Source: Tetragonia tetragonoides (taxonomy: Eukaryota > Streptophyta > Magnoliopsida > Caryophyllales > Aizoaceae). From it: DNA of 64,000 nt. This document shows, in pieces, positions 1 through 64,000 of the stretch. The notes under the pieces were generated by a model that had not been told where the DNA came from, ran no database searches, and saw nothing but the letters and a program-made list of their open reading frames with translations. The DNA lies in contig CM076144.1 in the NCBI GenBank assembly GCA_038025085.1, forward strand, positions 20,281,501 to 20,345,500. The letters run 5' to 3'. Within the stretch, counting starts at the first letter, position 1. The number at the start of each line of letters is the position of its first letter. Position numbers and translations under genes: made by a program.

Positions 1-486
1 GCAGTTTTGGGTCCTGAGATGATCCAGTAGACCGTCGATGTGGTCAAAGTTATTCAAGCGAAGATGCGTAGTGCACAAGATCGCCAGAAATCGTACGCAG
101 ATAGAGGTCGTAGACCTGAAGAGTTTGAGGTAGGAAGCAAGGTACTTTTGCGAGTATCTCCTACCAAAGGTGTCATGCGTTTTGGTCGTAATGGGAAGTT
201 AAGTCCTCGTTATATTGGACCTTACGAGATTCTGGAAAGGATTGGTGAGGTTGCTTATCGATTAGCTTTACCTGTGGAACTTGCAAAAGTCCACAGTGTG
301 TTTCATGTCTCTGAGTTGAAGCGATACGTACATGATCCAACTCATGTCGTTCAACCTGAAACGATCGATCTAGATGAAAATTTGACTTATGAAGAGCGTC
401 CTATCAAGATAGTGGATCGCAAAGAGCGCTCAACTCGAACAAAGACTATTTCGATCGTCAAAGTCGTTCGGTCTCGACAAGGTCTC
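1..486 (+). pseudogene. Tekay-1 integrase C-terminus, partial
   Basis: This is the end of a Ty3/gypsy chromoviral pol polyprotein, entering from outside the window. The integrase tail (GPYEILERIGEVAYRLALP) is followed by the HSVFHVSELKRYVHDP segment and the chromodomain-like end typical of Tekay/Del elements. It is closely similar to the tail of Tekay-2 near 52608-53270. Codon 10 is TAG (28-30), where Tekay-2 reads Gln. The normal stop after Ser-Arg (TAA in Tekay-2) is CAA here, so the frame runs on into LTR sequence to 753. Those last 90 or so codons are CT-rich and not a real protein extension. Family assignment is secure; the copy is dead. Confidence 0.85.
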
Positions 487-2397
487 AAGCAAACTGAGCA
501 AAAAGCCTCAAGCAATCTCTCTCTCTCTCTTTCTCGCCGTCCTCTCTCTCTCTCCACCGAGCCTCCCTCTCAGCCTCCCAGTTCACCGGAGAACCACCAG
601 CGCCACCTCCTCCTCACGCCGGTAATCTCTTCTCTCTCCTCTCTCTCTCTTTCTCTTTCTTTTTCTCTCTTTCCCTCCCCACGGCTCTCCTCCTTCGCGC
701 GGCCTCACGCACGGCCGCACGGTCGCCGGACCACCGCCGGGTCACCGGGCTGATGCCCAGGTGGTGACCCAGCCGCCTACTCCCTCTCTCTCGTTCTCCC
801 TCTCTCTCTCTCGTTCTTCTCTCTCTTTCGCTCTCTTTCTCTCTCCTCTTCGCTGGAGCTCCGGCGACCACCACCACCGGCCATGGTGGCCAGTGGGTGG
901 TGGTGGTGATGTAGGGTCGGGTCATGGGCCCCATGCATGGGTACCCGTGACCTAGACCTAGTTTTGATGTTAGGGTTTCGTTTTTATATTTTTCGTAATT
1001 ATTAATTCGATTTTCAGTATTTTTGATTTAATGTTTTTATTTTTCTGCACTAATTCGGAATCGAAATTCGTATTTTAAAAAGCCTAAATTGGTTGAAATA
1101 AATCAAGGAATTTAATAAAATTATCAGTCTGAGATTTCGTTACTGTTTGTATTTAACATGCGACAAATGTTGAATAGCAAATTATTAATATTATTATGCT
1201 ATTAATTATATGCTAATTGGTATGGGTATTATTGAGTGCTAGTGAGCACCTATATATTGTCGTTGAATGTCTTTGGTGATTTGTGAATTTTTGGATATCA
1301 TGTTATGCCGAAGTGCTGTCGAAATTGTGCTAGACATTACTTGTCATCATTATTGAATTATCGTCGTTATTGAATTAAAGTATGTTTAATTCTCATCGTA
1401 ATGAATTATCATTATTGTCGTTATTTACTATTCATTGTCAAGAGTATGAAATGAATTAGTAAGTCGTGGTCTCGTAGTACCACTTATGTCAACCAATGCA
1501 AATTATGTGAATTGAATTAAATGAGAGTAACACTCCTAATGGATCCCTAGGACTCGAGCAATCGGGATTGCACCTAATGGTGTAGTTCAAGGGATGAGTG
1601 ATTTCCAAGTTACTTATGGACACCTCGCAGTGTGTATGGAATGGATCATTCCCCATTTATTAAGTCCTCTAGGCTCGTGTAATTGTACTAGAGGTAGTGT
1701 GCACACTAGAGTCATTAAGTCCATGGCGTGATTGTATCTTCGATGAACAGTATGGGTAATCGCTGTTGTATTCGCTCTCTTACATGTCTCTAATCAAGAC
1801 GGATTGTCTATGTCGTATTTCGTGTGATCACTATACAAGAATTGCATGTAAAGAATGTCGTTGTGCGTATGCAAATGAATTTAAATGATTCTTCAAAAAC
1901 CTCAGGTAAGGTTTGCGAAATATTCTTACTGGGTACGGATGACGTTTATTCAGTTTATTTGATTTTTGTTTCTCTTTTGTTTCTTTTCTTTTCTTCTGTA
2001 TTTTTTGTTTCCGTAACGGAAACCAAAGTGCAGGTTTAGTTGATTGAGGACGTACAGCTTGGAAGTTAGAGTTGGCGTCGGTTTTTAGAACTGTTTCTGT
2101 TTAGTTTAGATCGTTGGGATTTTTATTGGATTTATCCCTTCGAAGGCAAGTTGTAATTAATTTGGTTTAATGGTTTTAGCTCACTGTATAGACAACTCTG
2201 ATATTAACTGTTTAGTTTGTTTAGTTCCTTAGTAAGCTCCTTTTGATGCCTAGTCTTTCTTTCTGCTTAGCATTTACTCCTTAGTGATAAATGTTGCAGT
2301 GACATCCCCTCGGGTTCCGGACGGTTCAGCGGTGTAGAGTCGTGCACAACGACGTCGATAGTTCCCAGGAAATCGTTGCGAATACGGGGGTGTTACA
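487..2397 (+). mobile_element. Tekay-1 LTR, 5' part missing
   Basis: The segment from about 960 to 2397 matches, in reverse orientation, 48510 to about 50300 in the Tekay-2 LTR, including the terminal GGTGTTACA. The first part (about 500-850) is CT-rich, like the GA-rich R/U5 region of Tekay-2 read on the other strand. The polypurine tract and TATA-bearing U3 expected between the integrase stop and this sequence are absent, so integrase is joined directly to mid-LTR. The 3' end lies inside the U3 of the TatA-1 5' LTR. ORFs here (614-955, 1824-2039) are low complexity or short and were not called. Confidence 0.75.
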
Positions 2398-3352
2398 CCA
2401 GCGTTGTCAGCGGCCCTCGCCAGTCTCGCCAGCGGCGCTGGGTGAAATCCCAGGGCCAGCGGTGCTGGCTGGGTCTCTAGGCTCGTCTTTTTTTAAGCCT
2501 AAATTCCGAATTTCGGCCATCCCTTCACCCGTCCAACCCTATTTCCTTCCCTATAAATATGACCGTCGACCCTCAGTTCAAAACACACAGTCTACAGTTG
2601 ACAACCTCCATTCTCGGTTGAGTACTTCCGAGCTTCCCCCTCCTTCTTCCAAATTCTTTACTTGAGATCTTGTCTTTACTATTTTTCTAAATAGACTACA
2701 GTTCAGGTACTAACTCCTGAGGACTCAAATTAAATTAATTGCCTAATTGTTTATTTTCTAGTTGTCATAATGTAGATATCATGCCAATAACGTCTTTTAT
2801 TGCTTACTAAATGCTGTCTTTCAAAACATGTCTAGCCGTTGTAATGCTGAACTTGTCAATCGAATTGCATGTCTAAACACGGGTCAATAATAAATGTTGT
2901 GATGCTTATGATAAACCAATTAATAGTCTAAGTCTAGGTTGGTAATCCAGTTTGTGTGGGAATCATGTCTTTAAGTTATTAAGCAAACTTGAGTTAGTAG
3001 AGGTCGTCATAAAACGGGCGAGTTGGGTGCCTAACACCTTCCCACCTCGTACCTTCGCCCCCGAACCCTTTATTCTTGGGTACTCATATGTTCTTTATGA
3101 GCGGGAGTCTTTCTAAAAACATGTTCAGTTCACTTATCGCGCTATTGGGTTGTCCCTTCGGATTGTCCTTTCGGTTTGTCCCTTCGATAAAACGTCGATA
3201 GCAGATTTGTGACATCTTTTCATGGTTTTATTTAAGTCAAGTCTTTACAAAAGTTTTTCTAACTCGATGGTTCCTTAAACTTATCTAAACCTCCAACTTA
3301 AAAATTTTCTATAAGGACACACTCCGTGGCGTAGGAATCCCCGATCCTTACA
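2398..3352 (+). mobile_element. TatA-1 5' LTR, truncated on the left
   Basis: This pairs with the 3' LTR at 14171-15368. The first 5 bases (CCAGC) could be the Tekay-1 target duplication. It holds a GC-rich AGCGGC cluster (2399-2475), a TATAAATA box (2552-2559), the conserved block GGGCGAGTTGGGTGCCTAAC with the downstream CCCCCGAACCC, and the terminus CCTTACA. Compared by eye over about 225 bp (2735-2960 against 14765-14985), the two LTRs differ at roughly 14 sites, about 6 percent, so the insertion is old. This copy keeps a stretch of about 140 bp (about 2611-2730) that the 3' copy has lost. Confidence 0.85.
2552..2559 (+). promoter_or_regulatory. TATA box of TatA-1 LTR
   Basis: TATAAATA sits about 80 bp downstream of the AGCGGC cluster. 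The same box and spacing recur in the 3' LTR (14688-14695), TatA-3 (42559-42566) and TatA-4 (54777-54784). Confidence 0.7.
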
Positions 3353-3353
3353 A

Positions 3354-3371
3354 TGGCGACTTCACTGGGGA
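3354..3371 (+). other. Primer binding site of TatA-1
   Basis: TGGCGACTTCACTGGGGA lies one base after the LTR terminus. The identical 18-mer follows the LTRs of TatA-3, TatA-4 and TatB-1. It resembles the Ogre/Tat PBS class usually attributed to tRNA-Arg; the tRNA was not verified here. Confidence 0.8.
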
Positions 3372-4496
3372 TTTATTTAAGAGGGTGAGGCTCGAAAATC
3401 AAGTTTTCTTAATTGTTTAATAACATGTTCCATATATTGCATCAGTTGCATGTGCTTTGTCACAACCTTTCTGACCCTTATCGACCCTCAAGGAAGTTTG
3501 TGTCGTAACTCGTAGACAACCCGTATATAAAAATGAATATATAGTTGTCCTATCGTGCAAATTGACGCTTCCTCACCCATGACTCATCGACTCTTGTTGG
3601 TGAAAAAGAATTACAATTAATGTGTCGACCATCCGCCGGACGGAAATTGTAATTTGTCGTGGTGACCTCACAGGAGCCAAAAAGCCTCCAAACCCACATT
3701 TGTGCATTCTCTTTCTTGTTGTGCATGTGTCGTTGTAATGCCCGTCTGATCAGATGTTTGCTTGTAACTGCGTTGTTGTAATGCTTGCCTGAATGCATGA
3801 ATGTCGTGACTATGTGCCAACATGTACTTACGTGCTAATAGTCTTTTTCTTTTATTTTTAGGTAGTTCCTAATGCCCAAAAATGGTGCGAGAATTCTATT
3901 CAATGAGCACTCGTTTCCTCAATGATATATTCTGTCAAAGTCACGAACAATTTTCTAGGACCTCGTAGAAAAAAAAGGAGTCAGTCCCTCCAATTTTCCC
4001 CTCTCCCATTTTCTATTTCTTTTTTGTTTATTTTATGTAATTCAGATTCGACCCAAAAAAAGAAAAGAAATGCAAAAAAAAAGGGCGTTAAAATAAAAGC
4101 CGAAAAAAAAATTCGGAAAAATAAAAAATGGCTGAAATTTCTTATTTATTTGTTTATTTATTTTAATCCCATTTTCCAATTTCTTTGAGCCTAGAAAAAT
4201 AAAAAATATAGGATAGTCCGTCTTTTCTCTATTTTTCTTATTTTCGTTCATTGACTTTATTTTGCTTCGATATTAGAGGAAATATTTGGGCATTTAGGCT
4301 TAAGGATTTTTTTCTAGGACAATGTGTTTTCTATGTGTGGGTCGCCATTTTTCTTAGGTGAGAGTCTCATGGCCTTTCTTATTACTAAGTGCTCCGTGCT
4401 TCCAATTCAGGATAGGAGGTCCCAAGAAGAAGAGAGTAGAAAGAGGTTCAACTTTACTTTCAATAAGACATCAATCCAATTCACCTCAACTGCACC
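3372..4496 (+). other. TatA-1 leader between PBS and gag-like ORF
   Basis: About 1.1 kb without a supported gene. It is collinear with the leaders of TatA-3 (43384-44640) and TatA-4 (55591-56736). Shared landmarks are the ATTACAATTAATGTGTCGACC region near 3611, a homopolymer-rich A/T block (about 3960-4220) and a GAGAGTCTCATGG box near 4362. The ORFs in this stretch differ between copies and were not called. Packaging or translation signals would be expected here but cannot be pinpointed. Confidence 0.6.
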
Positions 4497-5789
4497 ATGA
4501 TCAGAATAGTTCAAGAGTATCTTGTCGAGATGACAGATCGGGTTGACAGGTTAGAAGCTGACATTACCAATATCAAGTCACGGCAATTATGCGATACACT
4601 GATGTCTGTCCCCTCATCAGAAAATCGTAAGTCCATATCTCAGGAAAAACCTAATCCAGTTCTCCAGGAGCCAGAAAAGAAACGCAAGAGTGGCGAATCC
4701 TCCTCAAATGTTTTTCCATAAGAGTTTCTCACACCCCGAAACAAGCAAAGGAGGGAATTCGCCCCATTGAAAATAACCCTCAGTACGACTTTTGAGAGGC
4801 TAGTAGACAAAAAGATGCTGCAACCTATAGGCCTCACTCCAGAGCCTGAAGTTAAGAGTCGCAGTTGGAATGCCAACAAATACTGCAAATATCACCAAGG
4901 TAGAGGGCATGACACAAACAACTGTTGGGCTCTTGGACATGTCATCCAACACATAATAGATAATGGCACTCTACCATTACCTAAGAATAAAGAGGCTGAA
5001 AGTACTTATGATCTCTTAGGTGCCATCAACCATATCACTACGGAAGATCCTAAAGATTACTCTCTCCTCATTTACGAGGAAGAAGTCGCCTTGATATCAC
5101 AAAAATCTTACGAAGAAGAGTCAGATCTGGGAAAAGGCGAGACAGAAGACAACAAAGACGAGATACAAAAAGGTCTGGACTGCATAATCAGAAGGATCCA
5201 AGAAATAAAGGAAAAGGTTGATATCATAGAGGAACGCACCTCCAAACGCAAGAACACAGTCATACTGGCTAAAGAGGAAACCTGGTGGCGTCATGATCTC
5301 CTTTATCACAAGATGTCTAAGTATGGATATGTCCGCCCAAGAACTTCCACCTCAAGGTTTCTCCCGTGGAACGGAAGCCCATTCCTAAGCTGCACTTACT
5401 GCGCAGTTGAAGGGCATCACATCAATCAGTGCAGACGCTTCAAAGGACTAGTCTTGCACTTCCTCGATTAAGGGACAATTTGGTCGCCATAAAATTGGAC
5501 AGTCAGTTGGTGTCGCCATAGCCAAGAACGATACACCCCTCTATTTGGACCAAGGGAAGCTGTCATGAACGCTTTGGTGTGGAGAGGTTACACTCAACCT
5601 TTCATCCCTCCAGCAGATGCCAAGACTGCACATGAAGAGAATCATCCTTATTGCAAATATCACATAATCTTCAGACATCACACGGATGATTGTCTCCGCC
5701 TAAAAGACGATATCCAAGAGCTCATTGATAGGGGAGAAATCCCTTCACCACTAAGGGATGGTGACGTCGAAGATGGAGCCTGGAACTAG
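4497..5789 (+). pseudogene. TatA-1 gag-like ORF with three zinc knuckles
   Basis: Reading from ATG 4497, one frame continues to the TAG after GAWN at 5789 (about 430 codons). It is broken only by in-frame stops at 4719, 5469 and about 5492. The order is: an N-terminal heptad-like segment (MTDRVDRLEADITNIKS); the REFAPL...LQPIG...PEPEVKSRSW region also seen in TatB-1 gag; knuckle 1, CKYHQGRGHDTNNC (CX2HX4HX4C); a charged middle; knuckle 2, CTYCAVEGHHINQC (classical CX2CX4HX4C); knuckle 3, CKYHIIFRHHTDDC (CX2HX4HX4C). The gag core and the protease seen in TatA-3 are missing. TatA-4 has the same architecture and stop position, so this is a family feature rather than local damage. The likely role is nucleocapsid-like RNA binding. 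Confidence 0.75.
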
Positions 5790-6160
5790 TTCGGCTACAA
5801 GCAAGAGCTAGAGGAGTCGAGTCTAAGTCCCCAAGTTTTGTTGAGTTAGGATCTTAGCTAAATCTTTAGGTTGAGTCTTGAACAGGGGGTGTCCCCCTTT
5901 TTACTTTTTTCAAAGTCTAGTTTCTTTTTGACAGGATTTAAAGACCCTCTTCTCTAAAGTCATGTGTGCTTTTTTTCTTGCAAATCAATAAAAATTCCTC
6001 TTGCTCATTTCTTCCTTTGTTTAGCTATTGATAAACCCGATGAACTCAAAGTTGCACAAATCATTAACTAATCAATTTAATCAATGTAAGTGAACTTCGT
6101 AAAGCAATAATACAAATTGTTCTTTTTACTAGGAAATTGGGCAGCTGAACTCTCTCAACG
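5790..6160 (+). other. Non-coding spacer between gag-like ORF and integrase
   Basis: About 370 bp where protease, RT and RNase H would normally lie. It is collinear with 58029-58402 in TatA-4, so both copies descend from one deletion. It contains AATCAATAAAAA (about 5984-5995), which resembles a plant poly(A) signal, and a pyrimidine-rich run ending in ACTAG just before the integrase frame, which resembles a splice acceptor. No coding potential was recognised. Confidence 0.6.
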
Positions 6161-7484
6161 ATGCTGCCCCGCACACAAAGAAGATTTGAGCCATCCTTCT
6201 GCAACAACCTCGACACATGTCGAATCGTAGCTCCGATTGAAGAAGATTCTTGGTACCAAGATGTATTCAACTACATCACCAAAGGCACCTATACTCCCGA
6301 CGCACCAATAAGAGCTCAACGGGCAATCCATCTCTTAGCTGCGCGATACATAGAATACAAGGGGGTTCTATTTAAAAAGTCCCACAATGGAGTCAACCTC
6401 AGATGTGTAAACACCGAAGAAGCCACATAGATCACGGATGAGGTACACAATGGGGTGTGCGGACCACACATGAATGGTCGAATGCTCTCTAGAAAGGTCC
6501 TACTACTGGGATACTACTGGACCACAATGAAAAGAGACTGTTACGACTATGTGAAGAAATGCAAGATGTATGCCAACCTACAGCATATGCCACCCTCCAT
6601 GCTCCATAACTTCACATCCCCTTGGCCATTTTCTGCATGGGGAATAGATATCATTGGTAAGATCACCCCCAAGGGCTCTGGAGGACATGAATACATCCTA
6701 GTAGCCATAGACTATTTCCCCAAATGGGTTGAAGCACAGCCCTATGCCATCCTCACATCCAAGCAAGTGTCCTAATTCATAAGGAACAACATCATCTGCC
6801 AAAACGGTGTTCCGCATGAAAATATTAATGACCACGGATCCCACTTCAAAGCCGAAACAACCACCCTACTAGAAAGCTACAAAATCCAGCACCACAAATC
6901 ATCCCCTTATCGACCCCAAACCAATGGTGCAGTTAAAGCCGCCAACAAAAACCTCAAAACTATCGTCGAAAAAGTGCTAGAAAACTACAAAGATTGGCCA
7001 GTAAAACTCTCATTTGCCCTTTGGGGGTATAGAACATCCATAAGATCATCCACTGGAGCTACACCTTATTCCCTACTGTATGGTAAGGAAGTTGTACTGC
7101 CCATAGAAGTCCAGCTATCCTCCATGCGCATAGCCCTAGAAGGTAAACTTTCAGAAACACAATGGATGCAAGCCCGTTATGATGAACTCATGTTCACGGA
7201 TGAAGACGCCTACGGGCTCTGACCACTCATACATGTACCAACAACGCATGGCAAGAGTGTTCAATAAAAAGGTTCGACCTCGAAACCTGAAAGAAGGGGA
7301 CTTAGTTTGGAAAGAGTTGCGTGCACCAGTTACTGACTCCAGAGGCAAGTTTCGACCAAACTGGTCCGGTCCGTTCATCATCAAAGACATCTTATCCGGA
7401 GGTGCAATCCGACTTATGGACATTGAGGGATCAACTGAAGAAGTGCTACGTCTAAATAAAAAAAGAGAGATGTACACAAATTGA
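6161..7484 (+). pseudogene. TatA-1 integrase
   Basis: Ty3/gypsy integrase similar to the TatB-1 integrase (23164-24451). The HHCC region starts around VHNGVCGPHMNGRMLS, but its CX2C half is damaged (CKMYANLQ). The catalytic core has WGIDIIGKI (first Asp) and INDHGSHF (second Asp). The catalytic Glu position reads Lys (NGAVKAAN, where TatA-4 has NGVVEAAN). The C-terminal RPRNLKEGDLVWKEL and KFRPNWSGPFIIK segments follow. Frame breaks include TAG at 6428 and TAA at 6774, a shift near 7200, and a deletion of about 30 bp near 7425 relative to TatA-4. It could not be catalytic. Confidence 0.85.
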
Positions 7485-7748
7485 ACAAACTACTCTGGCC
7501 TGATTCCACACTGGATACGTAGGTAACCCTTTTAAGGGGCCTGGCCAAAATCAATCCAAAATTCCATTCAACACATTAAAAAAAAAGGGGATAATCTTTA
7601 TTCAAACTGAACGAATAAGCTTACATTGCATAAATTGAAAATTCCTAAAGTTACAAAAAAAATGCAACTACGAGGGTTTAAGCTAAACAAATTCTTACTA
7701 CTTGTTTTTTTAAAAAAAAACTAGATTTGCTTTCTAAAGAAACCTACT
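7485..7748. other. Spacer between converging integrase and aORF1
   Basis: AT-rich spacer holding CTGATTCCACACTGGATACG (7499-7518, shared with TatA-4 at about 59790) and a poly-A run. Both flanking genes end here, so their 3' untranslated regions probably lie in or overlap this stretch. No gene seen. Confidence 0.5.
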
Positions 7749-9097
7749 TTAATACTTCTTCCCTTTAGAAGGCTTTGTTGAAGAGTTTTTCTTTGAAGGA
7801 CCCTGGCTTGAGGACGACTTATGATCGATTCCTTGAGCTGGGGGCTTGCCTCTTTTCAGTACATGATAGCCTTCCTCACAAAGGCCATCCTTCGTTTTCT
7901 TGCTTCCTGTTCCTGAATCATACCTAGGTACTAGTTGGTTTCACTCCTTATGACGAAGGGCTCTCCTCACTTCTCCATCACTGCAAGAGAGTCAGTTTAA
8001 GTAGGTTTCATAAGCTTGAGTTGGGGCAATTACCCGGGGTACTGTCCAGCTAGCGATCCCTGCCACACCAGTATTTTCCCCAGTCCTTAGCAAATTCAGT
8101 TGTCAGAGCTAGTGTAAGTTGTCTTGTGGTCTCCTGACGAGGGATAGCCTGCTTCAAACCATACTGCCTCATGACCCTAGAGGGAAAGAAACAAGTACTT
8201 CTGTACAGACCCACTATCGTAGTATGAGGAACAAATTTGCAACAAGCAACCAAAGAGGTTAAACCCCACCAAGTTACATGCCAACGAACAACAGGTCTAG
8301 CATGGAAAAACGCATCCCATTCAGCAAGGGTCTTCTCCTCATATAGCCTTTTCCTAACTAAGAAGCTAGCAGTAGTATAAGTTTTCCTCTTCCAGGCTTG
8401 AGAGGCACGAGCTATCATCTTCTCTGGCGATTCTATCAGCCTTAGATGCTCGCATAACCAAATTTGAAGCAGCAGGGGGCTGCCACAAAAGTCTTCGTGA
8501 GGTGATTTTCAACCTGTCAAACCCTAAAATAGTTTCTCCTATAACCAGATGCGAAGGAGAATGCCCTTCAGCCATTTGATTCACCACTCGCAGCAAGGAG
8601 GCTCTACCCAGGTTGGAGGATTCTGCATTAACAAACAATAGGCGATTCAACAAGCAGAGTACAAAAGCCTGTCGGCGGCAACGCCTAAATATTGCATCAT
8701 GTTCAGAAGAAGGAGGAAACTTTTCCCATATTTGAGCTAAGTCCACATCGACACCGAGAATCATGTTTTTGGCTTCCGCAAATGACAAGCCTAGAGATTT
8801 CCTGTACTGATTACTAAAAGCATCCCTCAAATAAGGCACAGCTGGGGGAAGAACATCACACATATTAGAAACCGCAGCAAATTCTTCTACTAAAGGGCAT
8901 AATTCAAATTTACCAAAACGGAAAACGTGCAAGTGTAAGTCCCAATAGTTCAATGCAGATCGAAGAAGAGGCCACAAGATTTTGGTTGGTTTCAGAGCTA
9001 ATAAGGTTGAGATATGGTACGGAGCCTGTTCTAGTTTATTTTCCACGATCAGATTTTTGCACCAAGCATCGAACAAATTTTCGAAAGATTTCACCAT
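7749..9097 (-). pseudogene. aORF1 of TatA-1: PMD/DUF7745-like protein, antisense
   Basis: Antisense to the retrotransposon. ATG at 9097, start MVKSFENLFDAWCKN, then PLLRSALNYWDLHLHVFRFG and ELCPLVEEFAAVSN. These are the hallmark blocks of the plant domain I know as DUF7745, a relative of the plant mobile domain. The GETILGFDRLK block follows. A one-base shift near 8490 moves the frame to GSPLLLQIWLCEHLRLIESP, then ASFLVRKRLYEEKTLAEWD, PVVRWHVTWWGL and FFPSRVMRQYG. A probable intron (donor GGGTAATT near 8038, acceptor CTTGCAG near 7983) leads to a Lys/Ser-rich basic tail ending KGKKY, TAA at 7749. Unlike TatB-1, there is no intron between LLLQ and IWL (8464/8465). TATA is at 9171-9178. Molecular function is unknown; an hmmscan would settle the domain name. 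Confidence 0.7.
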
Positions 9098-9310
9098 GGT
9101 AGGAGCTTTGAGAAATTTGGGGAGCTAAAGGTCTGAAAAATAGATACAACATTGGACATCCCGTAAATTCTATTTATAGGCAAAGAGTCGGTTCAAAAGG
9201 AGTCAGAAATCCATGAAAAAAGCCCAAAGCCAGAGCCGCTAGCGGCCCACACCATTGGCCGAGCGCCGGTAGCGATCCAGCCCAGCGCCGCTAGCGCCCC
9301 TGACCTCGGC
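9098..9310 (-). promoter_or_regulatory. Promoter region of aORF1 in TatA-1
   Basis: On the minus strand TATAAATA (9178-9171) lies about 74 bp upstream of the ATG. Immediately further upstream, 9233-9305 is a GC-rich cluster of AGCGGC/GCCGCT and AGCGCC-type motifs in otherwise AT-rich DNA. The same arrangement precedes aORF1 in TatA-2 (TATA 34502-34509, cluster 34562-34625) and TatB-1 (TATA 21042-21049, cluster 20813-20990). Confidence 0.65.
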
Positions 9311-9684
9311 TCACTCAGTTTTTACACTTTTGCTCTCGTTCGCGCTTTTGGCCCGTTCGATGTAAGCCCGATTTTCCAATACGCAATGTGGTTACAAGGC
9401 CCAAGACTCTCTTAGTCTTATTTATTTTCTATTTTCTATTTTATTATTTTATTCTTTTTTTTAGGGGGTATAATATGTGTAATTTTTTCTTTTCCTTGAA
9501 ATTTTTACCCTTTTCTTTGTTTTATTCCCTAAATTGTCGCCTAATGTTTATAACATAACATATTGCATACTTGGAGATCAGACGGGCATAATCGAGTCAT
9601 AATAGCATACATATCAAATTAAATGCACAAAATTAGGAGTTCAAAGTTTTGAAGACCAAGGTTTACAAATCAAGCCCATACTGT
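9311..9684. other. Intergenic stretch between aORF2 end and aORF1 promoter
   Basis: AT-rich (T-rich on the + strand) sequence similar to 34700-35013 and 60620-60942. It probably holds the aORF2 3' untranslated region. No reading frame supported. Confidence 0.5.
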
Positions 9685-12465
9685 TCAGCTAGGGTCCTCA
9701 TCACCATTGCTATCGGCCTCATCCTTAATGGAAGGCCCCTGACCGTAGTTCCCGGCGGAGTAGTAGAAGGAGCCCTGAGTACTAAACGAGCTGTAAATCA
9801 GCCTGTTGTTGCTAGGCCTCATGTCCCGTCCATCGTGCACTGGCGCATGCATAGGGGTACCTACCGAAAACCCCGTCCTAAAGAAGCTCTCCGTGGCTTG
9901 TCCAGCAAAATCCATGACCACATTCTGATATGAAGGCCCAGCTTGGGGCACGTCCCACCCGGGAGCATTCGTCCAACCTCCAGCCATGGGAGTCACAACG
10001 GGCCTACTACTCAAAGAAGGCTGAAAACCCGCTGGAGAAAACATCTCAGGTACAGGAATGTACGGCCTAGAAGGTTCAGGCGCCTCATCAACAGGAGGCC
10101 TGGTCGCAGCCACAATAGGGGAACGAGCAACAGACGGTCTGCTCGCCGAAGAGACTTTTGCAGCTGATGAACGTCGGGTCCCACAGAAGACGAAGACTGC
10201 GACATCTGCAAACAATCAAGACCAAAATATTAGACTGAGCACTTCACTTAGCTAGACAACAAGGACAAAAGTACACCTACACTAGCGGTCCCAGATCAGG
10301 AGCTTTTCCCTCTACCCATCATCCGGCTATATCCTTTCTTCAGCAAATGGATGAGCTTGAAGACTTGAGAAGTCTGCTCCCGTTTCAGCTGCAAGAGAAA
10401 GACAAAAGATAGAGTCAGCATTCGAAAGCAACACAAGAAAACAAGAAGAGATAAAAACTTACCCCCACACAATCATCGAGCAAGGGTAAGCCCTCCACGG
10501 CCTCTCCATCAGCAATGTGTAAGGGAAGCTCCTCCACCACACGACCCCCACTCTCACCAACGTACCTCACCACATTGCTCGGTAAGGTCACACTTGGGGG
10601 CTGGCCACGAGGAACTCTAGAGTGGGACCTCCTGGGACCACGAGGAGCCAAACGATCCGCCTACAAGACACAAAATTTAGAACATTGCACATAAAGCTGA
10701 AAAGCACAAAAAAAAAGATTTTACCTCGGAGGTGAGGTCTGGCATCAGACAACCCAAGCAATAGGCCAGATACACAGCTGTATGGTCCAAACCAGCAACC
10801 TCCGGCTCAATAAACTGCATGGCCGCAGCTCCCCGGGACACGACCCTCATATCATCTATGCTCCGACTGCGCAGGTAGAACATGGTCATAGGGGGGTCCT
10901 CGGGAACCAAATTCCCCCCCCCCCAATGTAGGATGGACCAACTGAGTCAAGCGGTCTCCCAGATACCACTCAAAGCTGTATGGCCCTTCAAAAACCACCC
11001 GCAAGGTGGATACCCTGAAGGACTCGGTGGTAATATGGGCCAGAACCTCTGGAATACCGTCAAAAACGGTCCACGACACCTGCAGATTACAGGAGCAATG
11101 TTCATTCACGTCAAATGAACAAAAAATATATATATACTCAAGTCAGTCAAAGGCAATGTACCTCAGACGCAGCATGACTCTCGAAGGTAGTCCGAAAACC
11201 CTCCAAAGAGGCAAACGGATGGCTATCCCGGCCAACCTATCGTGAACCCAGTGGGAATATCCTCAAATCAGGACGGTGAGGATCAAAAGCTGGAAAATAC
11301 TCAAAGAACCACAACTGTCGTACAAGCAAAGACAATCAGATACGGCTCTATCGCAAAGGACGCATATGTAAAAAAAAAAATTGATATATGCCTACCTCCA
11401 GTATCCTCCATGGGCCACTGATACACGCTCTCCAACTCGTCATCTTTGGCCTACAAGCCTGACGACACCATCTCACCAAGGATGCGGAAGTAGGAGGACA
11501 AAAATTTTACTCATGTACCCAGGACAAGTCATCTAAACATGTCAGGAAGCCAACCTGACATACACTCTTCTTCTGGGCAAAGATGGTCGCCCCCAATAGA
11601 TAAGCCAAGAAAATGCGAGCCCGCTGCTCCTCAGTGAGCCCCTGCTCCGCTAAAGCTCCCCATAGCCTCGAAAAGGAAACTCGGTCCTTCCTAAAGTAGA
11701 CAGATACAGGCCAACACAACTCAAGCAACCTATTAGCCTGCTGGTGATAGCTCGCGTCCTACCGTCTAGGACACCCTCTAAAGGACAAGCCCGTTAGTAC
11801 AACAAACTGATAGGGGGTAGGAAACATCTCTCCCATAGGCGTATGGAAAGTGTTCGTGGTGTCCCAAAACCTCTCCAACAACCCACGGGAAACTATCCTA
11901 GTATCGCCAGAATGAAAAGCTAGGATAACCGATAGAAAGTACTCGAAGCCTGAACTATCTCCCTAGCCCCCTCAGTAAATGTGTCCAACAGTATGGCCCA
12001 GTGCGAAGTAGACCCATGAGCCTACAAACGAGTACCAACACCCTAGCCAACAAATATAAAAAAAATTCTAAACACCCCGTATACTACAAACACAGCCCAA
12101 ATAATTCCACACAAGTATTATATACAGCTGACCACCAATCCAGCATAATCCCAATTTGTTCGTGTGCAAGAGGACTAACAGTTCAAAATTTTCAGTAAAA
12201 AAAAAAAAACTGAACAAAACTAAAAAGGTCAGGAACGTACCAACCGCGGTTTAGACAGATGACTTTATCTGTCAAACAGTAGAACACTCCGGTCCCAAGC
12301 CTCCGTCGGGCGTCAGTCCATACGCATGAAAGAGTGCTGGTATAGATTAGCCCCATCCGCATGATGGGGAATAGGCATTCTAGATGATGAAAGCCCAGTA
12401 CGGAAGAGGTCACAGTTTTCCTGTTCTTCGCTCATGGGACGCTTCCCCTTGTTTTTTGGAGCCAT
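9685..12465 (-). pseudogene. aORF2 of TatA-1: multi-exon plant mobile domain protein, antisense
   Basis: A spliced gene on the strand opposite the element. Exon 1 (12465-12241) starts MAPKNKGKRPMSEEQ and ends before donor GTACG. Exon 2 (about 12010-11500) holds the PMD signature LLERFWDTTNTFHTPMGEM, then FVVLTGLSFRGCP and RIFLAYLLGATIF. Later exons encode VSWTVFDGIPEVLAHITTES, VVFEGPYSFEWYLGDRLTQL and DHTAVYLAYCLG (about 11080-10725), RVPRGQPPSVTLPSNVVRY (about 10660-10461, donor GTAAGT), and REQTSQVFKLIHLLKKGYSR (about 10390-10270). The last exon (about 10205-9685) is Pro/Tyr/Ser-rich and open to its stop. In-frame stops occur in exon 1 (after MRMD) and exon 2. The fold belongs with MAIN/MAIL-type PMD proteins (PF10536), known both as host genes and inside transposons; this copy is transposon-borne. 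Confidence 0.75.
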
Positions 12466-13051
12466 AGAAGAAGAAGTGAAGCTTTCTCTCTCTACAAGGG
12501 GAAATTTTAAAGTTTCAGATTCGCAAGATATAAGCACCCATTTAACAATGCAACCCGAAATTCAGCAACTAGGCGGAAAATTAAACAAGTTCAAGATAAA
12601 AAGCAAGGAATTTGGTCAAGAATCGACTTACCTTGAAGAAATTGAAGCTCTCGACAATGGAGGATATCTCTCGACAATGGCGAATAAGTGAAGCAAAAAA
12701 CGCGAGAAGAAGCTCGCAAAAACCTGTTTAAGCCACTCAAAGTGAGCGCCACTAGCGGCCCCCTACTGTCCCACGACTTCATTTCAGCCCAAAAACCGTT
12801 ATTTCGCACAGTTCGTTCGCGGTGAAGACTAGCACCAAACGCGCGGGAGCAAGTCCCTTTTGCCCACCAATTCAAAATTCAACAGTTGGCCTACCTTACG
12901 GTACCCTGTAATATCAGGTAAAACTAACCCATTTATTTTGCAGGTCCCAAATACACAGGCCCAGGTATTCCCCAATAATATTGATCACCCAGAGCGGTCA
13001 AATTATTTTTAAGATAATCCCAATGGGTCCTCTGGCACTATCTCATTATTC
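12466..13051. other. Upstream region of aORF2 in TatA-1
   Basis: Read on the minus strand this precedes the aORF2 ATG. It holds a possible TATA (CTTATATC, about 12526-12533), a CT-rich probable 5' untranslated region with the run CTTCACTTCTTCTTCTATGG, and a small GC-rich motif group with AGCGCCACTAGCGGC near 12747. The promoter is less clear than for aORF1. The ORFs seen here are not conserved and were not called. Confidence 0.4.
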
Positions 13052-13515
13052 GAACAACCGGTTTCCTAAATTAGTTTTTTAGGACAGCTAGTGTCAATTA
13101 TTGGGACAGCCAGTGTCCATTAATTTTTAGGACAACCAGTTTCCTAATTTATTATTGGGACAACCAGTGTCCATTATTTTTTAGGACAACTGGTTTCCTA
13201 AATTATTATTGGGACAACCAGTGTCCATTATTTTATGACAGCCGATTTCCTAAATTGTGTTTGGACAGCCAGTGTCAATTATTGGGACAACCCATGTCCA
13301 TTATTTTTTAGGACAGCCAATTTCCTAAATTGTTGTTGGGACAGCCAATGTATATTATTCTTTTAGGATAGCCGGTTTCCTAAATTATGTTGGAACAACC
13401 AGTGTTCATTATATTTGGGCAGCCAGTGTCAGTTATTTGAGACAGCCAGTGTCCATTATTTTGGGAACAACCAGTGTTGATTTTATAGGATAGTCGGTGT
13501 CCACCAATTGTGTCA
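13052..13515 (+). repeat. Minisatellite of hairpin-forming half-units in TatA-1 3' region
   Basis: About 18 to 20 degenerate half-units of 24-29 bp alternate in two types: GGACAACCAGTGTCC and AGGACAGCCGGTTTCCT, each a short inverted repeat separated by AT-rich linker. Pairs form a period near 54 bp (for example 13156 and 13210). It sits between the antisense-gene promoter and the polypurine tract, where Tat/Ogre elements are known to carry variable tandem repeats. Confidence 0.8.
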
Positions 13516-13614
13516 GTCAATGATCACTTGTGCGATTATACTGTCCTTTGTTTTTCATATGTTTTAGTCAATGATTGCTTAAACTGTTGCATTTAAACAG
13601 TTCATAAATTTTAA

Positions 13615-13870
13615 CCATTTTACAGCAGTCATTTTGATCGCATTGTCTCGTCGACCTTTTCATTTCTCGTGCAGGGACGGAATCTCGGCATCCGCCGAGT
13701 GGTGCTTAGTCACTGTTTGCTTAGAATAAAAAACATTTATACTATTCACTCTCACCACCATTTTGCAGCTGTTATTTTGATCGCACTGTCTTATCGACTT
13801 TTTTCGTTTCTCGTGTAGGGACGGAATTTTGGCACCCGCTGAGCAGTGTTTAGTCATTGTTTACTGAAGC
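13615..13870 (+). repeat. 143-bp tandem duplication
   Basis: Copy 1 starts CCATTTTACAGC at 13615 and copy 2 starts CCATTTTGCAGC at 13758. Shared blocks are TTTTGATCGCA(T/C)TGTCT and GT(G/A)(C/T)AGGGACGGAAT. The ORF spanning them is only repeat sequence and was not called. Confidence 0.75.
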
Positions 13871-14158
13871 ACTCCACGTTGATCATTCTCAAAGTGTTAC
13901 TAACCTTTTCATTTACTTTAAATACAGGTCCCCTGCAGGCATTGAGACCATCCCGAGCGATGTTTGTCCTGCTAACCATAACCTTTATTTTTCTTTTATT
14001 CACAGAGATGAAATATTAGCGCACTACGAGCATGTCCCAATTCAGGTTTGCCTTCATATGCATGCATATTGTACACCCTCACACACCATGTGCACATCAA
14101 CATCCTGCATGTCGCCTTCGGAATACTTTGATCGTCGCTTTTACCCAAGTTCGATCAT

Positions 14159-14170
14159 AGTGGGGGCTTC
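14159..14170 (+). other. Polypurine tract of TatA-1
   Basis: AGTGGGGGCTTC directly abuts the TGTAGACGCC start of the 3' LTR. The TatB-1 equivalent is AGTGGGGGCTTT (16506-16495, minus strand). Confidence 0.8.
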
Positions 14171-15368
14171 TGTAGACGCCAAAAAAGCGCCTTCAGATTT
14201 CTCCGCAAAAGCCCAATGATGAAAGGAGTAATTTATAAACTTGAATGTTATTTTTTCTTTAATAGGTAAAATAAGGTCTTAGGTTTTTCCTCGATCACTC
14301 CTTCATTCCGATCACATTCAAAAGCCCCGTTCAAGAGCTTTCGTGTCGTTTTCCGACTCCCGGTTGCCAAGTTGCTAACCGGGGATAAAATCGTCTTTTA
14401 CCGCACAAGGGTAAAACGGTATTTTCATATTTTTGGAATACTAAAATTTCTCCGGAAAATTAAAAATAGACTGGATGTCGTCATTATGACAACATCCAGC
14501 TGGCAAGCTGAGAGCCGCCAGCGGCGCTGGAATTTTAGTCAGCGCCGCTAGCGCCTGCGGCCAGCGCCCTCAGCGGCGCTCTCCAGCGCTGCCAGCGCCG
14601 CTCACTGGGTCTTTAGGCCCGTCTTTTTTTAAGCCCAAATTCCGAATTTCGGCCATCCCTTCAGCTGTCCAACCCTATTTCCTTCCCTATAAATAGGACC
14701 CTCGACCCTCAGTTCAAAACACACAGTCTACAGTTGACAACCTCAAATTAAATTAATTGCCTAATTTTTTATTTTCTAGTAGTCATAATGTAGATATCAT
14801 GCCAATAACGTCTTTATTGCTTACTAAATATTGTCTTTCAAAACATGTCTAGTCGTTGTAATGCTCAACTTGTCAATCGAATTGCATGTCTAAACAAGGG
14901 TCAATAATAAATGTTGTGATGCTTGTGATAAACCAATTAGTAGTCTATGTCTAGGTTATTAATCCGGTTTGTGTGGGAATCATGTCCTAAAATTATTAAG
15001 AAAACTTGAGTTAGAAGAGGCCGTCATAAAACGGGCGAGTTGGGTGCCTAACACCTTCCCACCTCGTACCTTCGCCCCCAAACCCTTTATTCTTGGGTAC
15101 TCATATGTTCTATATGAGCGGGAGTCTTTCTAAAAACATGACCAGTTCACTTATCGCGCTATTGGGTTCTCCCTTGGATAGTCCCTTCGGTTTGTCCCTT
15201 CGATAAAACGCCGATAGCATATTTGTGACCTCTTTCATGGTTTTTATTCAATTAAAGTCTTTACAAAAGCTTTTCTTACTTGATGGTCCCTTAAACTTAT
15301 CTAAACCCCCAACTTACAAATTTTCTATAAGGACAGACTCCGTGGCGTAGGAATCCACGGTCCTTACA
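14171..15368 (+). mobile_element. TatA-1 3' LTR
   Basis: Starts TGTAGACGCCAAAAAAGCG and ends CCTTACA, about 1.2 kb. It holds the GC-rich AGCGGC/GCCGCT cluster (about 14515-14605), TATAAATA (14688-14695) and the conserved GGGCGAGTTGGGTGCCTAAC block. About 140 bp present in the 5' LTR are missing at 14743, with CTC at both deletion edges. It is followed directly by TatB-1 LTR sequence; GTCAT (15369-15373) is the likely target duplication. Confidence 0.88.
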
Positions 15369-16494
15369 GTCATATGCGATTTTAATTCAATCGTGATGGG
15401 TAAAATAATTTGCAAGTAATGAATTCGCCACCAATTTTTAAGGAAACAATTGAAAACCATCAAAAATTTCACCCAATTCCTATTGGGAATTGACTCATAC
15501 CCAAAGGTGCTAAATATTGAGTTCGAAAGTGTAGGTACGAAATAAACAAAACGAATCTCATCTAAATCGCCCGAATTAACGGCCTCTACTAAGCATATCC
15601 ACGCCAAATATTTATATAAACTATATGGTTCCACATAAATCCGGTCGTCCAAGATCCTAAATTTATTACTACAGTTATCGCTTTGCACAATTTATATCCA
15701 ATTTACATGTATATTAATTATCAAGCACAAGCAAAAGATAAGAGCAATAATAAAACGCTCCAACCTACCACACTTTGCTAAACGCGCCAAGCATTGCATA
15801 TGCACATCAATAAATTTGTTAGTAACTTCAATGGAAGTTCAATGCAAAAAAATTAACTTTATGCTAAAATAAACCTAATGAGGTTGCTACATGCATGAAT
15901 AAATATAAAAAGATGTAAACTTGCATAAACTAACATGCATAATTATTTACAAGGATCAAACCATGCATAATTTATTCAACCATAATCAAAAGCTAAGTAA
16001 AACATGATTTTAAATAATGAAAGAAGAATTGAATAAAGAGTCTCTCAAACGAGGGTGAAAGGGAGTATTTATAGAGTTAGTTGACGAAATTAGGGGCCTA
16101 GAAACTCGGCCCAGCGGACACCGGGAAGGCAGCGGCTGGCCTAAGGGCCGTTAGCGTCAGCCGCTTGACCTCGAGGCGCGCGCGCGGCTAGAGAATTTTG
16201 GCTCTCTATGCTCAGTAAATTACGAAAATGCCCTTGGGCTGACCCAGGGGGTCGCGATCGAGCAATTTGACCCAAATCTTTAAGACGTGATATCTCTTGA
16301 TCCGGGAGCCTGATTGAGGCAAGGTCAAAGGCGTTGGAATCCTTATAACAAGGGTTATCCAAAGACTGAGGTTTCAAGAAATTTGGTCTAAATTTCCGAA
16401 CAGTGTCCTTCTCTACTTACGTCCATATTAATCCATTACCATCATCATCGGGCTTTGCGGTGCCAGGGGATGAAAACCGATTAGGGTGTCTACA
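15369..16494 (-). mobile_element. TatB-1 3' LTR, interrupted by TatA-1
   Basis: Matches the 5' LTR at 30706-32220. The first base on the minus strand is 16494 (TGTAGACACCC). The last 80 or so bases of the LTR are cut off by the TatA-1 insertion. Relative to the 5' LTR it lacks about 190 bp (near 16044) and about 100 bp in the GC-rich U3 cluster (about 16108-16190). TATAAATA is at 16074-16067. An ORF of 124 codons crossing 15314-15688 has counterparts in the two other LTRs of this family but no recognisable domain. Confidence 0.85.
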
Positions 16495-16508
16495 AAAGCC
16501 CCCACTTT
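16495..16508 (-). other. Polypurine tract of TatB-1
   Basis: Minus-strand AAAGTGGGGGCTTT directly precedes the 3' LTR start at 16494. Confidence 0.8.
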
Positions 16509-16635
16509 GGTCGAGCTTGTGAAAGCGAAGGTCAAAGTATTTGCCAAAAGATGCCTGCAATGTCGTTTTTTTGTTAAAATGCTTATGTTAGAGAAAAGAT
16601 AAAAAGTAAATCCTGACCGCCTGTGGTCAGGGTTA

Positions 16636-16838
16636 CCAACGTGACGCTAATTTTAATAGCCTCAACGTCAAAGAGCTTTGCGTAGCTCTCCTTTGCGGGT
16701 GCAAACTTGACGCTAATTTTAATGGCCTCAACGTCAAAGAGCGTTGCATAGCTCTGTTTTGCAGGTGCCAACGTGACACTAATTTTAATAGCTTGAATGT
16801 CAAATAGCGTTGCGTAGCTCTGCTTAAGTAATGCATGT
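16636..16838 (-). repeat. 66-bp tandem repeat in TatB-1 3' region
   Basis: Three copies with an exact 66-bp period, anchored at GTGACGCTAATTTTAAT (16641), TTGACGCTAATTTTAAT (16707) and GTGACACTAATTTTAAT (16773). Each ends with a TTGCGTAGCTCT-type block. A fourth degraded copy follows to about 16920. It occupies the same place as the TatA-1 minisatellite but is unrelated in sequence. The ORFs across it are repeat translations. Confidence 0.85.
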
Positions 16839-16920
16839 GCCTTGCCAATGCAGACGTAAGACTAAATTAATAGTCTCTCGTCGAAGAGCCTTCATCGCTC
16901 CCGATGCCTTGCTGTGCTTT

Positions 16921-17634
16921 TAAGAAAATGATGTAATGCCTGTGTCTTGAGAAGTGTCGTGTGTGCCTGCAAAAATTAAATATTGTGCATGTGCCTGTGC
17001 CTGCGAAAAATAGATTTTTCCGGGTCCCTTGGATAGGAAACAATGCGGCGGGGACAAAATATTCATTTTGGGTGACGTGTCCGTATCTCCCAGGCTTCTA
17101 ATGGTTGAAAAAATGAAATCCCGCGCGGAATTTTAACTCGTGGGCCCACCCTGTGAGAGGCGGAAGAGAGAAGGGTTCCAGCGGCCACGTGCTAAGCCAC
17201 TGGGCGCTGTGTGGCCTTATCGGGGATGCTCAACGGCTCTCGCTGAGCTGCGGAGGCGCCTAGGGCAGCAGCCAGGGGCAGCGGTTGGGTCGCTGAGCTT
17301 GGGTGGCCCTGAACTGGGCCGCTGGGCCGGTTCACTGGTGCGCCTTGGGGTTTAGGTGAGAGAAGGCCGATTTTGGGTCATTTCTTCCCCTAAAATTCGA
17401 GCCTCTCTTTCTCTAACTCCATTGTTGCTCAATCTTCAATCCTTGCTCATTCTTGCTCAAATTTGCTCCTTTTTGTCTGCATTTGCTTGCTTTTGCATAA
17501 TTTGAAGTTTATTTGTGATTTCTCACAAATTTGGGGTGAATTTGTGAGGGGGTTTTTGAAACCCTTGGAGAGAGAAAACCCAAAATTCTCCATTTTTGCT
17601 TGTTTGCTCTTGCTTGGTTGTTCATCCTTCTTCC
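16921..17634 (+). promoter_or_regulatory. Upstream region of aORF2 in TatB-1
   Basis: About 700 bp before the aORF2 ATG. A GC-rich block at 17175-17340 contains repeated AGCGGC, GCCGCT and GGGCGCTG motifs. The stretch 17350-17630 is CT-rich and looks like a transcribed 5' leader. No clear TATA box was found. The ORF at 17140-17355 lies in the GC-rich block and was rejected as a gene. Confidence 0.45.
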
Positions 17635-20351
17635 ATGGCTCCGAAATTGGGAAAGAAGAGGAGTAAAAGGGCCAAGGTGCGGGAAGAGGTCGAGGAAATC
17701 GACATCTTCACCAAGGCTTTTCCACCTCATGTGAAGCCTTCAAAGAGGAAGCCTAATGTGGCTTTTCCTCAAGATCGATACACCCGGTCAGATAGGATGC
17801 CCGACATTGTTTGGGATCGATCGGAGTTGATTTTCCAACCGGCGACTCATTTGATTTCTCGGGCTTCCAAGTTCGTGGTAAGTCCTCAAACTTTTGTATT
17901 CATAGTTTTATGTATTGAATTTGAGTTTATATGCGCTTGCCTTAGATAGAATTTGTATAGAAATTGTATGCAATTGTCTAGCTTGTAGCGCTTGTGATCT
18001 TGTGCGGCTTGAACGAACTTAGAAACATGCTTAGATTGAACATTTGATTGAAATGTGAACCTACTAAAGGTGAACTTGATCATAGGAACCCGATGGGAAT
18101 TTGAAGGCCTATAGAAACTATGGCTTTTCGTTTAAGCTTTTCAAAACCTTGCCCAAAGAGGTGCAAGATGCGGTGTTTAATGTGGGGTTTGGGCCCTTTT
18201 TGAGTGAGTAAAGCGATGTATTGTACGGTTTTCTTTGGAGCATTTTTGGGACACTACCAATACGTTCCACTTCCCTAATGGGGAAATGATGATTACTCCT
18301 TCGGAGTTTTCAATGTTGACCGGGGTACCTTGCGTGGGTAGGCCCATTGTTTATGACGTTTCTATTTGGAAACGTAAGACGGAGTTGGTGGAGCTCTTCG
18401 GTCCTTGGGGAAATACTTGGGGCCACCACTACCGTTCTAATAACGAGCTTTTTACGGCTTTGAAGGACTTGAGGTATAAGAGGAATACCTCGGTAGAGCA
18501 AAAGGCGAGGATGTTTATCGCCTACCTCCTTGCTACCACTATCTTAAGTGACAAGGGGGAGCGCATTCATGCCATCTACCTCCCAAGTCTGCTGGACTAG
18601 GATAGAGTGAGAGAGTACAACTGAGGGTTGCCGGCCTACGCCAACCTCTTGAGATGCATGCGGTACGCCTGCCGCGTGAACGCTGAGGGGTACAAGCAGG
18701 CAAACCTTCGTGCCGTGAGCTTGTGCGGCTTTTGGAAGGTTTTACAGGTTCATTTACATGCCTTGGTATTTGCTTTGCATGATTTAAGTGTACGGTGCTT
18801 TATCTCATGTTTGAATGTAGCCTTGGTTATTTGAGCATTTCCCATAGTTGGCGCCTACGGGCTTAGCCTTGGATTTCCCGGTTTGTAGAGCATGGTGTCA
18901 TAGGGGTCTAGCGCCTCTGCACACTCTCCAGTAGTTTAGAGAGGCTCTCCTGCGCATTAACTGGCACAAGGTAAAGATATTCGCTTTTGTTGTATGGGTT
19001 GCAATTCTTGGTGTGGAAATATCTTATGTTGCATGGTTGTGTATTTTGACTACTTCCCATGGGCGAAGTGTCATGGGTCGGCTCCGGATGCCATCCTTGC
19101 TTCTAGGACGGTGCACCGTTAGAGGATCCTGATTGCGGGTCCGTTCTCCTTTTTTGCCAGGTTTATCCTGATTCCGAGGGCCCTAGGATTCCTTTGGATC
19201 CTCCCTCATCCATGTTTCTGGTGAGGTGCTTCTCTCGCGAGCAGGTAGCGGAGGCCATGGTCGGTTCAGATGCTATACGGTATTTGAGGGAGCCTGCAGA
19301 GGACCTTACGGGGCATTATGAGCAGTTTCGCCGCGATCGCCTCATGCCCTCATTCGTGGGCTTGAAGGTAAGAATTGTACACTGGATATTCTATGCCTTT
19401 TGTCTTATTGGTACTAATTTACTTTGCTTTGTAGGAACCTCGGGTTGATGACATCTAGGTGGATGTCCGGAATATGCGGGTCCGAGGCCGGGGTTATGGC
19501 GAGAAGGAGTGCTGGGGGGAGATCCCTATGACGGAGTATCTTGATGAGGATTTCCAGGGTCTTACTCTTCACGTCGGTTGTCCAGGGGTAAATTCGTAAT
19601 TTACCAAAGTGTGAAATGCCTTGCTTCATTATATGCTTGTAGTAAGTTTTCCTTGTGTAGCCTGATCGTGAGCAGACCGGGAAGGTGTTCAAGATGATGC
19701 ATGCCATGGAGTCTTGGATATCCCGAGCCCTTTTGAAGGGTACTTGTTCAAGAGCTGATTTGGACAAGGTAAACTTCCATTTGAAATTTTCAAAGTTGCA
19801 TGCTTTGAGAAATGTGTCTTATAATTTTCTGTGGGATGCAGGTTGAGTACCGTCGACCTCTTGCTCGTAGGTCACGACAGGTGGTGCTGTCGGGTGACGA
19901 GGGTGTGAGCTCTATCAAGTATAGTCCTGCATGCGAGAGGAGCCCTCGGAGGGAGATTCTTGGGAGAGAGAGGGTGCATGTACATCGGTCGGACCGCCCT
20001 GGTGGGAATAGGATGACTCCGTATGTGGAGCTTGCTCCTATGCATATGCCGATGTATCCTCCTTATCCTGGGTATGCGGGATATCCTTCGTATGGCGGCC
20101 TTAATTATAAGCCCCTGGTTCCTGCTCCTATGGTGCCTACCATGCCTCCTCGTTCTTCGTGGGGGTATGACTCGAGCTATGCTCGGGAAGGGAGTTCAAA
20201 TCGGGAGCTTGCCCGACATTCCTCATTTGACCCTAGCCAGGTTGTGGCGTCGATTTTTGGTGATGAGGTGCGGAGGTCGGAGGACCGCTTTGAAGTGCCC
20301 CGTACGGATGATGATGCAGGTGATAGTTTTTATGATAATGTATATGTGTGA
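17635..20351 (+). pseudogene. aORF2 of TatB-1: multi-exon plant mobile domain protein, antisense
   Basis: The clearest copy of this gene. Exon 1 is 17635-17877 (81 codons, MAPKLGKKRSKRAKV to the Ser-Lys-Phe-Val before GTAAGT), basic at the start. Exon 2 begins 18086 after CATAG and carries the PMD core: EHFWDTTNTFHFPNGEM, EFSMLTGVPCVGRPIVYD, KARMFIAYLLATTIL. A one-base shift near 18200 and stops near 18598 and 18620 break it. Exon 3 (ending 18970) reads WLFEHFP...ALDFPVCRAW. Further exons end at 19367 (GTAAGA), then 19435 to about 19589, 19661-19768 and 19842-20351. The last exon is open and rich in Pro, Tyr and Met (MPMYPPYPGYAGYPSYGG), probably disordered. Related host proteins (MAIN, MAIL1) act in the nucleus in silencing and gene expression; the role inside a transposon is unknown. 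Confidence 0.78.
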
Positions 20352-21147
20352 AATACATTTTGAACATTTGTATTGAACAAACATTCGGACTTTGTGCTTG
20401 TAAAATATTGCTTGCTTATTTATCGGTCCCTGCACATAATTAGGCTAATGCAAATGCACACGTAGTCAAGCAAAAGCGCAAGTAATAGCCACTTAGCAAA
20501 AAATGGTACAACCAAAAAGTTAAAACAGGGGGTATCCTATCCCCCCTAAAAAAATGAAAAAAAGGAAAAGTGTGAAAAAATAAAATGAAAATAATAAATA
20601 AAAGGAGATTGATAAAAGGATGATAAAAGAAAAAAGACGATAATCAGAAAAAAGAAATAAGGAAATTGTGGAGTTTCCGTTAATTTTAAGGAAATAATAC
20701 AAAGTGGAAATAATAGAAGAAATAGGAAAAAAGAACCATTTTGAGTCCAAAACGGTTAAGGAAAGTGTCCAAAATCGGAGAAAAGGGACTTGTCTCGAGA
20801 AAAGCGTCCGACGGCCAGCGGGAGCAGTCCAGCAGCACACGCGGAGCAGCGGGGCGAAAAGGGGTGCCGCCAGGCGCCAGCGGCTGACCGCCGGGGCTCA
20901 ACGGCATGCCGCTGGAGCTCAACGGTGTGTCGCTAGGCCTATGCTACACTATCGAGCACCGCTGTCAGCGGTTGTCCCAGAGGCCGCTGGAGCCCCTTTT
21001 TGACGGGTTGCCTTATTTTTTCGTCTTTTCTGTGCGAGCCCTATATAAGGCTTGGGTTAGTCCGATTTGGGACATCACCTTCATAATTTGCATCAATAGA
21101 GAGCTTCTTAGAGAGAGAAACCCTTTAATTATTCTTAGATTTCAGCA
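20352..21147 (+). promoter_or_regulatory. aORF2 3' flank and aORF1 promoter in TatB-1
   Basis: The first 450 bp are AT-rich, including an A-rich run (20540-20720), and probably contain the aORF2 terminator. At 20813-20990 there is a dense GC-rich cluster of CAGCGG, GCCGCTGG and GCGCCAGCGGC motifs. TATATAAG follows at 21042-21049, then a leader of about 100 bp to the aORF1 ATG at 21148. The ORFs that run through the cluster are not conserved in the other copies. Confidence 0.65.
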
Positions 21148-22702
21148 ATGACAAGCTTTGATGTGAAATTTGACAAGTGGTTATAATCCATGAGCCCCAA
21201 AGAGAGGATGAGACTTGTGCCTTTTCACTTGAATGCCCTCTTCCACCTTAAGCAAGTTCAAATAGTATGGAATCTCCTTGAGTCGGCAATTGAATTCTGG
21301 GATGACAATCTGCTTGTCTTCCGCTTTGGGTATAACGAATTATGTCCTCTTCCCGAAGAGTTTGCCGCTATCCTTGGATTTCCCCATGATCGATCAAGCT
21401 CCCGCCACTCCATGGCTTGGAGCAAACCTTGAAGGCTACTACAAAAGGTACCTTAGCCTATCACCAACACAAGCTTCCTCCGTTGCTAGGAGTGATGAAC
21501 TAGACCTCAATGGTGTGATTGACATCTTCTTCCCCAAGGTAAGGGATGATCATGACGTGATGAGTGAGACCTACTATAAACGACTTTAGTACTCTTGCAT
21601 AGGTACCTCTTTGTTGGCGGAGGTAATAAGGGTAGAACTAATATGCTTAGAATTGTTGAACAAATTCAAAACAATTTTACCCCTATGTCTCTTGTCCTTG
21701 GTGAAACTATAATTTGCTTGGATCTCAAGAAACAAGAGCCATCGCTTGGTGAATGGACGGAAAGCCCTCTTCTTCTCCAAGTAAGTGCTTGGATTTGTGC
21801 TTGAATTATTTGTTTTTTAATAAAGCTTGAATCTTTGATGGATTTTTAACTTTATGTATTTCTTGCTTTTGTAGATATGGCTTCTTGAGCATATGTGTTT
21901 TATTGACAGACCCGCTAATGTGCTCAAGTATCAACCAAAGCAATTTCCGGCATGCCGGAGGTTGTATTATGAATCTACCATTGATGAGTGGCGTGGGTAC
22001 CTTAAAGCATGTCCCTTGTTACGGTGGACCGTCAAGTGGTGGGGGCTTAAAATCCGCAATCGGATGCAACAAGATTCGGTATATTATCAAATCCTCGATC
22101 TTCTTAACTCAATTTATATGTTTCCTTGTCGTATTATGCGACAATAAGGGAAACGCCAAATTATTCCACCAAAAGATAGTGTTCCTCCTACCGCGCGAAC
22201 ATTGACAATTAGTATGGTAAGATCTTGGGAGTGTGCATGGGACCGTTGCCCTAAGTAGACTATTCCTCATATTAAGGCGCCCACAACCATATCTTCGGCT
22301 TATGAGGCTTGGATGGATTGCAAGACCACAAAGGGTCGTCGTGCATGTAGGAAATCCGAACAAGGCGATTTCAAGGCCCAATCGGTCAAAGCTAGCCTAA
22401 GACTCTCAAACCCTAATTACCCAAAGGGAAAATTTAAGAAAAAGGGAGTTAAGCATGTGAAAGGCATCCTTAATCCGAAGGCCAAGAAAGCTTTGGAAAA
22501 GATCACTACTAAACCGCAGGAGGAAGCCCCAATTCGGGCCAATGATGATCATGAGGCGTCTTCAAGCACACCTCTAATGGTGATTGAAGAAGATGAGCCT
22601 ACGATCCGAGAGAGATGGGCTCCCAAGGAGCGGGATGCGGAGGGCCCAAAAGGGGGTCAGTCCATGGAAGACGCGGGCCCTACTACCGAAGTTACGGAGT
22701 AG
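21148..22702 (+). pseudogene. aORF1 of TatB-1: PMD/DUF7745-like protein with an intron, antisense
   Basis: ATG at 21148 opens MTSFDVKFDKWL, followed by an in-frame TAA (21184), so as it stands the frame restarts at Met 21190. Hallmark blocks are NLLESAIEFWDDNLLVFRFG and ELCPLPEEFAAILGFP, collinear with TatA-1 aORF1. Frameshifts near 21385 and 21590 follow. Then come GGGNKGRTNMLRIVEQIQ and LVLGETIICLDLKK. A 94-bp intron (21781 GTAAGT to 21874 TTTTGTAG) splits LLLQ from IWLLEH. After it: STIDEWRGYLKACPLLRW, TVKWWGLK and FPCRIMRQ. The basic C-terminal part (KKKGVKHVKGILNPKAKK) and an acidic tail end at TAG 22702. The basic tail could bind nucleic acid, which is inference. Confidence 0.72.
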
Positions 22703-23163
22703 TCTACTAATAATAATACTCTTTTTGGAGCATGTCTAGCTTAATATTGCCTTTTGTGTTGCATTAAATTCAATAAGGGTGATGTGCCCCTTTAGGACTT
22801 AGATTTAAAAGATTTGCATTATTATATTTTAGAATTGCCAAGTCATTTGTAACGGACTTTTTATTATTTATGGAGACATGCTCGATTTTATTTAATATTA
22901 AACCTTTATTTATTTTATTGTTAATATATTTTTTTAACAACTTTTGAACGCGAAAATGATGAAGGGGCAGGGCCCAATTGCAATTGGGTTATCCAGCATA
23001 TCCTTTTAGGGGAATCAGGCTGCTCGTAATTCTTATCCGAGCGATTTTTAACATTAAATCCCTTTTTTTTAATTTTTTTTTTCGTGATCGCTTAGCCTTG
23101 TGTGGGCCTCTCGAAAGTGCTATATTAGATGCCTTGCATAGGCATAGAACCTTTTTAGTTGAT
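22703..23163. other. Spacer between converging aORF1 and integrase of TatB-1
   Basis: About 460 bp of AT-rich sequence into which aORF1 (+) and integrase (-) both end. A conserved gene is not visible. It is the expected zone of overlap between sense and antisense transcripts. Confidence 0.5.
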
Positions 23164-24451
23164 CTATTGACTAAATTCAATCCCGTCTAGGTCTGCCAAC
23201 CTTTCAGCTCCACCGGTTAGGATATTTGTAATGAGAAAAGGACCGGACCAATTGGGCCTAAACTTTCCTCGAGGGTCAATGACATTGGCCCTTACTTCTT
23301 TAAGTACCAAATCTCCAACTTTGAGATCTCTCATGTTAAACTTCTGGTTGAAGTGCTTTGTTAATCTCTTTTGATAAATTCTCACATTGTTCAAGCTTGC
23401 AACCTTTTCTCATCTAGTAAGACTAATTGGTCGTAGTGGGCTTGGACCCAATCCACTTCTGGAATTTGGCTTTTTAGGACGATCCTTAGAGATGGGACCT
23501 CTAGCTCGATTGGTAATACGACTTCCATTCTATAAACTAGAGAGCATGGTGTTGCTCCCGTTGATGCTCGGATGGAAGTCCTATATCCCCAAAGTGCGAA
23601 TGGCAACTTGTCGGGCCAATCGTAATAATATTCGGACATCCTCTCGATTATTTTCTTAATATTCTTAGTAGTTGCTTCTACTGCACCGTTTGTTTGCGGC
23701 CAGTAGGGAGATGACTTTCGATGTTGGATCTTAAATTGAGCTAGGAGTTCAATTACTTCTTTCATAAAATGAGACCCATTATCGCTAATGATCTCTTGGA
23801 GGACCCCAAATCTAGCTATTATGTTATTCTTGATGAACTTGACCACATGCTTTGCTTTGAGCTTTGCGTAGGATTGCGCTTTGGCCCATTTAGTAAAGTA
23901 GTCAATTACAACTACAATGTATTCATGGCCCGCTTTACCCGTTGGGGTTATCTTGCCAATAATATCTATCCCCCAATCCGAGAAAGGCCAAGGCGAGGTG
24001 AAAGTATATAGTGGGCTTGGTGGCAGGTGTTGTAGATTTTCGTGTGTCTGGCACTGTACGCATCTTTTGACGAATTCACAACAGTCTTTCTCCAATGTGG
24101 TCCAATAATAGCCAAGCCTAATTTTCTTCCTAGATAACATCATACCCTTCATGTGCGGTCCACAGACTCCTCCATGTACATCACTTAGGACTTTATGGGC
24201 CATTTTGGTTTCTAAGCACAAGAGATTAGTCCTGTTTGGGGTTTTCTTGTATATTTGTCCTTGTACCTCAATAAATTGGGCTGCGAGCCTTCTAAGTGCA
24301 TTTTGGGCTCTAGGCTAGAATCAGGAGGGTAAATTTGATAGACGAGTAGGTTCTTTATATCAGTGTACCATTCATCTTCTTCATCGTAGCATACCTCCAG
24401 AGCATCGCAGTATGAAGGTTCGGACCTTCTTTGCACGCAAATGGGCATCAT
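23164..24451 (-). pseudogene. TatB-1 integrase
   Basis: Full-length domain set: the N-terminal part (VQRRSEPSYCDALEVCYDEE), then the HHCC zinc region HGGVCGPHMKGMMLSR...FVKRCVQCQTH with its CX2C intact. The core has WGIDIIGKITPTGKAG (Asp), IISDNGSHF (Asp) and PQTNGAVEATTKN (Glu), so the catalytic triad is present. The C-terminus has NMRDLKVGDLVLKEV and KFRPNWSGPFLI. A stop near 24212 separates the N-terminal part from the core (24221-23391), and a shift near 23391 separates the core from the tail. There is no chromodomain, as expected for Tat. It integrates element cDNA in the family; this copy is broken. Confidence 0.9.
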
Positions 24452-24997
24452 TCAAATGGAATCAGGTATGTTGATCATGCTTGCCAGTTTAGCCAAGGCA
24501 TCTATGAATTGGTTATCTTCTCTTGGAAGGTATGTGAAATGTATTTGGTTGAAGTAAACCATGATTTTGTCTAAGTATTCTTGGTAGAGTACCATAGATT
24601 CACTCTTGACTTTCCATACTTTGGAAATTTGGTTGATTATGAGGGATGAGTCACCATAGACTCGTAGTGTTTTGATGCCAAGACTTATTGCGGATTGTAG
24701 TCCTATTATGAAAGCTTCATATTCTGCGCCATTGTTGGTGACCTCGTGATCCAACTTGACTGAAATAGGTGTATGTGCACCGCCAGGAGATACTATTAGC
24801 ACTCCTACCCCAAATCCTTTTTGGTGAGATGCGCCATTGAAATATAGCTGCCAGGTCTCGGTGTCTAGAGTCATGACCCCTTCGTCTAGGAAGTGATATT
24901 CTTCCTTGAGATCATGTTCATCTATTAGCTTGATCGACAAGGTATTCCGAGATATCATGTCCTTTGACTGCTTTTTGGTGTTCAAATCTAAGGTCAA
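24452..24997 (-). pseudogene. TatB-1 second (archaeal-type) RNase H
   Basis: The block WQLYFNGASHQKGFGVG...NNGAEYEAFIIGLQSAISLG...LRVYGDSSLIINQI...YLPREDNQFIDALAKLA is the archaeal/plant-type RNase H that Tat-lineage elements carry in addition to their own RNase H. Catalytic positions: the first Asp of the usual YFDGA motif is Asn here (FNGAS), while GAEYEA Glu, GDS Asp and the final DALA Asp are kept. It ends just before integrase at ATTCCATTTGAATGATG. Presence of this domain is the main reason for assigning TatB-1 to Tat rather than another non-chromoviral lineage. Confidence 0.88.
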
Positions 24998-25534
24998 ACT
25001 TAGATAGAAGGACGGTCCATCTTACTGTTCTACCATTTAGGATGGGCTTTTCAAATATATATTTCAGAGGATTTTCTCTCGATCTTATGTGGATCGTGTG
25101 TTGGAGCATGTAATGTCGTAGTTTCTTGGTCGTGGCGACCAAGGCTAGGCATGCCTTTTCTAGGGGGGAATAGCGGTTTCGTACTCTAGAAACTTCTTGC
25201 TCACATAGTAGATGGCTTTCTCTTCCTTGTTTATTTCCTGGGCCAGCATGGCCTCCATTGATGTTTCCGTGACAGTAAGGTAGAGAATTAAAGGCATGCC
25301 TGGAGTGGGCGGTACCAGTACGGGTGGTTCAGATAGGTAGTCCTTAATTTTGTCAAAGGCTTTTTGGCATTGTTCATCCGATTCTGTTTTTACCTCTTTC
25401 TTGAGCTTTTTGAATATAGGCTCGCATGTGATAGTCAATTTTGAAATGAGTCGACTAATTTATTGGATTTTTCCCAGGAAGCCTTTGATTTCTTTTTCTG
25501 TTTTTGGGGGAGGCATATCTATTATGGCCTTGAT
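24918..25534 (-). pseudogene. TatB-1 native RNase H region
   Basis: Ty3/gypsy-type RNase H following RT. Recognisable pieces are CQKAFDKIKDYLSEPPVLV, PGMPLILYLTVTETSMEAML, KAIYYVSKKFLEYE, ATTKKLRHYMLQHTI and GRTVRWTVLLSKFDLRFEH. The position of the catalytic Asp in the usual (S/T)(V/A)SD motif reads TVTET, so it is degenerate. This agrees with the known tendency of dual-RNase-H elements to lose the native active site. A frameshift near 25160 separates the two halves. Confidence 0.8.
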
Positions 25535-26338
25535 CTAGGATCGATCAATCTCGATCCCTCTGGTGCTTATGACAAATCTCAAAAGCTTGTCGGATGTGAT
25601 TCCGAATGCGCAGTGTTTGGGATTAAGTCTCATGTTGTACTTCCTAAGCCTATCGAAAAACTTTTGAAGTGAGGGTACATGCCCTTCTCTTTCCTTAGAC
25701 TTTATGATCATGTCGTCCACGTATACTTCTGCCTCTTTGTGCATCATATCGTGGAGAAGGGTGGTCGTGATTCTTTGATACGTAGCCCCTGCATTCTTAA
25801 GCCCGAATGGCATTACGATGTAGCAATAAGTGCCCCACTGTGTGATGAAAGTGGTTTTCTCCTCATCCTCTTTGGCCATTAGAACTTGGTTATAGCCTGC
25901 GTACCCGTCCATGAATGATAGGAGGGCGTGTCCGGTTGTATTATCTACTAAAACATCTATGTGGGGTAGTGGAAAGTCATCTTTGGGGCTTGCTTTGTTT
26001 AAGTCCCTGAAATCCATGCACATTCGTACTCGTCCATCCTTTTTTGGGACTAGAACGATGTTGGCTACCAAATCGGGGTAATTGGCGACTCTTATGAATC
26101 CTGCATCAAGTTGTTTCTGGACCTCTTCTTTGATCTTAAGAGCCCATTCCGGTTTCATTCTTCTTAGCTTTTGCTTGACTGGTTTGCAGTCGGGGTTTAG
26201 TGGGATGGTATGTTGGGCAGTGTTGCGGTCTATACCGGGCATGTCCTTGTACGACCAGGCAAAAACATCCGTATAATTCTTTAGGAGTGTTACGAATAGT
26301 TCACGTTCATTAGAAGTTAAAGACAAGCTAATTTGCAC
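25535..26338 (-). pseudogene. TatB-1 reverse transcriptase
   Basis: 267 codons open from Met 26338. It begins in the pre-RT region (YTDVFAWSYKDMPGIDRN) and runs through the core: NIVLVPKKDGRVRMCMDFRD, LSFMDGYAGYNQVLM, MPFGLKNAGATYQR, and the active-site motif VYVDDMIIKS. The metal-binding YVDD aspartates are intact. The substitutions MDGYAGY (usually DGFSGY) and FRDLNKASPKDDFPLP fit the Tat/Athila side of the tree. The frame stops at TAG just after the RT thumb (RGIEIDRS), before RNase H. Confidence 0.92.
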
Positions 26339-27264
26339 ATGGCGTGGCTCATCATTAGTTGCAATATTTCTTGTCTCTGTTTCTTCGATTATTGAAGTCT
26401 TTTGTTCACTTCGATTAGTGCTTTAATGACTTCTTTTGGCAACTCTGTTATGTATTCTGAATTATTAGCAACAAGACAATCCGGGTAAGCGAAATAAGCA
26501 CTCGTAACATTAATAGAAGCAGACAAAACATAAATGAGGTCATCACTAACGACCTTAGTAGCTATAGAAATAGACTGGGGTGGACTACCCGACACTTCTA
26601 GGATAACAGACTCAGAATTAGACTCGGACTCAGAATCAGAATTGGGGCCTTCTGAAGGACCATTGCGGATCGTGAACTTGTACTTGACTCCCTCGACTGG
26701 AGCCCACTTAGTCTCGTGCTACCAGGTGGCGCGGTCGGGCCCGATTAGGGCAATCATCTTGGACGGGTCAAAACCTTTGTTGAAAAGCACAGTAAGAGGA
26801 AGTTTACCCAATGCTTCATTATATTGGCGACGTTCTTCACCAAATAGTAGCCCAAAGTCGTTGGGTGCCATGTTATTAGCCCAATCTTTAGTGGATTGGT
26901 CCTCCTTGAGAGGTGATGGTGCCTCTTCACTCATGGTGAAACAGTCTTGGAATGCCTCGAAGCCTGGAACTAAAATTCCATTGATCGCATAAGGTTCAGG
27001 GAATCCATAGTAGGGATATGGATCGCCTTCTTAAAGAAATTGCCCATTGAGAGTTAGAGGATAAGGATCCATGTTATGTGGGAAGGGCTTGTTGGCCGCG
27101 CGAGCTTTCTTTCTAGCCACTTCCTTAGATATGTAGGCTCGAAGCTCTTGCTTGGTGGGTTTGTAGCCTAACCCGAATAGATCATTTTTTATCTTAGAAT
27201 TCCAGCAAGATTGGGTTACCTTGGGGTGAGGGCCCAAAGTGATGCCTGAAAAGTAACCTTACTT
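26339..27264 (-). pseudogene. TatB-1 protease-RT linker
   Basis: Coding but broken linker. Pieces include LFGLGYKPTKQELRAYISKE, PYPLTLNGQFL, a GFPEPYAINGILVPGFEAF segment, FGLLFGEERRQYNEALGKLP, and an acidic run (SDSESESNSES). These match the long spacer known between protease and RT in Tat-lineage polyproteins. Stops interrupt it near 27031, 26719 and 26389. No separate enzyme domain is recognisable, and no intron is needed to explain it. Confidence 0.65.
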
Positions 27265-28644
27265 TCAGAGTAGGGTGTTCACATCGAGCGTGGGCTCTAT
27301 TGTTTCTATGAATGCTACCTTCTCAAAGCCCCATAATTCTTCATCTTGCTCATTATGCTCTATCTTTAAGGCTGGAGCTTTTTCTATCTGGGCCACCATG
27401 GTATCGGTGCAGACTTCCAGAGTGGATCCTGCCAGAGATAGCTTTACCTTTTGGTAAAGGGTTGAGGCTACAGCATTAAGCCCATGCAACCATAGCCTTC
27501 CTAAAAGTATATTAAAGGTGGCCGGAATATCTATAACGTGAAATTGGACCATTTTCTCGATGGGCCCAATGTTAATGTTCATGGAGAACGTGCCTATGAC
27601 GTTTCTTTTGGAATTGTCGTAAGCTCTTAGCCCTTGTGCAGAATGCGCAAGGTTGTTGCAGTCTATTTTGAGGTCTTCAGCAGTCCTCAAGGGGCACAAG
27701 TTTACAGCAGAGCCATTCTCAACTAAAGTCATGGGGACTTGTCTTTGTTGACAAATTACAGCCAGATAGAGAGCTTTGTTGTGATGAATACCTTCGGGTG
27801 GAAGATCCTTGTCAGAAAAGGTGACGGGTGTGGATGACTTTCCTTGGAACAGGAGGTTAACCACGTCTTCAGGAGTAGCATTTGGAGAGATGGTGGTTGC
27901 ATTCAAGGCTTCTAACACGGCCCTTCTATGAGTGATAGAAGTGGTCAATAATTGCCAAATGGATATGTCAGCTTTTGTCCTTTGCAACTTAGTTCCATCA
28001 TCTTCCTTAGTTGCCTCCCTTTGGGTTGGATCCCTATTGAGGATTGACACCAGCTCTACAGGTTGGATTTGATATGGATCCATGTAGATATTCTTGGGCA
28101 TGAACTGGTGACCTGACCTTGGGAGGTAGTTCAAAGCCTTGTCATCTTCATCTTTCTCGTCATCAGAGATGTCATACCATACTTTGCCATTGGCTTTGTC
28201 ATGGACTTGAGGAGTTAGCACATCTTCAGGGTCAGTATAATGTCCATTATCCTCTTCATCACTATCCCAAAGGCCACAAATATCTGGCGTGGGCCTTGAG
28301 CTTGGGTAAGGTGGTATTGCTTGCCCAATAGGAGTGATTAAGTAGGATGGATCAAATCCTTCCTTTATGTCAATAGCGAAATAGTTTCCAAGGGGATTAT
28401 TATTGTTGCTAGGCGGTGGTGTGTCCTTTGGCAATGGTATGGTGCCATTGTCGAACAGATCATGAATTTTCTCTTTAAGAGTGTAGCATTTCTCGGTGGC
28501 ATGCCCACGATCTCTGTGGTATTTGTAGAATACGGACTCACTCCAATACGACGATCTTTTCTCTATGGGAGGATCAGGAGTAGGCCCAATAGGGTGTAAG
28601 TAGTCTTCTTTGACTAACTTGTCTAGAGCTTTGACATAAGGCAT
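27265..28644 (-). pseudogene. TatB-1 gag C-terminus and aspartic protease
   Basis: 459 codons open, in a different frame from the upstream gag. The start region (KALDKLVKEDYLHPIGPTP) corresponds to REFAPL...LQPIG in TatA. The zinc knuckle reads YKYHRDRGHATEKC, with the first Cys changed to Tyr. An acidic middle is followed by the conserved KADISIWQLL...VLEAL block. The protease follows at roughly residues 300-390: VPMTLVENGSAVNLCPL carries Glu in place of the catalytic Asp (TatA-3 has VDNGS), then FNILLGRLWLHGLNAVASTL. The Asp-to-Glu change would be expected to abolish or strongly reduce cleavage. Confidence 0.85.
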
Positions 28645-29606
28645 CCCAAGGGGAGTAATCTTCTCGAGCGCCTATCAGTAATGGCATTCACCTCATTTCC
28701 TCTACTTGTGGAGGCATGATTGGTGTTGGTGTATTTCTTATCCTTGTAGCCACTTATGTTGTTGTTGTAAGTGACCTTGTTCTTCGCTCTTTGGAGTTGG
28801 TCATCCTCAATGGCCATGCCTACTTCTGTTAGTTGGAAATAAGTGGTTATTGGCTGAAACTTCATGTGTTCACGATATTCAGACGCTAAGATTTGGACTA
28901 ACATCTTAATTTGATCCCTTTCAAATGGGCGATCAATCATTTCAGCAACCTTGGTCCTCCATCTTCTCACGAAGTTGGTGAAGCCTTCCTTATCACCTTG
29001 CTTGGTGATGTTCAATTCTCTCAATGTCATGGGAGGCAAGACATTGTCAGCATATCTCTCTAAGAAAAGAGTAGACAAATCCTCCCACTTTTGTTGCTTT
29101 TGAGTGGGTAGCTTGAAGAACCAGGCCCTAACAGCAGGGTCTAAGGTTTGGGGAAAGAGGTGAACATACAACTCTTGTTCAATGCCTCTAAGGCCCAATG
29201 CAGTGGTAAAAGCTCTAATGTGATCTTGTGGATCATCGGTTCCTTTGAATGTGGGAACTTCAGGCATGGAAGACATAGCGGGCAATTTTCCCTTAATGTG
29301 GGGAGCATAGCCTTCGGAATTGATGATCATGTCATTAAAGACACGACTCTTGCCTAGAACGGACTCAAGCCTATTCAACTTAGCTTGGAGTTCTTGGACC
29401 TCTTTAGTTGAGGGCTCAGTCTTATCTTCATTTGGTTTGGGTTCATCTCTATCCCTAGTGGGTGGATCCAACTTAGCGACACGGGCTTCCATATTAGTGA
29501 ATCTAGCATTCATGACGACCAATTGGGACAAAAGGTCGTCCATCTTTTGGTTTGCGGTTCTTTCAGCTTGCGGGTCAATCTCTTGTTGGACTCGTCCCTC
29601 TTCCAC
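28623..29606 (-). pseudogene. TatB-1 gag N-terminus and core
   Basis: 327 codons. The N-terminal heptad pattern (MDDLLSQLVVMNARFTNMEA and a second run around residues 70-85) suggests a coiled coil. The retrotransposon gag core follows: SMPEVPTFKGTDDPQDHIRA, HLFPQTLDPAVRAWFFKLP, WEDLSTLFLERYADN, TLRELNITKQGDKEGFTNFV. It forms the particle shell in the family. The reading frame shifts by one base near 28640 relative to the knuckle/protease part. The shift breaks conserved text (DRRSRR then PLGM), so it looks like damage rather than programmed frameshifting. Confidence 0.88.
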
Positions 29607-30686
29607 ATTGTAGGACCGTAATCTTTATTCCTACCAATTCTGGAGATAAAAAGGCCTGTTTAAGAAAATAAGAAATAAATGAAAAACTCCACGAAAAGAA
29701 AGATTTTGTTTTTTTTTTAAAAAACAAATATGATAAAAGAATCTAGCACTAATCCTCATTATGGCGATTTTTAGATGAGACGCGATTTTATGTAAATAGT
29801 ATACTTCAGTCAATGATCTTTCGACTCTATTAAATTAGACATTATACTCTTGATTTGCTTTATGGAAATGAATGAGGACTCTACCCTTGACTTAGATATG
29901 GAATAGAATTTCCGAACTCAAGAAAAGGAAAATATACGGTTGACTTGCTTTAAGGAAATAAATAAGACTCTTTTCATTTTGTTAAAGATCATTACCGGAA
30001 ATATATTATTTGCACGCAATCTAATTCGTATGGAAAAGAACGTCTTCCTAAAATGGTCACTAGCATCGTCGGAATCATATATGGATTCTATTTCCTAAAA
30101 AGAAAAGATCCTAAACTCTATTTGTAAACCTGACAAAACGCACAAGCACACAAAAGGGAATCCTTCCCAAAGTTGGACTCAAGAAAATCCTAAGGGGGGA
30201 TCTAGTCCTAGTATTCTATGGAAACTGATCACATAGCAAGGAAGCAATCAATCACAATATGGCAAGTAAATCAATTAGCACCTTGATATGGACTATGGGA
30301 CTAAATGCAATAGCTTGACACAATCTATGGTTGGATAAGGTAACCCACGATCGGATGCGTTTCGTCATCTATGGGATGCATGGTAAAACTAAATGTACCG
30401 TTTTACATATCTCGAATGGAAACATGTAAATGCCATGGGGTGAAACACGACTATGTGCAAGGCAATTCGGACCTAGTGGGTCACTAACCAAGTCATAGAC
30501 AATGCTCCAAAAGGTAGATCCTATTAAGGTGAGGTGATGTCTTTCGACATCTTGCGATGATAACGCATGCAAGTGAATGATATGGATGCAAAGCAATGAA
30601 TGTAAACACATACGATAATTGAACCAAATAGCAAAAAATAAATTATTGACATGGATAAGTTTTTGAATTACACCCTCTTACAAATG
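29607..30686 (-). other. TatB-1 leader
   Basis: About 1.1 kb between PBS and gag, AT-rich, without a supported reading frame. The ORF 30369-30611 has no counterpart elsewhere in the window. Confidence 0.55.
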
Positions 30687-30704
30687 TCCCCAGTGAAGTC
30701 GCCA
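30687..30704 (-). other. Primer binding site of TatB-1
   Basis: Minus-strand TGGCGACTTCACTGGGGA, one base after the 5' LTR terminus (TTCTTACA), identical to the TatA PBS. Confidence 0.82.
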
Positions 30705-30705
30705 C

Positions 30706-32220
30706 TGTAAGAACCCTCGCCTTTCCGGCGCTTTTAACGTCGATTGAAATGTTTGAGATTGGAATTAATAGTTCTTAAATAATACGTCATATGCGATTTT
30801 ACTTGAATTGTGATGAGGAAAATAATTCGCAAGCAATGAAGTCGCCACCAATTTTTAAGAAAACAATTGGAAATCATAAAAAAAGGCACACAATTCCTAT
30901 TGGGAATTGACTCATACCCAAAAGGGCTAAATATTGAGTTCGGGGGTGTAGGTACGAAATAAACAAAACGAATCTCATCTAAATCGCCCGAATTAACGGC
31001 CTCTAATAAGCATACCCATGTCAAATATTTATTTAAACTATATGGTTCCACATAAATCGAGTTGTCCAAGATCCTAAATTTAACTAGGCGGGTTAAAGAC
31101 AACCCAATTATCTACCGTTATCGCTTTGCACAAATTATATCAAATTTACATGCTTTTAATTTATCAAGCACAAGCAAAAGATAAGATCAATAATAAAACA
31201 CTCCAACCTACCACACTTTGCTAAACGCGCCAAGCATTGCATATGCACATCAATAAATTTGTTAGTAACTTCAATGGAAGTTTAATGCAAAAAAATTAAC
31301 TTTATGCTAAAATAAACCTAATGAGATTGCTACATGCATGAATAAACATAAAAACTTGTAAACTTGCATAAAGTAACATGCATAATTATTTACAAGGATC
31401 AAAACATGCATAATTTATTCAACCATAATCAAAAGCTAAGTAAAATAAGATTATAAATAATGAAAGAAGAATTTAATAAAGAGATTTAGGCCCTCAGGAT
31501 GGTTAACCTGGACGTTCTATTCGAACGGGACTAGTAGAATTGCAATTTTTCTTCAATCTTGGGTGCTAGGTTGGGTGCAATGACTTGCTTGAATCTTCAA
31601 ATTCTGAATTCTCTATGATTTAAGGTTTTTGTGCTCTCAAATTGCTCTCAAAGTTATGAACTGACCAACCTCTCTCTAAAGAGGGTGAAAGGGAGTATTT
31701 ATAGAGTTAGGGGACGAAATTAGGGGCCTAGGGCTGCAGCCCCGACGCCAAACTCGGACCAGCTAGAAAATCAGGCCCAGCGGCCAACCGGAAGGCAGCT
31801 GGGGGCCAGCGGCTGCCGCTGGGCCCGCGGCTGGCCAAAGGGCCCCCACTGCCACGCGTGTTCCGCTGGGTCGTTAGCGTCAGCCGCTTGACCCGGAGGC
31901 GCGCGCGCGACTAGGGGTTTTTGACTTTTTATGCTTAGTAAATTACGAAAATGCCCTTCGGCTGACCCAGGGGGTCGGGATCGAGCGGTTTTGACACAAA
32001 TCTTTAAGATGCGATATCTCTTGATCCAGGAGCTTGATTGAGGCAATAAGGTCAAAGGTGTTGGAATCCTTATAGCAAGGGCTATCCAAAGATTGAGGTT
32101 TCAAGGAATTTGGTCTATATATTCGAGTAATGTCCTTTTCTACTTACGTCCATATTAATCCATTACCATCATCATCGGGCTTTGCGGTGCCAGGGATGAG
32201 AACCGATTAGGGTGTCTACA
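30706..32220 (-). mobile_element. TatB-1 5' LTR
   Basis: 1515 bp, minus-strand TGTAGACACCC...TTCTTACA. U3 carries the GC-rich AGCGGC/GCCGCTGGG cluster (about 31770-31905) and TATAAATA (31703-31696). Further in is a block related to the TatA LTR (AGGCCGTTAATTCGGGCGA, CCCCCGAACTCA). At 30847-30837 the LTR contains TGGCGACTTCA, the start of its own PBS. A 122-codon sense ORF (31102-30734) has counterparts in two other LTRs of this family. The base after the LTR begins TACAC (32221), a possible target duplication whose partner is not visible. Confidence 0.9.
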
Positions 32221-32365
32221 TACACATCCCGGCCCTGGGCTAAATTCGAGGTTAGAATCAGAAATGTTCTTATACGCGATCATGGGTATTCCACATACCA
32301 TTCATTCAAATAACCTTCATACAAATCACATTCCCCAGTGGAATCCACATTTCCCCAGTGACAAC

Positions 32366-32567
32366 CATTTTCCCTAGTGGAATGCCTATGATCGAAAAAA
32401 GTAAATAATTGATATTCCCCTCTTATTTGGCTTTGGGCTACCCTGGGGGATCCTCTCGGAAAGACCCATTTTCCCCAGTGGAATACCTATGATCGAAAAA
32501 AGTAAATAATTGATATTTCCCTCTTATTTGGCTTTGGGCTACCCTGGGGGATCCTATCGGAAAGACT
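32366..32567 (+). repeat. 101-bp tandem duplication
   Basis: Two copies starting 32366 and 32467, sharing CTATGATCGAAAAAAGTAAA, GCTTTGGGCTACCCTGGGGG and the ending TCGGAAAGAC, with only a few differences. Confidence 0.85.
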
Positions 32568-33362
32568 CTTTTAAGCCATTACCCACCAATACATACCCAC
32601 AATCTACAAAAATCATCCATTTAATCACCCCCAATGAATGTTATTCTCCAGTAAAGAACGAATATTTTTGAGAAGTCTAATATTTATACTCAAAGCTAAG
32701 AATTGGGTTGATCCCTGTAAATTACCAAATGTTGTTGGGTTGAACGCCTCTGATGAACAGGCAAATTCTCCCATTTGAGCCTTTTCCTATTTCTTCGAGG
32801 AGAGTAGGGGGTTCCTCGGACCAATTTGATTCTAAGTTGCGAGTCATCCTATAAGTTTGTCAATGATATCCCTCTTTACGGAAAAGAACATTCATACCCG
32901 CCTTAGTGGCACCCAAGGAGTCTTACTGATCGGATCCCCTGGTCAGAACTACGTATGGGTTTTGATCCAGGAGTAGATTCAAGACCTACGATGAATGGTA
33001 CGTAGTGCATTATTTGCAATATCCAAACTCGTCGTACATAAACGAATACACCGGTTCAAAACCGATTTTTACATACAAGTGTGCTAAGTGACAATGTGTA
33101 AATATATGTGCTTTTTCTTTTATCATTTAAGGCATTAAGTAATTTAATTCAACGCTTTCATATGGGATACATCTTATTAGTAACGAGCCCGTAATCAGTA
33201 TGGAGGAGGAGACGGGTCCGAGGACGTCTGGACCTTCTAACCTAGACCCTGAACTAAGATCTCTGAATTCGCATAGCAGTCAAAGAATTTTCGTGCCTTA
33301 TAGCGATGGAGTCAACTTTTTGGTTTCTTAAATGGTTTTCTTTAAAATTGTTTATAAAACCC

Positions 33363-33464
33363 TTCCTTTTGTAAGAACCCGTCCTTGTTTGGGTCATAAC
33401 AAGGTGGCGACTCTTTCTTTTGTAAAAACTCGTCCTTGTTCGGGCTATAACAAGGTGGCGACTT
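33363..33464 (+). repeat. 51-bp tandem duplication with hairpin and PBS-like text
   Basis: Two copies (GTAAGAACCCGTCC at 33371 and GTAAAAACTCGTCC at 33422). Each contains the inverted repeat CCTTGTT/AACAAGG and ends GGTGGCGACT, matching the first bases of the Tat PBS. Confidence 0.8.
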
Positions 33465-33499
33465 CGAATCTTAAGATGATTCATTGACAATTGACCCCT

Positions 33500-34428
33500 T
33501 CAATCGGTCAATTTCCGGGACATGCCCTGTGGCATGTAACGCGACGATTCCCGGGTTCTAATCCAGAAAATCCGAGAATCTGGCCCCACACCACCAAGGT
33601 ACATACCAATGGATAGCAGGTCCAACACTGAAAGAGGCATCCATTCGGCACGGGTCTTCTCATTATACAGTCTTTTCCTAACCAGAAAGCTAGCAGCGGT
33701 ATAAGTTCTTCTCCTCCAAGCTTTGGGAGAACGAGCTATCATCTTTTCTGGTGACTCTATCAACCTTAGATGCTCGCATAACCAGATTTGGAGCAGTAGA
33801 GGGTTGCCAGAAAATGCTTCCCTGGGCAATACTTTTAACCTGTCAAGCCCTATAATGGTTTCTCCTACAACCAGATGTAGAGGAGAGTACCCTTCAGCCA
33901 TTTGATCTACTACTCGCAACAACGAGGCCCTACCCAGATAAGATGATTCTGTATTGACAAACAATAGGCAGTTTAACAAACAGAGTACAAAGGTCCGCCG
34001 ACGGCAACGCCTAAATATTACATCCTGCTCAGAAGAGGAAGTAAATCTTTCACAGATTTAAACTAAGTCCACATCGACACCGAGAATTATGCTTTCGGCT
34101 TCCGCAGATAAAAAGCCAAGAGATATCCTATATTGATTACTAAAACCATCCCTCAAATAAGGCAAAGTTGGGGGAAGAACATCAGACATGTTAGTAATAG
34201 CAGCAAATTCTTCTGTTAAAGGGCATAATTTAGAGTTACCCCGAAACGGAAAATGTGCAATTATGGATCCCAATAATTTAACACAGACCCTAGGAGAGGC
34301 CACAGTATCTTTGTCGCTTTCAAAATCTGCAGGGTTGAGATGTGATATGGAGCCAGTTCCAGTTTATCTTCCATATTCAACTTTTTGCACCAAGCATCGA
34401 ACAAATTATTTTCAAAGGATTTCGCCAT
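33500..34428 (-). pseudogene. aORF1 of TatA-2
   Basis: ATG at 34428 gives MAKSFENNLFDAWCKKLNM, then APYHISTLQ and WPLLGSVLNYWDP, where a stop interrupts. SLGFLSAEAESIILGVDVDL, SSYLGRASLLRVVDQMAEG and VVGETIIGLDRLK follow, then PLLLQIWLCEHLRLIESPEK without an intron (33787/33788) and ASFLVRKRLYNEKTRAEW. The similarity ends near PAIHWYVPWW (about 33600), where the expected C-terminal basic tail is replaced by unrelated sequence. It matches TatA-1 aORF1 closely. The sense genes that should lie to its left are absent. Confidence 0.72.
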
Positions 34429-35013
34429 GATAAAAGCTTTTTAAATTTTGGAAAGCTAAAGTCAGAAAAGAGATACGACATTGGACATCCCGTCAATCAT
34501 ATTTTTATAGGCAAAAAATCGGGCCAGAAAGAGTCAGAAATTTGCAAACAACCCAAAGCCAAAGCCGTCAGCGGCTCTGGCCAAGGCCGCCAGCGGCTGT
34601 GCCCATGGCTGCTAGCGGCCCTGACCTCGGACCGGTCCACTTTTCCTCCTGCTCTCGTCCGCCCAACTGGTCCATTATGCACGGGCCCGAGTTCGATTCA
34701 TAAAGCACAACGCGGTTACAGCCCAAGACTCTCTTAGTTTTAATCTTTTTCTATTTTCTGTTTTATTTATTTATTATTTTCTTTTCTTTTAGGGTTTATA
34801 TTATGTGTAATTTTTTCCTTTTCTTTTGCATTTTTTACCTCATTCTTTATTTTATTCCCTAAATTTTGTCCTACTCTCTACTGCAGAACATGTTGCATAT
34901 CTAAAGATTAGAGGGCATAATTGAGTCATATTAGCATGCCTAGTCATATAAAATGCATAAAAACAGGTGTTCGAGTTTCAAAGTTCAGAATCTACAAATC
35001 AAGCCAACACTAC
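34429..35013 (-). promoter_or_regulatory. aORF1 promoter and intergenic region of TatA-2
   Basis: Minus-strand TATAAAAA (34509-34502), with an AGCGGC/GCCGCCAGCGGC cluster at 34625-34562. The rest (34690-35013) is T-rich and probably holds the aORF2 3' end. ORFs on either strand here are not conserved. Confidence 0.6.
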
Positions 35014-36939
35014 TCAGATGGGGCTATCATCGCCATTTCTATCAGCTTCATCGTCAACATCGTGCCCATGACTGAAGTTCCCGCCCGAGTAGCAGAAAGA
35101 GCCTTGAGTGCTGAATGAGCTGTAAATCGGCCTGCTGTAACTGGGCCTCATATCTCGAGTATCAAACATAGGCGCATGCATGGGGGTACCCGCTGAAGGC
35201 CCCGGTCCGAAGAAGTTCTCCGTAGCCTGGCTAGCAAAGTCAATAGCCATATTCTGATGCGAAAGCCTAGCCTGGGGCAAACCCCATCCAGGAGCATTTG
35301 CCCAACTTCCACTCACAAGAGTCATGATAGGCCTACTACTCAAAGAAGGCTGAAAACCCGTTGTAGGAAACATCTCGGCCACATGGAGGTGTGGCCGAGA
35401 TGGCCCGGACGCCTCAGCATGAGGAGGCCTAGTCACCACAATAGTAGGAGACCGAGCAAAAGATGGTCTGCTCGCCGATGAATGTCTTGGCCCCACGAAA
35501 GACGAAGATATCTGCACAAAATCAAGACAAGTATGTTAAACTAAGCACCCCACTTAGTTAAACAAAAAGACAAAGTGCACTTACACTGGCAGTCCTGGAT
35601 CGAGAACTCTTTCTTCGGCCCATCACCCGACTATAGCCCTTCTTCAACAAGTGAATGAGCTTGAAGACTTGAGAGGTTTGTTCCCGGTTCAGCTACAAAA
35701 AAAGACAAGAGACAGAGTCAATATTTGAAAAAAAAAAGTAGTACAAGTCAGAAAACAAGAGAGGATAAAAACTTACCCCCACACAATCATCAGACAACGG
35801 TAAACCATCTGACTCTCCATCAGCACTATGTAGGGGAAACTTCTCCGTTATGCGACCCCCTCTCTCGCCACTACAACAAAAATGCTAATTGCCCACAATA
35901 AAAAAGTTGATTTTTGACATCTATAAGTGTGGAAAAAAAAGTTTTTTCCACGCTTTAAAAGCGTGGAAAAAATCAATATGGAGATTTTCCACGCTTTTGA
36001 GTGTCATTTTTCTCTACACTTTTGGTTGTAGAAAATTTAACTTTCTCCACGCTTATAAGTGTCGAATTTTCCCATTTTACTTTGAAGGTGGAAAATTTCT
36101 TACCTCACTTAATAGTGTGGCAAAAAGGGCGGGAATTTTTAACACCACAAAAACCATAACAAATTTTGGTGGGAAAATGTACAATTTCAAAGAGTTACTG
36201 TAGCCAACCATTGTATGTCACATAGCAAGCTCTTATTATTCATCCACTAGGGGGAAAAATAGGAAGTACAGTATACAATTTTGCCCCTGCAAAGCACCCC
36301 AACAGACATAAACAATCACCTCTCAATATAATACAAAAGCCAACCCAAATAACCACTCACACAAGGTAATGAAATTCTAATAGACAAAATATTATAATAA
36401 ATTTTGAATTGTATCAAGCTGCAGATCTATGGAGTTGTTGACGAGCCTCAATTCTGCTCCCTTTATACCCTTCTAGCTCAATGCAACAAGTTCTGATCAC
36501 ACTAAGCCTGGAACCACTTGAGCTTCCTGTGTGAGCCCTACGGGTTTACAAGTAGTAATGCCAAGCCATTTCAAGTTATTAGGCCAGATTTCAGAACATA
36601 GGGTGCAGCAAAAGAGATATCCTGTAGATTCAGGTTCATGACAGATATGACAATTGAAATGGCAGAATTCCCACCTCAACTTGATCCGCGTGATATATAT
36701 ATATGACACACTGCATAATTCAAAAACAAAACAAGTTCACACTCATGAAATTATTTTCACTTTTTGTAAAACATGATTTTTGCATTGTAGCTTTCAGATA
36801 AACATAAGCTGAAAAGCCTTACTTGCACCGGATCACAGGAGTAGGCTTTAAAGCCTTCGGCCAATCTCTAATACCACTGTTGTGTTTGGAAAACTGTATA
36901 CTGCAGAAATCATTCACATTAAATATCAAATTGAATAAA

Positions 36940-37145
36940 AACGGGCTGCTGGCTGTGCTGTAACAGCGGTTGCTGGCTGCTACTGTAACTGCATCTGCGG
37001 GCTGGTGCTGTAACCAGCACCAAGTGGCTGCTGCTGGTTCTACTGGCTGTTATCGCCAGCTGTAACCAGCGGCTGCTCGCTGCTGTAATCAGCAGTTGAT
37101 GGCTGCTGTAAGCCTGTAATCAGCAATTTATGCCTGCTGTAACAC
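36940..37145 (+). repeat. CTG-rich degenerate minisatellite inside CACTA-1
   Basis: About 200 bp of GCTGCTGTAACCAGC-like units with interspersed GGCTGCTG, strikingly GC-rich against its surroundings. Confidence 0.75.
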
Positions 37146-38700
37146 CTTTTCCTCAAAATTGCATGACATCTTTTGATCCATGGCCACAGAATTACTGTGA
37201 TTAGATACTAAGTACAGACACTGTACGAAACAAAGATTATACAGGGTACCACAGTTCTAAAGACGGATGACACATGAAATTCATTTACAAAAGAACCCCA
37301 AAGTGATCACCAGCTTGAACAACTAAGTGAACAGGATATAGGACAATGATTTTCATATGTCAATGATTCTATTGTGTGGAGTAGGAAATACAACACTTGG
37401 TGCTCCGTGGTTTTATACGAGAAAGGTTTTTTTATCAATTAGTGAAGAAAGGTTGCCTATATACTGCTTAGGCACAGAAATTTTGTGCTTCCAGTTGTTT
37501 AAAACACCAAGCCAGGGGCTAAATTCATGCCAATGATTGCAACTCACACTAATCAAGTAATTTTCTTTTAAAATACTCCTACTACTACACCAAATATAGA
37601 AATGGGTAACCAGCTCTGGTTCAAACAACTAAATCCTGATAGATAGATAAGGACACCAACAGATGGGAAATATAGTCCTTTTTCCAACATACATGTAGTA
37701 TTGTATCACAATGCTTCGTTGGCGATAAATTCACAATGGATACAACATGATACTAATCACACGCCAACTTATAAGTTAATATGATGATGACATGACTAAG
37801 ACACTAATGAGTTGGGATTTCATTGCCACAAACCACAAACTCAAGCAACAAAACAAACTATTGTTACTTCTTTTGTCCATAATAGCGCACTTTAACATAA
37901 TAAACCATCGGAACAAGTTTCTATAAAAAAAAAACTAATCAGAATTAATGAATAGAAAGTAACCAATGAAATCCACAACACGGTGTTTCTTAGAATTATG
38001 CAGATTTAAGCAATTAGTGCCAAATGGTGATATAAAGTCATCAATGCCAGCCCAACAACAACCCACAATGAACAAAGAAAAAGGAGATATACCTGCACAG
38101 AACATGACCTAGTTGCTCATCAATTCTGCACATTACAGCAAATGTTTAAGTCAGCAGCACAACATAGAATCAAAGGGCCAAGCACAGATAGCAGCAAAAG
38201 AGATATGATACATAGAACCTGCAAAAACCCCCCCAAAAATGAAAGCTAAATGGGATCTGGAAGCAAACCAGTATAAGGGGATATCAAGGCCTGCTTGTTC
38301 AAACAATAATGCTCAGCCTCTGCCCACAATATCCCAAAAGATTGCAAACAACTACTAGTACCAAATTCATTGCTACAACCTACAAGACTACAACTGACAT
38401 GATTTCTAGGAATAGTTTTAGTAAATAAATGCTTTCCATCAAACTCTCAAGCGGCAGCAAATACTTTAATCTATGAACCAAAAATTTATGATCAGAAATG
38501 AGATAAAAAGAAAACTAACTTAACTGTATTTCTCAATTGAGGCAGAATCTGTTGTACTTACAATAATGCAGCATCTGAAGCATTGGAATTTCACCTCTCT
38601 CTATTACACACCCCTGTAAACTAAAACAAAATATATATTAAAAAAAAAAAAAGAACAAATGGTCACAAATCATCAAAATCACTGTAAACACAAAACACTT

Positions 38701-39077
38701 TGCCATACAAACCTCTCTTAGAACAATACAGCTCATTCCCCTCCTAATCTTTGTTTCTTACTCCTATTTCCTTCTCATTTTGGCTCAGCTAAACCTTAGG
38801 AGTGTGTCAAAAGGAGTGGAGAACAGTATCTCTACAGCAGCTCTAACATTAGCAAGTAACATTCGAAAATATGGAACCATAGATTCAGGATTAGCCTATA
38901 GCATCTAGACAACTCTGGTATGTAACACATGATAAAATCATGAACTAATTCTCTCATCTTCTTACCTAACTTCAGAAGTTCAAACACAGGAACCAAAACA
39001 AAGAAAATAATAGGATAATGATCTATCAAGCATCAAGTTCATGGGCACGCAAATACTGAATCCAAAATTAATTTACC
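38701..39077 (+). repeat. CACTA-1 internal direct repeat, copy A
   Basis: 377 bp from TGCCATACAAACCTCT to AAATTAATTTACC. It is collinear with copy B (39848-40228) with scattered substitutions and short gaps. No domain was seen in either copy. Confidence 0.85.
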
Positions 39078-39847
39078 TTTCCAAAACAGAATGCAGCAAA
39101 TACAACAACAAGAATGCAGTAGCAGCATCACAAATAACAGCAGTAACTCACATATACAGATGTATTAAGAATATTTTTATTAAGAACAATGCATAAACTT
39201 TTTTACATCAAATTGTCCATTGGTATAAAACTCACCAGTTTCCAAACATATGAAAACAACTTCATGCCGCTATACTTTTGACCTGCATCACATAAGCGAT
39301 CTGAAGCACTTTCTATGTAGGTTATTCATACCCATCATAATCATGTACATTAGTATTAAACGACCAAAACAGACTCTTGAGACATCACGGGTAGGCGGCC
39401 AAGGCCTTGACAACATGTGCCCTACAACCAGGAGCACAACAACTAACATATTCAGCATATATAGATGCAAAAACTACCAAATCATCATTTGAATGTAGCA
39501 ACCAGAGTGCACTGACAGCATCAGAAATGACAGAAACAGTTCACACACACACCAACAGCATCAAAACAGTCCCCACAGTGGTACACCAACAGCTCACATA
39601 TACAAGAATCAAGCTTGAATGGGCTAAAACAAGTCTGAACTCAGCAGCAGAATACAGCACAACAACATTGGAACAATCTTCATTTAATTCCTGAATACTA
39701 ATCCTAACAATTCCATATCTACTACACACCTAGTACACTTGACGTTCATTGAATTTTCAAATTTCAAACACATAGAAACTAAGCGTAAAAAGGTTAAAAC
39801 AGATCTGAAACACAGTAGGTCAGAACATGTATGTGCTTGCCAAAGTG

Positions 39848-40228
39848 TGCCATACAAACCTCTTAAAACGATAAAGCTCATTCCCCTCCTAATCTTTGTT
39901 CCTTACCCCTATTTCCTTGTCATTTTGGCTGAGCTAAACCTTATGAGTGTGCCGAAAAGAGTGCAGAGCAGAAGCTCTACGGAAACTCTGACATTACCAT
40001 GTAACATTCGAAAATATATAACCATAGTTTCAGAATTAGCCTATTTAGCCTCTAGACAAGTCTGGCATGCAATAAGTGATAAAATAATGATCTAATTTTC
40101 TCATCCTCTTACCTAATTTCAGAAATTAAAACAAAGGAACCAAACTAATGAAAATAATAGGACAATGATGCTATCAAGCATCAGCAGGTCTATGGGCACG
40201 CAAATACTGAATCCAAAATTAATTTACC
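39848..40228 (+). repeat. CACTA-1 internal direct repeat, copy B
   Basis: 381 bp, partner of copy A, 770 bp downstream. The edges coincide at TGCCATACAAACCTCT and AAATTAATTTACC. Confidence 0.85.
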
Positions 40229-40542
40229 ATAATCTCATAAACAAAACAAGAATACACAGAACCTAATAGGCCATACAGCTTCATAAGTAAGAACATCAAC
40301 TAGAATAACCTTTGTTCGACACTTCTACAAAAAGTTCAAAAAATAAAACCTAATTCAACTTCTTGTAGTTAAATATGAATTGATAAATCAGTGGAGTCAA
40401 ATACGTGATGAATTTTATAAAACATGCTTTCACGAATGGAAAATTGAAACTGGCCGATTAGGGTTCCCATATTCGACTTATGAAACTATGGTTGAACGAA
40501 TGCTATTAAGACCTTAGCAGTATCCAGCGGGATAAATTTGCC

Positions 40543-40562
40543 CCTCTCTCTCTCTCTCTCTC
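40543..40562 (+). repeat. CT microsatellite in CACTA-1
   Basis: Short uninterrupted CT run. Confidence 0.85.
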
Positions 40563-42019
40563 TATACCTGATTATAACTCTGATTTTTATCTTTTTCCCC
40601 TTTTGCTAACAGTAATTGCCTAATTTCCACTTCATTTTCATCGCATAGTTCGTGGTATTACAATACGAGTACCAATTAGTACCAACCTATTCAAGCCCCA
40701 CTATTAGCAGTTTTACCACCAACTTATTTTGGTACCCCAAATTTCGTCGCCATTATCACTCATCATACTACATATTCTCCCTCCTATTCTCTGCTACTAT
40801 TACCCATTTCTAATTGAACGAATGCTATTGAACATATGGTAGTGGAAAGTAGATAATAAACGAGAGAATATGCTTGAATTGAATGTAACATCGAGGGAAT
40901 TGGTATATACCTTGTCCTTGTGTAATTCGAATTCCAATCAGTTGCGTTCTCTCTCTTCTTCACCTATGTAATTTGTGGGTTGTGCGCTGCTCTATCTCTT
41001 GTCGCCGTTGTAATCGCTTGCTTGGCTCTCTCTCGCTTCGCCTTTGCAATTCTGGGCTGTGGGTTGTGACTTTGTGAGTAATCCTTGCTCTCAGCAGAGC
41101 AGTAGTTCGGGACTTGGGAGGAAACGATGGGGGTAACGACTAGAAGACGACGTGTGGGAGCAATAGGTTTTTCTTTTCTTTTTCTCCCTTTTCCTTTTTT
41201 CATTTTAAGCGCTAAGCTGAGTCGTGAAAATTAATAAAACCCGCCTCTACACAGAAAGCGTTGTAAAAAATTAGGATTTTCCACACTTATTATGGTGGAA
41301 AACCTTTTTTAAATTTTGTTCACATTTTGAAGCGTGGCAAACCTCCGTTTCTTCCCCAATTAAGTTGACGCTTTGTAAAGTGGGAAAAAAAGCGTCTACT
41401 ATTAGCAAATTTGTTGTAGTGTGCAAATGTACCTCACCTCAATACTCGGTAAGGTTATGCTTGGGGGCTGACTACGAGGGACTCTAGAATGGGACCTCCT
41501 ATTCCCTCGGGGAGCCGCAAGATCTGCCTATAAGGACACAAAAGTCAGCAAGCTACATATAAAACTGTGAGACACGAATCCACATTTTACCTCAGAAGTA
41601 AGATTCGAAATCAAGCGATCCAAGCAGTTGGCGAGGTATACCACTGTATGGTCTAAACCCTCAACCTCCGATAGACCAAATTGCATGGCCGTGGCACCTC
41701 TAATAACGACTGTCAAGTCAGCCACGCTCAGACTAGGTAGGTGAAACATGGTCACAGGAGGGTCCTCCAGAACCAAGTGGCAACCTAAGCATGGAGATAT
41801 CAACCGAGTCACACGGTCCCCCAAATACCACTCAAAGCTAAACGACCCCTCAAACACTATCCGCAAGGTAAACGCCCTGTAGGACTCAGTAGTAATATAG
41901 GACGGGACCCCAGGAACATCGTCAAAAGCGGTCCACAACACCTGCAGAATACAAGACCCAAAGTTTATTCACACCAAATGAACCAAAACAAAGTATATAC
42001 AAAATAATAAAGACAAGTC

Positions 42020-43364
42020 TGTAGACGCCAAAAAAGCGTCATCAAATTTCTCCACCAAAGCCCCATGATGAAAGTTGTAATTTATAAACTTGAATGCTAT
42101 TTTTATTTTGATAGGTAAAATAAGGTCTCAGGTTTTTCCTCAATCACTCCTTTATTTCGATGACATTCAAAAGCCTCGTTCAAGAGCTTTCCAATGACAC
42201 CTCTCGTGTCTTGTTCCGACGCTCGGTTGCAAAGTTGCTAACCGAGGGTAAAACCGTCTTTTACCGCAGAGAGGTAAAACGGTCTTTTTGCCTTTTCGGA
42301 ATATTTAAAATTCCTTCGAAAATCCAAATTGACTGGATGTTGTCATTATGACGACATCCAGCTAGCAGGCTCACAGCCGCCAGCGGCCCTAGTATTTCAA
42401 TCAAGGCCGCCAGCGACTGTGGCGAGGGCCATCAACGACCCTGGACGAATTCCCAAGGCCGCCAGCAGCCCTCACGAGCCAGCTGGCGCCAGCCCTATTT
42501 CGGCCCAATCTCTTCAAATTTTGTCCTTTCTTCACCCGTCCAACCCTACTCCTTCCCCTATAAATATAGCCCTCCTCCCTCAGTGCAAATCACACAGTCC
42601 ATTGTTGATAACCTCTATTCTCGGCTGAGTACTCCCGAGCTTCCCCCTCTTTCTTCCAAATTTATTCTTTGCTTGAGATCTATTTTTACTATTCAATTGC
42701 TAAATAGCCTACAGTTCAGGTACTAACTCCTGAGGGCTCAAATTAAATTAATTGATTAACTGTTTATTTTCTAGTAGTCAAAATGTAGATATTATGCAAA
42801 TCATGCCTTTTATTGCTTCCTAAATATTGTCTTTCAATTCTGTAAATAAGCATGACTAGTTCTTGTAATGCTCAACTTGCCAATCGAATGCATGTCAAAA
42901 TAAGGGTCAATAATAAATGTCATGATGCTTGTGATGAACCAATTAATAGTCTAAAATATAGGTTGTTAATCCGGTTTGTGTGGGAATCATGTCTTTAAAT
43001 TATTAAGCAAACTTGAGTTAGTAGAGGCCGTCATAAAATGGGCGAGTTGGGTGCCTAACACTTTCCCATCTCGTACCTTCGCCCCCGAACCTTTTATTCT
43101 TAGGTACTCATATGTTCAATATGAGTGGGAGTCTTTCTAAAAACATGATTAGTTTACTTTTTACGCGACTGGGTTGTCCATTTGTCTACTCGGAAAAACG
43201 CCGGTAGCAGATTTGTGACCTCTTTCATGATTTTTATTCAATTCAAGTCTTTTCAAAAGCTTTTCTAACTCGAAGGTTCCTTGAACTTATCTAAAGCCCC
43301 CAGCTTACAAATTTTCTATAAGGACACACTCTGCGGAGCGAGGCAAAAGTCCCGGGTCCTTACA
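42020..43364 (+). mobile_element. TatA-3 5' LTR
   Basis: 1345 bp, TGTAGACGCC...GGTCCTTACA. The order is the same as in TatA-1: GC-rich GCCGCCAGCGGC cluster (42374-42490), TATAAATA (42559-42566), conserved GGGCGAGTTGGGTGCCTAAC block (near 43040). AAGTC (42015-42019) precedes it and is the likely target duplication. It inserted into an intron of TatA-2 aORF2. Confidence 0.9.
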
Positions 43365-43365
43365 G

Positions 43366-43383
43366 TGGCGACTTCACTGGGGA
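43366..43383 (+). other. Primer binding site of TatA-3
   Basis: TGGCGACTTCACTGGGGA one base after the LTR. Confidence 0.82.
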
Positions 43384-44640
43384 TTTATTTAAGAGGGTGA
43401 GACTCGAAAGTCAAGTTTGCTTAATAGTTTAATAACAAATTCCATATATTGCATCATTTGCATGTGCTTTGCAAACCTTTTGACCCTTATCAACCGTCGA
43501 GGAAGTTTGGGCTGTAACTCGTAGACAATCCGTATATCTAAAGGAATATACAATTGTCCTATTGTGCAAATCGGCACTTCCTCACCCACGACTCATCGAC
43601 TCTTGTTGGTGAAAAGAATTACAATTGATGTGTTGACCATCTGCCGGATGGAAATTGTAAGTTGTTGTGGTGACCTCATAGGAGCTAAAAGCCTCTAGCC
43701 CACATTCGTGCATTCGCTTGCTTGTTATGCATGTGTCGTTGTAATGCCCGTTTGATCACATGTTTGCCTGTAACTGCGTCGTTGTAATGCTTGCCTAAAT
43801 GCATGAATGTCGTGACTATATGCGAACATGTACTTACGTGCTAGGAGTCTTTTTCTTTTATTTTTAGGTAGTTCCTAATGCCCAACAATATTGCGAGAAT
43901 TCAATTCAATGAGCACTCGTTGCCCCGACGATATATTTTCATATGGCGTCGAAGTCATGAGTAATTTTCTAGGACCTTTTTAGCCCAAAAACAGAGTCAG
44001 TCTCTCCAATTTCCCCTCTCCCATTTTTTGCATTTTCTTTTTTTCTTTTTTTTTTATGTAATTCAGAAATTCGGCAAAAAAAAAAAAAAAAATGAAACAA
44101 AATATAGGCGCTGAAAAAAAATGGCGCCAAAAATCAAAACTAAAAAAAATAAATTAAAAAAATGCCAAAAATTCTTTATTTATTTTTTTATTTATTTTAT
44201 TCCATTTTTCATTTTCTTTGAGTCTAGAAAAATAAAAAAAAAAAAATAGGAAGTCCGTCTTTTCAATTTTTCTTTTTTTCGGTCATCGACTTTATTTTTC
44301 TTTTGATATTAGGGGAAATATTTGGGCATTTAGGCTTAGGCTCTTTTTTTAGAACAATGTGTTTTCTACGTGTGGGTCGTCATTTTTCTTAGGTGAGAGT
44401 CTCATGATCCTTCTTGTTACTAAGTACTCCGTGCTTCCTATTCAGGATAGGGGGTCCGAAGAAGAAAGGAAATCTTGAGTAAAGCTGGTCTCGGCCTTCA
44501 GCAAGGCTGGTTTGTCTGCAACCGTCTACACCACCAAATTCTCGATTACCTCCACCACAAACAACCTCACCATCAATAAATTCACCATCACTACGTACAT
44601 TCTTCGCCACGTCTATCACCCCTCCTAATTTCACAATGCC
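43384..44640 (+). other. TatA-3 leader
   Basis: Collinear with the TatA-1 leader, with longer A and T runs (44020-44260). No conserved reading frame. Confidence 0.6.
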
Positions 44641-44660
44641 CAAAACCACTGACGAAAAGA

Positions 44661-47277
44661 TTGGAGATCATGGGCGAGCTAGAAAGGATGCGAGTCATGT
44701 TTGAAGATTTTGAAAGGAAGAAAGAGGAGGAAGCAAGAACCCTCTCTGACTCCAGCTCTGAGGAAGAAGGACCAAATTCCATGCTGGCTAACATCGACTC
44801 TATGCTCAAGAGTAGCGGCATGTTCTCCAACTACAGTGCCAATGTGGGGAAATTTGATACTAAAATCAAGGGCAAACTTCCAGCTAACTTTTCTATGCCC
44901 AAAGTGCCAACTTTTACCCGAGTTGACAGCCCACAGGATCACCTGAAATCCTTCACCACTGCTATGGCTCTAATGGGAGTTAACAAGAAGCTCTATGCCA
45001 ACATATTCCCTCAGACCCTTGATACTCATGCTCGGCGATTGTTCTACACTTTGAACTTGGAAAATTATCCAACCTAGTCTGATTTTACCACAGTCTTCTT
45101 GGCTCGTTATAAGGGCAATTCTACACTCCCCATCACTTTGAGGGAGCTTGAGATCACCACTCAAGAAGAACGACGGATTCACTAAATTCCGTCGTCGATG
45201 AAAGTCAAAAATAGCTGAAATGATTTTCTGAAGCTGGTCAGATCAGGCATTTCATTAAGAATATGCAACCTGCCTATAAGAACCACCTTCAATATCAAGC
45301 TATTGACATCCTCATTGAAGATGATCTCAACAAGAGCAAAGATCATGCAACTTCCAAGCCCTTCACTTATGGGAGAGATAAGAGGACAACTACTGGAGCC
45401 TCTTCTAGTACTCAAGTTAATGAGGTAGCTGTTGTGAATACCTTTGCCGAAAGAAAACCAAGGAGAGAATTCACCCCTCTCGGTATGACCTTGTCGTCTG
45501 CTCTCGAAAGAATGATCAAGAAAAATCTTCTACAACCCATCGGTCCTACCCCGAAACCACCTGTCAAAAACCGTACTTGCATTGGAAAGAGGATGAATAC
45601 TACAATAATCACCAAGGAAAGGGGCATGACACTGATAACTATTGGGCTCTTGAGCATGCTGTCCAAGATAGAATCGACAATGGTACCGTATCATTGCCTA
45701 AACCTGGACAAGCACCCAGCAACTCTAGTAACCCTTTAGGTGCCATCTTGCACATCAGTGTCAAAGATGCCCTAGGATTTGAAATCGTTGGAATATGGGA
45801 CAGCGACGAAAAAGATGTATGGGAAGTCCAAACCAGATCTCCTTTAGGCGTTGCCCATTACAGACGTTCTGGTCGTCATTATAGGCCACCTAACATCTAC
45901 AATGATAAGGTTCCACCTCTGGCCGAAGAAGAAGTTGAAGAAGCTCCGGTAAAAGATAAAGATTCTCCTCTTACAGGACAGCTCAAAAGGATCAAAGCTG
46001 ACATCTCCATCTGGAAACTCTTAGCCTCTTCCCATGAACACCGACAAGCCATCCTTGAAGCCTTATTGAAAGTTTCCGTGTCACATGATATGAGGCCCGA
46101 CTAACTGGTCAGCTTCTTGGTAGGGAACTACCTCCCGAGGGATCCCTACACAACAATGCCCTATACTTGACCGTATTTTCTATGGGCAAGTATGTACCCA
46201 TGACTCTGGTAGATAATGGATCTACTGTGAACGTTGTCCACTGAGAACTGCACTAAAATTGGGCATAGACATCAATAATTTGGCTCACTCAGCGCAAGGT
46301 TTGCATGCGTATGACAACTCTAACCGAAAAGTCCTTGGCACCATAACGATGAATGTCACTTCAGGAGCTGTAGAAAAGAGGGTCCCAATTATATGTCATG
46401 GATATCCCAGCCATCTTCAATCTGTTGTTAGGACGGCCTTGGCTCCATGATCTGAATGTTGTAGCCTCTACCCTCCACCAAAAAGTCAAGATGATGCTAG
46501 ATGGAGAGATTGTCAAGATCGAAGCCAACCCCATCAAGGCACTCATCGACAAGGCTCGTGTCTTGAAGATAGAAACTGATAATGAGGATATTGATCTTTG
46601 GGGATTCCCTCATGAAGAAGTAGCTCTCATAGAGGAAGACACTGAATCCTACACCTCCCTCGGCTCCGAGAAACCCCAATCGTATAATCCAACAGAGATA
46701 GGGGAACCCGACAAGTTTGAGGAAGTAAAAGAAATCGTCGAAAGGATGACTATCTATGTGGCACAACACTACAATGCTATTTAGCAAATAAAGGAGAAGA
46801 TCGCCCTGCTAGATAGACCCAAAGAGTGTAGCATCGTCCTAGACTACTTCCAAGGGATGGGAATCCCTACCTCCGATGCAAGTATTGTGAAGATAATGGG
46901 CATCATACCAACCAGTACAAACGCCTCAAAAAGGGGATCACCCGCTTCATCTACCAAGGAACCATGTGGCCCTCCTGCACATGGGCTATGAAAGCATGGT
47001 GTTGCTCTGATAAAAAACAGTATACTCGACTATGCGCCCCCATCGGAAAAGTTATGAATACCCTCATCTGGAGAGGTGACCTCAAACCCATGGTTCCCTC
47101 AGATGACATCCAGGGGATGAATAAGGATGATGATTTTTACAGTCGATATCATCGAGTCTTCGGCCACTACACGGACAACTGCATCTGCTTGAAAGATGAT
47201 ATATAGGAAATCATAAGACAGTGGGAAAATTCCACCACCCCTGAAGGAAGAAGATGATACCAATGAGGTCTGGAATT
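44661..47277 (+). pseudogene. TatA-3 gag, protease and zinc knuckles
   Basis: The only TatA copy here with a gag core. 44661-45077 encodes an acidic coiled-coil start and SMPKVPTFTRVDSPQDHLKS, IFPQTLDTHARRLFYTL. After stops come LRELEITTQEE, then KPRREFTPLGMTLSSALERM and a knuckle 1 whose Cys residues are Tyr or Asn (YYNNHQGKGHDTDNYW). The KADISIWKLL...ILEAL block precedes a protease with intact Asp (PMTLVDNGSTVN, near 46200) and LLLGRPWLHDLNVVASTLHQ. Knuckle 2 near 46880 (CKYCEDNGHHTNQY) has lost its last Cys, and knuckle 3 near 47145 is RYHRVFGHYTDNC. It ends at TAG after NEVWN (47277), the same stop point as in TatA-1 and TatA-4. Several frameshifts; RT and integrase are absent. Confidence 0.8.
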
Positions 47278-47391
47278 AGAGCGGTGTAGACTATCAAAAC
47301 TCGGGCGTTGGGTAGCCTAGGAAAACGTCATTGTTTGTGAATCTTTCGAGTGTGAATGCATATGAAGATTTATCTATTTGTAATAGGGACA
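47278..47391 (+). other. Remainder of TatA-3 before LTR-C
   Basis: About 110 bp of non-coding sequence after the gag-protease stop. GGACA (47387-47391) immediately precedes LTR-C and may be its target duplication. Confidence 0.4.
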
Positions 47392-48509
47392 TGATTAAGA
47401 TTGTCGGAAGTCGCCACCAAATTTAAGGAAATTTGGAACCCTTGGAATCAAGTCAATAGTCTAAAAAGACGTCAACTAAATTCCTATGCACCCCAATCCC
47501 TATTGGAGCAATTGACTTCATAAATGGGTTCGGGGGAGTGAGTACGAGTTAGGTAGGTGTTAGGCAGCCAACTCGCTCATTAACGACAACGGGCTTTACT
47601 AATCAATTCAATGCAATTATTAATGCTACGCTTCCAAAAAGGGTTCAATTTGTCAAAATTCCTAGTTTTAACTAATGGGTTGAACAAACATTACTATTGT
47701 GACCACTTTTAACAACTTATCAGATTACTTGCATGTTTTATGCTAAAAACGATACATATGCTAAACCTGCGAGTTAGAAGGCAAACAAGGTAGTTGCACC
47801 CAACAATCATAAACAAGCATAATATTGATAAATAGCAATAAATAAACATTCATCCATTCATTCATTCATTCATTGGGTTTAATACAAGCCCTTTTGCTCA
47901 AAATGCGCCATGCATGTACATATCACATAAACCAAAATTGTTAGTAGATAACAAGCAAATATAAAAATTATTGAAAACCCTAAGGTTGGATTACCTGGAT
48001 GCTCGCAATGAACTTATTGGGTTTAATGCTTCAACTCTTGCTCTTGATGAAGTATGAAGGTTTATTTTGTGGTGCTAGGGCTAGCCTAAAAAAGGAGTAG
48101 AATCAAAATTTTTAGGGTTTTTTATGAGAGAGAGATTACTTAGAGAACCAACTTTTTGTCTCCAACTGCCAACCTCTTCAACTGAACCCTAAGGTTTGTT
48201 TATATAGAACAGGGGGAGCTACCAAGGTTTGCCACGGAAATCGAATGGGCCTCGAATTTTCCATCCATGAGAACAGGTCCAGGCGACCATGGAGCTAGGC
48301 CAAGAGGTTGAACTGCTTGGCAAGCGGCATAGTCGCTTGTCCTAGCGGCCACCGCTTGAGCTCAAGCGTGGCCGCAGGGACCTGGAGCGACCTTCTTGCA
48401 TAGGCGCCTGACATGCTTTCTAAGCGGGGAATGCTATTCCGAGAGGGTCCACGGGGGATTGACTTAATTCCCTTGTTTGACCAAGGGTTGACTCAAGGGT
48501 TTGGGTTCC
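47392..48509 (-). mobile_element. LTR-C fragment (-)
   Basis: The minus-strand 3' end is AATCTTAATCA, and the identical terminus occurs at 63685. It has the Tat LTR signature in diverged form (GGCCGTT...GCGAGTTGGCTGCCTAACACC), TATATAAA (48206-48199) and, upstream of it, a GC-rich AGCGGCC/GCCGCTTG cluster (48300-48400). TGGCGACTTC (47416-47407) lies only about 15 bp inside the terminus. The 5' part is cut at 48510 by Tekay-2. No PBS adjoins it, so this is a 3' or solo LTR. A CATT microsatellite lies at about 47850-47873. Confidence 0.75.
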
Positions 48510-51113
48510 TGTAACACCCCTGAATTTACAACGATTTTCTGGGAACTATCGACGTCATTATGCATGACTCGGCACCACTGAACCGTCACAAACCCAAGGG
48601 TGTTACTGCAACATTTATCACTACGGAGTAAATGCTAAGCAGAAAAAAAGTCTAGGCATCAAAGAAACTTACTAAGGAATCTAAACAATCTAAAACAGTT
48701 AATATCAGAGTTGTCTATATAGTGAGCTAAAAACAATTAAACCAATTTATTACAACTTTGCCTTTGAAGGGCTCAAACCAGAAAAGTCCCAACAATCTCA
48801 TCTGAACTAAAAAGAGAGTTCTAAAAACCGACGCCAACTCTATCTTCTAAGTTGTACATCGTCACTCGACTAAACCTGCATTTTGGTTTCTGTGACGGAA
48901 ACAAAATACAGAAGAAAAGAAAAGAAACAAAAGAGAAACAAAAATCAGATAAACTGAATAAACGTCATTCGTACCCAGTCAAAACATTTCGCAAACCTTA
49001 TCTGAGATTTTAGAAGAATCATTGAAATTCATTTGCATACGCACATAAGCATATAATCAAGCATACGCATAACGAGATTCTTTTATATGCAATTCTTGTA
49101 TAGTGACCACACCAAATACGACATAGACAATCCGTCTTCATTAGAGAAATGTAAGAGAGTGAATAGAACAATGATTACCCATATTGTTCATCGAAGATAC
49201 AATCAAGCCATGGACTTAATAACTCTAGTGTGCACACTACATCTAGTATAATAAACGAGTCTAGAGGACTTAATAAATGGGGAATAATCCGTCCCAGATA
49301 CACTGTGAGCGAGGTTTCCATAAGTAACTTGGGAATTACGCATCCCTTGAACTACACCATTAGGTGTAATCCCGATTGCTCGACTACTCCTAGGGATCCA
49401 TTAACAGTGTTACTCTCATATAATTCAATTCACATAATTTGCATTGGTTGACATAGTGGTACTACGAGACCACAACTTACTAATTCATTTCATGCTCTTG
49501 ACAATGAATAGTAGATAACGACGATAATGATTATTCAATACGATAAGAATTAAACATGCTTTAATTCGATGACGATAATTCAACAGAGATGACATGCAAT
49601 GTCTAGCACAAATTCGGCAGCACTTCGGCAAGGTAATATGATATCCAAAAATCACATTGCAGTCAAATACTTCCAATGATAAAATATATAGGTGCTCACT
49701 AGCACTCAATAATACCATACCAATTAGCAAGTATTAAGTAGCATAATAATACTAATAATTCACCATTCAACAATTGTCCAATAATCATCATATGGACTAA
49801 TTAATTCTCAAAACATGATAATATCGACATGGTCATTGTAAACAATATTTACAGCAGTGAATCATGCTTAATTAATAAAGCCGATATAATTTAATCATGC
49901 TTTGCACATTAATTTCACAACAAATTCCCAATTAGCACATAACACATCAAAATAGTTTTGATGGGCTTTGGAAGAAGTTAGGCATGAGCGCTTACCAATA
50001 AAACACTACCAAATAGTACGTAAGCTCCACGTACAAAGATTATCACGCTTGCTCGTTAGGCCCTAATTAAAAATAATTACCGAAACTGAGTTTATTAAAC
50101 ACGAATACCTACACAGTAACGAAATATTAATATGATATTTTATTTAAATTTCTTAATTTATTTTAACCAGTCTAGGATATTGAAAATCCGAATTCGGGTT
50201 CCAAACAAGTGCAGAACAATTAAAACAAAAAATTAAAATCTGCTGAAAATCACCAAAAATCTGCACGACAATTTGCAAAAGTGCGAAACTGTAAAACTAC
50301 TTGCGTGACCCACGAACACCACCCATGGTGGCCACGTGACCTCCAGTGACCCTCCGACCAGCCACCATCGGCGCTGGTGGCGGTGGGTCCACCGTGGTGG
50401 TTCACGGTGCAAGACACGAAGGAGAGAGAAAAAGAAAGAGAAAGCGAAAGGGAGAGAGAAGGGTGACGGGGCTTGGCCCATCAGCCCAGAAACTCACCGG
50501 TGGGAGGAGGAGGCGGTGACCGGCGTAGGGTTGTCCCTGGTGACTGTCAACAGGAGAGAGAAAAGAGAAAACGAAAGAGAAAGGGAAAAAGAACGTGAGA
50601 AAGAGAGAGAGAAAGAAGTGGAGAGAGAAGGACTCACCGGCTGCGAGACAACGACGGTGATGATGGTGGTCGACGATGACAGCAGGGGACGGGAAGGAGA
50701 GAGAGAACCGGGGGAGATAGACTGAGAGAGGTGATGTGGGTTTGATGATCAAGAGTGTAAACTGAATAACTCCTCATTTTTTTCTATATATACTCATCAC
50801 CCACAAGGGTTTTGGTCAACAAAAGTCAAGGTAGGAATAAAAGAAATATTCCCATTAAATTAATTGAAGAAAATTCTCCCGGGTCAATAATAAAAGAAAT
50901 ATGAATTCTCTCGATCGTCAAAATCATTTAAATAAAACTGTCAAATAATTTGACAATTATAAATTCTGAAACTTCCATATTAATAATTAATATTGTTATG
51001 GCTTTAATTGAATAAATCGAATCCTTAAATGTAAAAACAATTTATTCTCCTAAACTATTTCTAAATCATTTAAAAATAAATATAATAATTATAGAAAATA
51101 TTGGGGTATCACA
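48510..51113 (-). mobile_element. Tekay-2 LTR
   Basis: 2604 bp, minus-strand TGTGATACCCC...GGGTGTTACA. TATATATAG (50792-50784) lies upstream of a CT-rich (GA-rich on +) leader (50640-50410). The matching segment of Tekay-1 is in the opposite orientation. GTTCC (48505-48509) may be the target duplication. ORFs at 50233-50752 are low-complexity GA-rich translations and were rejected. Confidence 0.85.
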
Positions 51114-51150
51114 TTCTACCCTCCTTAAAAGAAGTTTCGTCCCGAAACTT
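51114..51150 (-). other. Tekay-2 polypurine tract and hairpin, LTR-proximal
   Basis: Minus-strand CTTTTAAGGAGGGTAGAA abuts the LTR start. Just upstream is AAGTTTCGGGACGAAACTT, a perfect 8-bp stem with a 3-base loop (51132-51150). Confidence 0.8.
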
Positions 51151-51332
51151 GAGACATGAAGTAATCACTTCCCAAAATAAAACGAGTTTACCCATACAAA
51201 GATATAAAACAATTTTAGGACTCTAACATATGCAAGATGAGCAAGTACGATTGTGATTCTAAGTTGATTAGAAATGCAGCATGCAATGCTTGGACATGCA
51301 ATTCGTGCAAGGTGATAAACAAAACACGCAAA

Positions 51333-51523
51333 CACTACAAAAAAAGGGGCAAATAGTGACTGATTTCAGCGACAAGTATGTTAACTGAGGCAAAATGTCA
51401 TATTTTCGCATCAAAAGCAGGCTTTTATATTTTCTCTTCAAATGTTTGGCACTATTGAGCTATCAATTACCCTAATTATATAAGGCAACACTTAAAAAAA
51501 CCAATCTCAACTAACCCACCACC

Positions 51524-51581
<58 letters not shown>

Positions 51582-52459
51582 CTCTCCTCTTAACCACAGC
51601 CCACGGGTCCTCTTCTCTTCTTCCTCTCTTGATGTTCATCTACCCGATCTTCGGTTCATTATCCTCAACCTTCCTTTTTCCTAGTCTTCATCTAATGATT
51701 CTAACCTTCAACATCTCCTAGTCTTCATCTTCTTTTCTTGCTTTCTCTCTCTTCAACAATTGTGAAATTGCTACCTCAAGATAATCGGTATTCGCAGATC
51801 AAGTCTAGAGGTCGGTTGAAACAAGATCGAAGCAGATCGAAGCCACTCTAAATTTGTCTCTCTAGCTTTTTGAACTTTAGCTATTGAAACCAAGATCGAC
51901 AAAAAATGCCTCAAGATCTGTAAGATTTATTTATTTATTTAATTCTAGTGTTGTATACCCCTGTAGATAGATCTAGATTAGTCTTGTTTTTTTAATTTCC
52001 CCAAATTAATTGTAAATTTTTGTTCAAGGGCAATGTTCATTTTTCGTTTGTTTCCACATTAGTCTACTTTTGTAATTTGATGTCTTTGTTAAGTTTGTAC
52101 AGATTTGTTATGGATTCTTTTTTATTTGTATAATTATTGGTAAAATACAGATTTGTATAAGTCTGACTTTGTTGCGATGTTTGAGTTTATGCTAATGGTT
52201 GTTGTGTTTTGCTTGAGTTCTTTACATTCAAAACTAGCTTCATAAATTCCGAAGCTGGTTTGGAAATTATTTTTTTCACCAAAAGAACATTTAGCGACCG
52301 ACGCAATCGGTCACAAACAATTCAGCGACCGATTTAGCGTCCGAATACAGTTTAGCATCAAGCTTTTTACCGACTGGCTGGAATCAGTTGCTAATCGGTC
52401 GCTACTCCTCTTTTGCGACCAATTTCGTCGGTAGCAAAATGCCCGTTTTTTTTGTAGTG
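51333..52459 (+). mobile_element. CACTA-2, 1.1-kb non-autonomous CACTA element
   Basis: Ends CACTACAAAAAAAGGGGCA and (inverted) CACTACAAAAAAAACGGGCA, flanked by a perfect AAA/AAA 3-bp duplication (51330-51332, 52460-52462). Subterminal GCGACCGA/TCGGTCGC motifs are dense at the right end (52295-52435). The interior has a (TC)n run at 51527-51580 followed by sequence resembling a 5' leader, but no transposase or other protein is visible. It inserted between the Tekay-2 pol stop and its LTR. Confidence 0.9.
51527..51580 (+). repeat. (TC)n microsatellite
   Basis: Uninterrupted TC repeat of about 54 bp inside CACTA-2. Confidence 0.95.
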
Positions 52460-52481
52460 AAAAGACGAAACTTTGAGGCGT

Positions 52482-52522
52482 GACATTATACCCTCCTTAA
52501 AAGGAGTTTCGTCCCGAAACTC
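52482..52522 (-). other. Second hairpin plus polypurine tract in Tekay-2
   Basis: Minus-strand GAGTTTCGGGACGAAACTC (52522-52504) followed by CTTTTAAGGAGGGTATAATG. It repeats the LTR-proximal copy about 250 bp away once CACTA-2 is discounted. Confidence 0.75.
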
Positions 52523-52607
52523 AAGTGGGACTAGTACCTTCTAGAAAGAGGTCTGGATACTTCTCGCGCATCATGGATTCTGCTTACCATGTTGCTTCTT
52601 CTTGACC

Positions 52608-54321
52608 TTATCGAGACCAAACGACTTTGACAATCGAAATAGTCTTTGTTCGAGTTGAGCGCTCTTTGCGATCCACTATCTTGATAGGACGCTCTTCATA
52701 AGTCAAACTCTCGTCAAGATCGATTGCTTCAGGTTGAACGACATGAGTTGGATCATGTACGTATCGCTTCAACTGGGAGACATGAAACAGACTGTGGACT
52801 CTCTTAAGTTCCACAGGTAAGGCTAGTCGATAAGTAACCACACTAATCCTTTCCACGATCTCGTAAGGTCCAATGAAACGAGGACTCAACTTCCCCTTAC
52901 GACCAAAACACATGACACCTTTCGTAGGAGATACTCGCAAAAGTACCTTACTTCCCACCTCAAATTCTTCAGGTCTATGACCTCTATCAGCGCACGATTT
53001 CTGGCGATCTTGTGCACTACTCATCTTTGCTTGAATCACCTTGACCATATCGACGGTCTGATGGATCATTTTAGGACCTAAAACTGCAGTTTCGCTAATA
53101 TCGTTCCAACAAATAGGCGATCTACATTTCCTACCATACAATGCTTCATATGGTGCTCGATAAATGCTTGAGTGATAGTTATTGTTGTAAGAAAAATCGA
53201 TCAACGGAATGCGTGTATCCCACGAGCCTTGATACTCGAGAGCACATCCGCTAGCTTCTCCATTTTTCAAGTGTCATTCATTGGGATAAATCTCGCAACT
53301 TTCGTCAAATAAACGATCTACAACGACCCAAATGGCGTTGTTCTTCTTTTGTGTCAATGGTAAACCCATGACTAAGTGCATTGAAATTGAATTCCATTTC
53401 CACGTAGGAACTTCAAGCGATTATATCATTCCACGAGGTCTCTTGTGTTCAATCTTGACCTTCTGGCACGTCAGACATCTAGCCACGAACTCAGCGACAT
53501 CTTGCTTCATTCCTTTCCACCAAAACACTTGGCGAAGATCTTTGTAAAGCTTGTCTCCACCAGGACGTAAATAATAGGGAGTATTGTGAGCTTCACCTAG
53601 AATCTGACTCTTGATATCTGGGTCATTCGACACACAAACACGATCACGAAATCTCAAGACACTGTCTTGGCCAGTAGTAAAGTCCTCGGATCTACCCTCG
53701 TCTTGGTGGTGTAGAATCCGTTGAAGATCCTCATCTGAATTCTGTTTACCCTTGATCTCGTCGAGTAAAGTTGGTCGAACTGACATATGCGCTAAGGTAC
53801 ATTGAGCGCCACCTTTCAGCACAATCTCCATGTCTAGACTCTGTAAGTCACGAATGATCTCCTTCGGAAGTACTAAAGCAGTGTTCAACGTATGACGAGT
53901 CTTTCTACTCAAAGCGTCAGCTACCACGTTAGCTTTCCCTTCGTGATACTGAATATCTATGTCGTTCTCCGTTAACAACTCTAGCCATCTTCTTTGTCGC
54001 AGATTCAACTCCTTTTGCGTGAAAATGTACTTGAGATTTTTGTGGTCCGTGAACATCTTGACAACAGAACCATAGAGATAATGTCGCCAAATATTCAAAG
54101 CAAATACGACAACAGCGAGCTCTAAGTCGTGAGTAGGGTAGTTATCCTCGTGCTTCTTCAGTTGTCTTGAGGCATAAGCCACTACCTTTTCATGCTGCAT
54201 CAAAACACAGCCTAAGCCATGCTTAGACGCGTCACTATAGACCTCATATCCTTCAGTTCCAGAGGGAAAAGTCAAAATCGATGCACTCGTAAATCGTTTC
54301 TTCAACTCCTGAAAAGCAGCT
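52608..54321 (-). pseudogene. Tekay-2 pol fragment: RNase H, integrase and C-terminal domain
   Basis: Enters at the RT/RNase H boundary ([20 protein letters not shown]), with RNase [47 protein letters not shown] and [12 protein letters not shown]. Next are the integrase zinc region ([20 protein letters not shown]) and the start of the core ([20 protein letters not shown]...IWVVVDRL). The core is then deleted between IYPNE and ALEYQGSWDTRIPLIDFSYN (near 53265), removing the second Asp and the Glu of the triad. The C-terminal part (52608-53270) matches Tekay-1 and ends at TAA 52608. Upstream RT, protease and gag are cut off by TatA-4 at 54322. Lineage Tekay/Del. Confidence 0.88.
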
Positions 54322-55571
54322 TGTAGATGCCAAAAATCGTGTTCAGATTTCTCAGCGAAGCCCAATGATGAAAGGAGTAATTTATAAACTTGAATGTTGT
54401 TTTTGCTTTGATAGGTAAAATAAGGTCTCAGGTTTTTCCTCGATCACTCCTTCATTCGGTCACATTCAAAAGCCCAGTTCAAGAGATTTCCAACGACACC
54501 TCTCGTGTTTTTTTCCGATTCTCGGTTGCCAAGTTGATAACCGAGGGCAAAACTGTCTTTTACCACTGAAGGGTAAAACGGTCTTTTCACATTTTTGGAA
54601 TATTAAAATTCCTCCATAAATTGAAATAGACTTGATGTCGTCACTATGACGACATCTAGCTGACAAGCTGGCAGCCGCCAGCGGCACTCGCTGGTCTTCC
54701 AGGTCCGTCTTTTTTTTAAAAAGCCCAATCTCCAATTTTCGGCAATTCTTCACCCGTCCAACCCTATTTCTTTCCCTATAAATATGACCCTCGACCCTCT
54801 GTTTAAAACACAGAGTCTACAGTTGACAACCTCTATTATCGGTTGAGTACTCCCGAGCTTCCTCTTCTTTCTTCCAAATTTATTCGTTGCTTGAGATCTT
54901 GTCTTTACTAATCATTTGCTAAATAGACTACAGTTCAGGCACTAACTCCCAAGGGCTCAAATTAAATTAATTGCTTAATTGTTTATTTTCTAGTAGTCAA
55001 AATGTAGATATCATGCAAATCATGTCTTTTATTGCTCACTAAATATCGTCTTTTAATTTCAAGCATGTCTAGTCGTTGTAATGCTCAACTTGCCAATCGA
55101 ATGCATGTCTAAATAAGGGTCAATAATAAATGTTGTGATGCTTGTGATGAACCAGTTAATAGTCTAAGTCTAGGTTGTCAATCCGGTTGTGTCGGAATCA
55201 TGACCTCAAATTATTAAGTAAACTTGAGTTAGTAGAGGCCGTCAAAAAAGGGCGAGTTGGGTTCCTAACACCTTCCCACCTCGTACCTTCGCCCCCAAAC
55301 CTTTTATTGGTACTCATATGTTCTATATGAGCGGGAGTCTTTCTAAAAACATGATCAGTTCACTTATCGCGCTATTGGTTTGTCTCTAAGGTTTGTCCAT
55401 TCATTAAAACGTCGATAGAAGATTTATGACCTCTTTCATGGTTTTTATTCAATTCAAGTCTTTAAAAAAGCTTTTCTAACTCGATGGTCCCCTGAACATA
55501 TCTAAACCCCCAGCTTACAAATTTTCTATAGTGACGCACTCCGTGGGCGATAGAAATCCCGGCTCCTTACA
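54322..55571 (+). mobile_element. TatA-4 5' LTR
   Basis: 1250 bp, TGTAGATGCC...GCTCCTTACA. It has GCCGCCAGCGGC (about 54672), TATAAATA (54777-54784) and the GGGCGAGTTGGG block. The GC-rich cluster is shorter than in TatA-1. CAGCT (54317-54321) is the likely target duplication, inside Tekay-2 pol. Confidence 0.9.
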
Positions 55572-55572
55572 G

Positions 55573-55590
55573 TGGCGACTTCACTGGGGA
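55573..55590 (+). other. Primer binding site of TatA-4
   Basis: TGGCGACTTCACTGGGGA one base after the LTR. Confidence 0.82.
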
Positions 55591-56736
55591 TTGATTTAAG
55601 AGGGTGAGACTCGAAAGTCAAGTTTGCTTAATTGCTCAATAACACGTTCCATATTGCATCAGTTGCATCATTTGTATGTGCCTTGGCACAACCTTCTGAC
55701 CCTTATCGACCCTCGAGGAAGTTTGGGCCGTAACTTGTAGACAACCCGTAAATCTAAAGGAATATACAGTTGTCCTATCGTGCAAATCGGCATTTCCTAA
55801 CCCTATACTCATCGACTCTTGTTGATTTAAAAGAATTACAATTGATGTATCGACCATCCGCCGGACGGAAATTGTAATTTGTCTTGGTGACCTCACAGGA
55901 GCCAAAAAAGCCTCCAAACCCACATTCCTGCATTCGCTTGCTTGTTGTTCATTCGTCATTGTAATGCCCGTCTAATCACATGTTTGCTTGTAAACTGCAT
56001 CGTTGTAATGCTTGCCTGAATACAGGAATACCGTGACTATGTGCCAACATGTACTTACGTGCTAGGAGTCGTTTTCTTTTATTTTTACGTAGTTATTAAT
56101 GCCCAAAAATGGTGCGAGAATTCTATTTAATGAACACTCGTTTCCTCAATGATATATTTCGTCAAAGTCATGAACAATTTTCTAGGACCTTTTAGCAAAA
56201 AGAAAAAGAGTCAGTCCTTCCAATTTTCCCTCTCCCATTTTCTATTTTTCTTTATTTCTTTTTTTTATGTAATTCAGATTCGGCCAAAAAAAAAAGAAAA
56301 GAAAAGCAAAAATAAATAAATTGGCTTAACAAAAAAAACCGCCGAAAAAAAATCGGAAAAATAAAAAAAGGGGCCAAAATTCTTCCTTTTTTCATTTATT
56401 TATCCCATTTTCCATTTTCTTTGAGTCTAGAAAAATAAAAATAAAAATAGGGTAGTCTGTCTTATTCTATTTCTCTTGTTTTCGTTCATCGACTTTATTT
56501 TCCTTTGATATTAGGGGAAATATTTGGGCGTTTAGGCTTAAGATCCTTTTTTTAGGACAATGTGTTTTTCTATATGTGGGTCATCATTTTTCTTAGGTGA
56601 GAGTCTCATGGTCTTTCTTGTTACTATGTGCTCCATGCTTCCTATTCAGGATAAGGGGTCCAAGGAAGAAAGAGACTTGAAAGAGGTTCAACTTGACTTT
56701 CGACAAGACATCAATCCAATTCACTTCAACTTCACC
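55591..56736 (+). other. TatA-4 leader
   Basis: Collinear with the TatA-1 leader. No conserved reading frame. Confidence 0.6.
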
Positions 56737-58028
56737 ATGATCAGAACAGCTCAAGAATACCTCGTCGAGATGACAGACCGAGTTGACAGGTTGGAAGCTG
56801 ACATTACGAACATCAAGTCAAGGCAATTATGAGATACACCAATGTTTGTCCCCTCATCTGAAAATCGGAAATCCGTATCTCACGGAAAGCCTAATCCAGT
56901 TCTCCAAGAGCCAGAAAAGAAACGCAAGAGTGGTGAATCCTCCTCTAATGTTTCGCCAAAAGAGGGTCTCATGCCTCGAAACAAGCCAAGAAGGGAATTC
57001 GCCCCATTAAGAATAACTCTCAGTACAGCTTTTGAGAGGCTAGTAGACAAAGAGATGCTGCAACCTGTAGGCCCCACTCCAGAGCCTGAAATTAAGAGTC
57101 GTAGTTGGAATGCCAAACAATACTGCAAATATTACCAAGGCAAAGGGCATGACACAAACAACAGCTGGGCTCTTAGACATGCCATCCAAGACAAAATAGA
57201 CAATGACACTCTACCATTGCCTAAAAATGAAGAGACTGAAAGTACTGATGACTTCTTGGGTGCCGTCAACCATACCACTACTGAAGATCCTAAATATTAC
57301 TCTCACCTCATGTACGAGAAGGAAGTTGCCTTAATCTCACAAACATCTTACGAAGGAGAGTCAGATCTGGAAAAAGGCGAGACATAAGACAACAAAGACG
57401 AGATACAAAAAAGTGTGGACTACATTATCAAAAGGATACAGGAAATAATGCAAAGGGTGGTATCATAGAGGAACGCACCTCCAAGCGCAGGAACGCAGTC
57501 ATATTGGCTAGAGAAGAAACTTGGTGGCGCCAAGATCTCCTTTACCACAAAATGTCTAAGTATGGATACGTTTGCCCAAGAACTCCCACGTCAAGGCTTC
57601 TCCCGAGGGACGGAAATCCATTCCTAAGCTGCACTTACTGCGCAGCCGAAGGGCGTCACATCAATCAGTGCAGACGTTTTAAGAGACTAGTCTTGCGCTT
57701 CATCGACCAAGGGACAATATGGCCGCCATATACTTGGACAGTCAGTTGGTATCGTCATAGCCAAGAACGATAAACCCCTCTCTTTGCACCAAGGGAAGTT
57801 GTCATGAACGCTTTGGTATGGAGAGGTGACATTCAACCTTTCATCCCTCCAGAAGATATCAAGGCTACACAGGAGGAGAATCGTCCTTATTGCAAATATC
57901 ACAGAATCTTCAGACATTATACGGATGACTGTCTCCGCCTAGAAGACGATATCCAAGAGGTCATTGACAGGGGAGAAGCTCCTCCACCACTAAGGGATGG
58001 TGACGTTGAAGATGGAGCATGGAGCTAG
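56737..58028 (+). pseudogene. TatA-4 gag-like ORF with three zinc knuckles
   Basis: Same structure as the TatA-1 copy: coiled-coil start (MTDRVDRLEADITNIKS), missing gag core, KPRREFAPLRITLSTAFERL. Knuckle 1 is CKYYQGKGHDTNNS (His and last Cys lost). Knuckle 2 is CTYCAAEGRHINQC (intact) and knuckle 3 is CKYHRIFRHYTDDC (intact, 57804-58028 open). Stops lie at 56830, 57385 and 57771, and there is one frameshift near 57455. The end GAWS and TAG at 58028 match TatA-1. Knuckles 2 and 3 lie in one frame apart from the 57771 stop, which shows the original protein was continuous. Confidence 0.78.
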
Positions 58029-58402
58029 TTGGCTACAAAGAAGAGCTAGAGGAGTCGAGTCTGAGTCCCCAAGTTTTGTTGAGTTAGGATCTTAGTTAAA
58101 TATTTAGGTTGAGTCATGAACAAGGCGTGTTCCACTTTTATTGCTTTCTAAGTCTAGTTTCTTTTTTTGACGGGAATTAGAGACCCTCTTCTCTAAAGTC
58201 AATGTGTGCTTATTTCTTGCAAATCAATAAAAATCCCTCTTGCTCATTTCTTCCTTTGTTTAGCTATTGATAAACCCGATGAACTCAAAGTTGCACAAAT
58301 CATTAACTAATAATTTTAAGCAATGTAAGAAAACTTCGCAAAGAGAGAATGCAAATTATTCCTTTTGGAAAACAGGAATTGAGCAGTTGAACTCCCTCAA
58401 CG
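58029..58402 (+). other. Spacer between gag-like ORF and integrase in TatA-4
   Basis: Collinear with 5790-6160, including AATCAATAAAAA near 58224 and the segment GATAAACCCGATGAACTCAA. No gene. Confidence 0.6.
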
Positions 58403-59732
58403 ATGCCACTCCACATACAAAGAAGAAGTGAGCCCGCCTTCTGCAATAACCTCAACACATGTCTAATCGTGGCTCCTATAGAAGAAGATCCCTGGTACCA
58501 AGATGTCTTCAACTACACCACCAAGGACACATACCCTCCGAACGCACCAATAAGAGCTCAACGGGCCATCCGTCTATTAGCGGCACAATACATAGAATAC
58601 AAGGGGGTTCTATACAAAAAGTCCCACAATGGAGTAAACCTCAGATGTCTAAACGCCGAAGAAGCTGCAGAGATCATGGATGAGGTACACAATGGGGAGT
58701 GCGGACCACACATGAATGGTCGAATGCTCTCCAGAAAGATCCTACGACTTGGATACTATTGGACCACCATGGAAGGAGACTGTTACGACTATGTCAAGAA
58801 ATGCAAGAAATGTCATATATGCCAACTTACAGCATATGCCACCCTCAATGCTCCATAACTTCACATCCCCTTGGCCATTTTCTGCATGGGGAATAGATAT
58901 CATTGGTAAAATAACCCCCAAGGATTCTGGAAGACATGAATACATCCTAGTAGCCATAGACTATTTCACCAAATGGGTTGAAGCACAGTCCTATGCCATC
59001 CTCACATACAAACAGGTGTCCAAGTTCATAAGGAACAACATCATCTGTCAATTCGGCATTCCGCTTGAAATTATTAACGACCATAGATCCCACTTCAAAG
59101 CTGAAACAGCCACCCTACTAAAAAACTACAAAATCCAGCACCACAAATCATCCCCTTACCGACCCCAAACCAATGGCGTAGTAGAAGCCGCCAACAAAAA
59201 CCTCAAAACTATCATTGAAAAAATGATAGAAAGCTACAAAGATTGGCTTGTGAAACTCCCATTTGTCCTTTCAGGAAATAGAACATCCATAAGATCACCC
59301 AAGGGAGCTACACCTTATTCTCTAGTCTACGGGATGGAAGCTGTACTACCCATAGAAGTCCAACTACCCTCCATGCGCATAGCCCTAGAAGGGGAACTTT
59401 CAGAAACATAATGGATGCAAGCCCGTTATGATGAACTCATTTTCATGGATGAAAGGCGCCTACGGGCTCTAGACACTCACACATGTACCAACAACGCATG
59501 GCAAGAGCGTTCAACAAAAAGGTTTAACTTCGAAGTCTGAAAGAAGGAGAATTAGTTTGGAAAGAATTACGTGCACCTTACTAACCCCAGAGGCAAGTTT
59601 TGACCGAATTAGTGCGATCCGTTCATCATCAAAGACATCTTATCAGGAGGCGCAGTCCCGCTTATGGACATTTATGGCATCGAGTTCAGTCAGCTCACCA
59701 ACATGGACCAACTGAAGAAGTGCTACGTCTAA
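58403..59732 (+). pseudogene. TatA-4 integrase
   Basis: 58403-58858 carries the N-terminal part and HHCC (VHNGECGPHMNGRMLSR, VKKCKKCHIC). A frame change near 58815 leads to the core (58716 frame): WGIDIIGKITPKDSG, IINDHRSHF and NGVVEAANKN. All three triad residues are present, although the second motif (normally DNGSHF) has changed neighbours. After 59411 the C-terminal part is frameshifted but recognisable, ending at TAA 59732 after a GIEFSQLTNMDQL segment that TatA-1 has partly lost. It is the best-preserved TatA integrase here. Confidence 0.85.
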
Positions 59733-60020
59733 AAAAAAAATCCTAAAATTAAAAAAAAGAGGCGTACACAAATTGAACGAACTACGCTAGCCTGATTCCA
59801 CACTGGATACGTAGGTAACCCTTTTAAGGGGCCCGACCAAAATCAACCCAAAATTGCATTCAACTCATTAAAAAAAAAGGGGCAATCTTTATTCAAACTG
59901 AACGAATAAGCTTACATTGCATAAATTAAAATTCCTAAGGTTACAAAAAAAAAAAGAGGTCAACTACGAAGGCTTAAACTAAACAAATTCTTATTTTTTT
60001 TTTTAAACTAGACTTGCTTT
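59733..60020. other. Spacer after TatA-4 integrase
   Basis: Collinear with 7485-7748; poly-A rich; no gene. Confidence 0.5.
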
Positions 60021-60430
60021 CTAAAGAAAACTACTTTAATCCTTCTTCCCTTTAGAAGGGCTTCATTGAAGAATTCTTCTTTGAAGGACCTTGGCTGGAG
60101 GACGACCTATGATCGCTTCCTTGAGCTGGGGGTTTACCTATTGTCATTACATGATAGCCTTCCTCATAAGGCCCTTCCTTCCTTTTCTTGCTTTATGTTC
60201 CTAAGTAATACCTAAGTACTAGTGGGTTCCACTCTTCATGACGAAGGGCTCGCCTCACTTCTCCTGCCGACGACAACGCCTAAATATTGCATCTTGTTCA
60301 GAAGAAAGGGCAAACTTTTTACAGATTTGAGCTAAGTCCGCATCGACACCAAGAACCATGCTTTTGGCTTCCGCAAATGACAAGCCAAAGGATTTTCTGT
60401 ACTGATTATTAAAACCATCCCTCAAATATA
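60021..60430 (-). pseudogene. aORF1 remnant of TatA-4
   Basis: The C-terminal basic tail region (60021-60262, matching 7749-7980) is joined directly to the middle of the gene (60263-60430, matching 8670-8840). The intervening half and the N-terminal part are deleted, so about 400 bp remain of a gene of about 1.35 kb. Confidence 0.7.
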
Positions 60431-60942
60431 GGCAAACAATCGAGTTAGAAAGGAGTCAGAAATCCGTGAAAAAGGCCCAAACCCATAGTCGTCAGCGGCT
60501 CTGGCCAACGTCACTAGCGGCCCTCACCATTAGCCCAGCGCCGCTAGCGGCCCTAACCTGGGCCCAATCAGCTTTTCCCTTTTTCTCTCGTCCACCCATT
60601 TGGTCCGTTCCAGCCGATTTAAGGCCGATTTTCTAATACACAACATGGTTACAAGGCCCGAGACTCTCTTAGTTTTATATCTTTTTCTATTTTATTATTT
60701 TTATTATTATTTTCTTTTTTTAGGGGGTATAATATGTGTAATTTTTGCTTTTTCTTGTAATTTTTACCCTTTTCTTTATTTTATTCCCTAAATTGTGTTC
60801 TACTCTTTATGGCGTAACACATTGAATACTTAGCGATTAGACGGGCATAATCGAGTCATAATAGCATACGCATCACTTAAAATGCATAAAAACAGGAGTT
60901 CGAGTTCTGAAGAGCAAGATTTACAAATCGAGTCTACACTAT
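60431..60942 (-). promoter_or_regulatory. Remnant of aORF1 promoter in TatA-4
   Basis: The GC-rich cluster survives at 60484-60560 (CGTCAGCGGC, GCGCCGCTAGCGGCC), although the gene it served and most of the TATA box are deleted (only TATAGGC remains at 60430). Confidence 0.55.
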
Positions 60943-61667
60943 TCAGTTAGGTTCATCATCACCATTGCTATCAGCCTCATCCTCAACGGAAGGCCCATGA
61001 CCATAATTTCCGGCTGAATAGTAGAAAGAGCCCTGAGTACTGAACGAGTTGTAAATCGGCCTGCTGTTATTGGGCCTCATATCCCGTCCATCATGCACAG
61101 GCACACGCATAGGGGTACCTGCCAAAAATCCCAGCCCGAAGAGGCTCTCCGTGGCTTGACTAACAAAGTCCATGGCCACATTCTGATATGAAGGCCCAAC
61201 CTGGGGCACATCCCACCCAGGAGCATTCGCCCAACCTCCAGCAATAAAAGTCACAATGGACCTACTACTCAAAGAAGGTTGAAAACCAGCTGGAGAAAAT
61301 ATCTCAGGCACAGGAATGTATGGCCTAGAAGGTCTAGGCGCCTCATCAACAAGAGGCCTGGTCGCAACCACAGTAGGAGAGTGAGCAACAGACGGTCTGC
61401 TCGCCGATGAGGCTCTTAGAGCTGATGAATGTCAGGGTCCCATAGAAGACGAAGACTGCGACATCTGGAAACAATCAAGACCAAAATGTTACACTAAGCA
61501 CTCCACTTAGCTAAAACGACAAGACAAAAGTGCACTTACACTAGCAGTTCCAGATTGGGAACTCTTCCCTCTACCCATCATCCGGCTATATCCTTTCTTC
61601 AGCAAATGGATGAGCTTGAAGACTTGAGAAGTCTGCTCCCGGTTCAGCTACAAGAGAAAGACAAAAG
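60943..61667 (-). pseudogene. aORF2 3' exons of TatA-4
   Basis: The last exon (open from 61371 to its stop at 60943) encodes PSRPYIPVPEIFSPAGFQPS, PGWDVPQVGPSYQNVAMDF, SFSTQGSFYYSAGNYGHGP and an acidic end. It is nearly collinear with TatA-1 9685-10215. The preceding exon (about 61540-61650) gives NREQTSQVFKLIHLLKKGYS. The rest is cut off at 61668 by an LTR insertion. Confidence 0.75.
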
Positions 61668-62631
61668 TGTAAGAACCCTCGCCTTTTCGGCGCTTTGAAA
61701 TTGTTAGGAATATTTTAGTTGGAATTAATGGTTCTTAAATAATACGTCATATGCAACATGATTAATTGTGATGGGGAAAATAATTCGCAAGCAATGAAGT
61801 CGTGACCAAATTTTAGGAAAAAATTGGAAACCATAAAAAATGCACCAAATTCCTAGTGGGAATTGACTCATACCCAAAGGGGCTAAATATTGAGTTCGGG
61901 GGTGTAGCTACGAAATAAACAAAACGAATCTCATCTAAATCGCCCAAATTAACGGCCTCTACTAAGCCTATCCATGTCAAATATTTATCTAAACTATATG
62001 GTTCCACATAAATCCGATCGTCCAATATCCTAAATTTCACTAGGCGGGTTAAAGACAACCAAATTATCCACCGTTATCGCTTTGCACAATTTATATCCAA
62101 TTTACATGCATATTAATTGTCAAGCACAAGCAAAAGATAAGAGCAATAATGAAACGCTCCGACCTATCACACTTTGCTAAATGCGCCAAGCATTGCATAT
62201 GCAGATCAATAAATTTGTTGGTAACTTCAAAGGAAACACAATGTAAATATATTAACTTTATACTAAAATAAACCGAAAGAGGTTGTAACATGCATGAATA
62301 AACATAAAAATATGTAAACTTGCATAAACTAATAAAAAGATGCAAACATTAAATTAAACTAACATGCATAATTATTAACAAGGATCAAAACATGCATAAT
62401 TTTTCAACCATAATCAAAAGCTAAATAAAACATGATTATAATTAATGAAAAGAGAATTTAAATAAGAGATTTAGGCCCTCATGATGGTTAACCCGGAAGT
62501 TCTATTCGAACGGGACTAGTAGAATTGGAATTGCGCTACAATCTTGGGTGGTAGGTTGGGTGCAATGGCTTGCTTGAGTCTTCAAAATCTGAATTCTCTA
62601 TGATTTGGGGTTTTTGTGCTCTCAAATTGAT
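61668..62631 (-). mobile_element. TatB-type LTR fragment inside TatA-4
   Basis: The minus-strand end GGCGAGGGTTCTTACA lies at 61668, matching the TatB-1 5' LTR terminus. Similarity runs to CTCTCAAATTG near 62628 (TatB-1 31640), where it stops abruptly; the TATA box, GC-rich cluster and 5' end are missing. AAAAG (61663-61667) may be the target duplication. It carries a third version of the LTR ORF (62058-61813). Confidence 0.82.
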
Positions 62632-63684
62632 ATGCTCACAATACATAGAATACAAAGGGGTTATATACAAAAAAATACCACAATGGAGTCAACCTCAGAT
62701 GTGTAAACGCCGAAGAAGCTGCAGAGCTCATGGATGAGGTACACAATGGGGTGTGCGGACCACATATTAATGGTCGAATGCTCTCTAGAAAGGTCCTAAT
62801 ACTGGGATACTACTGGACCACAATGGAAATAGACTGTTACGACTATGTCTAGAAATGTAAGAAATGCCAAATATATGCCAACCTACAGCACATGCCACCC
62901 TCTATGCTACATAACTTCACATCCGCTTGGCCATTTTCTGCATGGGGAATAGATATCATTGGTAAGATCACCCCAAGGGCTCTAGAGGACATGAATACAT
63001 CCTAGTAGCCATAGACTATTTTACCAAATAGGTTGAAGCACAGTCCTATGCCATCCTCACATCCAAGCAAGTGTCCAAATTCATAAGGAACAACATCATC
63101 TGCCGATACGGTGTTCCGCATGAAATTATTAGTGACCACGGATCCCACTTCAAAGCCGAAACATTACCCTACTAAAAAGCTACAAAATCCAGCACCACAA
63201 ATCATCTTCTTACCGACCCCAAACCAATGGCGCAGTAGAAGCCGCCAACAAAAACCTCAAAACTATCATCGAAAAAATGATAGAAAACTACAAAGATTGG
63301 CCTATAAACTCCCATTTGCCCTTTGGGGGTATACAACATCCATAAGATCATGCACTGGAGCTACACCTTATTCCCTAGTCTAGGGGATGGAAGCTGTACT
63401 ACCCATAGAAGTCCAGCTACCCTCCATGCGCATAGCCTTAGAAGGTGAACTTTCAGAAACACAATGGATGCAAGCCCGTTATGATGAACTCATGTTCACG
63501 AATGAAAGACGCCTACGTGCTCTAGACCACTCATACATGTACCAACAACACATGGCAAGAGCATTCAACAAAAAGGTTCGACCGCGAAACCTAAAAGAAG
63601 GGGACTTAGTTTGGAAAGAGTTGCGTGCACCAGTTACTGACCCCACAGGCAAGTTCCGACCAAATTGGTCCGTTCCATTCATCA
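62632..63684 (+). pseudogene. TatA-type integrase fragment
   Basis: Starts abruptly inside integrase (RYIEYKG region). It includes CGPHINGRMLSRKVL, WGIDIIGKI, IISDHGSHF, NGAVEAANKN and RPRNLKEGDLVWKEL, and ends at NWSVPFI where LTR-C begins. It is collinear with TatA-1 and TatA-4 integrase, with several frameshifts (near 62975 and 63170) and a stop in the signature (TAG near 63030). It has no visible gag, leader or LTR of its own. Confidence 0.8.
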
Positions 63685-64000
63685 TGATTAAGATTGTCAG
63701 AAGTCGCCACCAAATTTAAGGAAATTTGGAACCCTTGGAATCACAATAGTCTAAAAAGACGTCAACTCAAATTCTCTGCAACCCAATCCCTATTGGGGAA
63801 ATTGACTTCATAAATGAGTTCGAGGGCGTGAGTACGAGTTAAGAAGGTGTTAGGCACCCAACTCGCCCGTTAACGCAACGGCCTTTACTAATCAATTCAA
63901 TGCAATTATTAATGCTACGGTTCCAAACAGGGTTTAATAAGTCCAAATTCATAGTTTTAACTAATGGGTTGAACAAACATTACTATTGTGACCACTTTTA
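63685..64000 (-). mobile_element. Second LTR-C, partial at window edge
   Basis: Begins TGATTAAGATTGTC exactly as at 47392 and stays collinear to the window end. CATCA (63680-63684) may be the target duplication. PBS-like TGGCGACTTC is at 63709-63700. Confidence 0.75.

What the first reader, a model, noticed from the sequence alone, without database searches (positions are those of the whole stretch)
17635..22702. Two-gene antisense module (PMD gene plus a DUF7745-like gene) carried by a Tat retrotransposon
Between integrase and the 3' LTR of TatB-1 lie two spliced genes on the strand opposite gag-pol. Each has its own upstream region, and both carry related plant-mobile-type domains. Seen directly: order, orientation, splice-site-like junctions and domain motifs. 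Known: Tat-lineage elements can carry extra antisense ORFs, and PMD proteins such as MAIN and MAIL1 act in silencing and gene expression in plants. Inferred: the pair may encode factors that counter or exploit host silencing, expressed independently of the LTR. I cannot tell whether this exact pair has been described.
Basis: partly seen in the sequence, partly recalled or inferred. Interest (0 to 1): 0.78.

Follow-up and report, generated by a model that had tools for sequence, protein, structure and literature searches.

The report
Two antisense genes in a retrotransposon
A plant jumping element carries, on its opposite strand, two extra protein genes that evolution kept working for as long as the element was moving, and short repeated DNA signals near them and in the element's own control region suggest the proteins may regulate the element itself.

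Summary
Element B (5'LTR 30706-32220, 3'LTR 15369-16494, gag-pol on -) carries two + strand genes between integrase and 3'LTR. Gene 1 (17635-20351, seven predicted exons) encodes a Plant Mobile Domain (PMD). Gene 2 (21148-22702, two exons) lies between PMD and DUF7745. Both are broken here.

Both are real genes. In 14 genomic copies, variants shared by three or more copies crowd into third codon positions (gene 1 76/690 against 46/1380; gene 2 70/465 against 32/932), as in integrase; private variants are nearly flat. A diverged second family (element A; L040-L042) has the same pair in the same order, with dN/dS 0.13-0.20.

PMD ORFs in Ogre/Tat elements and antisense ORFs after pol are both known; I found no description of this two-gene module in the held papers. 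New leads: (1) a TATA box before gene 2; (2) an AGCGGC/CAGCGG motif clustered in the LTR and upstream of the antisense genes, rare elsewhere; (3) gene 1 resembles, below cut-off, DUF1985, a domain of the VANC anti-silencing proteins. Best reading: a self-regulatory, possibly anti-silencing, accessory module. Function untested.

The parts
30706..32220 (-). 5' LTR of element B (carries AGCGGC/CAGCGG motifs near 31778-31883)
   Evidence: LTR alignment and termini TGTAGAC...CTTACA on -; motif counts
15369..16494 (-). 3' LTR of element B; its far 80 bp are missing exactly where element A's LTR ends; about 89% identical to the 5' LTR
28623..29624 (-). gag region
   Evidence: Retrotrans_gag 22 bits, just below cut-off 24.1
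25535..26422 (-). reverse transcriptase
   Evidence: RVT_1 88.8 bits
24918..25328 (-). RNase H following RT
   Evidence: RT_RNaseH 50.7 bits
24452..25021 (-). additional RNase H between RT/RH and integrase (Tat, Ogre/Retand position)
   Evidence: RVT_3 71.9 bits, RNase_H 27.1 bits
23391..24314 (-). integrase
   Evidence: rve 45.6 bits, H2C2 30.6 bits
16495..17634 (+). gene 1 upstream region: tandem repeat of 66 nt (16638-16825) and a few CAGCGG/AGCGGC motifs
17635..20351 (+). gene 1 (antisense to gag-pol): predicted exons 17635-17877, 18086-18747, 18821-18970, 19107-19367, 19435-19587, 19661-19768, 19842-20351; Plant Mobile Domain; broken in this copy
   Evidence: GT-AG junctions, PMD 71 bits, codon-position test on 14 copies
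20352..21147 (+). gene 2 promoter region: motif cluster 20814-20983 partly as ~21-nt tandem units, TATA box at 21042
21148..22702 (+). gene 2 (antisense to gag-pol): exons 21148-21780 and 21875-22702; PMD/DUF7745-like; broken in this copy
9688..12465 (-). element A, gene 1 homologue (antisense to A's gag-pol), decayed
   Evidence: tblastn matches of 36-41% identity to B gene 1 exon pieces; ATG position
8053..9097 (-). element A, gene 2 homologue; no intron at the B intron site; broken
   Evidence: PMD 38.1 bits when scanned with X at its break; 34-50% identity to B gene 2 pieces
9098..9687 (-). element A, gene 2 promoter: AGCGGC cluster 9235-9287 and TATA box about 80 nt before the ATG
14171..15369 (+). 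element A, 3' LTR with AGCGGC cluster 14514-14603

Best explanation
This is an accessory two-gene module of an Ogre-like Tat retrotransposon. Shown: both antisense genes are protein-coding and were kept by purifying selection while the elements transposed; the pair is conserved, in order and orientation, in two diverged families of this genome; gene 2 has a TATA promoter; one short GC-rich motif is concentrated in the LTR (the gag-pol promoter) and upstream of gene 2 and, more weakly in some copies, of gene 1. Inferred: the two PMD-family proteins enter the nucleus (gene 1's start and gene 2's end are rich in lysine and arginine, read by eye) and act in trans on the element's own promoters, directly or with a host partner, at the shared motif, to keep LTR and antisense promoters transcribable, either by opposing chromatin silencing as VANC proteins do for VANDAL elements or as transcription regulators. 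Transcription from their own promoters would let them act before or apart from gag-pol RNA.
For: Coding and selection: shared variants at codon positions 1,2,3 = 23,23,76 of 690 each (gene 1) and 17,15,70 of 466,466,465 (gene 2), Fisher p 1.4e-11 and 3.5e-14; singletons 229,202,239 and 147,131,161; noncoding shared-variant rates 6-11%. Integrase control 10,3,45 of 264,263,263. dN/dS gene 2 0.18, 0.19, 0.20, gene 1 exon pieces 0.13-0.16. Pair in element A and in 3 of 3 A-family loci. TATA box before gene 2 in A, B, D, L040, L041, L042 and in 13 of 14 B-family copies, B included. Motif: CAGCGG ranks 1 of 250 hexamers in B (14 in 5' LTR and upstream regions, 0 in the rest), AGCGGC 4 of 238 in A (8 against 0) and 1 of 95 in L041 (12 against 0); in 13 further B copies both hexamers together number 129 in 19.5 kb left of gene 1 and 144 in 10.3 kb between the genes, against 9 in 35.3 kb of gene 1, 8 in 20.4 kb of gene 2 and 4 in 19.5 kb on the integrase side. 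Gene 1 exon 2 of five B-family copies (B itself and four others, all that were scanned) matches DUF1985 over 76-82% of its length, E 5.8e-6 to 0.0018; VANC proteins contain DUF1985, and their target motifs often form tandem repeats in noncoding parts of their element (PMC5735166, passages).
Against: No expression, localisation, binding or methylation data were available. The DUF1985 matches are all below the curated cut-off (18.7-26.8 bits against 35.1), come from one family of copies (one independent observation), and are not significant in A-family gene 1 (L040 and L041 none, L042 E 0.19), nor found in 7 other PMD genes of this genome or the MULE PMD. The motif was first noticed in gene 2 promoters of A, B and D, so only the LTR, gene 1 upstream and L040-L042 counts are fresh tests, and L040-L042 are relatives of A. 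AGCGGC ranks only 21 of 77 in L040; against shuffles it is unremarkable in the gene 1 upstream regions of B and A (56 and 77 of 300) and modest in B's 3' LTR (16 of 300). CAGCGG is mainly a B-family form: it is absent from the gene 2 promoters of A and L040. A's top two hexamers are AT-rich words, so hexamer ranking also picks up composition. A host factor could bind the motif. Gene 1 of B lacks a visible TATA box. PMD biochemistry is unknown, and host PMD proteins MAIN and MAIL1 promote silencing rather than oppose it (PMC5418596).
Confidence: 0.5

Rival explanations
1. The proteins serve the replication cycle itself, for example nuclear import of the pre-integration complex, target choice or RNA handling, and not transcription. 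Their antisense placement only separates their timing from gag-pol.
For: Purifying selection of the same kind as on integrase. Vicient and Casacuberta discuss such roles for antisense additional ORFs (PMC7264820, passages). Basic ends compatible with nuclear proteins are visible in the translations.
Against: Does not explain why one motif marks the LTR and the antisense upstream regions.
Confidence: 0.25
2. The antisense transcription or its RNA is what matters (dsRNA, transcriptional interference); the open frames are incidental.
For: Antisense RNAs of retrotransposons may regulate by dsRNA (PMC7264820, passages).
Against: Codon-position bias of shared variants and dN/dS 0.13-0.20 require selection on the proteins.
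Confidence: 0.04
3. The shared GC-rich motif is an ordinary host transcription-factor site (for example of the GCC-box/ERF type, recalled) or a compositional by-product of short tandem repeats, unrelated to the two proteins. (Compatible with either of the two main functions.)
For: Motif clusters partly lie in 21-22 nt tandem repeats, and its core resembles a plant GCC box (recalled).
Against: It recurs in separate regulatory regions of two families whose DNA there gave no BLASTN match to each other; dinucleotide shuffles of the same stretches reach the AGCGGC count in at most 4 of 300 for 9 of 12 regions.
Confidence: 0.4
4. The antisense genes are passively carried host PMD genes (transduction) or decayed open frames without function.
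For: All 14 B-family copies have stops or frame changes in at least one gene.
Against: Both genes lie in two families whose integrases are only 62% identical and show selection; 12 of the 150 gene 2 matches scored have open frames of 400 aa or more and no internal stop. Gene 1 and gene 2 are only remotely similar to the PMD gene clusters of this genome.
Confidence: 0.02

Closest known systems
Plant mobile domain eORFs of Ogre/Tat elements (PMD found in 57% of Ogre elements, PMC6317226 section 13; PMD-A1/A2 clades encoded only by Gypsy elements, PMC5418596 passages)
   Same: PMD protein in a Tat element with the additional RNase H between RT/RH and integrase; antisense additional ORFs downstream of pol are a known arrangement (PMC7264820). 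That the published Ogre PMD ORFs are antisense is my recall, not seen in the passages.
   Different: Here there are two separate, distantly related PMD-type genes in tandem, one with seven predicted exons and one with its own TATA box, sharing an upstream motif with the LTR. Whether the pair corresponds to PMD-A1 plus PMD-A2 could not be tested (supplements not available).
Retand antisense ORFs with Transposase_28 (PMC11963269, parts 1-3 of 5 read)
   Same: Antisense ORFs between pol and 3' LTR, tandem repeats in that region, proposed regulatory role.
   Different: No PF04195 match in any protein scanned here; PMD-type domains instead.
VANC anti-silencing proteins of VANDAL elements (PMC5735166, passages)
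   Same: Element-encoded accessory protein; DUF1985 similarity of gene 1 (below cut-off); short motif clustered in the element's noncoding regions, partly in tandem repeats.
   Different: LTR retrotransposon, not a VANDAL DNA transposon; PMD is the significant domain; motif differs; binding and demethylation not tested.
Host MAIN/MAIL1 PMD proteins (PMC7156037 search listing, PMC5418596 passages)
   Same: PMD family.
   Different: Host silencing factors; gene 1 and gene 2 are only remotely similar to the PMD gene clusters of this genome.

Membership tests
Tat lineage, Ogre/Retand type | Additional RNase H between RH and integrase (PMC6317226 section 13) | tested here: met
   Order RT 25535-26422, RT_RNaseH 24918-25328, RVT_3/RNase_H 24452-25021, integrase 23391-24314
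Tat lineage, Ogre/Retand type | Primer site matching tRNA-Arg, as described for Ogre (PMC9289625 passages) | tested here: inconclusive
   Same TGGCGACTTCACTGGGGA next to the 5' LTR in A and B; assignment to tRNA-Arg is recalled
Retand with Transposase_28 | Antisense ORF with PF04195 | tested here: not met
   No PF04195 in any scanned gene 1 or gene 2 piece
Plant mobile domain PF10536 | Score above the curated cut-off of 34.9 bits | tested here: met
   Gene 1: 71.4 bits, piece 45.8; the L042 piece only 25.7. Gene 2: 38.1-44.7 in element A, L040, L042; B's own broken gene 2: no PMD match
DUF7745 PF24924 | Score above the curated cut-off of 26 bits | tested here: not met
   14.4-23.9 bits in window and genome copies; relative P0002 reaches 44.2
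DUF1985 PF09331 | Score above the curated cut-off of 35.1 bits | tested here: not met
   18.7-26.8 bits in five B-family gene 1 copies; 12.1 bits in L042, none in L040 and L041
VANC anti-silencing proteins | Sequence-specific binding to motif clusters in its own element and loss of methylation there | not testable with these tools
   Motif clusters found; binding and methylation need experiments
Functional protein-coding gene | dN/dS well below 1 or third-position excess | tested here: met

The most novel reading that the evidence does not exclude
The pair is a two-protein, VANC-like, sequence-specific anti-silencing system of an LTR retrotransposon: PMD proteins 1 and 2 recognise AGCGGC/CAGCGG (palindrome-like CCGCTAGCGG) clusters in the LTR and in their own promoters and keep them unsilenced, and PMD and DUF1985 are one ancient superfamily of element-encoded chromatin regulators from which the host silencing factors MAIN/MAIL1 also come.
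Probability: 0.2. Interest if true: 0.88.

Novelty: new variant of a known kind. Interest (0 to 1): 0.62.

Why it matters
Many plant LTR retrotransposons carry extra antisense genes whose purpose is still open (PMC7264820, PMC11963269). This window and its genome give what is needed to test it: two genes rather than one, codon statistics showing that both proteins were needed while the elements moved, a TATA promoter, and a candidate DNA target shared by the LTR and the antisense promoters. If the proteins act on that motif, it would link retrotransposon PMD proteins, the VANC anti-silencing proteins and the host silencing factors MAIN/MAIL1 in one evolutionary story.

Tried and rejected
Structure: AlphaFold of P0002 with a 7-row alignment gave mean pLDDT 37 and was discarded; no fold search was run. 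No PDB relative was found for the one PMD protein tried, the MULE PMD of L039 (0 matches at E up to 1). Viral contigs: 2 pattern matches, no relative of element A's gene 2. Protein database: 1 and 3 relatives only, so spread over other plants could not be measured. Recent tandem duplication of gene 1 into gene 2 was rejected: profile comparison gives probability 13.5% for gene 1 against gene 2, and 51% and 53% for each against the PMD gene clusters of this genome. Conservation of GT and AG across copies (11-14 of 14) was not used as evidence, since neutral identity predicts about the same. The high-scoring PMD matches of the genome turned out to be PMD gene clusters on C9 and C15 and, in the one of many similar matches that was opened, a MULE transposon, not relatives of this module. 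A comparison with true DUF1985 and DUF7745 members of the same genome was planned but the tool did not complete (DUF7745; DUF1985).

Literature: library searches. None of the listings named a two-gene PMD module, and no paper of the library holds DUF7745 or PF24924. The key survey (Steinbauerova and others 2011) is not held and is known to me only from citations and recall, so prior description of such a pair cannot be excluded.
Full report
WHAT IS THERE. The window is from a genome of 752.8 Mb (G000; window at C6:20281501-20345500), by its elements a flowering plant. Element B runs on the minus strand between a 5' LTR at 30706-32220 and a 3' LTR at 15369-16494; the LTR alignment has about 89% identity and shows the termini, and the 3' LTR lacks its far 80 bp exactly where element A's LTR ends. 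Pfam finds RT at 25535-26422, RNase H at 24918-25328, an additional RNase H at 24452-25021, integrase at 23391-24314 and a gag match just below cut-off. The additional RNase H between RH and integrase is the position of the Ogre and Retand clades of Tat (PMC6317226, section 13). No Transposase_28, the Retand mark, was met in the proteins scanned; PMD was, which fits the Ogre side.

THE TWO GENES. Gene 1 (17635-20351, +) reads as seven exons with GT-AG introns; joined for a scan it gives PMD at 71 bits, and its exon 2 piece alone 45.8 bits. Gene 2 (21148-22702, +) has one intron; element A and P0001, a protein of another source, read through the same junction without an intron, which supports the splice site. 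Gene 2 of better-kept relatives matches PMD at 40-45 bits and DUF7745 below cut-off; P0002 (42% identical to L040's gene 2 over 86% of it) passes both cut-offs. In this copy both genes are broken: 5 and 3 in-frame stops plus frame breaks.

MORE THAN CHANCE. A DNA search of the own genome with 17635-22702 gave 41 matches, 32 of 1,458 candidates being scored; the first 14 (B included) cover the module from base 1-3 to 5065-5068 of 5,068. They are 87-92% identical to one another. Variants shared by at least three copies arose mostly before or between transpositions; private ones mostly after insertion. Shared variants fall at codon positions 1,2,3 as 23,23,76 of 690 each in gene 1 and 17,15,70 of 466,466,465 in gene 2 (Fisher 1.4e-11, 3.5e-14). 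Private variants are nearly flat (229,202,239; 147,131,161; p 0.066 and 0.040). Introns, intergenic and promoter columns have 6-11% shared variants (columns with fewer than 10 copies were skipped, and 14 columns of gene 1 and 57 of gene 2 next to B's frame breaks were left out of the frame count). The integrase of 14 copies (not all the same ones), read in its own frame, behaves the same: 10,3,45 of 264,263,263. So the antisense proteins were under purifying selection of the kind seen on a core enzyme. All 14 copies are broken in at least one gene.

A SECOND FAMILY. Element A of the window (gag-pol on +, about 2455-15369) has both genes on its antisense strand in the same order, 34-50% identical in the matched pieces; the integrases of A and B are 62% identical. 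A search with A's gene 2 scored 150 of 6,971 candidates, 12 of them with an open frame of 400 aa or more and no stop inside. I fetched three with long frames (L040, L041, L042; the row of L041 carries one TGA); all three have gene 1 exons upstream of gene 2. Their gene 1 is not shown to be whole: L040 has two in-frame stops in predicted exons and the L042 piece starts out of frame. dN/dS is 0.18-0.20 for gene 2 (436-457 codons of the stop-to-stop frames, dS 0.41-0.65) and 0.13-0.16 for two gene 1 exon pieces (139 codons in three pairs, 116 in one pair, dS 0.67-1.26). Within the window, A against D also shows third-position excess (38,29,60 in the last exon of gene 1; 34,20,55 in the gene 2 N-part; the gene 2 C-part gave 49,51,54, probably because the frames fall out of step); A against C (13,24,33) and D against C (36,30,49) in gene 1 are weaker, p 0.007 and 0.012.

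PROMOTERS AND A SHARED MOTIF. A TATA box precedes the gene 2 ATG by about 80 nt in A, D, L040, L041 and L042 and by 106 nt in B; TATATAAG is present there in 13 of 14 B-family copies. None was found for gene 1 of B in about 1,140 nt. Upstream of the gene 2 TATA box lies a GC-rich motif, AGCGGC or CAGCGG, in A-family copies often as the palindrome CCGCTAGCGG. I noticed it in gene 2 promoters of the window, then tested elsewhere. Ranking the hexamers that occur at least four times in LTR plus upstream regions against the rest of each stretch: CAGCGG is 1 of 250 in B (14 against 0; 5' LTR 4, gene 1 upstream 3, gene 2 upstream 7), AGCGGC 4 of 238 in A (8 against 0; two AT-rich words and AGCGCC rank higher), 1 of 95 in L041 (12 against 0), but only 21 of 77 in L040 (7 against 1). 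Shuffles that keep dinucleotides reach the AGCGGC count in at most 4 of 300 for 9 of 12 LTR and upstream regions, in 16 of 300 for B's 3' LTR, and in 56 and 77 of 300 for the gene 1 upstream regions of B and A; CAGCGG is mainly a B form and is absent from the gene 2 promoters of A and L040. In 13 further B copies the two hexamers, overlapping ones counted apart and regions cut at fixed offsets, number 129 in 19.5 kb left of gene 1 (LTR end included), 144 in 10.3 kb between the genes, 9 in 35.3 kb of gene 1, 8 in 20.4 kb of gene 2 and 4 in 19.5 kb on the integrase side. Part of the clusters are 21-22 nt tandem units.

A LEAD TO ANTI-SILENCING. Exon 2 of gene 1 in the four further B-family copies scanned, and B itself, matches DUF1985 in register with PMD, E 5.8e-6 to 0.0018, 18.7-26.8 bits, all below the cut-off of 35.1. 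In A-family gene 1 it is absent (L040, L041) or E 0.19 (L042); seven other PMD genes and a MULE PMD do not show it. VANC proteins, which remove methylation from VANDAL elements by binding short motifs that often form tandem repeats in the element's noncoding parts, contain DUF1985 (PMC5735166, passages). This makes a VANC-like role worth testing; it does not show it.

MECHANISM AND RIVALS. I favour a nuclear, promoter-directed accessory role (0.5), with a replication-cycle cofactor as main rival (0.25); the reading that a host factor alone binds the motif is compatible with either. A purely RNA-level or passive explanation is excluded as the whole story by the codon evidence.

WHAT IS KNOWN. 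Antisense additional ORFs between pol and 3' LTR, PMD in 57% of Ogre elements, Gypsy-only PMD-A1/A2 clades, and TRP28 in Retand are published (PMC7264820 passages; PMC6317226 section 13; PMC5418596 passages; PMC11963269 parts 1-3). In the passages seen I found no two-gene PMD module, no selection test separating shared from private variants of such ORFs, and no motif shared by LTR and antisense promoters; searches are listed under Tried and rejected. I rate it a new variant of a known kind.

Noticed in passing
L039 (G000:C4:12785000-12792999): A MULE transposon (MULE transposase domain 91.6 bits on -) with a convergent PMD gene (157 bits); dozens of similar PMD matches in the genome list share a single in-frame TAG, perhaps an intron or a fixed stop.
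   Followed up: partly
L001-L008 (G000 C9 42.07-42.32 Mb and C15 4.41-4.61 Mb): Two clusters with 24 PMD matches, 19 of them over nearly the whole profile and mostly uninterrupted (351-365 bits in the seven scanned): an apparently large expansion of PMD genes, presumably host genes; transposon context not checked.
   Followed up: partly
21781-21874 in B; same junction in A at about 8463, and in P0001: An intron of gene 2 is present in family B and absent in family A and in P0001: intron loss or gain inside a retrotransposon's antisense gene, which the sense RNA cannot splice out.
   Followed up: partly
15369: Element B's 3' LTR is cut exactly where element A's LTR ends, suggesting that A inserted into, or recombined with, B's LTR.
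   Followed up: no
16638-16825 and 13054-13477; L040 about 6282-6813: In the three elements looked at, tandem repeats of different sequence (66 nt; 54/181 nt; one seen only in translation) lie between the 3' LTR side and gene 1.
   Followed up: partly
1-484 and 52604-53087, 1162-2397 and 48510-49778: Inverted 86-91% similar pieces of another LTR element (integrase C-terminal SH3_Tf2-1 domain) lie about 50 kb apart around the nested Tat elements.
   Followed up: no
L040 about 4270-4440: A long (TA)n/(TG)n run sits inside a predicted intron of gene 1 (seen).
   Followed up: no
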